From positions 248,001 to 312,000 of the forward strand of contig CAWVNT010000209.1 of NCBI GenBank assembly GCA_963930775.1: 64,000 nt of DNA, in the 5' to 3' direction. This DNA is from Cliona cf. orientalis (lineage: Eukaryota; Porifera; Demospongiae; Clionaida; Clionaidae). The translations under genes and the position numbers were made by a program. Shown here piece by piece: positions 1 through 64,000 of the stretch. The first letter of the stretch is position 1. Every line of letters begins with the position of its first letter. Under the pieces are notes generated by a model. It did no database searches, had not been told where the DNA came from, and saw nothing but the letters and a program-made list of their open reading frames with translations.

Positions 1-1030
1 ATAAGGCACGACACAATTCTGGTAAGAATTCTTGTTTTTACATATTCTTGTTCACATTCTTATTAGTAATTATTATGAAAAGTTTTACAGATATCTAATG
101 ACTTTTAGTACTTCAAATTTATCATAATGTCAAATTTCCTTAGCATTTCTAATGAAAGAGGTCACTTTGATTATCCCTCTTTATCTCAAGATTTTGAATG
201 GAAACCCTATGTAGAAATAGCTTTAATCTATCAAGTATTGACCAAACAATGTCTAAAAAAAGTATTTCCCACATCTAATGACTTTGTCCCAAATGGTTCT
301 AGCCTCCTTAAGTATGACCCTGAAAATACGTTAAATTATGAGGGGCTAGTAACAGTCTGAAAACATTTTTGAAAGATTGTGGAACAACAGTGATGCTCAT
401 CGGAAGGACGTGGTCTGTCTAGTGCAGTTTAATGGTTGTTGAGTGATGCAACTCCGAAGTGATTCATCTTCAAAATTTTGACAAGACTTGTGTGTGATGA
501 TGGTGCAATGTTTCTTGTTTCTAATCCGCATTTCGATTTGCGCGCAAACGTACGCATAAAAACCCGCGGGAGTCCATTCCGGAACAACGAATTCGTGAAA
601 ACGTTTCAAATTTGAACGAAAGTGGTCTTAAATCCCATTTACCCCAGTACAGCAGAAAGTAAGTTTAGGGGTAAGCTAGAGCACGACTAACTTGGCAAAA
701 TACAGTGTGATTAAATCTGTGAGATTGAAGAATAGAATCGATAAGCCTGTCATAACGCACCCATGCAGGGTTCGTAGATCAGTGTCTGGCTGAACTAGAC
801 TAAAGATGTCCTGACAACGAATCACAAACATCAATACTGGGTCTTCCGGTTGGTTTGAGAGCGAGGCTGTTCATAACACATCTGTCAATGAACGGCTCGG
901 TACACGGTGAGAAGGTTGTGGGTTACACAGATAAACCAATGTAATGTATGTGCTTAACATGAAAACCACGACATCTGAGTGAGGTTAAGAAGAGATTAGT
1001 CGTAAAGTATAAAGACTGTTATTACTAACA
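1..1030. other. non-coding, no gene recognised
   Basis: I recognise no gene here. A 77-codon ATG frame at 127-360 (+) has a protein-like composition but matches no family I know and has no clear splice signals. The rest is AT-rich sequence leading into the Bcl-2 exon. The end of the stretch is presumably its 5' UTR or an intron; no promoter could be called. Confidence 0.5.
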
Positions 1031-1438
1031 ATGAATACAAGGGAATTGGTGCAAGATTACATCAAATTTAGACTGGAACAGAAGGGGCTACGGTGGATAG
1101 GAGCCCCAGATCTCCCAGAACCAACCCCAGTACACACCACCATGAGGACATTAGGTTTGGAATTTGAGCAGAGATACAACGAAGTCTTCCAGGAGATGGG
1201 CAACCAGATACACATAACCCCAAACACAGCTCATCCAACTTTTACTGCGATTGTCAATGAGCTGTTCAGTGATGGGATCAAATGGGGCAGGGTTGTTGCC
1301 CTATTCAGCTTCGGAGGAAGCCTGGCTGTGGCTTGTATAGAAAAAGAAATGCCCCTATTAGTGGACCAAATAGTAGACTGGGTGAAAAATTATGTTGACG
1401 CTAACTTAGCTTCGTGGATAACGCAGCACGGAGGATGG
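1031..1438 (+). CDS. Bcl-2 family apoptosis regulator, first coding exon
   Basis: This exon encodes the N-terminal part of a multi-domain Bcl-2 protein, which controls mitochondrial outer-membrane permeability by binding BH3 segments of pro-apoptotic partners. Visible domains are BH4 at residues 3-20 (TRELVQDYIKFRLEQKGL), BH3 at about 36-49 (MRTLGLEFEQRY), BH1 at 76-96 (NELFSDGIKWGRVVALFSFG) and the start of BH2 at 128-136 (ASWITQHGGW). The frame stays open to 1522, but a GTGAGT donor follows directly after the Trp of BH2, the usual intron position in this family, so I end the exon at 1438. The following exon (end of BH2 and membrane anchor) was not found. BH4 and BH1 most resemble the pro-survival Bcl-2/Bcl-xL/Bcl-w group. 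In BH3 the usual Gly-Asp is Gly-Leu. The start is the first ATG (ACAATGA context), directly before BH4. Confidence 0.88.
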
Positions 1439-4400
1439 GTGAGTACAGTTACAATCATCAAACTTCTGATTTACGACTACTCCTTTGTGAGACCAATATA
1501 CTATGGTCGACAGATCAATTGAAAGATGAGTTGAAAAATTCTATAAGCAGGTTGTTCTACCAAAGTTGAAAATGTTCAGTAAATTTTGAATTGTGGAACC
1601 GTGCCAGATTTTGGATCTTCTGTGAAACTGAAACTTTATGAATGAAATAAAAGAAGGCAAAATAAAAAAGCATTACCGGTACCGGTACATCAGAATTTGC
1701 CAGACGTGGGCAATGGTATCGTGTAAAAGCACAAAAGTTGCGACGTGATTTGGGAAAAATTTGTTGGTTACGTGCACTAATGTATGATACCTTTCAAATA
1801 CTCTCCAATTGAAAAAAATCTCAAGTCATTCATACATTCTGTTAGATTGTGGCAATAAATTTCCCAAACACTTGACAGAACTCAAAAATATGGGCACTGT
1901 ACTGTTCAAAGTGTATGTTTTTCACAAGAGGAGTGGTCGTAGATGACAGGTAGTGAGTGTGGCAGGGTACAGACGAGAAGCTGCATGGATCTACAACCGG
2001 CTTTATCCATTCATGAATATTATGAATTCAACATGGCTTCACTCACTTGAGTGGGATGAAGGGAAAAGACAGTTATCGATTGAGAGATTGCATGCAAATA
2101 CAACACCGCAGTTACAGGCCTCACTACTGTTATCAACTCCAGAAGAATTGCTTTCCATGCAGCCCTTTTTTTTTAAACGCCGCGTTTGTACTGTCCGACC
2201 TGTCATATTTGACAACTTGACACAGCCTGAGAGACCTTGATGGATGTCAAGTATGACAGATGTACATGACATTGACAAATGTTGGTTATTTGATATTTTT
2301 CCTTCCTTGCTGGGGAGGAGGAAGCACATCCTGGGTGATTTTTTTTCGTTTCCATTGCGGCAGTTCATTATCATAATCAATGGAGTGTCGATTGGGCTGG
2401 AATTTGCATGAGCATGATGAATGGTTGGCAGTGTCAGAGTCTCAACTCCGAAACAATTAGCTTTCAATGCAGAATAGCTCGGAGGGAATTAATGCTAAAT
2501 TGATGTAACCGATAAACAGAACATCAAACAACTGGCCCGTTATTTACAGTTTACAGTTTACGGTTGGGTTATCAATAAGCCTCAGGAGGCGAGGTGAAGT
2601 GGTCACATGGCACTGTTTACATTCCATACCATCTACCAAACGTCATGTGCCAGAAACGGTATTTATAATAAATCTGTGGGAAAATGTTTTTATGGAGGAC
2701 GTGAACTCCTTTTGCGATAAGTGTTTGTACAGAGATTGTTCATACCTAGATAAAGCGACGTGATATTGACATGGTTTTGATGTTTGTGTTATCATTGAAA
2801 CATGTTTAGTGGCCCAGATTTTCAATCATTGATGTTAATCAGAAATAGCTCAACGGTTTTGTCAACTTGCTAAAAGTCCCCCACCAAAAAAATGGAAATT
2901 GCGGTTTTTACTTTCCTCACGTTTCACGTAAACTTTCCTTATTTATATTTCTAAGCAAAAAATGTACACATTACAAACATCTAAATTTAGTACACGTGGG
3001 AAATTTCAGAAAAATACACGAAAAATCCAGTACAGAACCAAAAGTTAAAAATTATGAAAAATGCATCCTTTCCAGTTCAACCACGAATCCCCGTGTAACC
3101 TAATGTCTAATGCATGTACATACATTAGTGAAGAAGACAAACTCTTTGACTACACTAGATACCACTTACAACGTGTTCGGTTACTATGGACATTGAAAAG
3201 AACATCTCTGATTGACACCGGTGTTAAAATAAGTTGATTACAATGAGTACTGCTTACGGTGAGCTATTGGTACTTGGACCCACATAAGTGACATTAGACT
3301 ATGATTAGTACCTGTTGACAACATTGCTGTTCATTCAAATACGTACACACCTAAGAGATCAAATTTTTGTGCAACGGGAGGTCTCATTAAATTTTCAAGT
3401 ATCAAGATCTTAGGAATAACATTTCAATTCACGACAATTGATCTCGCAATTGAAAGGGATCTGACCAACAAGGCGGTGATCAAGACACTCCTTTGTAAAC
3501 GTAAACAGTGGTACCAGATCACTTAAGGTATTTTTCGTGGTGACACTTTTGCACTGATTTGCTTACATCTCAGAGGTTTACGGAATAGCCTTTTTATTGA
3601 CGTAAAAGAGATTTAAAAAAATTGTAAGATTTCTCAGAACCTGATGACTCCGGATCTGCCCATCCCAGAATATCGGGACAGTTGTATCATAGTTTTGAAG
3701 ACTTTCTTCTTTGGAGCAAATACTCATCATTTTCTTGCTAGGTTTTACAAGTAGAAAGAGTTTCCTGTTCATGTGATGACAGTATTTAGTTTTTCAGTTG
3801 AGACTTCAGTTGCGTGTCTTTTTTCACAATAATTGAAACGGGCACAGAGGAAGAAATTTTCGATTTTCAGTGACTCACAAAAATGCCCCTTCGAAATGCT
3901 CATTCTTGCATACTGACTGCATTGATACATTTCTCTGTGGCAAATTGTCAAGAATGACTTGTGTATCGACTACTTCAAAGACACCATTGAATATTATATC
4001 TAGACTTCATTTTCAGCTTATCACCTCCTGATCGATGCACTGCAGAACAAAGCCTGTTAGATTTCATTCTGAATTTCACTGCAGGGGAAGTTTGCACAAC
4101 AGCGATGTTGTCACCTTTCCCACATTACTGACCAAAAGTGGCCTGTAGTATTGTGAATTTACCCAAATATGTTGAGTATCGTGCGCAAACAACGGGAAAC
4201 ATTACCCTCAGATGTGATGGTTTAGTTGCATGTGAAGTGCGCATACCACCCGCCCCTCTTGTTTGGGAAGAAAATCTGGAGTGAATTTGGACAACAGCTG
4301 TTCATTGCGAGCGCTTTTGTTTAGGGACGTGAAGGGCCAATTCCACACCTAATGGCCCGTGCTTAATTTCTCACTTTTGCTTTTTGGAGTTGTTCGTGAT

Positions 4401-4933
4401 AAGAGTGTTTTTGTTTTTTCGATTAAACAGGCTTTTGTTCGAGTTAATTCCTTCCGACAGGTAATCGTTTCTGTTCCGTTTACCCACCCGCAAACCTAAC
4501 GGACGAACAAGCGGTTCACACAAAAAGTTGGGGGGGGGGGGGGGTCTGGGAATAAAGAATGGAGAAGGAAAAAACCACCCTCTGTTTGAGTCTCAATTTT
4601 TACCCCCTACACTAAAGATTATTCGGGAAAATACTGGAACAGTTGTGCATAATGTTTGCCCTGTTTGTGACATGTTTTCTTTGTGTGGTACACAACGTTC
4701 TGATATTAGCAAAATCAACAATTTTAAAAATGGATCAAAAGATCTTAAAATGTTAAACCGAAGTACGTCATGTTTATTTGTGGTGATATATTGCTCAAAG
4801 GCAGAAAATAACCACTTCAAAAATGAAGGCAATTATTTTTCAAACGATTCTATTTAAAATCCTTTCATGCAGGCAGATAGACAATTTATGTAGCTTTTCC
4901 CTGTGACAAACATGCCTTAAATAACATCTTTTT
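1439..4933. other. intron and/or intergenic DNA, nothing recognised
   Basis: The first bases are the donor of the intron after the Bcl-2 exon. I looked for a matching BH2/transmembrane exon and did not find one. A few short frames exist on both strands but none has domain signal. A run of 14 G lies near 4529-4542. I see no RNA gene or mobile-element end. Confidence 0.5.
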
Positions 4934-5150
4934 GGTGGCTCGTTAGAGTCACCTTAGTGGTCGATTGGCTGTTTTTGCCCCAAAATTTTGGGCCCGTGGT
5001 GGGGACCTACGAAGGCCTTTTGCGGCTCTGTGAATGTACATTGGGTGGTGGTTCTATTTTCAGGTGGTGGGGACACCTCACCACTATAGGTGGTAATCGA
5101 AGTTTTTTTTGCCGCAGGTGGTGGGGACCCTAAAACCTAGTATAAGTTCG
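4934..5150 (+). repeat. 200-bp linker module of the minisatellite (copy 1)
   Basis: A non-pyrimidine module beginning GGTGGCTCGTTAGAG, passing through GCCCCAAAATTTTGGGC and ending just before the core. Further copies lie at about 6770-6985 (+), 7436-7650 (+), 10434-10625 (+) and 8848-9018 (- strand). Partial copies lie near 8460-8545 (-) and 11005-11095 (+). It shows that the array grew by duplicating and inverting long segments as well as by slippage of the 12-bp core. Confidence 0.85.
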
Positions 5151-8100
5151 TTTCACTCGTCTCGCCCCCGTCTCGCCCCCTGTCTCGCCCCTGTCTCGCT
5201 CCCTGTCTCGCCCCCTGTCTCGCTCCCTGTCTCGCTCCCTGTCTCGCCCCCTGTCTCGCTCCCTGCCTCACAGGTGTCAGGTGGTGGGGACCCTAAAACC
5301 TAGTATAATTTGTCTCACTCACTGTCTCACAGGTGTCAGGTGGTGGGGACCCTAAAACCTAGTATAATTTGTCTCGCCCCTGTCTCGCTCCCTGTCTCGC
5401 CCCTTGTCTCGCTCCCTGTCTCGCCCCTTGTCTCGCTCCCTGTCTCGCCCCCTGTCTCGCCCCTTGTCTCGCTCCCTGTCTCGCCCCCTGTCTCGCTCCC
5501 TGTCTCGCCCCCTGTCTCGCTCCCTGTCTCGCCCCCTGTCTCACTCCCTGTCTCACAGGTGTCAGGTGGTGGGGACCCTAAAACCTAGTATAATTTGTCT
5601 CGCCCCTGTCTCGCTCCCTGTCTCGCCCCTTGTCTCGCTCCCTGTCTCGCCCCCTGTCTCGCCCCTTGTCTCGCTCCCTGTCTCGCCCCCTGTCTCGCTC
5701 CCTGTCTCGCCCCCTGTCTCACAGGTGTCAGGTGGTGGGGACCCTAAAACCTAGTATAATTTGTCTCGCCCCTGTCTCGCTCCCTGTCTCGCCCCTGTCT
5801 CGCTCCCTGTCTCGCCCCTTGTCTCGCTCCCTGTCTCGCCCCTTGTCTCGCTCCCTGTCTCGCCCCCTGTCTCACTCCCTGTCTCACAGGTGTCAGGTGG
5901 TGGGGACCCTAAAACCTAGTATAATTTGTCTCGCCCCTGTCTCGCTCCCTGTCTCGCCCCTTGTCTCGCTCCCTGTCTCGCCCCTTGTCTCGCTCCCTGT
6001 CTCGCTCCCTGTCTCGCCCCCTGTCTCACCCCTGTCTCGCTCCCTGTCTCACCCCCTGTCTCGCCCCCTTGTCTCGCTCCCTGTCTCGCCCCCTGTCTCG
6101 CTCCCTGTCTCACCCCCTGTCTCGCTCCCTGTCTCGCCCCCTGTCTCGCTCCCTGTCTCACAGGTGTCAGGTGGTGGGGACCCTAAAACCTAGTATAATT
6201 TGTCTCACCCCTGTCTTGCTCCCTGTCTCGCTCCCTGTCTCGCCCCTTGTCTCGCTCCCTGTCTCGCCCCCTGTCTCGCTCCCTGTCTCGCTCCCTGTCT
6301 CACCCCCTATCTAGGTTTTAGTGTCCCCACCAAAATGCTACAATGTAAGGTCCCCACTACCAGGAGGGGCATGGGGTGAGGGAGTGAGACAGGGAGCGAG
6401 AGAGGGGGTGAGAGAGGGGGTGAGACAGGGGGCGAGACAGGGCACGACACAGGGGGCGAGACAGGGAATGAGACAGAGGGTGAGATGGGGCAAAACAAAA
6501 TTATACTAGGTTTTAGGGTCCCCACCAAAATGCTACAATGTAAGGTCCCCACCACCATGAGGGGCATGGGGTGAGAGAGTAAGACAGGGAGTGAGACAGG
6601 GGGCGAGACAGGGGGTGAGACAGGGGCGAGACAAGTGAAATGAAATTATACTAGGTTTTAGGGTCTACTAAAGTGACTCTAATGAACCGCCAACTAGGTT
6701 TTAGGGTCCCCACCACCTGACACCTGTGAGACAGCGAGCGAGACAAATTATACTAGGACCCTAAAACCTAGTTGGTGGTTTGTTAGAGTCACTTTAGTGG
6801 TCGATTGACTGTTTTTGCCCCAAAATTTTGGGCCTGTGGTGGGGACCTACGAAGGCCTTTTGCAGCTCTGTGAATGTACATTGGGTGGTGGTTCTATTTG
6901 CAGGTGGTGGGGACACCTCACCACTATAGGTGGTAATCGAAGTTTTTTTGCCGCAGGTGGTGGGGACCCTAAAACCTAGTATAATTTTGTTTTGCCCCGT
7001 TTTGCCCCCTGTCTTGCGCCTGTCTCGCTCCCCATCTCACCCCCTGTCTCGCTCCCTGTCTCAATCTCTCACCCCATGCCCCTCATGGTGGTGGGGACCT
7101 TACATTGTAGCATTTTGGTGGGGATCCTAAAACCTAGTATAATTTTGTTTTGCCCTGTCGCACTTCTGTCTCACCCCGTCTCACTCCCTGTCTTGCTCCC
7201 TGTCTCGCCCCCTGTCTCACCCCATCTCGCTCCGTGTCTCACTCCCTCACCCCATGCCCCTCATGGTGGTGGGGACCTTACATTGTAGCATTTTGGTGGG
7301 CACCCTAAAACCTGTCTAGTCCCCTGTCTCGCTCCCTGTCTCACAGGTGTCAGGTGGTGGGGACCCTAAAACCTAGTATAATTTGTCTTGCTCACTGTTT
7401 CACAGGTGTCAGGTGGTGGGGACCCTAAAACCTAGTTGGTGGTTCGTTAGAGTCACTTTAGTGGTCGATTGGCTGTTTTTGCCCCAAAATTTTGGGCCCA
7501 TGGTGGGGACCTATGAAGGCCTTTTGCAGCTCTGTGAATGTATATGGCATGGTGGTTCTATTTGCAGGTGGTGGGGACACCTCACCACTATAGGTGGTAA
7601 TCGAAGTTTTTTTGCCACAGGTGGTGGGGACCCTAAAACCTAGTATAATTTTGTTTTGCCCCGTCTCGCCCCCTGTCTTGCCCCTGTCTCACTCCCTGTC
7701 TTGCCCCCTGTCTCACCCCGTCTCGCTCCCTGTCTCACTCTCTCACCCCATGCCCCTCATGGTGGTGGGGACCTTACATTGTAGCATTTTGGTGGGGACC
7801 CTAAAACCTAGTATAATTTCGTTTTGCCCCATCTCACCCTCTGTCTCACCCTGTCTTGCTCCCTGTCTCGCCCCCTGTCTCACTCCCTGTCTCACTCCCT
7901 GTCTTGCTCCCTGTCTCGCCCCCTGTCTCGCTCCCTGTCTCACCCCCTATCTAGGTTTTAGTGTCCCCACCAAAATGCTACAATGTAAGGTCTCACAGGT
8001 GTCAGGTGGTGGGGACCCTAAAACCTAGTATAATTTGTCTCGCCCCTGTCTCGCCCCTGTCTCACTCCCTGTCTCGCCCCCTGTCTCGCTCCCTGTCTCG

Positions 8101-11100
8101 CCCCCTGTCTCGCTCCCTGTCTTGCCCCCTGTCTCGCTCCCTGTCTCGCCCCCTATCTAGGTTTTAGTGTCCCCACCAAAATGCTACAATGTAAGGTCCC
8201 CACCACCATGAGGGGGCCCCCTGTCTTGCCCCCTGTCTCACCCCCTGTCTAGGTTTTAGTGTCCCCACCAAAATACTACAATTTAAGGTCCCCACCACCA
8301 TGAGGGAGCATGGGGTGAGGGGGGCAAGACAAGGAGTGAGACAGGGGGCAAGACAGGGGGTGAGACAGGGAGCATGACAGGGGGCAAGACAAGGAGCAAG
8401 ACAGGGAGTGAGACAGGGAGCAAAACGGGGCGAGATGAATTTATGCTAGGTTTTAGGGTCCTTACCACCTGCGGCAAGAAAACTTTGATTACCACCTATA
8501 GTGGTGAGGTGTCCCCACCACCTGCAAACTGAACCACCACCCAATGTGAGACAGGGAGTGAGACAGGGGGCAAGACAGGGAGCAAGACAGGGAGCGAGAC
8601 AGGGGGCGAGACAGGTTTTAGTGTCCCCACCAAAATGCTACAATGTAAGGTCCCCACCACCATGAGGGGCATGGGGTGAGGGAGTGAGACAGGGAGCAAC
8701 AGAGGGGGTGAGACAAGGGGCGAGACCGGGCACGAGACAGGGGGCAAGACAGGGGCGAGACAGGGAGCGAGACAGGGGCAAGACAGGGAGCGAGACAGGG
8801 GCAAGACAGGGGGCAAGACGGGGCAAAACGAAATTATACTAAGTTTTAGGGTCTCCACCTATAGTGGTGAGGTGTCCCCACCACCTGCAAATAGAACCAC
8901 CATCCCATATACATTCACAGAGGTGCAAAAGGCCTTCGTAGGTCCCCACCATGGACCCAAAAGTTTGGGGCAAAAACAGCCAATCGACCACTAAATTAAC
9001 TCTAACAAACCACCAACTAGGTTTTAGGGTCCCCACCACCTGACACTTGTGAAACAGCGAGCGAGACAAATTATACTAGGTTTTAGGGTTCCCACCACCT
9101 AACACCTGTGAGACAGGGAGTGAGACAGGGGGTGAGACAGGGAGCAAGACGTCTCATGCCCTGTCTCACCCCCTCTCTTGCTCCCTATCTCACTCCCTCA
9201 CCCCATGCCCCTCATTGTGGTGGGGACCTTACATTGTAGCATTTTGATGGGGACACTAAAACCTAGATAGGGGGCGAGACAGGGAGCAAGACAGGAAGCG
9301 AGACAGAGGGCAAGACAGGGGCGAGACAAGGAGCGAGACAGGGAGCAAGACAGGGGCGAGACAGGGAGCGAGACAGGGGGCGAGACAGGGAGCATTGTAC
9401 AAAACTTGTCTTGCCCCCTGTCTCGATCCCTCTCTCGCTCCCTGTCTCGCCCCCTGTCTCGCTCCCTGTCTCACCCCCTGTCTCGCTCCCTGTCTCGCCC
9501 CCTGTCTGTCTCGCCCCTATCTCGCTCCCTGTCTCGCCCCCTGTCTCGCTCCCTGTCTTGCCCTATCTCGCTCCCTGTCTCGCCCCCTGTCTGTCTCGCC
9601 CCCTGTCTGTCTCGCTCCTGTCTCACTCCCTGTCTCGCCCCTGTCTCGCTCCCTGTCTCGCCCCCTGTCTGTCTCGCCCCTGTCTCGCTCCCTGTCTCGC
9701 CCCCTGTCTCGCCCCCTATCTCGCTCCCTGTCTGTCTCGCCCCTGTCTCGCCCCCTGTCTCGCTCCCTGTCTCGCCCCTGTCTCGCTCCCTGTCTCACCC
9801 CCTGTCTGTGTCACCCCTGTCTAGCTCCCTGTCTCGCCCCCTGTCTGTCTCACCCCTGTCTCACCCCCTGTCTCACTCCCTGTCTCGCTCCCTGTCTCGC
9901 CCCCTGTCTCACTCCCTGTCCCACCCCCTGTCCCGCCCCCTGTCTTGTCCCTTGTCTCGCTCCCTGTCTTGCTCCCTGTCTCGCCCCCTGTCTCGCCCCT
10001 GTCTAGCTCCCTTATTAACAAATTATACTAGGTTTTAGGGTCTCCACCACCTGACACCTGTGACACAGGTCAGACAGGTGAGACAGGGAGCGAGACAGGG
10101 GGTGAGACAGGGAGCGAGACAGGGGGCGAGATAGGGAACGAGACAGGGGGCGAGACAGGGGGTGAGACAAGTGAAACGAAATTATACTAGGTTTTGGGGT
10201 CCCCACCACCTGCGGCAAAAAAAACTGTCTCGTTCCCTGTCTCACAGGTGTCAGGTGGTGCGGACCCTAAAACCTAGTATAATTTGTCTCGCCCCTGTCT
10301 CGCTCCCTGTCTCACCCCCTGTCTCGCTCCCTGTCTCACAGGTGTTAGGTGGTGGGAACCCTAAAACCTAGTATAATTTGTCTCACTCGCTGTTTCACAG
10401 GTGTCAGGTGGTGGGGACCCTAAAACCTAGTTGGTGGTTCGTTATTGGTGGTTTGTTAGAGTTAATTTAGTGGTCGATTGGCTGTTTTTGCCCCAAACTT
10501 TTGGGTCCGTGGTGGGGATCTATGAAGGCCTTTTGCACCTCTGTGAATGTATATGGGATGGTGGTTCTATTTGCAGGTGGTGGGGACACCTCACCACTAT
10601 AGGTGGAGAGCCTAAAACTTAGTATAATTTCATTTTGCCCCGTCTTGCCCCCTATCTTGCCCCCTGTCTTGCTCCCTGTCTCACTCTCTCACCCCATGCC
10701 CCTCATGGTGGTGGGGACCTTACATTGTAGCATTTTGGTGGGGACCCTAAAACTTAGTATAATTTCGTTTTGGCCCATCTCACCCTCTGTCTCACCCCTG
10801 TCTCACTCCGTCTTGCCCCCTGTCTCACGCCCGGTCTCGCCCCTTGTCTCACCCCCTCTCTTGCTCCCTGTCTCACTCCCTCACCCCATGCCCCTCATGG
10901 TGGTGGGAACCTTACATTGTAGCATTTTGGTGGGGACACTAAAACCTGTCTCGCCCCCTGTCTCGCTCCCTGTCTCGCTCCCTGTCTCACATTGGGTGGT
11001 GGTTCGGTTTGCAGGTGGTGGGGACACCTCACCACTATAGGTGGTAATCAAAGTTTTCTTGCCGCAGGTGGTGGGGACCCTAAAACCTAGCATAAATTCG

Positions 11101-11318
11101 TCTTGCCCCGTTTTGCTCCCTGTCTCACTCCCTGTCTTGCTCCTTGTCTTGCCCCCTGTCACGCTCCCTGTCTCACCCCGTCTTGCCCCGTCTCACTCCT
11201 TGTCTTGCCCCCCTCACCCCATGCTCCCTCATGGTGGTGGGGACCTTAAATAGTAGTATTTTGGTGGGGACACTAAAACCTAGACAGGGGGTGAAAGTTT
11301 CATTAGGTGGCTCGTTAA
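4934..11318. repeat. complex minisatellite, 12/24-bp core with inverted blocks
   Basis: About 6.4 kb built on a pyrimidine-rich 12-bp core (CTCGCCCCCTGT or CTCGCTCCCTGT), usually alternating as a 24-bp dimer. The core runs are punctuated by a conserved linker containing GGTGGGGACCCTAAAACC, often followed by TAGTATAATTTGTCTC. Blocks at about 6310-6660, 8295-8830, 9060-9150, 9265-9395 and 10080-10170 carry the core on the other strand, so the array is a mosaic of direct and inverted segments. The purest core run is 9405-10010. Both outer edges carry GGTGGCTCGTTA. Open frames in all phases reflect a core length divisible by three and are not genes. Confidence 0.95.
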
Positions 11319-11845
11319 GGGGGAATAGATCTGTACTTTTGGGATTTTTTTGGGGGGGTTTTCAGCACCCACTGTATGAAGGAATCTCGAGACTTGGCTA
11401 TTTCCAACTGTCAACTTTAATTTGGTTGGGAGGCATCAGTTGATGACGGATTACCCCCTTGCAAGGTCTCCTTCGGGAGCTCTTGCCTCCCTGCATCTGC
11501 AGACGGAGGAAGAGTTTGGTGCTTAAAAGACAGGGGGAGGCAGTGGTCAAAATTTCCAAATTGGGGGGGGAGGGGAACCCCTGATAAATTTTTTAAATTT
11601 TTGGTAAAATCAATTTTGGGGCGTTTTTCCAACATGATGGTGAAGTATGAGTTTATTCTGATAAAGTTAACAGGGAGAAATAATCAATTTAGTTTTCAAA
11701 ATTTTCATCATTTTTTCAAAACGAGTGGATTATGTCTGTATTGGTTTAAATCAATTTTTCAATGTCCCCTGAGTACCCCTAAAAAATGTTGTGTTGATCG
11801 GAAAAAGTTAAGTAGTTTTGATAAAGAAATAATGCTCATCTGGTT
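11319..11845. other. spacer between two satellite regions
   Basis: Low-complexity stretches (G and T runs) and unique-looking sequence. No gene or known repeat was recognised. Confidence 0.5.
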
Positions 11846-13080
11846 CCTCAAGTGTACTTCCCACCCCAAGTGTACCACCCTAGAATAGTTTCTACATGTC
11901 CCTAGTGTGCCCCCAAGGTGTCCCAGGTTGATGCAAAAGGGTTGAGTATTTTTTATAAGTGTTTAACTTTTGCATGGTTGGGGACCTTTTTGGCATTTTA
12001 ATTTCCAAACTCATCTGGTTCCGTAAGTGTACTTCCCACCCCAAGTGTACCACCCTAGAATAGTTTCTACATGTCCCTAGTGTGCCCCCAAGGTGTCGCG
12101 GGTTGGTGCAAAACAGTTGAGTATTTTTTATAAATGTTTAACTTTTGCATGGTCGGGGCCCTTCTTGCCATTTTAATTTCCGCGCTCGTCTGCTTCCCCA
12201 AGTGTACTTCCCACCCCAAGTGTACCACCCTAGAATAGTTTCTACATGTCCCTAGTGTGCCCCCAAGGTGTCCCGGGTCGGTGCGAAAGGGTTGAGTATT
12301 TATTATAAGTCTTTAACTTTTGCATGGTCGGGGCCCTTCTTGCCATTTTAATTTCCGCGCTCGTCTGGTTTCCCAAGTGTACTTCCCACCCCAAGTGTAC
12401 CACCCTAGAATAGTTTCTACATGTCCCTAGTGTGCCCCCAAGGTGTCCCGGGTCAGTGCGAAAGGGTTGAGTATTTTTTATAAGTATTTAACTTTTGCAT
12501 GGTCGGGGCCGTTCTTGCCATTTTAATTTCCGCGCTCATCTGGTTCCCCAAGTGTACTTCCCACCCCAAGTGTACCACCCTAGAATAGTTTCTACATGTC
12601 CCTAGTGTGCCCTCAAGGTGTCCCGGGTCGGTGCGAAAGGGTTGAGTATTTTTTATAAGTCTTTAACTTTTGCATGGTCGGGGCCCTTCTTGCCATTTTA
12701 ATTTCCGCGCTCGTCTGGTTTCCCAAGTGTACTTCCCACCCCAAGTGTACCACCCTAGAATAGTTTCTACATGTCCCTAGTGTGCCCCCAAGGTGTCCCG
12801 AGTCGGTGCGAAAGGGTTGAGTATTTTTTATAAGTGTTTAACTTTTGCATGGTCGGGGCCCTTCTTGCCATTTTAATTTCCGCGCTCGTCTGGTTCCCCA
12901 AGTGTACTTCCCACACCAAGTGTACCACCCTAGAATAGTTTCTACATCTCCTTAGTGTGCCCCCAAGGTGTCCCGGCTCAGTGTGAAAGGGTTGAGCATG
13001 TGTGAAAAGTGTTTATTTTTTGTGTTGTTCATACTGATCTCACTTGGCAAGTACAATTTCCAGCCCCAGGGTATCACTCT
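11846..13080 (+). repeat. 175-bp satellite, seven units
   Basis: The phrase AAGTGTACTTCCCAC recurs at about 11850, 12025, 12200, 12375, 12550, 12725 and 12900, an exact 175-bp period. Each unit also carries CACCCTAGAATAGTTTCTAC and TTTAACTTTTGCATGGTCGG. Units differ by a few substitutions. The last unit degenerates into the TA repeat. Two or more diverged copies of the same unit reappear at 61555-61790, in front of the second OTU-finger gene. Confidence 0.95.
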
Positions 13081-13088
13081 AGAACCAG

Positions 13089-13155
<67 letters not shown>
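13089..13155. repeat. TA dinucleotide microsatellite
   Basis: About 33 uninterrupted TA units at the junction between the 175-bp and the 184-bp satellite. The open frames across it (IYIYIY) are artefacts. Confidence 0.97.
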
Positions 13156-13158
<3 letters not shown>

Positions 13159-14645
13159 TGCCCCCAAGATGTCCCGGGTTGATGCAAGATAGTTGAGTAT
13201 CTTCGAGTTAAGTTTCCCCGACCACACTTTTGTGTGGTCGGGGAACTTTTTCGCATGTTAATTTTTGTACTCAACTGTCTCCACAACCGTATGTTGAACC
13301 CCACATGTACCACTCTAGACCCATTTCTATATATCCATTGTGTACCCCCAATGTGTCCCGGGTTGATGCGAGATAGTTGAGTATCTTCGAGTTAAGTTTC
13401 CCCGACCACACTTTTGTGTGGTCAGGGAACTTTTTCGCATGTTAATTTTTGTACTCAACTGTCTCCGCAACCGTATGTTGAACCCCACATGTACCACTCT
13501 AGACCCATTTCTATATATCCATTGTGTACCCCCAATGTGTCCCGGGTTGATGCGAGATAGTTGAGTATCTTCGAGTTAAGTTTCCCCGACCACACTTTTG
13601 TGTGGTCAGGGAACTTTTTCACATGTTAATTTTTGTACTCAACTGTCTCCACAACCGTATGTTGAACCCCACATGTACCACTCTAGACCCATTTCTATAT
13701 ATCCATTGTGTACCCCCAATGTGTCCCGGGTTGATGCGAGATAGTTGAGTATCTTCGAGTTAAGTTTCCCCGACCACACTTTTGTGTGGTTGGGGAACTT
13801 TTTCGCATGTTAATTTTGTACTCAACTGTCTCCACAACCATATGTTGAACCCCACATGTACCACTCTAGACCCATTTCTATATATCCATTGTGTACCCCC
13901 AATGTGTCCCGGGTTGATGCGAGATAGTTGAGTATCTTCGAGTTAAGTTTCCCCGACCACACTTTTGTGTGGTTGGGGAACTTTTTCGCATGTTAATTTT
14001 GTACTCAACTGTCTCCACAACCGTATGTTGAACCCCACATGTACCACTCTAGACCCATTTCTATATATCCATTGTGTACCCCCAATGTGTCCCGGGTTGA
14101 TGCGAGATAGTTGAGTATCTTCGAGTTAAGTTTCCCCGACCACACTTTTGTGTGGTCGGGGGAACTTTTTCGCATGTTAATTTTTGTACTCAACTGTCTC
14201 CACAACCGTATGTTGAACCCCACATGTACCACTCTAGACCCATTTCTATATATCCATTGTGTACCCCCAATGTGTCCCGGGTTGATGCGAGATAGTTGAG
14301 TATCTTCGAGTTAAGTTTCCCCGACCACACTTTTGTGTGGTCGGGGGAACTTTTTCGCATGTTAATTTTTGTACTCAACTGTCTCCACAACCGTATGTTG
14401 AACCCCACATGTACCACTCTAGACCCATTTCTATATATCCATTGTGTACCCCCAATGTGTCCCGGGTTGATGCGAGATAGTTGAGTATCTTCGAGTTAAG
14501 TTTCCCCGACCACACTTTTGTGTGGTCGGGGGAACTTTTTCCCATGTTAATTTTTGTACTCAACTGTCTCCGCAACCGTATGTTGGACTCCAAAGTGTAC
14601 CAGTCTAGAACCATTTCTATATATCCATAATGTGCCCCCAAGGTG
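13156..14645 (+). repeat. 184-bp satellite with an internal perfect hairpin, eight units
   Basis: Units start at about 13216, 13400, 13585, 13769, 13953, 14137, 14322 and 14507, a period of 184-185 bp. Each contains CCCCGACCACAC, a TTTT loop, and GTGTGGTCGGGG, a 12-bp perfect stem in the best copies; a few copies have one mismatch or an extra G. It shares phrases with the 175-bp satellite (CATGTACCACTCTAGA versus GTGTACCACCCTAGAA, GTGTCCCGGGTTGATG), so the two are relatives. The last unit ends about 115 bp before the start codon of gene A. Repeated 60-90 codon frames here are shadows of the satellite. Confidence 0.95.
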
Positions 14646-14760
14646 TCGCAGGTTGCTGTGTATTAAAGTAATTTTAAAAATGTTTAATAGTTCATTTATA
14701 TTTGACATTTTTTGCAGTATTAATATATTGTAATTATGTAATTTTAGTTGAGAAAAAGGA

Positions 14761-17439
14761 ATGGCAGAGGCAAAAAATTACACGCCACAACAACGCAAAC
14801 AATACGATAGTCGGTGGGCACCAGATGATCTGGTGTGGATAAACAAATCAGGTAAATGAAGTTATATCATATATTTGCATTTCATGTTTATTTTTGCAGG
14901 TCTTTTTGTTTCTTTTTATTGAAATTTTCATAGGACTTGTTCATTTTATTTATTTATTTATATATTTTTTGGCTTAAAATGATATCTTGCAGAAATTAAC
15001 TGTTACTTACATTTTTCTATGAAAATATTATTTTCAGTACCGCCACATTTGAACTACCACGATGTAGACTACACGTTCATGGCAGGTATGTTGTCAGTAT
15101 TGCCGGCTGATGTAGCAGGAGACGTTACCCTCGAGCTGCGTGACAAACTGAAGTACCCGAAGCAAATTCACTGTGGGAAAGAATATGATGCATTACCAGC
15201 AATGGCAAAAAAGTTGCGATTGAGGAGTGGAGCTGAATTTGACAAAGTTGAGAGAGAGCTGCAACAATTCGCAAGAGAGGGAATCGATACACATGCAGAT
15301 CACAATTCTGCAATCCGCGCAGTACTCATCCAGCTCAAATATCCTAAACCTGTGAAATCTCACATTGTGCGTCATCAAATAGCGGCACATATGGTGGAAG
15401 ATTACGAATTCTATTATCCGAAAATGGAAGCATACTTAGAGCATCACAACTTATTGTACAGTGCATACATTATGCACTTATACAGAGGAGATATTTGGGC
15501 TGACGAATTTATGTTAGGAGCACTCAGCAGAATGTTTGATATCACGATAAGTGTAATAAGTCCACTGTATAATGACGTGTGGCAAATTTTTCACAACAGC
15601 GGACTACCACACGTTGTTATCATCTCAAACGGTGGTGACATTGGTAAGAAACGAGGTGCATCACATTTCTCCGCAACATGAGGTAAAGGGCCCAAATGGA
15701 GCTGCATTGGTGAAAACTTGAATGTCAGTGAGATGGGAAACTGGCAAGGCTACAAAGAAGGCCGTGAACATGTCATTGATGCATTCCAGATGAAAGAACA
15801 TTTCAACATTATGAAAACTACACGGAAAATGGCAGAAAAGATCCAAGGATTATGTAAGGACTTGAACAAGCTTTGTGACTGACAAGATGAAATATACATC
15901 GAAATGGAAGCCATGAGGATCAAAGTCAATGAATTTAAACGGTTTGACACATTCTACTATGAAATTGTAGATGAAAGTGAAAAGCAACCAGTACTGAAAA
16001 AAGTTGGAAAACACAAGAAAAAAAATGAAGCAGAAACTGCAAAACGAACTGAGCCAGAAGTACACAAGTCTGCAAAGAAGCAAATGAGTGCAAGGTCTTG
16101 CAGCACTTTCCCGAAACAACTCGGAAGTAAACTGGTCTCTGACGCGATATCTGAAATTGACAAAGGACTTGAAATTGAAAACTTACCAACAGAGGACACT
16201 ATAAAGGATATTGTCAGTTCACAGAGACGTAGAAGTCGAGTAAAAAACCCAAAGCAGCCAAGGTTCCCATCTTTACCGAAATATGATGAAGGAAGTCACC
16301 CAGATGAAACGACATCAGCAATTCAAACCACCGAGAAACAAATGAAGCAGTGGACAGTGCAAGTTGAACCGGAAACACCTTACGATTTGTCTGCAACAAA
16401 AAAGGTAAATGATGATGAACCCGGAGTTGTTAGTGTACGCGCTATATCACCTGAAGCGGAATTGAGCACTGATGTGATAACAAAACAACCTGAAGCAAGC
16501 GGCAATGATATTCTCTCAGGTAAACGAGCAAGTGGCACTGAAATTTCAAATGAACCTAAGAGACAACGAACCGATGATGAACTGGTGATGTATGGACAAA
16601 TTCCTATGTCAAGAAATGTCGTTCATTTCTTGAAACAACAACAGCAAGAAAATGAACTACCAGAAGTTCATACGTCATCTAAAGCAACAAATGAAATAAC
16701 AACATCAGCTGACGCAGCAGAAGATGATTCTGTTTTGAAGAAACCACAAGAGAAGAAAGTATATTACGTTGAGAAAGAAACCATAGAAATAACTGACCCA
16801 AAGGAGTTACCAGTACTTGAAGGTGCAATATATGACGAAGATGATAACATTGTCGGTGTAAAGGGTAGGCCTAACTTCCGATTTTTCATACCCAGAGAGG
16901 GAATTTCGGAAGCACAGGATCGTAGAAAATTGCCGCCAAAAGAAGTAGCAATAGATGTGACACCGAATGAACCAGAAACAGAACCGCAAGAAGTAACAGT
17001 AGCTACGACAAAAAAAGGTGATCCTAAAAGAAAGGTGCAGAAGCCTTCAACACAAAAAGTTGTTCAATTGGTTCCTCCTCAGACGCCACTACAGAAGATT
17101 TTTGTCACAATTCCACAAAATAAGGACACAATCAATGAAGACCCACCCATTCCAAAGACCAAAAGAAAAGATCATCTTCACTATTGTGACCGGTGCTGTT
17201 TCGTCACAAAAGATAAAGCCTACTTAAGGAGACACAACAAACGTCAATGTGTGTTCCTGACGCGAGTGGAAAGAATTAAGTGTCCATATGAAGACTGTGG
17301 AACTCTCTTCATTAATGACAATAACTATAGAGATCACATCAATCAGCATCGCGGTGTCCGAAATTACAAATGTTCAAACTGCGGAGGAACATTTGTTCAC
17401 CAGAACCAATTAGCACGCCATAAGAAGGAATGTAAGTAA
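14761..17439 (+). CDS. gene A: degenerate OTU-like domain plus C2H2 zinc fingers
   Basis: Exon 1 (14761-14851, ATG) ends at a GTAAAT donor. Exon 2 starts after the TTTTCAG at 15037, and the phases agree. Exon 2 encodes an OTU-like fold at about 15270-15680: the nucleophile region reads HNSAIRAVL where active OTU proteases have DGNCLFRAL, so Ser replaces the catalytic Cys. The conserved helices (HIVRHQIAAHM, DIWADEFMLGALSRMF) and a His region (SHFSAT) remain. A lysine- and glutamate-rich linker follows, then three fingers at the C-terminus (CDRC..H, CPYEDC..H, CSNC..H; about 17180-17430). The frame is continuous except for TGA codons at 15679-15681 and 15880-15882, so it is either a decaying gene or one read through. 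Downstream AATAAA lies at about 17812. Its paralogue A' lies at 61.9-63.9 kb. The function is unknown; DNA binding is likely from the fingers, and protease activity is unlikely. Confidence 0.75.
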
Positions 17440-18745
17440 AAACAAGGGATGAAAGTATTATTACTTCGTGTTTTCTGATTTTTTTTATTTTCATTTTTAA
17501 ATCAGGTAAAAAAAAAAAAAGAAAATTGCAGAAGACAATTACAATATGATATCAAATATACTCCACTGTGTTTATAGTGACTTTATCAACATGTTCTTGT
17601 ACAACTATTAGTAACATTTGTCGTAATAATAATATACATTTTTAAAAAGTTACAAAACATCGAATGATTGAAGATCAGAGTTCAATATGTAAGACATTAA
17701 TGTAATACTTCGATACTAGTAAAAGAACAGAAAAACATGATCATTTTCTTTGTTAAAATATTATAATTGTGTGTTACCTTGTTTTCTTTTTCTCTCTTTT
17801 TCCAAGACTGTTGAATAAATACGTATGTGTCCGTAAATTTCTTGTGCTGTCATTATTCTATGCTATTGTAATAAGTGGTAATAATAGGTAGTCGCATTGA
17901 AGATAAGTGGTGATATGGAAGATGAGGAATGATAGAATGACGATATTCAAACAAGTGATCAAAAAAAGGAGTGGTGAAAACATTTTGATTTTGTACATGT
18001 AGTTTATAGTTCTTAGTGAGTGGAAATACAGGTCAGTATTGTGAAAAGTATTGAAAGTTACTGACTTATGTTTAGGGTCGTAATAGAATTTTTTAGCCTG
18101 AGTGATCAATTAAAATAATTATTATGCAGCGTGTAATTATTATATTCTATGACTTCAGTCATAGTTGCCATTCTTATTTCGAAAAATTATTGCTGATCTT
18201 GTATGTTTGTTTAAGACTGCTAAAGGACTTTCTGCATATTATTTTTCAAGAATGCTGATGGAACATAAGGATCTTGTAAATAAGTTATATATTCAAGTTT
18301 GTTGACTATTTTTATCTGTGCAGACTTTGTCGTAGGGTACGGACAAAGGCAACAAGAATCAATGATCTCCTGTCGACACTGTCTATTTTTTGCATAAGAA
18401 AGCACTATTTTGAAGGGTACGGACAAACGCAACAAGAATCAATGATCCCCTGTCAATATAGAGCTTTCCTATGTATTCTACGTGTTTTTTAAATAAATAT
18501 TTAAAGTTTAAATGATGTTTTATTTTTTGCTAATAATCTGCAGAAATTGTATACTGCTAAATTTGTATACAGAAACTAGCACTATTTCATCATGAGGACC
18601 TCTTAATCTCTCTAATTTTCATTTGAAAAATAATCAGTTGAAGATTAACAAATAGCATTTCAAAAGTTACAAAGGAGAATTATTATTATTTATCATGTTA
18701 ACAGTAGCTGAAATAATTGGTAAGTAAATAGTAATTTTTATTTAT
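17440..18745. other. 3' flank of gene A, AT-rich intergenic
   Basis: Holds the AATAAATACGTATGTGTCCG phrase at 17812, which recurs at about 19088 and 27687. It also holds a two-copy tandem repeat at about 18330-18455 (GGGTACGGACAAA.GCAACAA.., period about 80 bp). No coding signal. Confidence 0.6.
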
Positions 18746-18750
18746 TAATA

Positions 18751-18844
18751 TTTTTTGGCTATGGTAGTCTAACAAAGAAATTCATTTTTGCTTTTTGGCA
18801 TATTGTTAGACTAAAAAGGAGTGGCGACCTTTGCCTCCAGAGCT
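18751..18844 (+). repeat. candidate element-end sequence, inverted copy near 43.1 kb
   Basis: TTTTTTGGCTATGGTAGTCT is followed by AACA; about 40 bp on comes TTGTTAGACTAAAAAGGAGT. TAGTCTAACA and TGTTAGACTA can pair as a short hairpin. The same organisation occurs on the opposite strand at 43044-43161, just upstream of the Helentron gene. In both places the sequence lies 5' of a gene that starts with a 2A-like peptide, so it may be a shared 5' end or promoter. Confidence 0.6.
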
Positions 18845-18854
18845 AAAAACACTT

Positions 18855-19090
18855 AAAATGTTCATAGAAAGTATTTTTGGGCAATTTTGAAGACCTTCAT
18901 ATCTGACGTCAAAATTGACGTCAATATCTGTGAACCTCATTGTGTCAATTTAATTTTTTTGTGAACCTCCTCCATAGTCTAGGTGTTTTATTTTTTGACA
19001 TTTGACATCTTTTTGACAACTTGACATCTTTTTGATATTTTGACACATTTAACTTAAACCACCTCAGCCTGTCACAGGGCTATTTTTTAA
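18855..19090 (+). repeat. repeat copy, inverted relative to 30243-30410
   Basis: Contains TTTTTGGGCAATTTTGAAGA, TGACGTCAAAATTGACGTCA, several TTGACATCTTTTTGACA-like phrases, and AAACCACCTCAGCCTGTCAC before AGGGCTATTTTTTA. Reading the - strand from 30410 back to 30243 gives nearly the same text, lacking an internal piece. The two copies face each other around genes C and D. Confidence 0.8.
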
Positions 19091-19317
19091 TAAATACGTA
19101 TGTGTCCGTAATATTTTGTCTCTTATTTTGTTTTTCCAATTTGGTGTGTGTCATATTTACAGCACTATGAATATTTATCACAAAGCCTACAACTTTAATG
19201 GCAAAATATTGGTGGTATATTTTGCTTAAAGTTGAAGCAAGATTCGTACACGGTTTTGTGTACAAAGAATTTTTTTTTTTAAATTTTGTAGAATTTGTTG
19301 CGTTTTCAGCTTCTTTC

Positions 19318-19590
19318 ACAAAAAAAAAAGGTGGAGTAGCCGTATCCATGTTTTGCTATTTAAATGTCTGTAATTTGTTCGTAACATTTCTTTCCATTAC
19401 TAAGGTATTAAATTTAAATGAGAAAAATTTAAATTAGCAAATTATTAGTAGTTGATCGAAACATGCATGTGGCATATGCTGTGGCTGTAAGGGGAGGTTT
19501 TACTTTTGAATAATGTAGAAAATAAATGATTTCAAAGAAACTTTTGTAAACATTAGTTCAAAAGTAATTGGAGGCCACATCACATTTTTT
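19318..19590 (+). repeat. direct repeat upstream of gene C (second copy 27255-27500)
   Basis: Begins with an A-run and GGTGGAG, includes AAGGGGAGGTTTTACTTTTG and ends AAGTAATTGGAGGCCACAT. The copy at 27255-27500 is clearly the same sequence in the same orientation. Within each copy TTTTACTTTTGGATAATGT-like and ACATTAATCCAAAGGTAA-like segments form an imperfect inverted repeat, a MITE-like design. Confidence 0.75.
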
Positions 19591-19843
19591 TTTTATAAAT
19601 TTCTTATGGAGTTCATAAAATGTTTATTTAAGTAATCAAATTAAGCACTAGTGTTATTTTTTATTTATTGGCAACTACCAAACATTCTGAATCCTATTCT
19701 TAAGACTGGCCAATGTATTTAAAGTTAGTAAATATAACTATTGCACACATATGTGTAGACTAAATATATATAATTAAAGTGAAATTATTCTTTCTATTAA
19801 GCATAGAAGTAACTGACAAATAAAGGAACGAACCTAAAGAGAA

Positions 19844-22800
19844 ATGGAAGCATTTGGCAGGGTGAGTAGAACTGTAAATTTGTCCATCTTCAAAGTTTTC
19901 TTACTTCTTTACCATTTAACAATTTCATTACATCAATTTTACGTGCTAATGTAGATATATAAATTTCTTGTACAGATTTTATTACTCCGATGTGGGGATG
20001 TTGAAGTAAATCCTGGGCCTGTATGCACACATTTCTTCCATATAATAACTTGATACTTACTTTACAACTTTTCTCCATTGACTTCTAGATAATACATGTA
20101 TATTCAATAACCGTATAGCATCACTAGAATACCTTGTGCTATTACTTTACCTTCTACTTCTAAATGCAGAAGTTTCGAATAAACAAGCAGGAAAGAGCGG
20201 TCTTGAGCAAACTTTTGCTCAAATTAGCTAAAGATACAGAGGATGAAAGTGATGATAGTGCGGTGTGTATCTGTTTTTATTTATCATGGTTAGCCCTAGC
20301 TTTATTTGTTAATTTGTAAACTTTACACAACAGTTTCAATAATTAATACATTCAACAGCAGTGTTAGTTCATATATATGTTGACAAATATTACCACCTCC
20401 TATTTGAGAGATTAATGAATGATTAATTAAGTGAAATTTCACAATTAGAAGAGTCCGAACTATTTTAAAGAAATATTTTACTTGATATATATGTAGTAAA
20501 ATATTAACAACTGAGCACTACCCCTGAATGTTTCATCACTTACATTCAATTGATATTATCCTTCATAATGAATTTTGCATTCGAACTCAGAACAAGGAAG
20601 ACCTATCTCATGAGACAACATCACTGCTTAAGGACACCCCCAACTCGGAGCCTGTGCTAACAGAAGGGACGAATGGGGGGGTGGCCTCTAGAATTAACAA
20701 CAGTGACACTTCAGCCAATACTTCAATACCAGTGAGTATTAAATGAGTTATTTTCAATTGAGATTAACAAAATGACTAAATGATTAATGAAGGAGGAGCT
20801 GAGGAGCCCATGGCTATTGAGTTGAAAGAAGACAAGTTTTCGGTAGATATATTAATTATTTTATAGATATATTACTTCATATATGAAATATTTTAAATAG
20901 ATGTTTTACTTTATACATGTGTAGTAAAACATTAACAACTACCCCCCCCCCTCAGTCCTTCATTAGTTGATATTTTACACTCCCAACCTGCAGACTGTAC
21001 AAACAGGAGGGACGAATACAGTAGTGGCTTCTAGAGCCACTTTAATGCAATCAATGTCACAAGCACCGAAAAGGCCACCCCCAACTCAGAGCCTGTAAGT
21101 CACCTTGTACTTACACATTATTGACAACAATTAATAAATTGAAAAGTAATACAAAATATATTAAGTAGACATGTTACTTAAAAAGTATGTTGACAAATAT
21201 TAACAACTCATACCTGAGTGTTTCATCAGTTTATTCCTGATCATTTTCAAACTCAGCATCAGCCATCAATGCCAGAAGCATCTGAAAAGCCCACCTCCAA
21301 CTTGGAGCCTGTGCAAATGGGAGGGACAAATACAGCGGTGGCCTGTACAAGTCAACAACAGTCACCAAAATCTGACCATTCAGGCTACAGTGCTCTCCGA
21401 GTGAGTATATTTATTAATTCTAGACAATAATTCAAATAAATATTACATTAAAAATAGTGTCAAATATAGTGGCAAGTACACATGTTATTTCATATATATG
21501 TAGACAAATTATAATTCAATTGAGATTCTGCTTCATTATTACCCTTTGCATTGAAACTCAGGAAGAGCTACAGCTAACAGAGTCATCTCAATCACAGCAA
21601 TTGCAGTCACCACTACCACCACCAACTATGAGGGTGGGCAATACTGATTTATATTTACCTGTGCAAGTGCTACATCAATTAATTTTACACAATATTCACA
21701 ATAATTAATCAATTGAAAAATAGTACCAAATAGATTAAGTAGACATGTTGCCTAAAAAATATCCATAAAAATATTAACAGGTCCTACTTGAGTGTTTCAT
21801 GACTTCTTTTCTATTATCCTTGATGATCACTTTTTGTTTCACAGTTGCAGCAAACATTCGATTCTACACAAGTAGTAGATATCGTTCAACAAGCGTGTAA
21901 GTAGAGAATAAAATACAATTCCTGATCAAAGTAAAAAAGGCTATATTTGGCATGAAATAAATATTCCTCAATTGAATTTCCAGTTGATATTGCACAAAAC
22001 AGCACGCCATTGACACCACATGAATGCGAGTATTTTCATTCCTAACAAATCTAACTATGCTGTGCACATTTAATAGTACATTCATTAACTTTTAACACTA
22101 TGATTCAAAAAAAAAATAATACAATTTGTCTTTCAGTACAAAATCTGATTCAGAATACAATATATAAAGCTGGTAAAAAAGTTTCCGTGCCAGCAGAGCA
22201 AGCACTAGTTATTGAAACTAGTGGGAACCGAACACTGGCATTCGGGAATCAGTATTACGATCCTATACTGTCTCGAACGCCAAGGTCTTTGGAAAAAGAC
22301 AATTCTCACCTTGAAAACATCATCACTGATGCAAGTTCAGGTAGTAGTGATTTTCATCTATATCTCTAAAAACAATCTTAAATGACAATAAAATGACAAA
22401 ATTAAAACTACAAAGACAATTCCAATATTAAGGAGCACAACTTTTTTGTTCACACAGATGAAGAAACAAATCAAACTATTGCCCAACAACAAAATAAAAA
22501 AACTGAACATCATCAAATACCATCACACAGAGAAACAGAAGGAAAAGGTATGTAAAATTATGTCAAAAGATATAATTTAATTTTCATAATGAGTAATACT
22601 TTAGAACCATTTGAATAATACATAAATTAGATGAGGTATTGTAAAAAAAAAATTAATTCATTCTAAATATTCTAGCAGACTAAGTAAGCTATTTATAAGT
22701 ACCAGTGAGAACAACTAAGAAGCAACATGTCACAAATAAAAAATAGTGTATAAATATGTGCCTATCATGCTGTAATAGTAAGCAGTTGTTTGAAAAAATA

Positions 22801-25800
22801 TACTCAAAATTTTAACAGATTCAACAGAACAACAACAACAGAATTCCGGTGATAATGACAATGACGAAGACATAGAGGATGTTGTAGGAAAAGGTTATGA
22901 AGGAGACGATGAGGAAAATGAAAGTGAAAAAGATCATGATGATCATGTTGATGAGGAGGACAAGAGTGAAGAGGAAGAGCAGGAGGAAAGAAATGACGAA
23001 GAGACTGAACATGATAACAGAGAGGATCAGAAAGAACAAAACAAAAATGAGGAGAACCAAAGAGATGGTGTGTAAAAAAGATACAATAATGTTTTTTTTT
23101 TACTTCTGTGAATGCCAAAAATGTTCAAAGGTGTAGAGATTATATCATAAAACTTTATGATTTAAATTGAGATAAAAATCAGATAACTGCTGAACAATTT
23201 ATTAAAAAAAATTATGACAACATATTTCAGATGATGATAATTTAGACCATACAAATCATCCTGAGGCAGACCATGTAGATGGTAAATAAATTGAAATCAA
23301 AAAGTTAATAAAATTGATAAACCTTAATAAAAAATATGTAATCTTTAAAATTTTTGGTAAAGTGAGAATTACATTTTGTGTATTATCAATATTCCATCAC
23401 CAGAGGATATATCTGACCTACAAAGGCAAATGGGCAATCTTGTGGAGCATGACCTACAACAAATCTACGGCAAGGAAGATGGGGAAATTGATGACAGTGA
23501 AATAGATGAGCTGATGCAGCCACTATTTGATGAACATGATGGTACATAATATGTTTTACTCATTGGAAAATAAATAGTTTTTACTATTGTCCTAGTGTGT
23601 GGTAATTTTCTTTTTTTGGTAAAAAATAACTCCTAACATTCGATTTACACTCAGTTCTTGGTGATGGCATTAGCAATAGAGATGCAAAATCTTCTTGGCA
23701 GACATCACTTAGGAATGGGACCAACTCTTAAATAATTCTATATAACAGGCTGTACAGGGCGCACATTCCCTGAAGAAGTAGAAGCTCCCCCTATTCCAGG
23801 TTTCCGACGAAAGTATCCTCCAGAAATATCAAAAGAAGTTCTCGACGAATTACACAAATGTGAAAGAGATTTTCGTAAGATATTTAAATTTTCCATGACC
23901 TCATATTGAAATGGATCTGCATTTTGAAAGAAAACATTATTATAAGTTAAAAAGCTAACTTGATGATATAATTTCAGGATTTTTTGCAACACAAGTGGAT
24001 AGACTGTTTATGAGGCAAAAAACAGGACAAATGGCTCCAAAAGGTAACTTTATACTTGCCAAGCAAATACATTTTAAAAATTACAATACAAATTTAGACA
24101 CAAAGAGGCACAATATTTTTCACTTTGGAAAATCAAGCAAAATATGCAATTTTCTTTTCAGGACCAGTGGACATACCTGACGATCTTCCCCTCTACATGC
24201 AGATGGCCTTGAAGAAATTCAACGAATATATATTACACTTCCAAGAGGCAATGTCAGATGCACAAGTGCAAATAAGTTGCATGTCATCACTATGGTATGC
24301 CGTATGCAACCAAAGCAAGGAGAAGAGGGAAAGACTGATAAACAAATTGTCCAAGTATGGCCAAGAACTCGCCCACCAGACACGAAACAGCACAATATTA
24401 TCATACAGTAAGAAACCACGCACTCACTGGAATAGAAGAGGACTGTTGACAATGACATCAATATCACCTGCATTAACGCGTAGATCAACAGAAGACCTAT
24501 GCAGACCGAAAAATAAGAGAACAAGTGAAACAACTGGGCAGAAAGAAGCCATATTGATTTCCCCACAACCACTAACAGGCGGCAAGGTGAACAGAATCGT
24601 TCAAAGAAATCCACTAAAGGAAAGAAGTCTAGAAACCACTCAAGGAAACCAGAGAAAAGTGGCTGACAAAGAAAAGGGTCAAAGAAATCCAGGAGTAGGT
24701 CCAAGAAATTCTAGAGCCATTCCAGGAAGTGAAAGAAGTCAAGAAGCAACTATTGGAGGAGTAGCTCGAGATGCAGAAAGAAAAAGAACTACAACAGCAA
24801 ATCAAATTTCACAAGCAGGTCTACGATCACATACACAAATAGAAAGAGGTGTAGTAGCCACTCAAGAAAAACAAAGAAATCAAGCAGCATACCTCACACC
24901 AGGAAATCCAGGTCAAAGAAAAACAATGCCAATACCAGATAAAAGTCAAACAGCTGCTCCAGAAGCGAATCCAGGAAAGCAAAGAAATCAACCAGCCACT
25001 GGAACAAAGGATAGAACTGCAGCAGCAGATTCAGCAATGCAAACAATTCCATGGACAAGTCAAGAAATGGAATCAAGAGCAGTTAGCAATGAAGATCAAA
25101 GAGCAAAACAACTTCAAAATGATGAAAGAGGAGCAAATACAGCAAGGGAAAGAACAGTCAGAGCCATTCAAGAAAAGAAAAGAAGTCAAGCAGCATCTGT
25201 CGCAGGAGGAAATGCAGGTGAAAGAAGAACAATGACAATACTGAATGAAAATCAAAGAGCAGTCCTACAAGCAACTCCAAGAAGTGAAGCAGCCACTAGA
25301 CCAAACAATAGAAGTGCAGCAACATATTCAGGAAGGGGGAAAAATCCAGAAACCACTCAGGAAACGGAAACAAGAGCAACTCCACCAAATCCAGGAACTT
25401 TTCCCGAAAGCCAGAGAAGTAGAGTAACCAGTCTCACAGCAGGATATCCAAGTGCACCAGGAACAAGAATAAATCCAGTGGTTTTACTTCAAAAGATGTC
25501 TACTACAAACATAGGAATGACATCAAGAAAACAAAAGAAAGCAACTGAAGAATATGTAGCGGAAAATCAAAGCAGTACACAAGAATGTGAATCATATTCA
25601 CAACAAGAAGAACAAGAAGAAGAAGACATTGTTGCTGTTGTTTCTGATGCTCCATCATTTGTTCAAGAATTGAAAGAACTGGATGCTGAGGTTGAAGAAG
25701 GTCACAGTACAAAAGTAATGACAGAACCAAAACAGCAGCGAATTGGCAAAATCATGAAAAAGAAAAACCAAGACAAGTACAAAAAACTTCAAGCAAAAGG

Positions 25801-26626
25801 AATTCAACACCCAAAAAGTCAGAAAATTAAGAAAGGGCATAAAAGAAAAATCATAAGTGAAACAAGCAGTGAAGAAGAACAGTGGCAACCATCTGAAGAA
25901 CAATATATGAACAATAATAATTCAGAATATTCAGAGAAATATCCAAGCAAAAAGAAGACGTCAAAGAAGATGACAAAGCAAAAAACTGACAATGGTCAGA
26001 AACAACGATATGAACAAGAGTGCTTGAAGTTATCAACCAAAAAGCAGACAACAGACAACTTTTCCACTTTTCTGATGGATATTCCAAACCAGAAGGCCAA
26101 GAAAGTAACAAGAAAGCCGGAAGATTACGCTCCAACAAAGAAACAGAAAAAGACAGAAGAACCAGAAATACAAATACCGAAACATTTACTGACGATCATA
26201 ACACAGAAGATAAAGGATAAACATGTCGATAAAAGTCATTGTAAAACACAGAAACAAGAATGGAAAGGAAATACAGCAGAAAGAAAAAGAATAGGTGTGA
26301 TATATCGTCACATTCCAGAGGCGTTGAAGACATTAATGCGTCAAAACATTGAGTTACCTGAGCAAGAAAGAGTAGAAGTGGAAGAAAAGATGGTAAGAGG
26401 CACAGACGGCACCTACAAATGTCACGACTGCAACGAAAAATCGTTTCAGAAGAAGCGTGAAATATACCGCCACATACGTATAGTCCATAATTATACACCA
26501 CTGATGTTCGTATGTGGCTATGATAAATGTACAGAGGCTGCCAACAACACCACAACTCTGGGCATACATACCTTGTATGCTCACTTTCGAAATCTATTTG
26601 AAAAGATCACCATTGCAATCGAATAA
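19844..26626 (+). CDS. gene C: 2A-leader, acidic modular exons, C2H2 C-terminus
   Basis: Spliced gene, about 17 exons by eye: 19844-19861, 19976-20020, 20170-20262, 20591-20731, ~20802-20842, ~20994-21094, 21257-21400, 21562-21633, 21845-21896, 22137-22340, 22458-22547, 22819-23067, 23231-23281, 23404-23541, 23749-23874, 23978-24043, 24162-26626. Exon 2 is a 2A-like peptide (RCGDVEVNPGP). Several middle exons repeat a motif like EPV...GGTN..VA, so they look duplicated. Exon 12 is extremely acidic; exon 14 has EIDDSEIDELMQ. The last exon has a helical start, degenerate repeats (about residues 240-430 of the exon: EKQRNQAA, EKKRSQAA, GERRTMTI), a basic linker, and C2H2 fingers (YKCHDCNEKSFQKKREIYRH; FVCGYDKC..H). 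A further finger-like stretch (CERSTKTFRHQMQLHRH) follows in another frame at 26640-26750, so the C-terminus is probably frameshifted. No enzyme domain is seen; it is likely nuclear. Exons 5 and 6 are the least certain. Confidence 0.65.
19976..20020 (+). other. 2A-like ribosome-skipping peptide exon (gene C)
   Basis: This 45-nt phase-0 exon encodes ILLLRCGDVEVNPGP. It carries the full 2A signature (G)DVExNPGP, at which ribosomes release the chain before the final Pro. Clean acceptor (TTGTACAG) and donor (GTATGC) flank it. With exon 1 (MEAFGR) the leader is only 21 residues. In known invertebrate cases such N-terminal 2A sequences also behave as sorting signals. Confidence 0.85.
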
Positions 26627-28240
26627 CCATTTTAACCACCAGAAACTACACACCAACACTGATTACTTTGTCTGTGAGCGTTCCACAAAAACATTCAGAC
26701 ATCAAATGCAGCTACACAGGCATGAACGTGATCCTAAAAATTGTATTAATTGATCGGAGTCACCGGATTTCTAACACTAAAAAGCATAACGCGGACATTC
26801 AAGTGATGATGGCAGACTGTCCTGTACTTTGATTTTTACGTTTACATACATTATTGTTCTATTTATCGAATTAAAAAATGTTACATGATAAGATTGTTGA
26901 CTGAAGAGTATAACTCGTATGGAGTATTGGACATTGGATATGCATATTTTGAAATGATGGACTATCCACAGCCCATATGTACACTGGAGAAGAAGACGTA
27001 TTATGAATGACATGACTGTATATTAATCACGAAAAGGCATAACCATACCATGATAGTTCAGAACATGAAAGGGCATAACAACACTGTATATAAGTTCCTG
27101 TCTTAAACTGTTTTTTACTTTTGATCTTTTGACTTCATTAGTGTGTTTTCTATGTTTCTAAATTGGATTTCTATGCAAAAATGTTAATTAGGGCGAATAT
27201 TTACTGTTTTACAGACGGTCCAATTGTATGTCATTATAAATAATGTTTGTAAAAAAAAAAGGTGGAGCTGTCATGTACATGTTTTGGTAGACAAATATAT
27301 GTCATTTTATTCTAATATTAATAGTTAACTTTTTAAATTTTAAATTACAAAGTTACTATCAGTTCATCCAAACATGTCCCTGGCATATGGTGTGGCTAGA
27401 AGGGGAGGTTTTACTTTTGGATAATGTCCGAATGATATTATTTTAACTAATATTCTTGTAAACATTAATCCAAAGGTAATTGGAGGCCACATTAAAAAAA
27501 AGGTAAATTTATTTTAGACTCTGAAGAAATTTCTTTTCATATATCAATGTTAGAATGTGAAAATTGAATTATTTTACCACAACTGTGTTTAATTATTATT
27601 GGTGTGTACTTTGATAGTTTATTGTTATGCCACATCATTGTGTTCAATTCCAGATTGTGTTCAACTTATTCTCTTGTTGTTTGTTTATAAATACATATGT
27701 GTCCGTAATATTTTTTGTCTTAATTTTTATTTTAGTGTATTTAGCATTTACAACACTATTTTTCATACAAACTGAAGCTTTAATGAGCATTCCTTTCCAT
27801 TGTGCTTGTGGTAGAAGTCAGCTGACATGGTTGCGTAGAGTTGATTATTTTTGCGATACTATTTATTTATATCAAAAAGGGCTACCCACAATTCAATTCA
27901 GTACTAGTATTATTTTTTAGTTATAACTTATTACTAAACATTGTGAATTATATTATTAACAATGACCACTGGTTTTCAGATTAACAAATAACTATTGCAG
28001 AGCTAGATCTAGACTAAATAATTTCCGGTCCTAATGTTCTTTCTATTGAAAGAAAAGTCATCACAAGAACTATCAAATTAGGATTTCTGAGCAACAAGTC
28101 CACTTGCAAGATTTTATTTTCCATTTAGAGTTCAGGGAGTTTTTTTTGGCTTGTCCATTCCTGTGTCCAGTATGCAGTGATGATATAAAGTAGAATCAAA
28201 AGAACAATACCTGATTCATATGACATAGATTTCTTGAGAT
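26627..28240. other. intergenic between genes C and D, with repeats
   Basis: Includes the out-of-frame finger remnant of gene C (to about 26753), the second copy of the GGTGGAG..GGAGGCCACAT repeat (27255-27500) and a third copy of AAATACATATGTGTCCGTAA (27687). The stretch before gene D resembles the promoter side of gene C, pointing to duplication. Confidence 0.6.
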
Positions 28241-30237
28241 ATGGAATTGGGTGAAAGCTCACAAACACTCTTTGAAGTTGTGATAGAAGTTGACACTGAT
28301 AATAACGAAACATACTACAAAATTAATACAGCGTATCCATGCAGAAGACAATATCACGATTATTTTTTATATGTAATTTGTACTATGAACTTGTCAAATT
28401 GTTTTTATAATTCTAAATACCACAATGATTTTCTCTACTTGTAGCAAATATAATTGATTATTCAAATGTGGAAATTCCTACTGTCAAGTGGTATATTGCC
28501 AAATTAGAGAAAATGGGTAAGTTAAATTTCTTATCAGCATATTAAATATAAAACAATGAAATGAATTATATCTAAAAAATATATTCTTCAATGATGTACA
28601 ATTCATTTATACAGATCTAAATGACTCGGACGAATCTGTAAGTTTTATCAAACTATGATTTCAACTTTTCCAATTATTGCTTCAAAGTAATAAAATTTAC
28701 CATTAGTTTTACTAACAATTCCTTTTTTATCCATTGAAAACTATAGAAATAAAGTTTCATTAACTTTAGATAAATAAATAAAGTTAACAAAAGGTACTTG
28801 TAATGAAAACATAATCATTTAATAATTTAATCAAAATTAATAGCCATCAAATCAACATGATTGTATGCCAGAAATTGCTTAATTTATTTTACTTACAAAT
28901 TAATTGTTAAGTACCATGACAATGAGAATGGGGAGAGTGACAGCAGATTGCAAGAGGAGGATGACGATGGAAATGAAAATGCTAATTGCTTTGACCCATC
29001 ATGTAATTGTTTCAATTATAAATTCATATATGTTAATAATTATTTGCAAATATTGTGAGTATACATAAAATTATTTGATAAAAACTAAACACTTTTTCAG
29101 TTCATGGTTAAGTAAATAGTCAGTAATAAATTTTGACGAAGTTATTTGCAACTTAGACATAAAATGGTATATATTTAGTATTTGAATGTATTTTTCAGCA
29201 CTCAGTGACGGTGTTCCAGCCTCTGACAATTGGTCAGACATTGATAATGATTTGGATAATACTGATCAAAGTAAGTTGATAAATAGTAATAATTATTAAT
29301 TATTTTTTACAGCATAATTTAAAATGACTACATGGCATATAACATGACTCAATTATTTGTATAGTGACAGCTGAGGAATCAGCTCAGATACTGGAAAAAA
29401 TACAAGCCACAATCGAGGAACAACTTCGAAATGGTGAAAAGTCTTTTTAAAATATAATATTGAATTAACACTTGAAAATTATTTTTAAAAATATAATACT
29501 GAATATCTTAAATTAGCAATTGAATAACTGATTTTCTGTGGTTAACATTTCATTCATTATATTTAGATGTAAACACGAGAGTCCTCTTGGGGACAGAGGA
29601 AAATTTACATAAATCTATCAGTAATTGCATCTCTCATGTGTGGGAGGAGCACCAATACAGAGATGAGGAGGAGCGAAATCAACATCGCATTAAACATGGA
29701 AGAACATATCCAAAAAGTATGTTCCTCCCACACATGAGACCGGATGACGTTGAGCAACTGATGTTTAGAACAATGTGGTGGCCTACATTCAAGACCATTA
29801 GGCAGATCAGCATGTCATCAGAAAAATCCTTTCTTGTGTATAAAAGGTAACTTAATAGGGAAAAAATCAATGTCCAAAGATTATATTTAAATTGTAAATA
29901 TAGTAGATGAATAACTATAGTAGGTCAAAAACAATTTTAAACATTATTTTAGATTTGACACCACCATTGGATATACAGAAGAAGGTAAAGAAACAAACGT
30001 ACTTAGGGTGGTGGTCAATACTGATCAGAATTGCATCAAAACAGCATTTCCAGATGAAGAGGACAAACACTGGGAATGTAAGTTAATTACATAACATTTA
30101 TTATTTAAATGATACTTTTTATTATTTTACTGAATGTATGCCAGTGGAACTTCATTTCAAAATTATTCTTATTAAATTTCAGCTTATTGGCATGGGAATT
30201 TCGAAAAAAACGATTTTGACTCTGTTCTGAAGAAATA
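28241..30237 (+). CDS. gene D: acidic multi-exon gene, possible BECR-type ribonuclease-fold end
   Basis: Exon-like blocks with good splice signals run from the ATG at 28241 (MELGESSQTLFEVVIEVD): about 28445-28516, 28617-28638, 28918-29001, 29200-29270, 29365-29434, 29567-29848, 29953-30078 and 30183-30237. The stop lies 5 bp before the repeat at 30243. The middle exons are acidic and serine-rich like those of gene C. The last three form a small domain: EEHQYRDEEERNQHRIKHG, then IGYTEEGKETNVLRVVVN, then IKTAFPDEE. A His-containing helix followed by a hairpin and T-A-[FY]-P is the layout of barnase/EndoU/colicin/RelE-type RNases common in bacterial polymorphic toxins; this is an inference from motif shape only. 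A similar piece (IEVD...INTAYP) occurs in the first exon. The join between the first two exons is uncertain. Confidence 0.5.
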
Positions 30238-30242
30238 GCTAC

Positions 30243-30590
30243 ATAAAATAAAAAATAGCCCTGTGCGGGCTGAGGTGGTTTAAGTTTAATTGATGTGTCA
30301 AAATGTCAAAAAGATGTCAAGTTGTCAAAAAGATGTCAAATATCAAAAAGTTAAACATGCAGACTATGGAGGAGGTTCACAAAAATATGAAGGTCAACAA
30401 AATTGCCCAAAAATAATTTCTATGGACATTTTGAGGGTTTTAGTGACCATCATATGTGATGTCAAAATTGACGTCAATATGTGTGAATCTCATTGTGTCA
30501 ATTTATTTTTTTTGTGAACCTCCATAGTCTAGGTGTTTAATTTTTTGACATTTGACAAAAAGATGTCAAATATGTGCCCGATTGTTCATG
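30243..30590. repeat. palindromic repeat closing the gene C-D segment
   Basis: The first part (30243-30410) is the inverted partner of 18855-19090. The second part (30440-30575: ATGTCAAAATTGACGTCAAT, CATAGTCTAGGTG) repeats part of the same text in the direct orientation, so this side is itself a partial palindrome. ATGTCAAAAAGATGTCA-type phrases are frequent. Confidence 0.75.
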
Positions 30591-31890
30591 TGCCCTGTCA
30601 CCCCTATCTGCCGATGTCGGCAATTTTCGGACATGTTTAGGCCATTTAATAGTACTTTAGAGGCCCCTAGTGGCAATTTGAGCTCAGATCCTTGTAGAGG
30701 AGGTCCTAAGCTTCAAAATGAGTACTCAAACATCAAAATCGGACAAGTATTAAGTTCAGAAATGAGGAGAAAGTGATATAACCATGAAAACATGCTAAAG
30801 TTGAAAACTTCACCAAATCACTCAAAATCACTCATTTTGGGGTCTAGGGATTCTCTTCCATCTAATTTCAGCATTTTTGAAAAAATTGATTCAAATCGCT
30901 TGATGCTACAGGCCATAACCTGTAAATTCTCTGAAATGTGCCCCGTTTTCGCCCCAGTAATTTTTTTTTCATTTTGACATCACATACCCTTAGACAATCA
31001 TTGGATTGATCACTCATATCATTTTTGACCTCCCAACCCAACCACGAGATGAACAGCGGCCAATTGGAAAAAAATCGCAATATCTCGATTTATGACAAAA
31101 TTGTAAGTCATAAAAATTCTCAAAAGATGTCTTTTGGTAGATAAAAAGGTCCTCTACAAATCACCAATTGACACTGTAACTCTATAATCTACCCTTCATG
31201 CCGTAAACAGAATGTTTATGTTTCGGCCCCAAAACGGCCAATCACTTGGATGGTCATAGCTTGGTGACCGACCAAGGAAAAAAATTCTGATTTTTTCTTA
31301 TTCTGAGTTAGATAGATTGACACCTTCATGCCAATTTGTGGGTCAAAATTCCAAATATCCAGAGCTCTAGAATTTGTGTACTTTTTTGATATGTCAAAAA
31401 AATGTCAAAAATCGACACTTAACGGCCCAGCCAACAGCCAATCGGTGAGATATTCAAAAATCCAAACTAGGGTATCTAGAACACCCTAGGCTGCACCTAT
31501 GGACTGATTCTTGATGAAATCAGTAAATGCCGAATACCCTTTAAGCCGTCGCAAATGTGCCGAAAAATGTAATTTTTCAGTTTCAGTTTTTTCGATGGCC
31601 TGCGGGACCCCCTTAAGTGTATCGCACCCCCCCAAAAATGGTACCATCATATAGCCTAGTGATCTGGCTACCTAAAACCCCCAAGTTGCATCGAAGCCCC
31701 ATCGCTCCTTCATCGAGAAAACTTTGATTATGGGAGGGTGCAAGTGAACATGTTATATGTTACTATTATATCATTTAAGATGTGAATAAATATTATTATT
31801 ATTATTATAAAAATTCATAATGTTGATGTCTTTTTTAAAATCACCCCCATATTTATGTTACAGTGGTCAATATATTTACGATTAAAATTT
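30591..31890. other. non-coding, no gene recognised
   Basis: AT-rich sequence with short ATGTCAAAA phrases, probably an old interspersed repeat. It ends in an ATTATTATT microsatellite near 31790. No coding or RNA gene signal was seen. Confidence 0.5.
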
Positions 31891-31894
31891 TTAT

Positions 31895-32185
31895 GATGAA
31901 ACTGCACAACCTACTCTACAGATTATCTACTGTTAACTTCTATGTGAAAAGAGAGGGGCCTCTAACGTGATGCACTCTCCAACTTACAATAGAGAATATC
32001 TAGTCTTAACTTATATGTGAAAAGAGAGGGGCTTCTAATGTGAAGTACTCCACAACCTACTCTACACAATATCTAGTCTTAACTTCTATGTGAAAAGAGA
32101 GGGGCTTCTAACATCAAGCACTCTTCAACTTACAATACAGTTGTAACTATCATGGAAGAAGTGAGGGGCTTCTAACGTTGTTTGC
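31895..32185. repeat. 70-75-bp tandem repeat, about four units
   Basis: The phrase TATGTGAAAAGAGAGGGG recurs at about 31942, 32012 and 32087, with a degenerate fourth at 32155 (GAAGTGAGGGGCTTCTAACG). Between them lie CACAACCTACTCTACA and ATCTAGTCTTAACTT. Confidence 0.85.
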
Positions 32186-32914
32186 TGGGATAAAAAGCGG
32201 TGACTTTTGACAATTTTTGTTTGATATGTGACCTTTGATACCCTCCCATGCTCCCAACCTTCTGTATTCCTAGATCACACTAAGCCACTCCCCCTACTTA
32301 TCTTCTTGGACACAAAACTCATCCTCCAGCTAGATCATACATGCTGGGAGAGAAGAGCTACAAAAGTTCACACTTCACCAGCACATTGGAAAAACGTACT
32401 AAACTCGACCTCTATCTAGATAATAAATCTAGGAAGGAAAGATCAGGTGGAGAATCCTAGCTACCAGGTTAAATTTCACACTCAGTGTTGGTCAGGCCTG
32501 GAAGCTCTTTTTGTACATTAGCTCCTGCAACTAAAGATCCATTTATTATCAGTGCAGATCAATGATAATATAGATACAAAAGAAATTGATATCCAATATT
32601 GAAATCAATATTTATTTTAAGAAATGAAATAGATATTTCAACAAGACATCACATTATACATATGACTTTACAGCTCCTGACAATAGACTCATTGTCAAAT
32701 TGTACAAAATCAAAATTACAACTTAAAATTTGAAGAAATTACCAATACAATTTTTTCACTAATTTTTTGATAAATCCAGAAAATATTAAACTAACCTTAT
32801 TCTCTACAAGAATAATTCTTATTTGATGAAATCAATAGTTCACTAAATACAAATGTGCTGGAATTGAACCAAAAAGATAATATTCTATGCTGCAGAATGA
32901 AAATATATTGATAT
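32186..32914. other. non-coding
   Basis: AT-rich DNA on the 3' side of the Helentron gene. No coding signal was recognised. Confidence 0.5.
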
Positions 32915-33490
32915 AGCACTGACAGAAAAGTGAAGTGTACAGCAGGGGATGACTATCACCGCACCAGACCAGGCTCCATGAAGAGATCTGGTTAGTTGAC
33001 TCTCACAAGTAACAATCAAGTGAAGGCAGCATGATTTTCCCATGAGAAGAACAACTACCCTAAACGCTGAAACAACATTTTTGTCAGTGCACAAAAGAAA
33101 TGTAGAAAATGATCACAACGCAAGTCTTATCAGTAACATATGAAACACAAACATGTTCCACAAAAAATTATTACTTTTGAAAATCAGTATATTATATGCT
33201 CAGAAAGAAATACTCTTTAAAAAGGAAGTTAAAAGGCCAACAAAAAATACTCTTTAATATACAATAAAAAGAATCTTTATCTAGTACTGATGAAGAACAC
33301 TGACTATCCAGCAGGGGGTGCATAGCACCGTACCAGATGAGGCTCCATGAATTTGAAAGATAATAGTTATCTTCTCTCTGGACATCTGGTTAGTTGACTC
33401 CCACAAGTAACAATCAAGTGAAGGCAGCATGATTTTCCCATGAGATAATCAACTACCCTAAACACTGAAAGAAGGCTGTTCTCAGTGCTC
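32915..33490. repeat. twin hairpin-bounded repeats downstream of the Helentron gene
   Basis: Two copies about 375 bp apart (32930-33080 and 33305-33470) share CAGCAGGGG, CAGGCTCCATGAA-like text, CTGGTTAGTTGACTC, ACAAGTAACAATCAAGTGAA and GGCAGCATGATTTTCCCATG. Each is flanked by short inverted phrases (CACTGACAGAAAA with TTTTTGTCAGTGC; GAACACTGA with TCAGTGCTC). They lie just 3' of the Helentron stop codon, where Helitron-type elements keep hairpins near the 3' end, but I cannot define the exact terminus. Confidence 0.7.
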
Positions 33491-33586
33491 ATAAATAGAT
33501 ATCGACAAAATCATCACAGTAATAATACTATCACAAAAATTTCCTTTTGATTGTTCAACAATCAAAACACAAAATGTCATATATGA

Positions 33587-36500
33587 CTACACCTTTTCAA
33601 AAAAACAGAAAACTCTATCATGATCTGAATAATATGTATCTTGAATGTCAATAACAATGTCATTTATCCCCCGAGAATATACATGATCCAAAGCACTACC
33701 ATAATCAGTAGTAGGCTTGGTCACATGCTGTTTGAATCCATTCTTTAGAAAACAATCACCAATCACCTTCCGGTCTTCAGCTTCAAGCAAATTTTCATTG
33801 AAATCTCCAACAATTATGACTTTATCTGTCTTGAATGTCACATCGTTGATGAATTTCTTTATTCCATCACACACAAAATATTTTGACAAAGATGGTGAAA
33901 TATACATACAGATAACCACCACTTTATTTGGACAATAGACCTCAACTGCAACTGCCTCAAGATTACTATTGTTGGGAACCTGTCTACTTATATATTTCTC
34001 ATCAACAGCCACCAAAACACCACCACCTTTTGTTCCAATTCTATCTTTTCTATAAAGACAGCCTTTCCTACCAGGCCAAATATTCTTCACAGACGCAGAA
34101 TTTTCACTACAATAATGCGTTTCAGTCAGACAAGCTATGTCAACATTCTGAATTTCCTTGTCACATTGCAAATCCAGCTCCTTTGTTCGAGATTTAGCAG
34201 CAAGACCCTGAACATTGACATGTACCATTTTTATAGAATCATCAGGTATTGACCACATCAGTGGTTTGGGAATGGGTGGCAATCTTTTGTCTTTCCTCAA
34301 ACGATCCATTTCTTTCTTTACCTGACGCGAAACTCGAATCTGGTTACGATTGTAATTAATAATATGTAAACCATTATATGTACGTACTCTGCTGAAAGCA
34401 ACATATGCTTGACCATTCATGTATCTTCCTTTTTCTCTCGTCATATCAACTACAATAGAATCCATTGTCATTCCTTGAACCTTGTGAATAGTAACTGCCC
34501 ATGACAAAACCAGAGGAAATTGTCTTCTAGTGACATTCACAGTATTATCATTATCTGTTCTCTTTGTCCTAAATGAAACCTCAGACTTGCTTATAGGAAC
34601 TGCTCTCGCATCGATTCTCTTGTACACACTTTTAGCCCTTGCCTCTTTTCCTACTCTGTCACTGTCAAACCTTACCAAGACAATTCGGACTTCTTCAAAG
34701 GTATCACCATTTTCACATTGATGTGTACTTGTAATCATTCCACTAACTGTACCAAACACTCCATTTGTCAGACCATCAGCAACATTGACATTACTACTAA
34801 GAAAAACCCTGGCACCCACCTTAAGCAGTAATGTGTATGCCAAATTACCTGTTTTATTAGTAGCTAACCGAGAGAGATCTACCTGAGACATATTCACCTT
34901 CACACTCTGAAGACTATCTTCAGCCTTTACTATGTACACTGGCCCTTCCAATCGATTAAGCATTGTCTCATTACGTATATTACAATTCTCATTGTTTGCA
35001 TACACATGTAACACATCATTTGGATATGCTGGATCATTCTCATGAATGCTTAGTTCTCTGGCTTTCAACATTCTATCAACTTCACTGTTCTCTTGTGGTT
35101 TAGATACCCTAACAATATTCAGCATATCTGCAAAAGCCATGTCTTTTTGACGCATCACCTGTGTCAGTTCGTGGAAAAGAAATTTATCCCATAAAAGAGG
35201 AGCCAAATCCTGTGGACATCTCGAGTTATAATAATCTTTCACAAACAACTGTTTCTGCATCACAGGAGCCAACTGGTAAAAATCGCCTACAGCTAAAACA
35301 TTAATATTTCCAAAATTTTGACTATTAGGATCTTTATATTTGATCATTGCACATCTCTGATTAACTTGATTGAAGTGACGAGTTCCTACCATGCTCACTT
35401 CATCAATTGTAATGTGTTGTAAACGTTGTAGTCTGGTCTTCATAGTTGTTTTTCTCTCATCTGAAATATTCTTATTGTGCAACTGAAAAGCAGAGTGCAG
35501 TGTCATACCATCAATATTGAATGCTGCAGTTCCTGTGTAAGCACACAGAAGGGCAATCACATCCTCTGAACTGGAATCTACACCGCCAAAATCACAAGGC
35601 TTGCCTACAAAAAACCTGCGAAAAAATTTAACATTGTCACGATATATCATCTTAATCACATGACTCTTTCCTGTACCTCCTGGTCCACTCAGGAAAATGT
35701 GGTATGATTCAGCATCTTCACCTTTATTCATTTTACACATAGAGTCCTTCATCCACAGTCTATTGAATGTAACTATTTCTCGCTGCTCCTTATTGAGGTT
35801 TCGCATCATGATGCAATACTCTTCATTTGAAATTGCTTCCTTCCTTCCTTCAATTCTGTACTTTAAGGACAATGATGACTCATTAACTTCTTCAACAACA
35901 CCATCACCATTACCACCGCCACCACTACCATCCACATCATTACCATCACCTTCTGCACTGAAATCTCGTTCCGTAATATCTTCCTTGCCACATCCAGCTT
36001 CCAACCATTCTGACACCTTTGGAGGGTTATTCTGGTATTCTTCAAGGGCTTCGTCAATCATTTTACTGTTCAAATTAAAAGACTCAGCATTCTCTTCTAC
36101 AATTCTAATGACTTCATTGTAGTGATCTTCATACGATTCATAGCCACCAAGTAGCTCATCCTCATTTCTCCATGGTAGAAACAAAAGCAGTTTTGAATAA
36201 TAATACTTAAATGTATCTTCATGAAACCTGTGTGTACGGATGACTGCATCTTTACCTCTTTTTCGCATTTGACCAAGTTTTGCATCCTTTAAATCGATGA
36301 CATTATCACCAGATGCATCACGTGGTGCCAGATCATATTCTGCAACAAATTTTGCCAAACACATTTCTTCCAAGTCATCTGGTCTCATGGCATAACGTTC
36401 GTGAATACAGGTTTTGAAGACATCTTCATCATCATCCTCCAAATCTGCCAATTCATGACTGCTTTTGGGCATCCTGTGGCGTTCTTCTTTGGGAGCATTA

Positions 36501-39500
36501 TTAATATGCACTACTGTCCTGGACTTTCTGAAAAGCCAAAGAGATGTTACACGATGAATAGCTTCATGTATCGATACTTCACGCTTGTTTGCAAACATTG
36601 ACAAAACTTTACCCATCTGTTTCCTAACAGATTCATCCTTGAACTCTTTTGCAGTACGTTTCAAAATTTCACTCATTCCATTTTCACATTTCAGTACATA
36701 TGACAAGACATACATTATACATGCATAAGGATCAGCAACATACTGGAGGTCCATATTTGCACGCCACAGCTGTAGACAATTTCTGTTGTAATTATTTGTC
36801 TTTGTATCTGAAATATCTCTTTCCAAAATCATATTAGTGCCACGATAAGAAGATGTACGCAAACAGTCCAAGTACATTTCTTCTGGAATCTTCTCACTGT
36901 CCAGAATTTCCTTTAGAGTAGAACCATCATCTTCTTCAATTCTCTCATGCACCAATTCCATGATATGTCTTCTCAATTTCTCATCAATTCCACCATGACA
37001 GCTATCATTCTTGTTTCTCGCAATAATTGTTTTCGTTGTTGGAGGCCTTGGGAAACTAAAACGACATTTAGCATTAACATGAGGTCTACAATATGGAGAG
37101 TGAGCATGACCTTGTAACTTCTTCACCAGACCATGTATGTCACCATTTTCTTCACTGTCGCAAGGTATCTTTCCATCGATGTACTTATCTACAAATTGAC
37201 AAACTTCATCATCAGTGTTCTCATCTACCTTTGGTGCATCTTTCACCCATATGAGGCAATGTGCATGAGGAGAGCCCCTTGCCTGAAACTCAATTTTTTG
37301 AACATATTCTATTATTTCTCCCAATGGATGAGCATCACTCAAGAGGAAATCTGAAAAAAAAGATTCTAGTCGCTTATGAAACATTTGGTCAATAGGTAAA
37401 GGATTCTCTCTGAAGAGTTTTGCTTTTGTTTGCCAATCCATTGCCATTACTTCTTCTTCTGTCCAATTTTTTCCAATCTTTTTCCCAACGGCTTGTGTAA
37501 TTTCAGGCCATAAAAACTCAGCTGGAGACAAACTCAAAAACCAAGTCGGAGTTCCAAAAGTACGCAGCATTGCAAGTGTATCATAAAGCTGTTGTTGCCA
37601 GTATGCTGGAGTTCCACGAATCTGATTCATGAATTTGTATGCAATATCTTTCCAAATCAACTGGTTTACTGTTTTAAAATTCCTTAAATCACCAGCATTC
37701 ACCCTTCGACCTTCTGTGTTCATCCGTTTCAAAGCCATATTCATAGCTCCTTGCAACTGTTGTATTTCTGTGGCATATTGAAAGGCAAAAATATATTCAG
37801 AATTCTGACTAAACCTTGCATCCTTATTAAGTAACCTCTGATTGATGTAACGTCTCAGTTTAATTTCTTCCTCTCGAGGTTGTTCTTCTTCTTCCAGATT
37901 GTGACCACCAAATCCTCCTGGAAAGAAATCTGGAAAAGATAAGACCTCAAATTTATCATCCATCAATATGTATTTAGGAATTGAGTTTTGTCCTGGAGCT
38001 ATTGAGAATACAGCTTCATCAAGGTCTTCAATCTGCATGCATGTTGACGATTCAACAACTCTAATCTCAGATCTTCTCTCATACTCGTTTTGGGCCTCTT
38101 TTACATTTGCTTCATCTTCTTCACTTTTATTGCCTTCATCATCATCATCATCATCTTCATCATTGTCACCTTCATCATGAGCAGTACCTGCATCAATAGA
38201 AAACTTTGTACTTGTTTCATCTGCCTTTCCACCTTCAAGAGAATCAGAATCGTTGATTTTGCAATCATTTGCCATCACATCATTTTCCTTATCGCCATTC
38301 TCAATATCATTTTGCTCCACACTATCTTCATCACAATTTTCTTCTGAAATATGAGGAAACATAGCATCAGATTGAAACTTCTTGATCCAATTTTCATCAA
38401 TTTTCACATTGCAGTAATGCCTATTATTTCTTTTCAACCATCGCAAAGCATTCATAACTTTCTCTGGACGAATGTAATCACATAAATAATTACTCTTATA
38501 GGTAATCATTCTCTTAAATTTTAGCAACACCAAGTCAATATTTTCAGGAATCCGTGGCAATACATCTGCAATAGGCTCCAAAGTGGCTGGAACATTTACA
38601 CAAGGACCTCTTATTTTCCCTTGTCCACCCTTTGGTAAAGCTCTGATTGACATGAAAGGTATTCTCAAACCAATGCACCTGCATTCCAATCTCGTAAGAC
38701 CCTGCAATTCTCTTGGAACTTTTGGTATTTCTAAACCATTTGCAACTGCTTGACAAGGCATTTCATTTTTCCTCAATTTCCTATCACAAGTTGTACAAAT
38801 ATACTCATGTTCTTTTTCTTTATCTTTGAAACGATATCTATCACTCAAGGCCCTACCACAAACACCACCAAAATCATAATTTCCTTCTTTAAATTTGATC
38901 ACACTTCTGTAGAACATCATACGATGACAACATGTACATACAAATTCTGGAAATTCCTTACAACTTTTCTTGAATTTAGAAGCTGCTTTCTGCAGTAAAG
39001 CATCTTTCTTTGATTTGTTCTTGGTAACCTTCTTTTCAACGTCTATTTCATTTTTTATCCTTTCCTTCAATTCTTTTTTAACTTCAAATTCTGAAATTTT
39101 CCTCAATAATGCTTCAACTTCAACTTTACGATCTACATTCTTTTTTTTAACATGATGAAACACAGAGCTGTCATTCTTATTCTGTACCAAATATATGCAC
39201 TTCATAGGATACTTTGGATTATCCCAACTCTTCAGGCAGTTGTGACAAAATCTACAAATGAACTCATCTCCACTATGATCACAACAACGTATCGTTTCAT
39301 CCAATACATTTCTCACTATATCATGCTCAAAGTTGTATTGTGACCTATCAAACATATATACATTACTCTTCATGGAAACTGTCCGATAACACGAAGTACA
39401 CAACCAACCATCTATGTTTTTACCTTCTTCTTCATTACTCTCTTTCTTTGCTTCAGAGTCTATCTGTGAATTGTTATCAACACCGACTTCATCTTCATCC

Positions 39501-42500
39501 ATCTCTTTTGTCAGATCAATTTCTATTGGTACCTTTCTGGACAAGTCATCACTATATCCAATTGGAATCATATTGACATCAACAATAGGCATTGTTTCAT
39601 CAATGTCAACCAAAGAAACAAAATGATTAAATCCAAAACTATGAATGTTTGATTTTGACCACATTATTCGAAGTACTGTATCAACCTTGGGACTATCTAA
39701 ATCCATAGGCAATATTACTCGATTCATATCCTGCCTCAAGCTTCTTATTGGTGTGTTAGGAAAAACACTCTGAACGCAACAGCCTACTACATTAGATGCC
39801 TGATGGAACTGCCAAATGCCAGAATATTCGTTGAAATTAGTCAAATTCAACATCTCTCTTTTATAATATTTTACCACACTCTCATGATCTAAACTCATTC
39901 CAGCCCTGTAGAAACTGCTATAAGTAGCATAAATACTTGCGCAATCATCATCTTCTTCATGTGGAAAATCGTAACCTCTACACAGATAGTCATGATTCAA
40001 GTACAAATTCATATTTTTAACACCTTCTACAATAACACGCACTCTCATTTCAACACAATGAGATTCATCACCATATACTAATCGTGACAAAGCATAGTAG
40101 AAGCAACTTCCGTCTCCTGTAGTATACACAGAAAATAACCTATCCTTGTGCACACCAACATCATCTGGAATTAAGTAAAATGCTGTTGCATCTCTCTTGT
40201 CATGAATCATCTGCCGAAGTCCCTTGAAATCACAAGTCAAATCTGGAATATCCAATAACCTCACACACCTTTCCAACTCATCAAAATTTATACACGCATT
40301 CAGGTTTTGCAAAGTCTCATTCCAATCGAAGAAAGCAGTAACACCACCTACAGTCTTGACATTATCTTTTTGGAAACAGTATGCATTGGGAGGAATACTG
40401 GGTTTTCTGGATTTACCAATTCGTAGGCAAGAATGGCATTCTAAGCACATGTATTCATACAAAGATCTTTTACATCTGAATTCCTTTTTCAGTGCAGTTT
40501 GTGCAGGATCACTTGTAAGATCATATTTCTTTCTAGCAAATAGCACTACATTTTTCCTGTTATCAAATATTCTGTGGCAACATGTACACAAGTAATCAGC
40601 TTCTTCAAATTTACTCATTGAATTCACATTACTACTGACACTATTGATATTCTTCAAACTCACATAGCAATCGGTACACACATACTTAATGTCAGACTCT
40701 GTCTTTTGTGTATTTTTTGATAATGCTTTCTTAACATGTTCAGACTCAAAATTGTAATCCTTCTTGTCATAAATCACCAGATTATTTCTTCTTTTCGTCT
40801 TACAGCAAACCATACAAGTGCGTGTTCCATTCCCTCTCTTCACTTTCACTGTAAATACAGAAATATTTCATTTTAATTATATTATTTTAATAATATTATT
40901 TAATTACACTATTACACAGACTTTGGAAGTGCTGTAAAGTGAATCAACCTAAATAGGGCTGTGCACGCCTAGCCTTTCTGATTATTGATAACATGCTATA
41001 TGACAAAATATACCATAGCACTTTCGTATTAAATTCTATCAGGTTTGTGAGATAAAATGTTGTCTTTTTACCATCATAAGATATAAATTGTACAAAAAAA
41101 TGTTTTTAATTATCTGAAAGAAATATATATCCCCATAAAAACCAGTATTCATACCTTTTTGATTTACATGACTCATTCCCTCACTTTTTGAAGCAGAAAC
41201 ATCAGACAGCTTAATCTGAAATATTTAAAACATAACTATCACACATTAACAACCATATAAAATGTCAAAATATTAATACATTACAAATATATACTTCTAA
41301 AAGAAATGGTCAATTTTTTTATTAAATAAATATAAATGTTATTTCTACCTTCTTCTCATTTCCTTCACTTCTTTTCATTGCATCAGACTTTCGTTTCTTT
41401 CCAACACCGGTTTCCATTACAGACTACAAAAAGATAATAATTATAAACTTTTACTCCTTTATTTCAATCATACATTCTAATCAATTTAATATGTGAACAA
41501 AAGAAACAAAATTATCAACTATTCCTCATCTTTTTGCATTTTGAAAAAATAAAATTTACTTTATTTATAATATTGTTTTACATAAATCAAAACTAACATT
41601 TAAATTAAATCCAATTACCTTTCTTGCACTTTTGTCTGAAACTATTTTATCATTGTTCCTGGATAACATCTGATCAATCTCCATTTCACTCAGTTGACTA
41701 ATGTATGAGTCAATCTCTTTGTCATACTGAAAATAAACAAAACATGACTTCTATTTTTCATTTAACTTTATACAATTTTTATCCATTAAAATTGAAGAAC
41801 AATCTATATCAAAATATTTAATTTACTTTTACAAGAACTTGCTGTCAATTTAATATTAAATATTCTTTTTTATTCTCTTTGTACCATTTTTATTAGATAC
41901 CTCATCATCACTTCCAAATATGTTCACTAATTTCTCTTGATTGTCAACATTCTCATGAAAGTCACAAATCACTGTTCTACTTCCCATAGATTCCTATAAA
42001 ATTAATAATATATATTATATTATAAAATTCATTCCATGATATATACAACATTTGTACTGTTCAATAAACATAAATTTATACACACATGGAAACTTTCACC
42101 AATTCCCGAATCATCAAAGTGTTCATAATTTTTCCTTCCAGAGTGCTGAGAGAAAAATATTTGAAATATTCAAATAAATTATAAATATATCTTGTCCATT
42201 AATCTATTTAAATTATTCCTCATATAATTTTAAAATCTACTAAAGATATTAAGTATTCAGTAATTGATTATACTACAAGTCCTTACTTCATTTGTCACAC
42301 CAAATGTACTGGTTTTGCCAAGGGTACACAATCTGTCTTTCTGTGATACACCATCAATCTACAGAAGAATGAAAAATTCTAATTTAATATATAACTAATA
42401 CTATTACTAATTCATAATATTTAGAACTGAAAAATTAAAATTTTATACACTTGAAAACTCTACAAATTGTTAAAAATTACCGGTCCTGGATTCCACTCTA

Positions 42501-42847
42501 CATTCCCAGCCAACATTAATACAGCTGAAAGCTGCAAAAAAAGAAAAGGCTTAATTTACAACAATTGTTAAATATTCACAGGTAGTAATTAAAACTATTG
42601 TGTTCATTTTCAAACAATTATATTACTTAATTTATTTACTTTATAATTATTAAATCCTCTTTTAAATTATTTCTGGTTTTTTTTCCATTAGAAAAGACAA
42701 TACTAAAAAAAATCTTACCACTAAGCACACAACAAGTGCATGTTGTATAAATGATGTGGACATTTTTGTGTAAATTAACTTTGACATTTGAATCCTACTT
42801 AATCCCCATAGGCCCACTCGTAAACGGTATGTTTCAATATCAATCAT
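33587..42847 (-). CDS. Helentron replicase: 2A leader, zinc modules, OTU, HUH Rep, PIF1 helicase, endonuclease
   Basis: Exons by eye: 42847-42719 (ATG), 42531-42481, 42358-42287, 42145-42086, 41993-41901, 41726-41619, 41423-41349, 41215-41155 and 40848-33587. All joins before exon 8 are phase 0, and exon 8 joins the main exon in phase. The main exon has no ATG near its beginning; an in-frame GTG at 40849 spans the acceptor AG, so a start there would be an artefact. Residues counted from the start of the 2420-codon main exon: CxxC zinc modules 10-160 and again ~470-750; OTU ~235-420 with GDGSC at 244-248; Helitron_like_N ~1010-1300 with HUH motif GSPHAHCLIW at ~1193; YVLSYVLK (YxxxYxxK) at ~1380; PIF1 helicase ~1690-2180 with GPGGTGKS at ~1725, DEVSMVG at ~1816 and QAYVAFSRV at ~2150; AP-like endonuclease 2206-2420 with GDFNEN, ALDHVYS and YYSDHDR. 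All catalytic motifs look intact. The likely role is nicking, unwinding and strand transfer of the element. Confidence 0.9.
42481..42847 (-). other. 2A-like leader of the Helentron replicase (exons 1-2)
   Basis: Exon 1 (42847-42719) gives 43 residues starting MIDIETYRLRVGLW and ending in a hydrophobic stretch. Exon 2 (42531-42481) gives LSAVLMLAGNVEWNPGP. Together they make a 60-residue N-terminus ending in NVExNPGP, the 2A signature with Asn for the usual Asp. Skipping would separate the leader from the replicase. The hydrophobic run before the motif resembles 2A leaders that act as signal sequences in invertebrates. Confidence 0.75.
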
Positions 42848-43043
42848 ATTCTACAGAAAAAAGTAAAATAATTAAAATTTTATAATTATTTATGGCACCT
42901 CCGTCATGATTTTCTCTCCACATAAATGAAGTTGACACTAAATTATATTTTTTTTACTGTCGGCAAATTGATATAGAATAGCACACATGGCATTCAACAC
43001 CAAGATTACAGAAAAAGTACATATATACAGGAAGAATTAATCA

Positions 43044-43161
43044 CAGCTGTGGATGCAAGGAGCGCTACTTCCTTTTAGCCTAACAGAACAATAGAGAAAT
43101 AGATTAATTAGATACAAACTGATATTTTTTGGAAACTGTTAGACTACCATAGCAAAAAACC
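43044..43161 (-). repeat. candidate 5' end sequence of the Helentron, inverted copy of 18751-18844
   Basis: Read on the - strand: TTTTTTGCTATGGTAGTCTA, then ACAG; about 50 bp on come TTGTTCTGTTAGGCTAAAAG and GAAGTAGCGCTCCTTGCATC. It lies about 200-310 bp upstream of the Helentron start codon and downstream of the stop codon of gene B. Confidence 0.6.
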
Positions 43162-43567
43162 CTAAGCGAAAATAAGAAAAGATTGAGACCTGATGTATAA
43201 CCTGCCACATGAAAAGTAAAAAAGTTTCAAATACCTAAATTTTCCCCACATTGTCAAATATAATGGCACAAAGGCTATAAGGGTGGAAAGCCTGTAATAA
43301 TAAATGAACTGAATTCTATCTCCATCAAATTAAATGTACTTCTTTGAAAATACAATAACCATGGGTAATTATACACAAAGCACAGAAATTATTAATAGAC
43401 AATAACAAAGCATGACATTCACTAAATTAACTTATTTTATTTACAAGTAAGAACATTTATATCATCAAGTTAAACAATGAATACATAATAAATAAACTAT
43501 AGATATTATACAACTATATCAACGTCTTCTTTACTACAACAAAATGTTCCTGTTACACCATTTTTGC

Positions 43568-46228
43568 TTACTCCAAATTTTTCTTCATGTATGAGAACAT
43601 CTTAAAATCATTGTAAGACCGGTTGATTTCACATCTCAACTTCTTGCTTTCATTCTCCAACTTACAAATATTCCTAGATATTAACATCCGCTCTTTCTGC
43701 ATATTTTGCCTTGTAACTTTCATAGCACAATAATCCTTAAACTGTTCAAAATTAAACTCAGGCGACTTCTTCTCCATTTCATCCATTTCTTTCTTTTGAC
43801 CTTCCAACTCGACATCCACAGTGTCCCTCTTGTTTCGCAATTTTCTTAGAAATTGTCCAATATCTTCAAAGCGCTTCTGCTTTGTCCCCACCTCATTTTC
43901 AATTTTCATAAGATTTTTTGTGCATCTTATCATCTTTTCCTTTTTTGTCTCAACTTTGGGAACTTTCTCTTTGCTTTTGTCACAAATCTACAACAAATAT
44001 GTATACACATTAACAAGTGAAATGTATTCATCATTCAAATTTAGCTTTTTTTTCTTATTTTCTTTAATATTACAATTGATATGCAAATTAAATAAAAAAA
44101 TCTTCATTTCTATATTTCGATAAATTAATATTTTTGCATCATGTATCCATTTCCAGCATAAAAAGAAATTATTCTCAATCTCTTTGGAAAAATAAACCTG
44201 GATTCAGAAATTGAAAGAAATCAATAAAAAATTTACCAGTCCATCCTTTGATTTACTTGTTTTAATGTCATCATTTTTTTTCGACTGAAAATGAAAAGAT
44301 GAAGATATTTAGTTCTCTGTACAATTTGCACCTGATCTTTATCACCATTATATTCATATATATTTGAGCAAAAGACATGTTTACAATTATAACATTTATT
44401 TTGTCTTTTTCAAAGTTTTATTTAGTAATAAATATTTAATTGTCATCCAAAAATATACATTTGTTGTGTTAAATTTACAAATAAATATAAACAACAGAAA
44501 TTACCTTTCCAGCATTTGCCATTGATGGTTTAACATCATCTTTTTCTCTAAACTGAAAATAAAATAAATATATTGGAATATTTAAATTTGCCTTTAAATA
44601 AAATGACACTAAATCTCTTTTCGACACACATCAAAACATATTTAAAAAAATATGACTTTCATACTCAAATTACTTACATCTGATACAACTTTGTCCAGAT
44701 TTATCTGTGTCAACAGCATATCTATTTCTTCGCATGACTGAAATATGTAAACATACTACTGTACTAAATTCACTAATTATATCCACAATTTACTAATTTA
44801 TGAATAAAAATATCTCTTCGTTCTATTAGCAGTACAAATATTTATTAAACTTACAGTATCTCCAACACTCCAATCCAAATCAACACCACTTTCATCCATT
44901 TCCTCCTCCTTCTCCTCCTTAGTCTCATCATCACTTCTGTCATCTGTTTGGACAAAATTGTAATTGAAATGAAATGATATAACCCTTAATGTCAATGTAC
45001 AAAACATACAAATTATCCCTACATATAACAGTATTTTCAAATAAACATGTTGACAATTTTTGTTACTAAACATTATTAACTTTAGTGAAATTGAATAAAA
45101 TTATTAAATAAATGTTTAATGTTACATACTAACTACACTTTTCCGATATTGCTGATCTACCAGATCTTTTGGTCTGTGATCATCAGTAATTTGATTTGTA
45201 TCTGAATTAAATTAATAAACTTTTGTATAATTTCTACACGTTTCAAATTTATAGCCATTGACAACAGATAAATTTAAAAAATAATTATTATTATCAAGAC
45301 CATCTTAGTGAAATTAAATAGACTTCTTAAATATATTTTCAAGGTTACTTACCATCCTTTTTCCTATTCATTTCTTCAACAATATTTTCTCCTTCTTCAT
45401 TGCCAACATCATTCACAATATTCAAAGCTACATCGAATGAAATTTTCTCATCAAAGAGTTCTTGCGAAGATGGCATCTGTATGTAGTACAAATACATTGT
45501 AAATTATTAATATAGAAATCATACACATTTTGTTGATTTCTTTAGGTACACTGGAAATTATTCATATAAAAATCATACACATGTTGCTGACATGCCTTAA
45601 ACATACATCAATATATTTCACACATTTCAGTAGAAATAAATACTCACCCCATTCCTCCCTCCTTTATCTTCAATATCCAAGTTATGTGTAGCTGCATCAG
45701 CTCCTTCTACTAACAATAGGGTTTCTTTGCAAGCTGCAGATGTTGACGATGTCTCAGATTTCTGTCTCTGCTTCAGAGTTTCAATGCAGAACTGTAATTA
45801 TCAAGCACAAACTCAACTGAAAATTAATCATGAAAAATTGAAGTATCACCTGTTAATATTTTTCCAGATTTTTCAACTGATACATCTACTTAAATTATTT
45901 CACACTCTTCTGTTTGTAACATTTAAATTTATTAATTATTTTATTTATTTCTCAAAAATATTAAGTACACTAACCGAAAACTTTTTCTTTTTTGTCTCAA
46001 TTTCACCGTTCTCCTCAGCTGCTTCTGACACTGATGTTGTTTTCTGAAATTCCTCATGCTCCTCCTGAGTTTGAATACACAAAGTAATTATCAAACATAA
46101 TCTCAATGAAAATAACACATGAAACACTCAAGTGCAAGCTGCTAACATTTGTCAACATATATGAAGTAATATATCTATACGATAATGAATTCACTTACCA
46201 AAAAATTGTCTTTCAAGTCAATAGCCAT
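43568..46228 (-). CDS. gene B: modular leader exons with C-terminal coiled coil, 5' side cut by LTR element
   Basis: Exon-like blocks on the - strand: 46228-46199 (MAIDLKDNFL, GTAAGT donor), 46064-45975, 45770-45648, 45476-45353, then small exons near 45200, 44940-44850 (acidic), 44740-44690 (EEIDMLLTQINLDKVVSD), 44560-44505, 44285-44235 and the last, ~43990-43568, ending in about 120 residues of charged heptad-like coiled coil. The first block matches an internal gene C exon (MAIELKEDKFS). The EID..KVVSD exon resembles Helentron leader exon 6 (EIDSYISQL...DKIVSD). The LTR begins one base upstream of the ATG. By comparison with gene C this exon should continue further 5', so the gene is probably truncated and any transcript would start in the LTR. 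No enzyme domain is seen. Confidence 0.6.
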
Positions 46229-46321
46229 GTGTAACACGCTGCTTTAAGGGGAGCGTCTGGATTCTGGACTCGATTAGTGTTGAGCGTTGCATAAAGACAC
46301 AAAGCGGCTTGGCGAACACAG

Positions 46322-46327
46322 TTTATT
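46322..46327 (-). terminator. LTR polyadenylation signal AATAAA
   Basis: AATAAA on the - strand about 130 bp downstream of the TATA box, the order expected for the R region. It is duplicated at 59118-59123. Confidence 0.55.
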
Positions 46328-46455
46328 AACAAAAACCAAATTTAGAAAGGCGAAACCTTGAGAAAGCCACAACAGACTACAAAAGTGTGAAAACGGTTGC
46401 ACACCTTCTTGAATTGAATTTAACCCGTGTACTGGTGCGTCATCGTGTGCGACCT

Positions 46456-46468
46456 CTTATTTATATGA
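46456..46468 (-). promoter_or_regulatory. TATA box of the LTR promoter
   Basis: CTCATATAAATAAG on the - strand, about 230 bp inside the LTR end. The same motif is at 59252-59265 in the other LTR. From the 3' LTR it points straight into gene B. Confidence 0.55.
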
Positions 46469-46799
46469 GTTCTTTATGATGTCACAGCTTGACGTCATAA
46501 TTACGTAAATGACATCACGATTACATCATTGCTCAGTATGGTAATTGGTTAACTCTCCTGAGATGATGTAATATCCTTGTATTCTAATTGGCTTTGCGAT
46601 TTTGAGTACTCACGTGACTTGATCACTGGGTACTGTTTCTAAATATAGAACGCTCTCGAGAACATGCTCAATTCCCTAGATAGAGACGTTCTCGAGTGCA
46701 TTCTCTCAAATGACAGCTAAAGTTTAAAAATAGTACCCCCCCCACTCTCCTGTTACATTCTTCCCCTCTTTCGTGAAGTCATGTCCCCATGACGACCAT

Positions 46800-48040
46800 A
46801 TTGTCCCAGATGTGAGTATGTTATTAGCAATTGGAATTATTAGGATATTTTATTACTTTCAGGAATGGGGTTATCATTGTGCATACAGTTGACAGGTGGG
46901 TAAGTACTTTTCCTTCCCTAATTGGAGACCTAACTTATCATAAGAGATAGAAACTAGACTGTATTCAAATATTACCTACATTGGGGGTCTTCCTTCCCAA
47001 CTAAACTATAACATATCTTTCACGTTTTCTAGTTAAAATGTTGCGTATGTGTTGTCTATACACAGGAAACTACCTCGGACTGGAGTAGAACAGGCAGTTC
47101 TACAGGGCTTCTCATTTCTGGTGAGTTATTCTTTCTTTTCCCCAATCACTATAGTTGCATTAAATGTCGTCCTTATTATACAGAATGAAGAAAACGATAT
47201 AGTCATCTACTGCCTACCTAGTGTTAGAAGAACATGTGATGTATTTTGAAATCACAGGTTCCTTTGGTAAGATCCCTTTTTGAAAAGAACAATATTCTTA
47301 TGTATTGTCCAATGTTTTGGGTAAGTGAAACAATAAACTTTCCTATGAGAACAAACAGATCCAAACTGATAGAAATCATATCTTCATTTCTCTACCGACT
47401 ATGGGGTTCCTCTCCCCAAATTATAATAACCTTGATTTTGATGAGCGTCCGTTACTACATGCGAAAGAGTTTATACGACGCAATGACAATTCCGTCTACT
47501 CTTCCTTGTTTCCTCTTTCCGTGTTCGTGTTTATGAGGGATGGGAAATGTACTCTGATTTTCAACCCATTCCGGAGTCCAATTTTTAAGTGGGAGCACGA
47601 AGACAGTCTTTCGGTAAGAGGGTTCAACCCCTAGCTTTATTTTGACAACATATCCAAAAACATTCTCTGATGCAGAAATGGAAGATGAGTATAAGGGTCA
47701 GTAGGTCCTCAGAGTACATTTCCCCTCTCCTCTTTTTAGCAGTTTCCGTAGGATGCCTCCCAGTTGGTAAGAGGTGTGGGCCAACTAAAGCTTTTATTTG
47801 AATCATGGCCCGAACCTAACATTACTTAACTGAAGTTCTTTTGGTACGAGAGTAAAAACAACACATGTGATTCAAGTTTAAATATGTTCGGTTGTTTCTT
47901 TGTTTATTTTATCGTATAACAAATATCAAATGGAACTTAAATATTCTCTCGTTTCCTTTTTCAGATTCTCTTCATCTGACGAATGTTTCATCGATATATT
48001 AGGTAAGTACATTTTATATACATGCACAATCTTATCTGTG
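46800..48040 (+). other. antisense exon-like blocks inside the LTR
   Basis: Open blocks bounded by AG and GT signals, near 47068-47120, 47185-47270, 47400-47610 and 47965-48002 (+ strand). They are kept in the right LTR with almost no change. No domain was recognised; they could be part of an antisense transcript leading to the 49.9-52.1 kb gene. Confidence 0.35.
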
Positions 48041-48128
48041 AGTGAGTTACAGTTTCTATTTCAGTTCCGAGAACATTCTCGAGTGTGCACTGATTCCGAG
48101 AAACCTGAAACGTTCTCGAGAACGTTCT

Positions 48129-49658
48129 CTAAATCATTGATGACATGTCTCCAGGATTTTTCCAAGTTTCTCCTCTTATTCTTCTTGCTAATATAATGTC
48201 TTTGGGCATTATAGTTACCCTCTTTGCGTGTATTGCTGCCAGGTTGGTGTCCTCGAACAATCCCACCAAGTAGGCTTCAGCTGACTCCTGTAGAGCCATT
48301 ATCGCATCTGATTGAAATTTTATGCCTCCTGGGAATCTATCTGATCCCCTGTCCCGCACCTCACCCTCGGCTATTTCTCGAACTAGTCTCTGGAATGGGA
48401 GCTTTCGGATCAGTAATTGGTGGTGGCTTTGAAAGTGACGAATGGCACCCAATGATCCCAACTGTCCCCGGTATACCAGGGCAGTACTGTCCTTCCCTTT
48501 AGCCTTCTCATTTTTCTTCTTACCTGCTGTGACTTCGGCGGCCATCTGTTTCATGTCTTTTTGCCCTGCTCCTAATCCCTTCCCTTTCGATGTACTAGGT
48601 GTAATTTTCGGTTTGGGTGGAGGGGGTGTGGGAGCCAGAGTAAGTTGTTTCAATACTCCCTTAGCTGGGCCTCCTTTCCCGCCTGACTTGCCTTTGCCAG
48701 CAGGTACCTCAGGTGTAGGGGGAGGGGCCTCACTTGGTTTCCCAGGGGATTTCCTTCCTGGATTTGGATCCTTTCGTGGCTTCTTTCTTGCAGTTTCCTC
48801 TTTGCTTGGGAGTGATCTTTTCGAGGACACTGTTCTGATTGCTGCCCCTTTTGTACCTCCTCTTCGCGCATTTGCCCCTTCCAGTAGCTCGTTTGGGTCT
48901 TTCTGTTCCTCTAGTTCGTCCAAAAATTTTTGCATCTTCCAAGTTATTAACTGACTTCGGACTCCGCCACGGCTTCTCCCTCGTCCCATTGCCCCCGTTG
49001 TCTTGTTCCCTTCCTCCTCTGAAGCCTCCTTATCACCTTCTGTTGACGGTGTTATCGTTTCCTGTCTTGGATCTTCTTCTCTGGTTTCCACCACTCCCCC
49101 TATCGGCCCTCCTTCATTGTCACTGCTGTCTTTCTCCAATGCCTGTTCAACAAGCGTGAGAAAAGAGTTTCGAATTGCACCACCTATTTGTTCATCTGTC
49201 GTCACTTCTCCACGGCCTCTACCCCGACGTGCTCCGACCTTCCCTCTACCTCGACCCTGTGGCAGTCGTCCCCAGCTATCTTTGTAACTGCGTGTCTGTT
49301 TTTGTCGAGCCATTCTCTTTCTGTAATTTTCAATGTTCAGTTTTATTTTGTCTCTCAAACTCTCAGCCCTATCCTTATCTTGAGCATGCACAGTTTTGCC
49401 TACATCCACCGCCTTGCTGAGAGCGTTCTCGAGTGTGTCTCCCTTTTCTAATTTAGAGCACGCTCTCGAGAGCGCTCTCGGTCCTTCGACTGGTTTTTGG
49501 TTTTCTTTATCTTCTGAATTGTTCTCAACTACTGTGAAGACCTTTGTCAAAATCAGCTCGACAATCCATGCAGCGGGATGATTCAGTAACTCCAATCCTT
49601 TTCGGAAGGGGTTCGGTGGCAGTGGGTGTTTGCGTCTCGTTTGTTTAGTGTTAACCAT
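48129..49658 (-). CDS. retroelement-borne histone H3-like protein
   Basis: A 509-codon open frame in the sense direction of the element. It starts [10 protein letters not shown], matching the H3 tail ARTKQTARK at Thr3, Lys4, Gln5, Thr6, Arg8 and Lys9. A long low-complexity part follows, with an RG-rich stretch at about 130-155 ([17 protein letters not shown]), acidic and Pro/Lys-rich segments. Residues 394-509 are an H3 histone fold: the alpha-N region [15 protein letters not shown], alpha 1 [16 protein letters not shown], alpha 2 [19 protein letters not shown], then [14 protein letters not shown] and LARRIRG. Between REIA and FQS there are 17 residues instead of the 8 of canonical H3. The H3 Cys110 position is Ala. 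The histone fold lies inside the LTR and so occurs in both LTRs. The strong identity in helices and the diverged tail and loop suggest a functional H3 variant of the element rather than a stray pseudogene. Confidence 0.85.
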
Positions 49659-49917
49659 CTACAATCATGCAGTTAGACTTAACTTCTACCATGCATCAAC
49701 AATTTATTTGATTTTGGCTGGACGCCCCCTGTTTCTTTTCATACTAGGCTTTTAAGATGCTCTTTTTCTATAGGAAATTATTTTCCCGCCTTTTTCGTCG
49801 ACACTTTTGGGTTAACATTTTCCTTAACACCGAATCTGATTTTGGCGGGAAAACCACCATTTTTGTCACTTTTTAGTCAGACGTCGAAGAGGCAACATCT
49901 TCCTCATTGAACTTTTG

Positions 49918-52088
49918 AAATGGCTGATTTTAAAGGCAAAGAGCTTCTTCGGAGGCTTTCCTGGCTTGTTTATCAGGATGAGGAAAACTTTAGGATGCAA
50001 CTGGAGTCAGCTGTAGGTGGTCTTACATCTGTTTAGAGAACGTTCTCGAGTGTGTTCCTCTTTCCCTTAGAAAAACACGCTCTCGAGAGTGCTCTCTTAC
50101 CATTACATTCTTTCTCTTAGGGTTTCAGTTCATATGATTACACATCCACGGAGGCGGCCTGCATTATCCTAGCTTGTGAGTTACGGACCGGGAAAAACTT
50201 TACTCTAGAACAAATTCAAAATGGAGAGCTGAAAGATCACCTTCTACCTTCAGATTATGACTTGGACAAACGAGTGAGTAACTTACTTTTTAACCGAGAT
50301 ATTTCCCTTTCAAACGTAATCTTCAGGGTGATGGTAACAAACTTTGAATAAAACCACATCCTTCCCACTCGAGATCTAGTGTGCTGGCTAATTGTGTGCA
50401 CGAGTTTTTCTTTTTAGGTGCAAGGGTTGTTATTACGCACTGTTGGACTTTTTCTTACTCGCTATCTGAGAACGTTCTCGAGAACGCCTCTCGAATTATT
50501 CAATCCGAGCGCTCTCAAAAGCGTTCTCCCTGATCTACTTTTCTTATACTAATCTTTGATATTTCATCTCCCGGAGTTACGAGCCCAACACGATGTGGCT
50601 ATCTGAGAAGCTTATACTCGCCGTGATTTGGACCTTCAAGAACTCATCTCTGGGGCTCAGAAACAATGGGAGGAGCGTGACAAAACCCCCGCCCCTGATT
50701 TGGCTCTTATGACCAAGGCCGACATACATGGGCGACAGAGTGAACAACGGTTTGGGCGAGACACACTGCTTGCCACCCAGGCTAGTTTGCTGAAGGCTAC
50801 CGGGGAAACAACCATATCAGACGATTCACGCCAGTATTTGATGATGAGTGTAAGTATTTTTGGAGAACGTTCTCGAGTGTGTTATCCTTCTTTAGTTTGG
50901 CTGAACGCTCTCGAGTGCGCTCTCTATCTAAACTCTCACTTTGGTGTCTTTCTTTTCAGGCCATGCATGACCTTCAATCAGCGAACAGTCTGGAGGCCCG
51001 GGCCATTTGTCTACGCCAAGAAGCCCTGTCTCGAATCATCCTGTCTCTCAGGGGAACTGCTGCCTCTGGGTTTCTCAAATTTGTAATCGACACTTTTGGA
51101 AACGAAAAAGACTTTTCGACCGCTCAAGCCGAAGCAGCTCTTCACGTTGAAGGTGACACCGAAGACGAGGATGCAGGAGACGAGGTCCAAGCAGCTCCAG
51201 GATCTTCTATGGACACTGATCCCGGGAAAATACCTGATGTCTGTTCTATCAGTAGTGCCAAACCCGTTTATCCTGTTAGCGAGGATTTGCTGAATTCAAC
51301 TGGAGTTCCAAAGGAATTTATCTCTGACCCTACCCCCTGTGGGCCCTCTAGGGTTTCCACTTACTTCTGCCTGTACGGAGAATGCAAAGCTGTCGCTGCC
51401 CAAAAGGCTCTTATGATGACTCATGTAAGAAGAAAACATCTCGGTGTGGCTATAGGCTGTAAATACTGTGGGAAGCAATGGTGGGCAGGCCGCCCCTTTG
51501 CACCGCACATGGAAAAGGAGCACCCCGAACTTTCTAGACCGGACTGGTATACCCCCATAAATCCCAAGGAGGCGGCCGAGGAGGAGGCAGAAGAGGCTAG
51601 GAAGTCTGCAGAGGAGATTCAGAGTTCCTCCGTTTCAACCATTCCTCTAATGTAATTTTCTTCTTTTTAATCTTCGGTATTTTTGTTCGAAATTTTTCCT
51701 TGGTTCTTATCTTGCGAACTTTCTATAAAATTTTTACTTTTCCTCTTGCAGTACCTCCTCCACAGCCGATTCTGCCTTCCCCTCCAGCCTCCCTCCTACT
51801 AAGGAAAGCTCATCCGAAGAACTCTTTTCTGCTGAAGAGGACACAGTTCATTCATCTCCGACTGAGGGTTATGATGTTGCCGCTTGTGTAGAGTCCCCCA
51901 GAACCTCCTCATCAAAATCCCTTCTATCTCAAAAATCTCATCCCAAAATTGAGGCCATTCGCTACAGGATACCTAAATCTTTTGTTCGGCCGTCCTCTCA
52001 AAATCTCCCTCCAATTTCTTCCCAAAAACATCTTTTTGCTGACGAAGGTGACTTAGAAGCTGAGGAGATTCTCCTGGACTCTGACTAA
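49918..52088 (+). CDS. antisense spliced-looking gene with C2H2-like region, inside the LTR element
   Basis: Exon-like blocks on the strand opposite to gag-pol: an ATG block from 49920 (MADFKGKELLRRLSWLVYQD), then about 50125-50273, 50605-50849, 50961-51655 and 51752-52088, ending LLDSD and stop, each bounded by usable GT and AG. The 51370-51530 part has FCLYGEC..H..H and CKYCGKQWW..H..H, two C2H2-like fingers, followed by an acidic helix; the end is Ser/Pro-rich. I do not recognise the family. It sits where other elements keep env or accessory genes. Each of its first three introns and its 3' flank contains one 62-bp double-palindrome module. Confidence 0.6.
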
Positions 52089-52749
52089 ATGTTTTTTTTT
52101 TTCAGGATTTGCAATTGGACTACACTCATTTTCATTATACACGGTTTCACTTGTCATTCATCCTTACTCATCCTTTCTATTCAAGTTTGTTCTCATTTTC
52201 ATTATACACGGCTTCATGTATCATGCATCCTTTTTCATTTGTTTAATAAATATTATATTCATAACCGGTTGTTTGTCTCTTTTCCGAGTGCGCTCTCAAG
52301 AGCGCTCCCCTTTTTGTTTTCTCTGAACGCTCTCGAGAACGTTCTCTGTGTGTTTCCTTATTCACTACCATAGTCTCTTTAATGTTCGTAACTTTATAAA
52401 TTCTAACGAGTACCTTGGGAATTCGATTAACAAGTATGCCTAACAATAAACTTTACAAAATTTAAGATTTTGTAAAAATGTTTCAACAACGTTTTTATAA
52501 TCGACAACAGTCAATCAACATTTTCATCAGCCTGAATTGTCCTGACTGGGTAAGGAAAACCACTAAATGATGTAAGAATCTAGGTGCTTTCACCCTGACT
52601 CACAGAAAGTCTGGACCGGAATTTTCTTAGTAAAATCCCGCTTTCTGATCAAACTATTCTTTTCACTCTAGTTTAAGAGGTCCATTGAGGATTTTATACT
52701 CTACGGTATCCCCCCAGTTTTCAGTTCAACAATTCATAGGAATCAGACA

Positions 52750-52775
52750 CTGTCTGTTTCCTCTTTTCCTCCCTA
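52750..52775 (-). promoter_or_regulatory. candidate polypurine tract behind Pol
   Basis: On the - strand AGGAAAAGAGGAAACAGACAG is followed by TGTCTGATTCC. A purine tract followed by TG is what precedes a 3' LTR. If true, the LTR spans about 46230-52749 (6.5 kb) and both the histone-like frame and the antisense gene are LTR-borne. Confidence 0.4.
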
Positions 52776-52805
52776 TTTTGAAATCATCTCTTAGTGATTT
52801 CATTT

Positions 52806-55800
52806 TTAATCTTTGTTAAAGTATTCGGTCATAAGAATGTTACCTTTGACCAATGCTTGTCTCCGGGAATTATTTTCCTGGATACTTTCGTATTGTTTTG
52901 AACTCAAAGGAAACAACATGTTCCTGTGTAGAGTCCTGATGTTTCTGGTACCAGATTCCTTTACGCTTTGGACCATAAAGACTGGCTTCTTCCCATTCTG
53001 ACTCAGTACTCGATAAGGGGTTATTTCCCATTTATCTGCTACTTTATGGTCTCTTCCGAAAGCCTTGATTCTAACCATAACTAAATCTCCTGGTTTAATT
53101 TTCATGCATTTGTGTTTCTGATCAAAATACTTTTTATGCCTTAGCATATGATCAGAACTAGCTCCTTGTGCTATTTCATAGGCTTGCTCTAAAGTTTGTT
53201 TGAGTTTCCTTACGAACTCACACAAGGTTTCTTGTTCCCTGTTTTCGGGTAATCCGAATTCTACGTCTATTGGGATTCTTGGTTCCCTCCCAAAGAATAA
53301 AAAGAAGGGGCTATATCCGGTAGTTTGGCTGTTTGTACAATTGTAGGCATATGTCAATGCCTGTATTTTCCCTATCCAATCTACTTTTTCTTCGGGATTC
53401 AATGTGCCTATCATGTTTAGTAAGGTTTTGTTGAATCTCTCTACTTGTCCATTTCCCTGGGGTCTATATGGGCAAGTCCTGATCTTAGTTATTTTTGTCT
53501 CCTTACAAAGTTCTTCAAACAGCTCTGCTTCAAAACTACCACCCTGATCTGTTAGTATTTTCTCTGGCCAGCCATACTGGGAAAGATATTTTTCCCATAA
53601 TGTTTCTGCTACTGTCTTTGCTTTTTGGTTATGAGTCACATAAGCTTGGGAGAATCTTGTGAAGTGATCAGTTACTACCAAGACATTTACAGGTTTCTTT
53701 TTCTCACCCTTACTGTCTTTTCCCACTTGTCCTATTGTTAGGAAGTCCAAGTGTAACATTTCTAGGGGGTACGAACATTCTATCCTTTCCAGTTCGGAAG
53801 TTTCTTCAGTTGTTTTAAAAGTCAAACACCTGCTGCAGTTTCTGATGTGTTCCCTTGTATCATTTATGAGCCCATTCCAGAAGAATCTCTTCTGTAGCAG
53901 AAATGTTGTTTTATCCATACCTTGATGTCCAAATTCATCATGGCAGGCTTCCAGGGCCCTCTTTCTAAATCTCTGTGGCAGTATAAATTGGAAGGTTTCC
54001 TTCCCTGTTTTCTTATGTTTCAATACTTTATACAGCAACCCATGTTGTATTACCAAATTCTTCCTTTGTTTGAATAATTGTCTAATCAAGTGGGGGTCTT
54101 TCTTTGTGATTGGCCCTCTTTTTCCCTTTTTCCATGCCAGTACGGACCCAATCACACCATCTTTTTGTTGTTCTTCTTTCCAGTCTTCCCAAGATTTATG
54201 AGCTACCCCTGACAACTGGAGATTTTTCATTATTACAGGGGTTTCCCGTTGGTTTACTCCTACAAAGGGAATACTTACATCAGCTGCCCCTCCACTGTCT
54301 AATATTGCTTTTACTTCCACTTCCATAATGGTTTCTACCTTTTCTTCTTCTCTATCTATTCTAGATAAAGAGTCAGCTACTTGATTCAATCTCCCTGGCT
54401 TATAATGGACTTTGAAATTGTATGGGCCCTGTAAAGCAGCTATCCATCTCTGTCCTGTCGCGTCTAACTTTGCGGAGGACAGAACATAGGATAATGGATT
54501 GTTGTCTGTGAATACCTCGAAGGTACTACCATATAGATATTCATGAAATCTATCGGTTATACTCCATTTTAGAGCCAGAAATTCCAGCTTATGAGTGGTG
54601 TAATTCTTCTCAGCTTTATTCAAAGTTCTACTTGTGTAAGCTACTGGTCTTTCTTTTCCATCATCTCCTACTTGAGATAGCACTGCCCCTAATCCTTTCT
54701 TGCTCGCATCTGTGGTGAGTTTGAATGGTTTTTCATAGTTGGCATAAGCTAAAACTGGGGTTTCTGTACAGATTTTCTTCAGGGATTGGAAGGATTCCTC
54801 ACAGTCTGGGGTCCACTCCACTTTCTTGTTCTTTCTCTTTGCATTATCTCCCGAAATTAACTTATTTAGGGAGTTTGCTACTTGGGCATACTGTTTAATA
54901 AATTTTCTGTAATAGTTAGTGAACCCCAAAAATTGCCTTACATCTGTTACTGTTTTAGGCTGGGGCCATTCTTTAATATCCAAAATCTTTTTGGGATCTG
55001 TCTCTATTCCTGATTTAGATACAATATGCCCTAGGTATGCAATCCAATCTCTGAAAAATTCGCACTTCGAAGGTTTCAGCTTTAGCCCTGCCTCCCTCAT
55101 CTTTTGGAAAACCCCTTTTAGTCTTATTAGATGTTCCTCAGGTGTTTTAGAAAACACAATCACATCATCTAAGTAAATGATACACCAGTTTAAATGCATC
55201 TCCCCCAGGCAGCTTTCCATCAGGCACTGGAAGGTTGCCGGAGCATTGGTTAGACCGAATGGCATCCGCACACATTCATAGAATCCCAAGGGCCCCACCG
55301 TGAATGCTGTTAAAGCCTTGCTTTCCTCTGATAGTTCTACCTGCCAATAGCCCGACTTTAAATCAACTGAACTGAAGATCTGAGCCCCATTTAAACAGTC
55401 TAAGGACTCCTCTATTCTAGGAAGACTATAAGCATCTTTTACTGTTCTTTCGTTGAGTTTTCGGAGATCTATGCAGAACCTAAGACTTCCATCCTTCTTT
55501 CTTACTAGCACAATGGCGCTGGCCCAAGGGCTTTGACTTTTTCGTATTGCACCTATGTTTATCATTTCTTCCAAATGCTTACGAACTTCCTCAAATTGTT
55601 GAGGAGGAATTCTCCTATAGCATTCCTTAAATGGTTTATCATCCAGGAGTTTGATTTCATGTTTGACGAGCTTTGTGTGTCCTAACTCAGTATCTTTTAG
55701 GGCGAAAATGTCTTGGTAGTCCCTGATGAGTGCCCTGGCTCCTTCTTGATTCCCTTCTGACCAATTTTCTAATCCCTGTAAATCCAGAACTTGGAAAAGT

Positions 55801-56590
55801 TTTTCTACCCTGCTTTCTACATTTTCCTTCTCTGTTTTGTCTGAATTTTCCTTTTCTATCTTAGGGGCTAACATACTAGGTATGGCATTGGCTGGCCCAA
55901 TTTCTGCTACTACTTTTCCTTTTTGTAAGGTGATTGGTTTACACGTCAGGTTTTTCAATATTACCGGGACCCTATCCGATCCTTGTTTCAGAATCCCATA
56001 ACAGGGTACCACAGCTAAATTTGGTAATTCTCTTTCATTCTCTTCTCTATCTTCTGTGATTATATGAATGTTTTTATGGTGTTGTCTAACTTTGCTCTTG
56101 GCAGACAGCCTCACCGTATGGAATGGTTTAATTACTACATTCTTAGTGACCTTTACTTCTCCCCCTACTTTCTTCAGTTCAAAAGGGGTGTCCTCTTTGG
56201 TGACTACATTCTGTTTCATCGTAATCTTCCAACCTAAACTCCCTCTCTGCCACTTCCTTCCCATATTTTCTAGTTCTTCTTTGGTGGCCGTTTCCAATAT
56301 CATATCTATATGCAATGTCCCTATAGCTACCGGCACCCTCTTCCCATATTCACTATCTTTTACTACTAGCATGAGGACATCCTCTTTGAATCCCCTAACT
56401 TCAGGGATATCTAGATTCAATTCCACATAGCCCTCGTAGGGGATCTCTAATCCCCCTGTCCCCTCTAAATCTAATAAAGTTTGTAAGTGTTGAATTTTCA
56501 ATCCTAATTCATTTACCCTGGTCCTGGTAATGGAGGAGAGTTGAGCTCCCGAATCTAATAATACTTTAGTTTTTATCCCTTCTATTTGAG
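52806..56590 (-). CDS. pol: Pol: protease, reverse transcriptase, RNase H, integrase
   Basis: One long open frame, order PR-RT-RH-IN as in Ty3/gypsy. The protease motif LLDSGAQ is encoded near 56550, so the frame begins upstream of 56501 and overlaps the end of Gag in another frame, a layout this family uses. RT has LDLRKLN-type text (CIDLRKLNERTVK), LKSGYWQ and the YLDD box (IIYLDDVIVFSK). RNase H has TDASKKGLGAVL. Integrase has an HHCC region (HDEFGHQ...CSRC) and a DDE core (LHLDFLTIG, LTDQGGSFEA, RPQGNGQVERFN). It looks whole. Confidence 0.93.
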
Positions 56591-56665
56591 CATACGTTTC
56601 ATTAGGTTCCCCTATCAGCCTTATTAAAGGGTCAGGGTTGTGAAATCTGGATATGGATCCCTGTT

Positions 56666-58213
56666 TTATGATGTATTGTTGGGGGCCTCCTTTCCCTCTG
56701 GAGGAGGTTCATCCCCTTGCAACCTCCTCCAATCGATGTTTCCCGGGGAGGGGCATTCTCGCCACCCATGCCCCCAACCGCCACATCGGTAACATTGAAG
56801 TGGTTTCTTCCCTTGTCTGAAAGGTCCATGACTGGTTATTTCTGGTCCTTTCATTTTTGGTACCCCTCCTCTTTCGCTGGATTTCTTTACAGGTGAACAA
56901 GGGGCACTAGCACTCTTTGGTTTGACATTATTTGCTTTTAACATTGCTGTCAGGTTTTCTATTCGATTATTCAGCTCTTGAATTTTGGAATTTTCATTTT
57001 TGTCCACTACCCGACGGCCTATTAGTCTCGCTGAAGCTCCTTTACTTTCTGTGAATTCTAATTCTGCTTCTTTTGCGGCATCTAACAATTCTTCATAGGT
57101 GGTATCATCCTGTTTAAATAGGTACCTAGTGGCATTTCTTAGTCCGGGAATCATTCCGAAATACAGCCTTTCTTTCAACTGGGCCCCCCCCCATAACGTT
57201 CTGGGAAGACTGCCTTTAATTTCTTATAGTGGTTCTCTAACCTTCCTGCATACTGTTGTACTCCCTCGGTTTGTTCCTGTCCAAGCTGAAAAAATTCATA
57301 TTGGAGCCTATCAGTAGACTAGTTTTTCGGAAATGGTGCTCTAATCTTTCTAGGATTGTTCCTAAAGGAGCACCAAATCCTACGTACTCTACCAAATCCC
57401 TAGCTTCACCTCTTACTGAATTGATTATTCCCGACCTTATCGCATCCTCAGTGTGTTGGGTTTGTGAACCTTTAACTTGGAAGATCCACTGTTCGAATGA
57501 CCCTTCCTCCCTGGGTACCGGCTCTGTCCCTGAGAAATTTGGGAGATCTGGGGCTTTACTTATCTTGTACACTACATTCCCCTTTTCATCCATTCTCGGA
57601 GCCATCCCATAGGGACCACTAGTGGTGGGGGCAACTCCCTCCCTACTGTTTTTCTCCATTACTTTTATTTTCTCATGGAGTCCCTGTACCACTTCAGCTA
57701 ACTGGGACCGATAAGACTCTTGTTCTTTCTTTATAGACTGGACCTGGTTCCTAACTTCTTCCTGTTGAATCTTTTGGTATTCTTTTTCTCTATGTATGTT
57801 GAGTAAACTTGCTCTCCCCGACATAACACATCCTATCTCTACGTCCAATTCTCCCCACTTTCCTGCCCCATGCATAATCTGGGAAATCTCCACGACCGGG
57901 CTCCCTTGTTCGAATTCGATCAATGCTTCTCAGTCACTCAGTATCGATATCTGATAGGGTAGCACTCCTGTCTTTTCCTGAATTAGGCGGGCCAAATTCA
58001 CTGTGGTCATACACCCCACAGGTAGAACATTTTCATGTCTCCCTGTTACAGTCAAAAGAATACTCAAATCCTGGACAATCTTGTCATTTCCCCCCATATC
58101 GTGAAACTCTTCCCCTTCCCTCCCTATTTCTAAAGTCTCTTCTTTGGACATGCTTTTCCGTCTACCCCTTCCAAAGAAACTACCTAACCTTCGCAGACCC
58201 TGAATTTTGTTAG
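56666..58213 (-). CDS. gag: Gag-like region, PNMA-type, with zinc knuckle
   Basis: Covers a coiled-coil stretch, a capsid-like region (DLPNFSGTEPVP, SFEQWIFQVKGS, ILERLEHHF) and a CCHC knuckle (CYRCGGWGHGWREC). The FSG..P.P..GSFE.W layout is that of PNMA genes and the gypsy elements they came from. It is spread over more than one frame with one or two breaks. Confidence 0.8.
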
Positions 58214-59000
58214 TTAGGTTAGATCTTATCTCTATCTGATTTCGTTAGTTGTGGCTTTCTTTACAACTTATAATCATCTCATGCGTTTGACTAGCACCAT
58301 TTATCACAATACGTATCAAAGATTACTTTTATCCCAAAACATAGAAATAAACTCTATTTTAAATAGAACTTTGACTGTAAAAATATATCACATCAATTGA
58401 GACCTTTATTACTGGACTCAATTCTCTACAGTTGTGGCTCTCCTTAGCTGGTCTCCTTCTCCATCTTTTCTGGGGTGGGATGAAAGAAAATAACTTAGCA
58501 CATAAGTACTCACGGATCCGTTTCTTCTTTGTGACTCCACAGTCACTTCCAGCTAAGTCCTTTTTGATCAAGTTCACTTTACTAAATATTATTCCGAGTA
58601 TTTGAATCACCGTCTTTGAGAGTTCTCCCAGTCTCTCAGTCACTGTTTAACTGGTTTCCGGGACCACTACTCCATTCTTTGATTGTTCAGGATTGTTTGA
58701 GTTTTTCCTTCTTCAAAGTTCATCGATGATTTGCAACTCCTTCTGTCACTCTTGTTTTTACCCCACTCCACCATCACCCACTGCGATGTCGGGTAATAAC
58801 TGGATGTGCAAATCACTCCCGTAACCCGAGAACGTTCTCAAGTGTGTCTCTCTCCTTCAATTTGCACAACGTTCTTGAGAGCACTCTCCAAACACTCTCG
58901 ACTCTCCGAACTCGTCCGGAGACCACCGATCTTCATTGGAACGCCAAGTACATGGACTCTTCACTCCTGCTTTCACTACTGGATCTTGCTGCTCATTCTT
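58214..59000. other. 5' leader of the LTR element
   Basis: Untranslated stretch between the Gag-like region and the primer site, with one 62-bp module at 58827-58889. No further gene was recognised. Confidence 0.6.
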
Positions 59001-59023
59001 TCGAGTCCCATATTGGGCGCCAA
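59001..59023 (-). promoter_or_regulatory. primer binding site, tRNA-Lys type
   Basis: On the - strand TGGCGCCCAATATGGGACTC lies about 3 bp from the LTR end at 59026. The first 11 bases agree with the 3' end complement of tRNA-Lys used by many retroelements. This fixes the orientation of the element. Confidence 0.8.
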
Positions 59024-59025
59024 AT

Positions 59026-61318
59026 TGAAACACGCTGCTTTAAGGGGAGCGTCTGGATTCTGGACTCGATTAGTGTTGAGCGTTGCATAAAGACACAAAG
59101 CGGCTTGGCGAACACAGTTTATTAACAAAAACCAAATTTAGAAAGGCGAAACCTTGAGAAAGCCACAACAGACTACAAAAGTGTAAAAACGGTTGCACAC
59201 CTTCTTGAATCGAATTTAACCCATGTACTGGTGCGTCATCGCGTGCGACCTCTTATTTATATGAGTTCTTTATGATGTCACAGCTTGACGTCATAATTAC
59301 ATAAATGATGTCACGATTACATCATCGCTCAGTATGGTAATTGGTTAACTCTCCTGAGATGACGTAATATCCTTGTATTTTGATTGGCTTTGTGATTTTG
59401 AGTACTCACGTGACTTGGTCACTGGGTACTGTTTCTAAATATAGAACGCTCTCGAGAACATGCTCAATTCCCTAGATAGAGATGTTCTCGAGTGCATTCT
59501 CTCAAATGACAGCTAAAGTTTAAAAATAGTACCCCCCCCCCACTCTCCTGTTACATTCTTCCCCTCTTTCGTGAAGTCATGTCCCCATGACGACCATATT
59601 GTCCCAGATGTGAGTATGTTATTAGCAATTGGAATTATTAGGATATTTTATTACTTTCAGGAATGGGGTTATCATTGTGCATACAGTTGACAGGTGGGTA
59701 AGTACTTTTCCTTCCCTAATTGGAGACCTAACTTATCATAAGAGATAGAAACTAGACTGTATTCAAATATTACCTACATTGGGGGTCTTCCTTCCCAACT
59801 AAACTATAACATATCTTTCACGTTTTCTAGTTAAAATGTTGCGTATGTGTTGTCTATACACAGGAAACTACCTCGGACTGGAGTAGAACAGGCAGTTCTA
59901 CAGGGCTTCTCATTTCTGGTGAGTTATTCTTTCTTTTCCCCAATCACTATAGTTGCATTAAATGTCGTCCTTATTATACAGAATGAAGAAAACGATATAG
60001 TCATCTACTGCCTACCTAGTGTTAGAAGAACATGTGATGTATTTTGAAATCACAGGTTCCTTTGGTAAGATCCCTTTTTGAAAAGAACAATATTCTTATG
60101 TATTGTCCAATGTTTTGGGTAAGTGAAACAATAAACTTTCCTATGAGAACAAACAGATCCAAACTGATAGAAATCATATCTTCATTTCTCTACCGACTAT
60201 GGGGTTCCTCTCCCCAAATTATAATAACCTTGATTTTGATGAGCGTCCGTTACTACATGTGAAAGAGTTTATACGACGCAATGACAATTCCGTCTACTCT
60301 TCCTTGTTTCCTCTTTCCGTGTTCGTGTTTATGAGGGATGGGAAATGTACTCTGATTTTCAACCCATTCCGGAGTCCAATTTTTAAGTGGGAGCACGAAG
60401 ACAGTCTTTCGGTAAGAGGGTTCAACCCCTAGCTTTATTTTGACAACATATCCAAAAACATTCTCTGATGCAGGAATGGAAGATGAGTATAAGGGTCAGT
60501 AAGTCCTCGGAGTACATTTCCCCTCTCCTCTTTTTAGCAGTTTCCGTAGGATGCCTCCCAGTTGGTAAGAGGTGTGGGCCAACTAAAGCTTTTATTTGAA
60601 TCATGGCCCGAACCTAACATTACTTAACTGAAGTTCTTTTGGTACGAGAGTAAAAACAACACATGTGATTCAAGTTTAAATATGTTCGGTTGTTTCTTTG
60701 TTTATTTTATCGTATAACAAATATCAAACGGAACTTAAATATTCTCTCGTTTCCTTTTTCAGATTCTCTTCATCTGACGAATGTTTCATCGATATATTAG
60801 GTAAGTACATTTTATATACATGCACAATCTTATCTGTGAGTGAGTTACAGTTTCTATTTCAGTTCCGAGAACATTCTCGAGTGTGCACTGATTCCGAGAA
60901 ACCTGAAACGTTCTCGAGAACGTTCTCTAAATCATTGATGACATGTCTCCGGGATTTTTCCAAGTTTCTCCTCTTATTCTTCTTGCTAATATAATGTCTT
61001 TGGGCATTATAGTTACCCTCTTTGCGTGTATTGCTGCCAGGTTGGTGTCCTCGAACAATCCCACCAAGTAGGCTTCAGCTGACTCCTGTAGAGCCATTAT
61101 CGCATCTGATTGAAATTTTATGCCTCCTGGGAATCTATCCGATCCCCTGTCCCGCACCTCACCCTCGGCTATTTCTCGAACTAGTCTCTGGAATGGGAGC
61201 TTTCGGATCAGTAATTGGTGGTGGCTTTGAAAGTGACGAATGGCACCCAATGATCCCAACTGTCCCCGGTATACCAGGGCAGTACTGTCCTTCCCTTTAG
61301 CCTTCTCATTTTTCTTCN
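59026..61318 (-). repeat. 5' LTR (right copy), cut by the assembly gap
   Basis: On the + strand it begins TGAAACACGCTGC, directly after the primer site, and repeats the left LTR base by base apart from scattered substitutions. It carries the same TATA box (about 59252-59265), AATAAA (59123-59118) and histone-fold coding segment (60927-61259). It runs into N at 61319. Confidence 0.85.
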
Positions 61319-61517
61319 NNNNNNNNNNNNNNNNNNNNNNNNNNNNNNNNNNNNNNNNNNNNNNNNNNNNNNNNNNNNNNNNNNNNNNNNNNNNNNNNNN
61401 NNNNNNNNNNNNNNNNNNNNNNNNNNNNNNNNNNNNNNNNNNNNNNNNNNNNNNNNNNNNNNNNNNNNNNNNNNNNNNNNNNNNNNNNNNNNNNNNNNNN
61501 NNNNNNNNNNNNNNNNN
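61319..61517. other. assembly gap (199 N)
   Basis: All N. It separates the right LTR from satellite DNA; the real missing length is unknown. Confidence 1.
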
Positions 61518-61539
61518 GGGCCTCTAATGAGCCTCAGGT

Positions 61540-61795
61540 TCATGTTGTGTTACTGTGACAGAATTGTCCCTAGTGTGCCCTCAAGGTGTCCAGGGTTGCT
61601 GTGAAAGGGTTGAGTCTTTAACTTTTGCATGGTCGGGGACCTTTTTGGCATTTTAATTTCCGCACTCATCTGGTTGTCCAAGTGTACTTTCCACCCGGAG
61701 TGTACCACCCTAGAATAGTTTCTGAATGTGCCTAGTGTGCCCCCAAAGTGCCCTGGGTTGGTTGGAAAGGACTAACTATTTTTAATAATGAATTA
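61540..61795 (+). repeat. diverged 175-bp satellite units in front of gene A'
   Basis: Shares TTTAACTTTTGCATGGTCGG, CAAGTGTACTT, GTGTACCACCCTAGAATAGT and CCTAGTGTGCCC with the array at 11846-13080. Roughly one and a half units are visible. Confidence 0.85.
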
Positions 61796-61906
61796 ACTTT
61801 TGTATGTCTGGAGGGGTCTGTGACATGTTAATGTCCGAATATTTGACTTTACGATGGAACAAATTTACACTTTCTAGTAATTTGTTATATTTTGTAATAT
61901 TTTTAG

Positions 61907-63898
61907 GTCACCACACACTGTCGTTCAAGCATTATGATATCAATTACTTACGTGGCTTCATTTCGAACATGAGACCAGAGTACAAAGGAGGAAGTGCAGA
62001 CATTCCAAAATCTTTGAAATATGCCGTTCCGAAGAAGCCGAAGGAAAAGCTGACCGACAAAGCACAAGTATTGTGTATGAGAACCGAGGAAGATTATATT
62101 CATGTCCAAGAACTGCTTAAAGAGATGAATCGTGAGCCAATTCCGGTATGTCTCTTTAAGTTTATTTCAAATATTAAATCAAAGGAAGCCACAATTTAAA
62201 GAATGAAATCAAAAGTTTTAAATTGACGTTTTTTTTTTTCAATTGCTTTTTTTATATTTGTTTGTGCACATTATGTGTATATTTCTTTTTCCTTTCACTT
62301 TTTTGCAGACAAAACCTAGTGGTGGTTTGTTTTTCCGGAGCGTCTTAGAACAAGTCAATACTCCAGCGGGTTATGTCCTAGCACAATGCCGCAGCCATAT
62401 AAGCGTTCATATGGCAAAGAATGCTTGTTTTTATGAGCAGTGGATGCACGATTACCTACGGAAATATAACCTAAGTTTCGAATGCTACTTCATCTCTGTG
62501 CACCAGGGTTACATAGCATGGGATGAGTATATAGTGGGGGCATTGAGTGAAATGTTCAACATTTCAATTACAGTGGTATCTTCAGCTTATCGGAAACCAG
62601 TGAACTTATTCCACAGTTCATCAAAACCGGATATTGTCATTGTTTTGAATGGGCGGTACTTCGGTGAGCGTGGTGAGGCAACTCATTTTTCGGCTACACA
62701 CAAAAATCTGCAGAATTGGCACAAAATTGGAGTGGATCTTCAGGTTGCTAATGTTAAAGTTATTCAAGGCCGAGGGTGAGGTGAACATGATGGTGCAGAA
62801 GTGTTTATGGCACATGAACAGGAAGAGCTCTTAAAAAAACCTTACCAAGTTGGTAAGAAGCTGGAGAAGTTGAGGAAGAAGGTGGAGAGGTGTGAAGAAG
62901 AGTATAATGCGATAGGCAAAGAACTGGAAAGTTTGAATGTAAGTAAGGAAATGTTACATCGTTTCAGAGTTACTGAAGATGAACATTTGGAGAAACAGGC
63001 AGATACAGTGCAAGATGAGGAAGGGTTTGTTGAAATGGACGATCATGGGGGACGGATTCATAAAAGTTTTCCTCATAATTTGTTAGGCACTGGTGATAAT
63101 GTTCTCGAAATACAACCGTCAAAAAAGCGAAAGATCAATGTTGAAGCTGATGTAGACACTGGTGTACCTTTGTCTGTGACTGAAACAGAAACAGATGTCG
63201 TATTCACGTTAGAAATGCCAGGATTACACAAGGAGCCTTCGAAGTCGCAGTCTACTGATGATGAGCAGCCATCTACAGCACATTCGGAATTACCTGCTGA
63301 ATCTGATGACACGCAAGATGTTGTGCCAGTATTACAAGAGCAGTTGTCGAAACCACAGTCTCCTGTTTGTGTTCAATCAAAAGGTAATCAGCAGCCATCT
63401 ACATTAAATTCAGAATCTGTTTGTGAACCTGCTCCTCTTACTGCCGATGCTAATCAAGTTATCCTGATAGAAGATGACAGTCTTGTGGGGGTGAAAAGAA
63501 CGGATGGTGTGGTACAATTAGTGAAGGTAGTACCTGAAAAGACAAAAGAAGCTATAAAGAAGATACCGGGCAGTGGAAGGACGGACCGTCGGGCAACAGG
63601 GCCCCTACCCAAAGAACTGCACGTGGATCTGACAAGACATTATTGTGATAAGTGTCCTAAGCACTTTAAGTACCTAAAAGGTCTCGCCGAGCACAAGGAG
63701 TACCGATGTGGTAAAACCGTAAAGAACTTTCAATGTGACATTTGCGGTGAAGGCTTTTATTACAAGAACACAATGATGGATCACAGGAGTGCGATGGACA
63801 CTAAAAAAATACGGTACCCATGTCCCTATTGTGAGCAAGGATTTTATTACCCACGAGATCTAAGTATTCACTGTGAAGTGGTACACCAAAAGAAATAG
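61907..63898 (+). CDS. gene A': OTU-like domain plus C2H2 zinc fingers, 5' end missing
   Basis: Paralogue of gene A. Exon 61907-62145 (ending EPIP, GTATGT donor) and exon 62309-63898. The first exon of gene A has no visible counterpart and may be lost in the gap. The OTU-like part starts SGGLFFRSVLEQV, where active OTUs have DGNCLFRAL, so the catalytic Cys position is Leu. It keeps AWDEYIVGALSEMFNI and THFSAT. A coiled-coil stretch follows (about 62840-62960), then a Ser/Glu-rich linker and three fingers (CDKCPKHFKYLKGLAEHKEY; CDICGEGFYYKNTMMDH; CPYCEQGFYYPRDLSIH). One in-frame TGA at 62777-62779 interrupts an otherwise continuous frame between the OTU-like part and the coiled coil. It is probably a DNA-binding protein of unknown role. 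Confidence 0.75.
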
Positions 63899-64000
63899 TA
63901 TTTGCAGGTAATGGCCTCAGCAGTTTTCATATTTTGATGACTTTTATCGTAGGTATTTAGTAAAAAAAAAAACTAGTAAGATTTTTTGGGTTCTACTTAT
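63899..64000. other. 3' flank of gene A'
   Basis: AT-rich, with a poly-A run near 63962. Nothing was recognised. Confidence 0.5.

Follow-up and report, generated by a model that had tools for sequence, protein, structure and literature searches.

The DNA described here, which we call the window, is a stretch of 64 kb (positions 248001-312000 of C117, a 338-kb scaffold in an assembly of 216.8 Mb and 149 contigs). On its minus strand lies element A, a Ty3/gypsy LTR retrotransposon, and at the place where env would lie this element carries a gene for a protein with the fold of histone H3. Its features, in window positions, are as follows:

46230..46757, minus strand: 3′ LTR, 528 bp, TG..CA ends, from the repeat and its mismatch profile
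46758..46773, minus strand: polypurine tract adjoining the 3′ LTR, CGAAAGAGGGGAAGAA before TGTAACAGG on the minus strand
46646..52346, no strand: seven paired palindromes of the GAGAACGTTCTCGAG type, near 46646, 48069, 49419, 50033, 50468, 50860 and 52290
48129..49658, minus strand: H3-like open reading frame, 509 aa, ATG start, intact, Pfam Histone at 7e-29
48168..48473, minus strand: H3 fold, approximately residues 396-497, with a loop 1 longer than in H3
49629..49658, minus strand: H3-tail copy at the N terminus, K4 and K9 positions kept, by sequence
49659..49919, no strand: region between two divergent genes, 260 bp
49841-49852: E2F-type site TTTGGCGGGAAA, 1 match in the window against 0.05 expected, for a pattern picked after the site had been seen
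49920..52088, plus strand: divergent companion gene with apparent introns; exons and a C2H2-like stretch assigned by eye
52806..56501, minus strand: Pol, with reverse transcriptase, RNase H, H2C2 zinc finger and integrase core (Pfam)
56666..57923, minus strand: Gag region split over two frames, with a PNMA match under the cut-off and a CCHC-like motif by eye
58825-58842: single palindrome of the GAGAACGTTCTCGAG type
59003..59025, minus strand: primer binding site, ..TGGCGCCCAATATGGGACTC
59026..59555, minus strand: LTR common to the next tandem unit (the 5′ LTR of this unit)
59556..61317, minus strand: 3′ portion of a second unit in tandem, including the final 129 codons of its H3-like gene, without amino-acid change

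Element A has the TG..CA ends, primer binding site and polypurine tract of an LTR retrotransposon, its 5′ LTR being held in common with the tandem unit, and its pol runs in the order reverse transcriptase, RNase H, integrase. AATAAA and a TATA-like sequence are found by eye within the 3′ LTR, and the gag has a 28% similarity match to the gag of a second family, C, described below. Approximately 6 kb extend from pol to the 3′ LTR, and it is these that hold the H3-like gene and the divergent companion gene. A direct repeat of 2.29 kb (46230-48519 and 59026-61317, 98.95% identical) reaches well beyond the LTR because a second unit sits in tandem after the right-hand LTR. The LTR itself is placed at 46230-46757 on the strength of its ends (TGTAAC..GTTACA, closing with GTTACA at 46752-46757), the polypurine tract, the primer binding site, and a drop in divergence: the repeat has 15 substitutions in the 528 bp of LTR versus 7 in the next 1762 bp (Fisher P 8e-6). 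The mismatch profile and the polypurine tract led us to drop an LTR of at least 2.3 kb with the gene inside it, and likewise a frame ending in the LTR. The first-pass annotation had put the frame on the sense strand between Pol and the LTR, and this is borne out, Pol being at 56501-52806 and in the same sense; it had also put the end of the frame inside the LTR, which is wrong, since the two are 1.37 kb apart. The tandem pair may have formed by recombination between LTRs once these had diverged. The second unit runs into a gap of 200 N (61318-61517), and the right end of the tandem array, where any target-site duplication of element A would have its second copy, lies beyond that gap. A search of the assembly that skips very common words returned no further copy or solo LTR of element A, whose DNA recurs elsewhere solely as pol stretches (65-86%) and as the histone stretch of an H3 gene. 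Between the 3′ LTR and the H3-like gene, the plus strand at 46790-48065 holds many short GT..AG-like blocks, resembling by eye a spliced transcript of tiny exons.

The site TTTGGCGGGAAA, which we take to be of E2F type from its consensus, would suit S-phase expression. In the companion gene, two frames were scanned and no Pfam family exceeded its cut-off. This gene is antisense to the retroelement RNA, and therefore its introns would survive retrotransposition. The paired palindromes are spread over the LTR, its flanks, the H3-like frame and the apparent introns, and in five of the seven pairs both CTCGAG cores are present, at a spacing of 36-38 bp. With up to 2 mismatches, GAGAACGTTCTCGAG has 21 matches in the window against 0.01 expected, all of them within 46646-60930 and many of them a palindrome counted on both its strands; the 216.8 Mb contain 6 exact copies of the 15-mer, always within the two A units, and none of its reversed control. 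Such an arrangement resembles a set of candidate binding sites for an element protein.

The first-pass annotation had claimed an H3 fold at the C-terminal end of the frame, and the claim stands. The profile search against histone families that it had called for matches residues 377-495 to the Pfam Histone family (7e-29) with 101 bits, against a cut-off of 26.4, and solved H3 chains match the last 137 residues, the best being H3.2/H3.1 (2.1e-33). The second helix and everything after it in the fold are nearly the same as in H3, and the main difference from the H3 structures is the longer loop 1. When the last 137 residues are modeled with AlphaFold, the helices come in the order of H3, at modest confidence (mean pLDDT 56), and the model matches the H3 chains of nucleosomes; a model of the full-length protein (mean pLDDT 36) is uninformative. 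Profile, solved chains and model agree on an H3-type histone fold. At the other end of the protein, the first ten residues align with MARTKQTARK of H3: the K4-T6-K9 part of the H3 tail (ARTKQTARKS onward) is present, and the remainder has been replaced. A second stretch resembling the H3 tail can be made out by eye at approximately residues 115-128. The product of 509 residues consists, then, of an H3-tail copy, a long linker and an H3 fold. Histone H3 has about 135 residues of near-invariant sequence, whereas the proteins of A and C have 509 and 383 residues and differ from it in loop 1 and in the linker. The idea of an LTR retroelement with a histone gene therefore survives in part: the element does carry a gene with an H3 fold, but its product is no plain core histone.

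The assembly contains 20 Pfam histone matches, and six of these lie in retroelements or share kilobases with them (two in element A, and one each at C117:5403, C134:16039, C101:16804 and C92:18931). They belong to element A and to two further element families with H3-like genes, which we call B and C. Family B (C117:1-9900 and C134), a large retrovirus-like element, has the order pol, H3-like gene, 506-aa frame, env-like frame, the last of these being named by eye and giving no Pfam env match. Its pol is represented by the integrase end in the C117 copy and lies off the contig in C134, and the copy on C98 has a dUTPase (7.8e-29). Both B copies of the H3-like gene begin with the tail copy, MVRTKQTARKQ in C117 and VRTKQTARKQ, without the Met, in C134, and both are broken: C134 has a stop between the N-terminal part and the fold, and C117 has stops in both H3-like pieces. 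In C98 no match to the H3-like gene was found, and the gene has been lost.

The family C copy on C92 has a gag with a PNMA-type capsid and a zinc knuckle just under the cut-off, a protease-like frame (named by eye, with no Pfam match), and an intact H3-like frame of 383 aa with the tail MRTKQTERK. It is a complete and young LTR retrotransposon insertion: its LTRs are 99.3% identical (9 mismatches in a 1340-bp alignment), it has a primer binding site of the same TTTGGCGCCCAAT type as A and a polypurine tract, and it is flanked by a 4-bp target duplication, CAAG (a chance match has odds of roughly 1 in 256). No pol frame was seen between its LTRs. The copy on C101 has 3.1 kb in common with it at 93.6%, and the H3-like gene there has one stop. 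In family C, then, the H3-like gene moves with the element. In A, in the C117 copy of B and in C92 the gene lies in the sense of gag/pol and downstream of them, and in A and C92 there is no gag or pol from the H3-like gene to the 3′ LTR. The gene is not universal, because no histone match was found near two relatives of the A-type pol on C117 (49-50%; a third relative, on C113, is cut by the contig end), or on the contigs bearing gag relatives of family C.

Proteins related to these are numerous. The C protein has 59 relatives at E<=1e-3 and 30-92% identity, every one from the source 'ena' and in clusters of up to 55 sequences, and 51 of them carry the histone-family mark. With residues 1-384 of the A protein as query there are 9 relatives (37-85%), and five of these carry the mark; the A fold as a query gave 3617 protein matches, and ordinary H3 swamps the 120 matches listed. 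Scans of IMG/VR and GTDB returned no relatives. In an alignment of 21 C proteins (the C92 protein and 20 of the 59 relatives, picked for length), K4, T6 and K9 are each kept in at least 90%. The N-terminal anchor is present in 28 of the 59, and 24 of those 28 keep xK[QNHP][TS], a pattern written once the sequences had been seen, the exceptions being P0126, P0134, P0177 and P0178. The anchor is present in three of the nine A relatives, and TKQT is kept in all three. The fold changes less than the linker in every A relative that has the fold (5/5) and in 16 of the 20 C relatives; the four nearest to C have a fold no more conserved than the linker. P0185 and P0188, in which the fold alignment is lost, are poor evidence.

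Selection was estimated from Nei-Gojobori counts between copies. Over 368 codons the C92 and C101 genes differ by 55 silent and 51 amino-acid changes (dS 0.25, dN 0.063, dN/dS 0.25, P 2e-11), with ratios of 0.34 for the N-terminal part, 0.16 for the fold and 0.17 for the C-terminal part (P 0.06). The dS of these parts is uneven (0.19, 0.59 and 0.08), which suggests recombination between copies. For family B, dN/dS is 0.12 in the N-terminal piece (220 codons, dS 1.57, P 5e-30) and 0.24 in the fold piece (118 codons, P 2e-5), and its neighbors are alike (0.13 for the 506-aa frame, 0.10 for the env-like frame). Because copies decay neutrally once inserted, dN/dS in the active lineages should be lower still. 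The two H3 pieces of A (129 codons) differ by 2 silent and 0 amino-acid changes (P 0.05), and because there is one full unit and so few changes, the case for selection on A rests on its protein relatives. The dN/dS across copies to which the first-pass annotation had looked thus favors the gene in B and C (0.12-0.25), but for the A pair amounts to those two silent changes. As for the possibility, raised there too, of a lone neutral pseudogene or of copies without the frame, the relatives, families B and C and the low dN/dS speak against it, but C98 does lack the gene and A is known from one full and one partial unit.

Histone H3 and CENP-A-like genes of the same assembly lie on the chromosome-size contig C10 (177248, 431871 and 822798). 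Identity to the A fold is 67% for that H3, 46% for the CENP-A-like protein and 61% for the B fold, and family C matches an H3 chain at 2.9e-16. In a tree of 25 folds, A, B and C each form one clade (99/99, 91/88 and 100/100), with A near H3 (80/85, an open fork) and C on a long branch. The data do not reject a single clade for all three families (p-AU 0.185), and the long branches make the placement of C unsure. Between the linkers of A, B and C no clear similarity was found: tblastn of the A protein finds the fold alone in B and C, and the C protein matches the fold and weak neighboring stretches in A and B. Two captures, or an exchange of the gene between element lineages, seem likely, because the pol proteins of the two families A and B share 23% identity across 495 residues. 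The Rfam histone stem-loop was sought at 9 loci and is uninformative, being found neither at the elements nor at the H3 genes of C10 and C7.

Close relatives of several families found here are held by small scaffolds (C117, C134, C101, C92, C98, C113, C22, C127 and others), and more distant ones by the chromosome-size contigs. This is so for the B-type pol (at least 40%), the C-type gag (48-55%), a 175-bp satellite and the Helitron of the window. The contrast is weaker for the A-type pol, which is 49-51% identical on C117 and C113, 46% on C23, and 46-48% in pieces on chromosome-size contigs, with one long match of 42%. The Bcl-2 family gene of the window, at 1031-1522, likewise has just 25-31% identity to its chromosomal matches. 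The small scaffolds may therefore represent a second animal present in the sample, or another compartment of the genome, e.g. heterochromatin that is supernumerary or unplaced, and because of this the host of the elements may not be the owner of the H3 and CENP-A-like genes with which we compared them. The coding content of the elements is unaffected by who owns the scaffolds.

What could such a protein do? Host genomes are commonly described as using H3K9 marks in an arms race with retroelements, which evade these or target their integration through integrases or chromodomains. We consider it probable that the frame in A is a Ty3/gypsy accessory gene, one of three that are H3-like, whose product would pair with host H4 as a decoy or replacement H3 and blunt silencing; shielding the element from silencing in this way is, in our judgment, the likeliest role. 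The protein would enter the nucleus, where its fold would pair with host H4 and so reach H4, chaperones or nucleosomes, and its tail would meet the enzymes and readers that act on H3K4 and H3K9. By presenting a K4/K9 tail on the element DNA or in solution, the decoy or replacement H3 would blunt silencing of the element, or mark its DNA as active. The A fold keeps most H3 residues, among them the H4 and DNA contact positions of H3, and incorporation into chromatin is therefore plausible. In the family C fold several basic H3 positions are changed and yet tail and fold persist, which suits a decoy better. Throughout, it is the K4-K9 tail and the H3 fold that are kept and the linkers that are dissimilar, and this points to selection on both ends together.

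Two proposals of the first-pass annotation, that the product packages element DNA or biases integration, amount to an H3-like protein that would coat the cDNA or dock the pre-integration complex on nucleosomes. The nearly complete H3 fold of family A would serve this purpose, and the paired palindromes peculiar to the element could serve it for binding or phasing; however, coating or docking does not need a K4/K9 tail, and the changed basic positions in the family C fold speak against it. On balance we think this unlikely. The H3 sequence might instead be a passive passenger, caught by chance through transduplication, its frames persisting for no other reason than that the insertions are young. 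Capture of H3 by hAT transposons is known in fungi, with dead copies in Pseudocercospora (PMC6710886), and here too the gene is broken in C101 and in the copies of B and missing from C98. Set against this are the low dN/dS of the H3-like genes of B and C, relatives that keep the fold down to 30% identity, plus the tail where that end is held, and the recurring position of the gene downstream of gag/pol and in their sense, with no gag or pol before the 3′ LTR in A and C92, all of which make chance capture more doubtful still. Even less probable is a CENP-A-like product that would enter centromeric chromatin and place the element or its copies there. Its loop 1 exceeds that of H3 in length, a trait that the chromosomal CENP-A-like gene shows to a smaller degree, and the scaffold also bears satellites with units of 175 and 184 bp, but the 175-bp satellite is found on C117 alone and for that reason is no evidence for centromeres. 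CENP-A proteins are not known to carry a K4-K9 tail. The A fold is not closer to CENP-A than to H3, and the fold identities and its grouping with H3 (an open fork) disfavor a CENP-A identity; among packaging, integration bias, and centromeric or silenced chromatin, the centromere version is the least supported. A host H3-variant gene beside which elements landed by chance would account for a 260-bp divergent region with an E2F-type site, resembling a cellular S-phase promoter, and for a companion gene with apparent introns, but is very remote given that the H3-like gene is repeated along with the element unit and that the C92 copy is enclosed by LTRs and a 4-bp target duplication.

The decoy or replacement H3 can be taken one step further, to a tentative reading that we put forward as a possibility: gypsy-type elements would have built an H3-based accessory protein, with no more of the tail than its K4-K9 part on a histone fold, repeatedly (or once, followed by exchange), and element A would pair it with palindromes and a companion gene as a self-encoded chromatin state, a private histone together with its own sites of deposition. 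If elements do deploy an H3-like protein that bears K4 and K9, they act on the chromatin substrate itself, and the old question of whether a mobile element can set its own chromatin state becomes testable by ordinary biochemistry. The families would also supply naturally occurring H3 variants with a remodeled tail, linker and fold.

Some Ty3/gypsy (Metaviridae) elements carry env or other accessory genes. Element A is like them in its gag-pol, LTRs, primer binding site and extra gene between pol and the 3′ LTR, and unlike them in that the extra gene is H3-like and is joined by a divergent companion gene and paired palindromes. With the H3 and CENP-A-like genes of C10 the elements have the histone fold in common, and they differ by their length of 509 (A) or 383 (C) residues, long N-terminal linkers, loop 1 and element context. 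Among the papers that searches of open-access PMC listed, going by title and start of abstract, none describes an LTR retroelement that carries a histone gene. The nearest case is that of the hAT transposons with captured H3 in the Dothideomycete fungi Pyrenophora tritici-repentis and Pseudocercospora fijiensis; their H3-like copies are truncated and inactivated in P. fijiensis and putatively active in P. tritici-repentis (PMC6710886). Both are mobile elements bearing H3-derived coding sequence, but a hAT is a DNA transposon with a transposase and terminal inverted repeats, and in place of these the elements here have pol or gag and LTRs, a protein rebuilt from tail, long linker and fold, and low dN/dS in B and C. 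Viral histones, such as the bracovirus H4 of Cotesia vestalis and the histones of DNA viruses, are alike in being histones with a possible role in host chromatin that are encoded by virus-like replicators, and different in that these are DNA viruses; neither 'retrovirus' nor 'retrotransposon' appears in the text of that article (PMC9145170).

The rest of the window holds several further features. A Bcl-2 family gene in a single frame occupies 1031-1522 on the plus strand (PF00452, 7.6e-33), with 25-31% identity to its matches on chromosome-size contigs. Long arrays of 12-bp units of the TCGCTCCCTGTC type, with higher-order structure, fill 5129-11150, and tandem satellites with units of 175 and approximately 184 bp follow at 11783-14592. 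Two two-frame genes at 15019-17439 and 62243-63898, both on the plus strand, are similar by eye and have C2H2 fingers in their second frames. Finally, a Helitron-type frame of 2420 aa extends over 33587-40849 on the minus strand, with a helicase and an endonuclease-like end recognized by eye, and a second Helitron-type copy, 99% identical, lies at C117:321545-327368.
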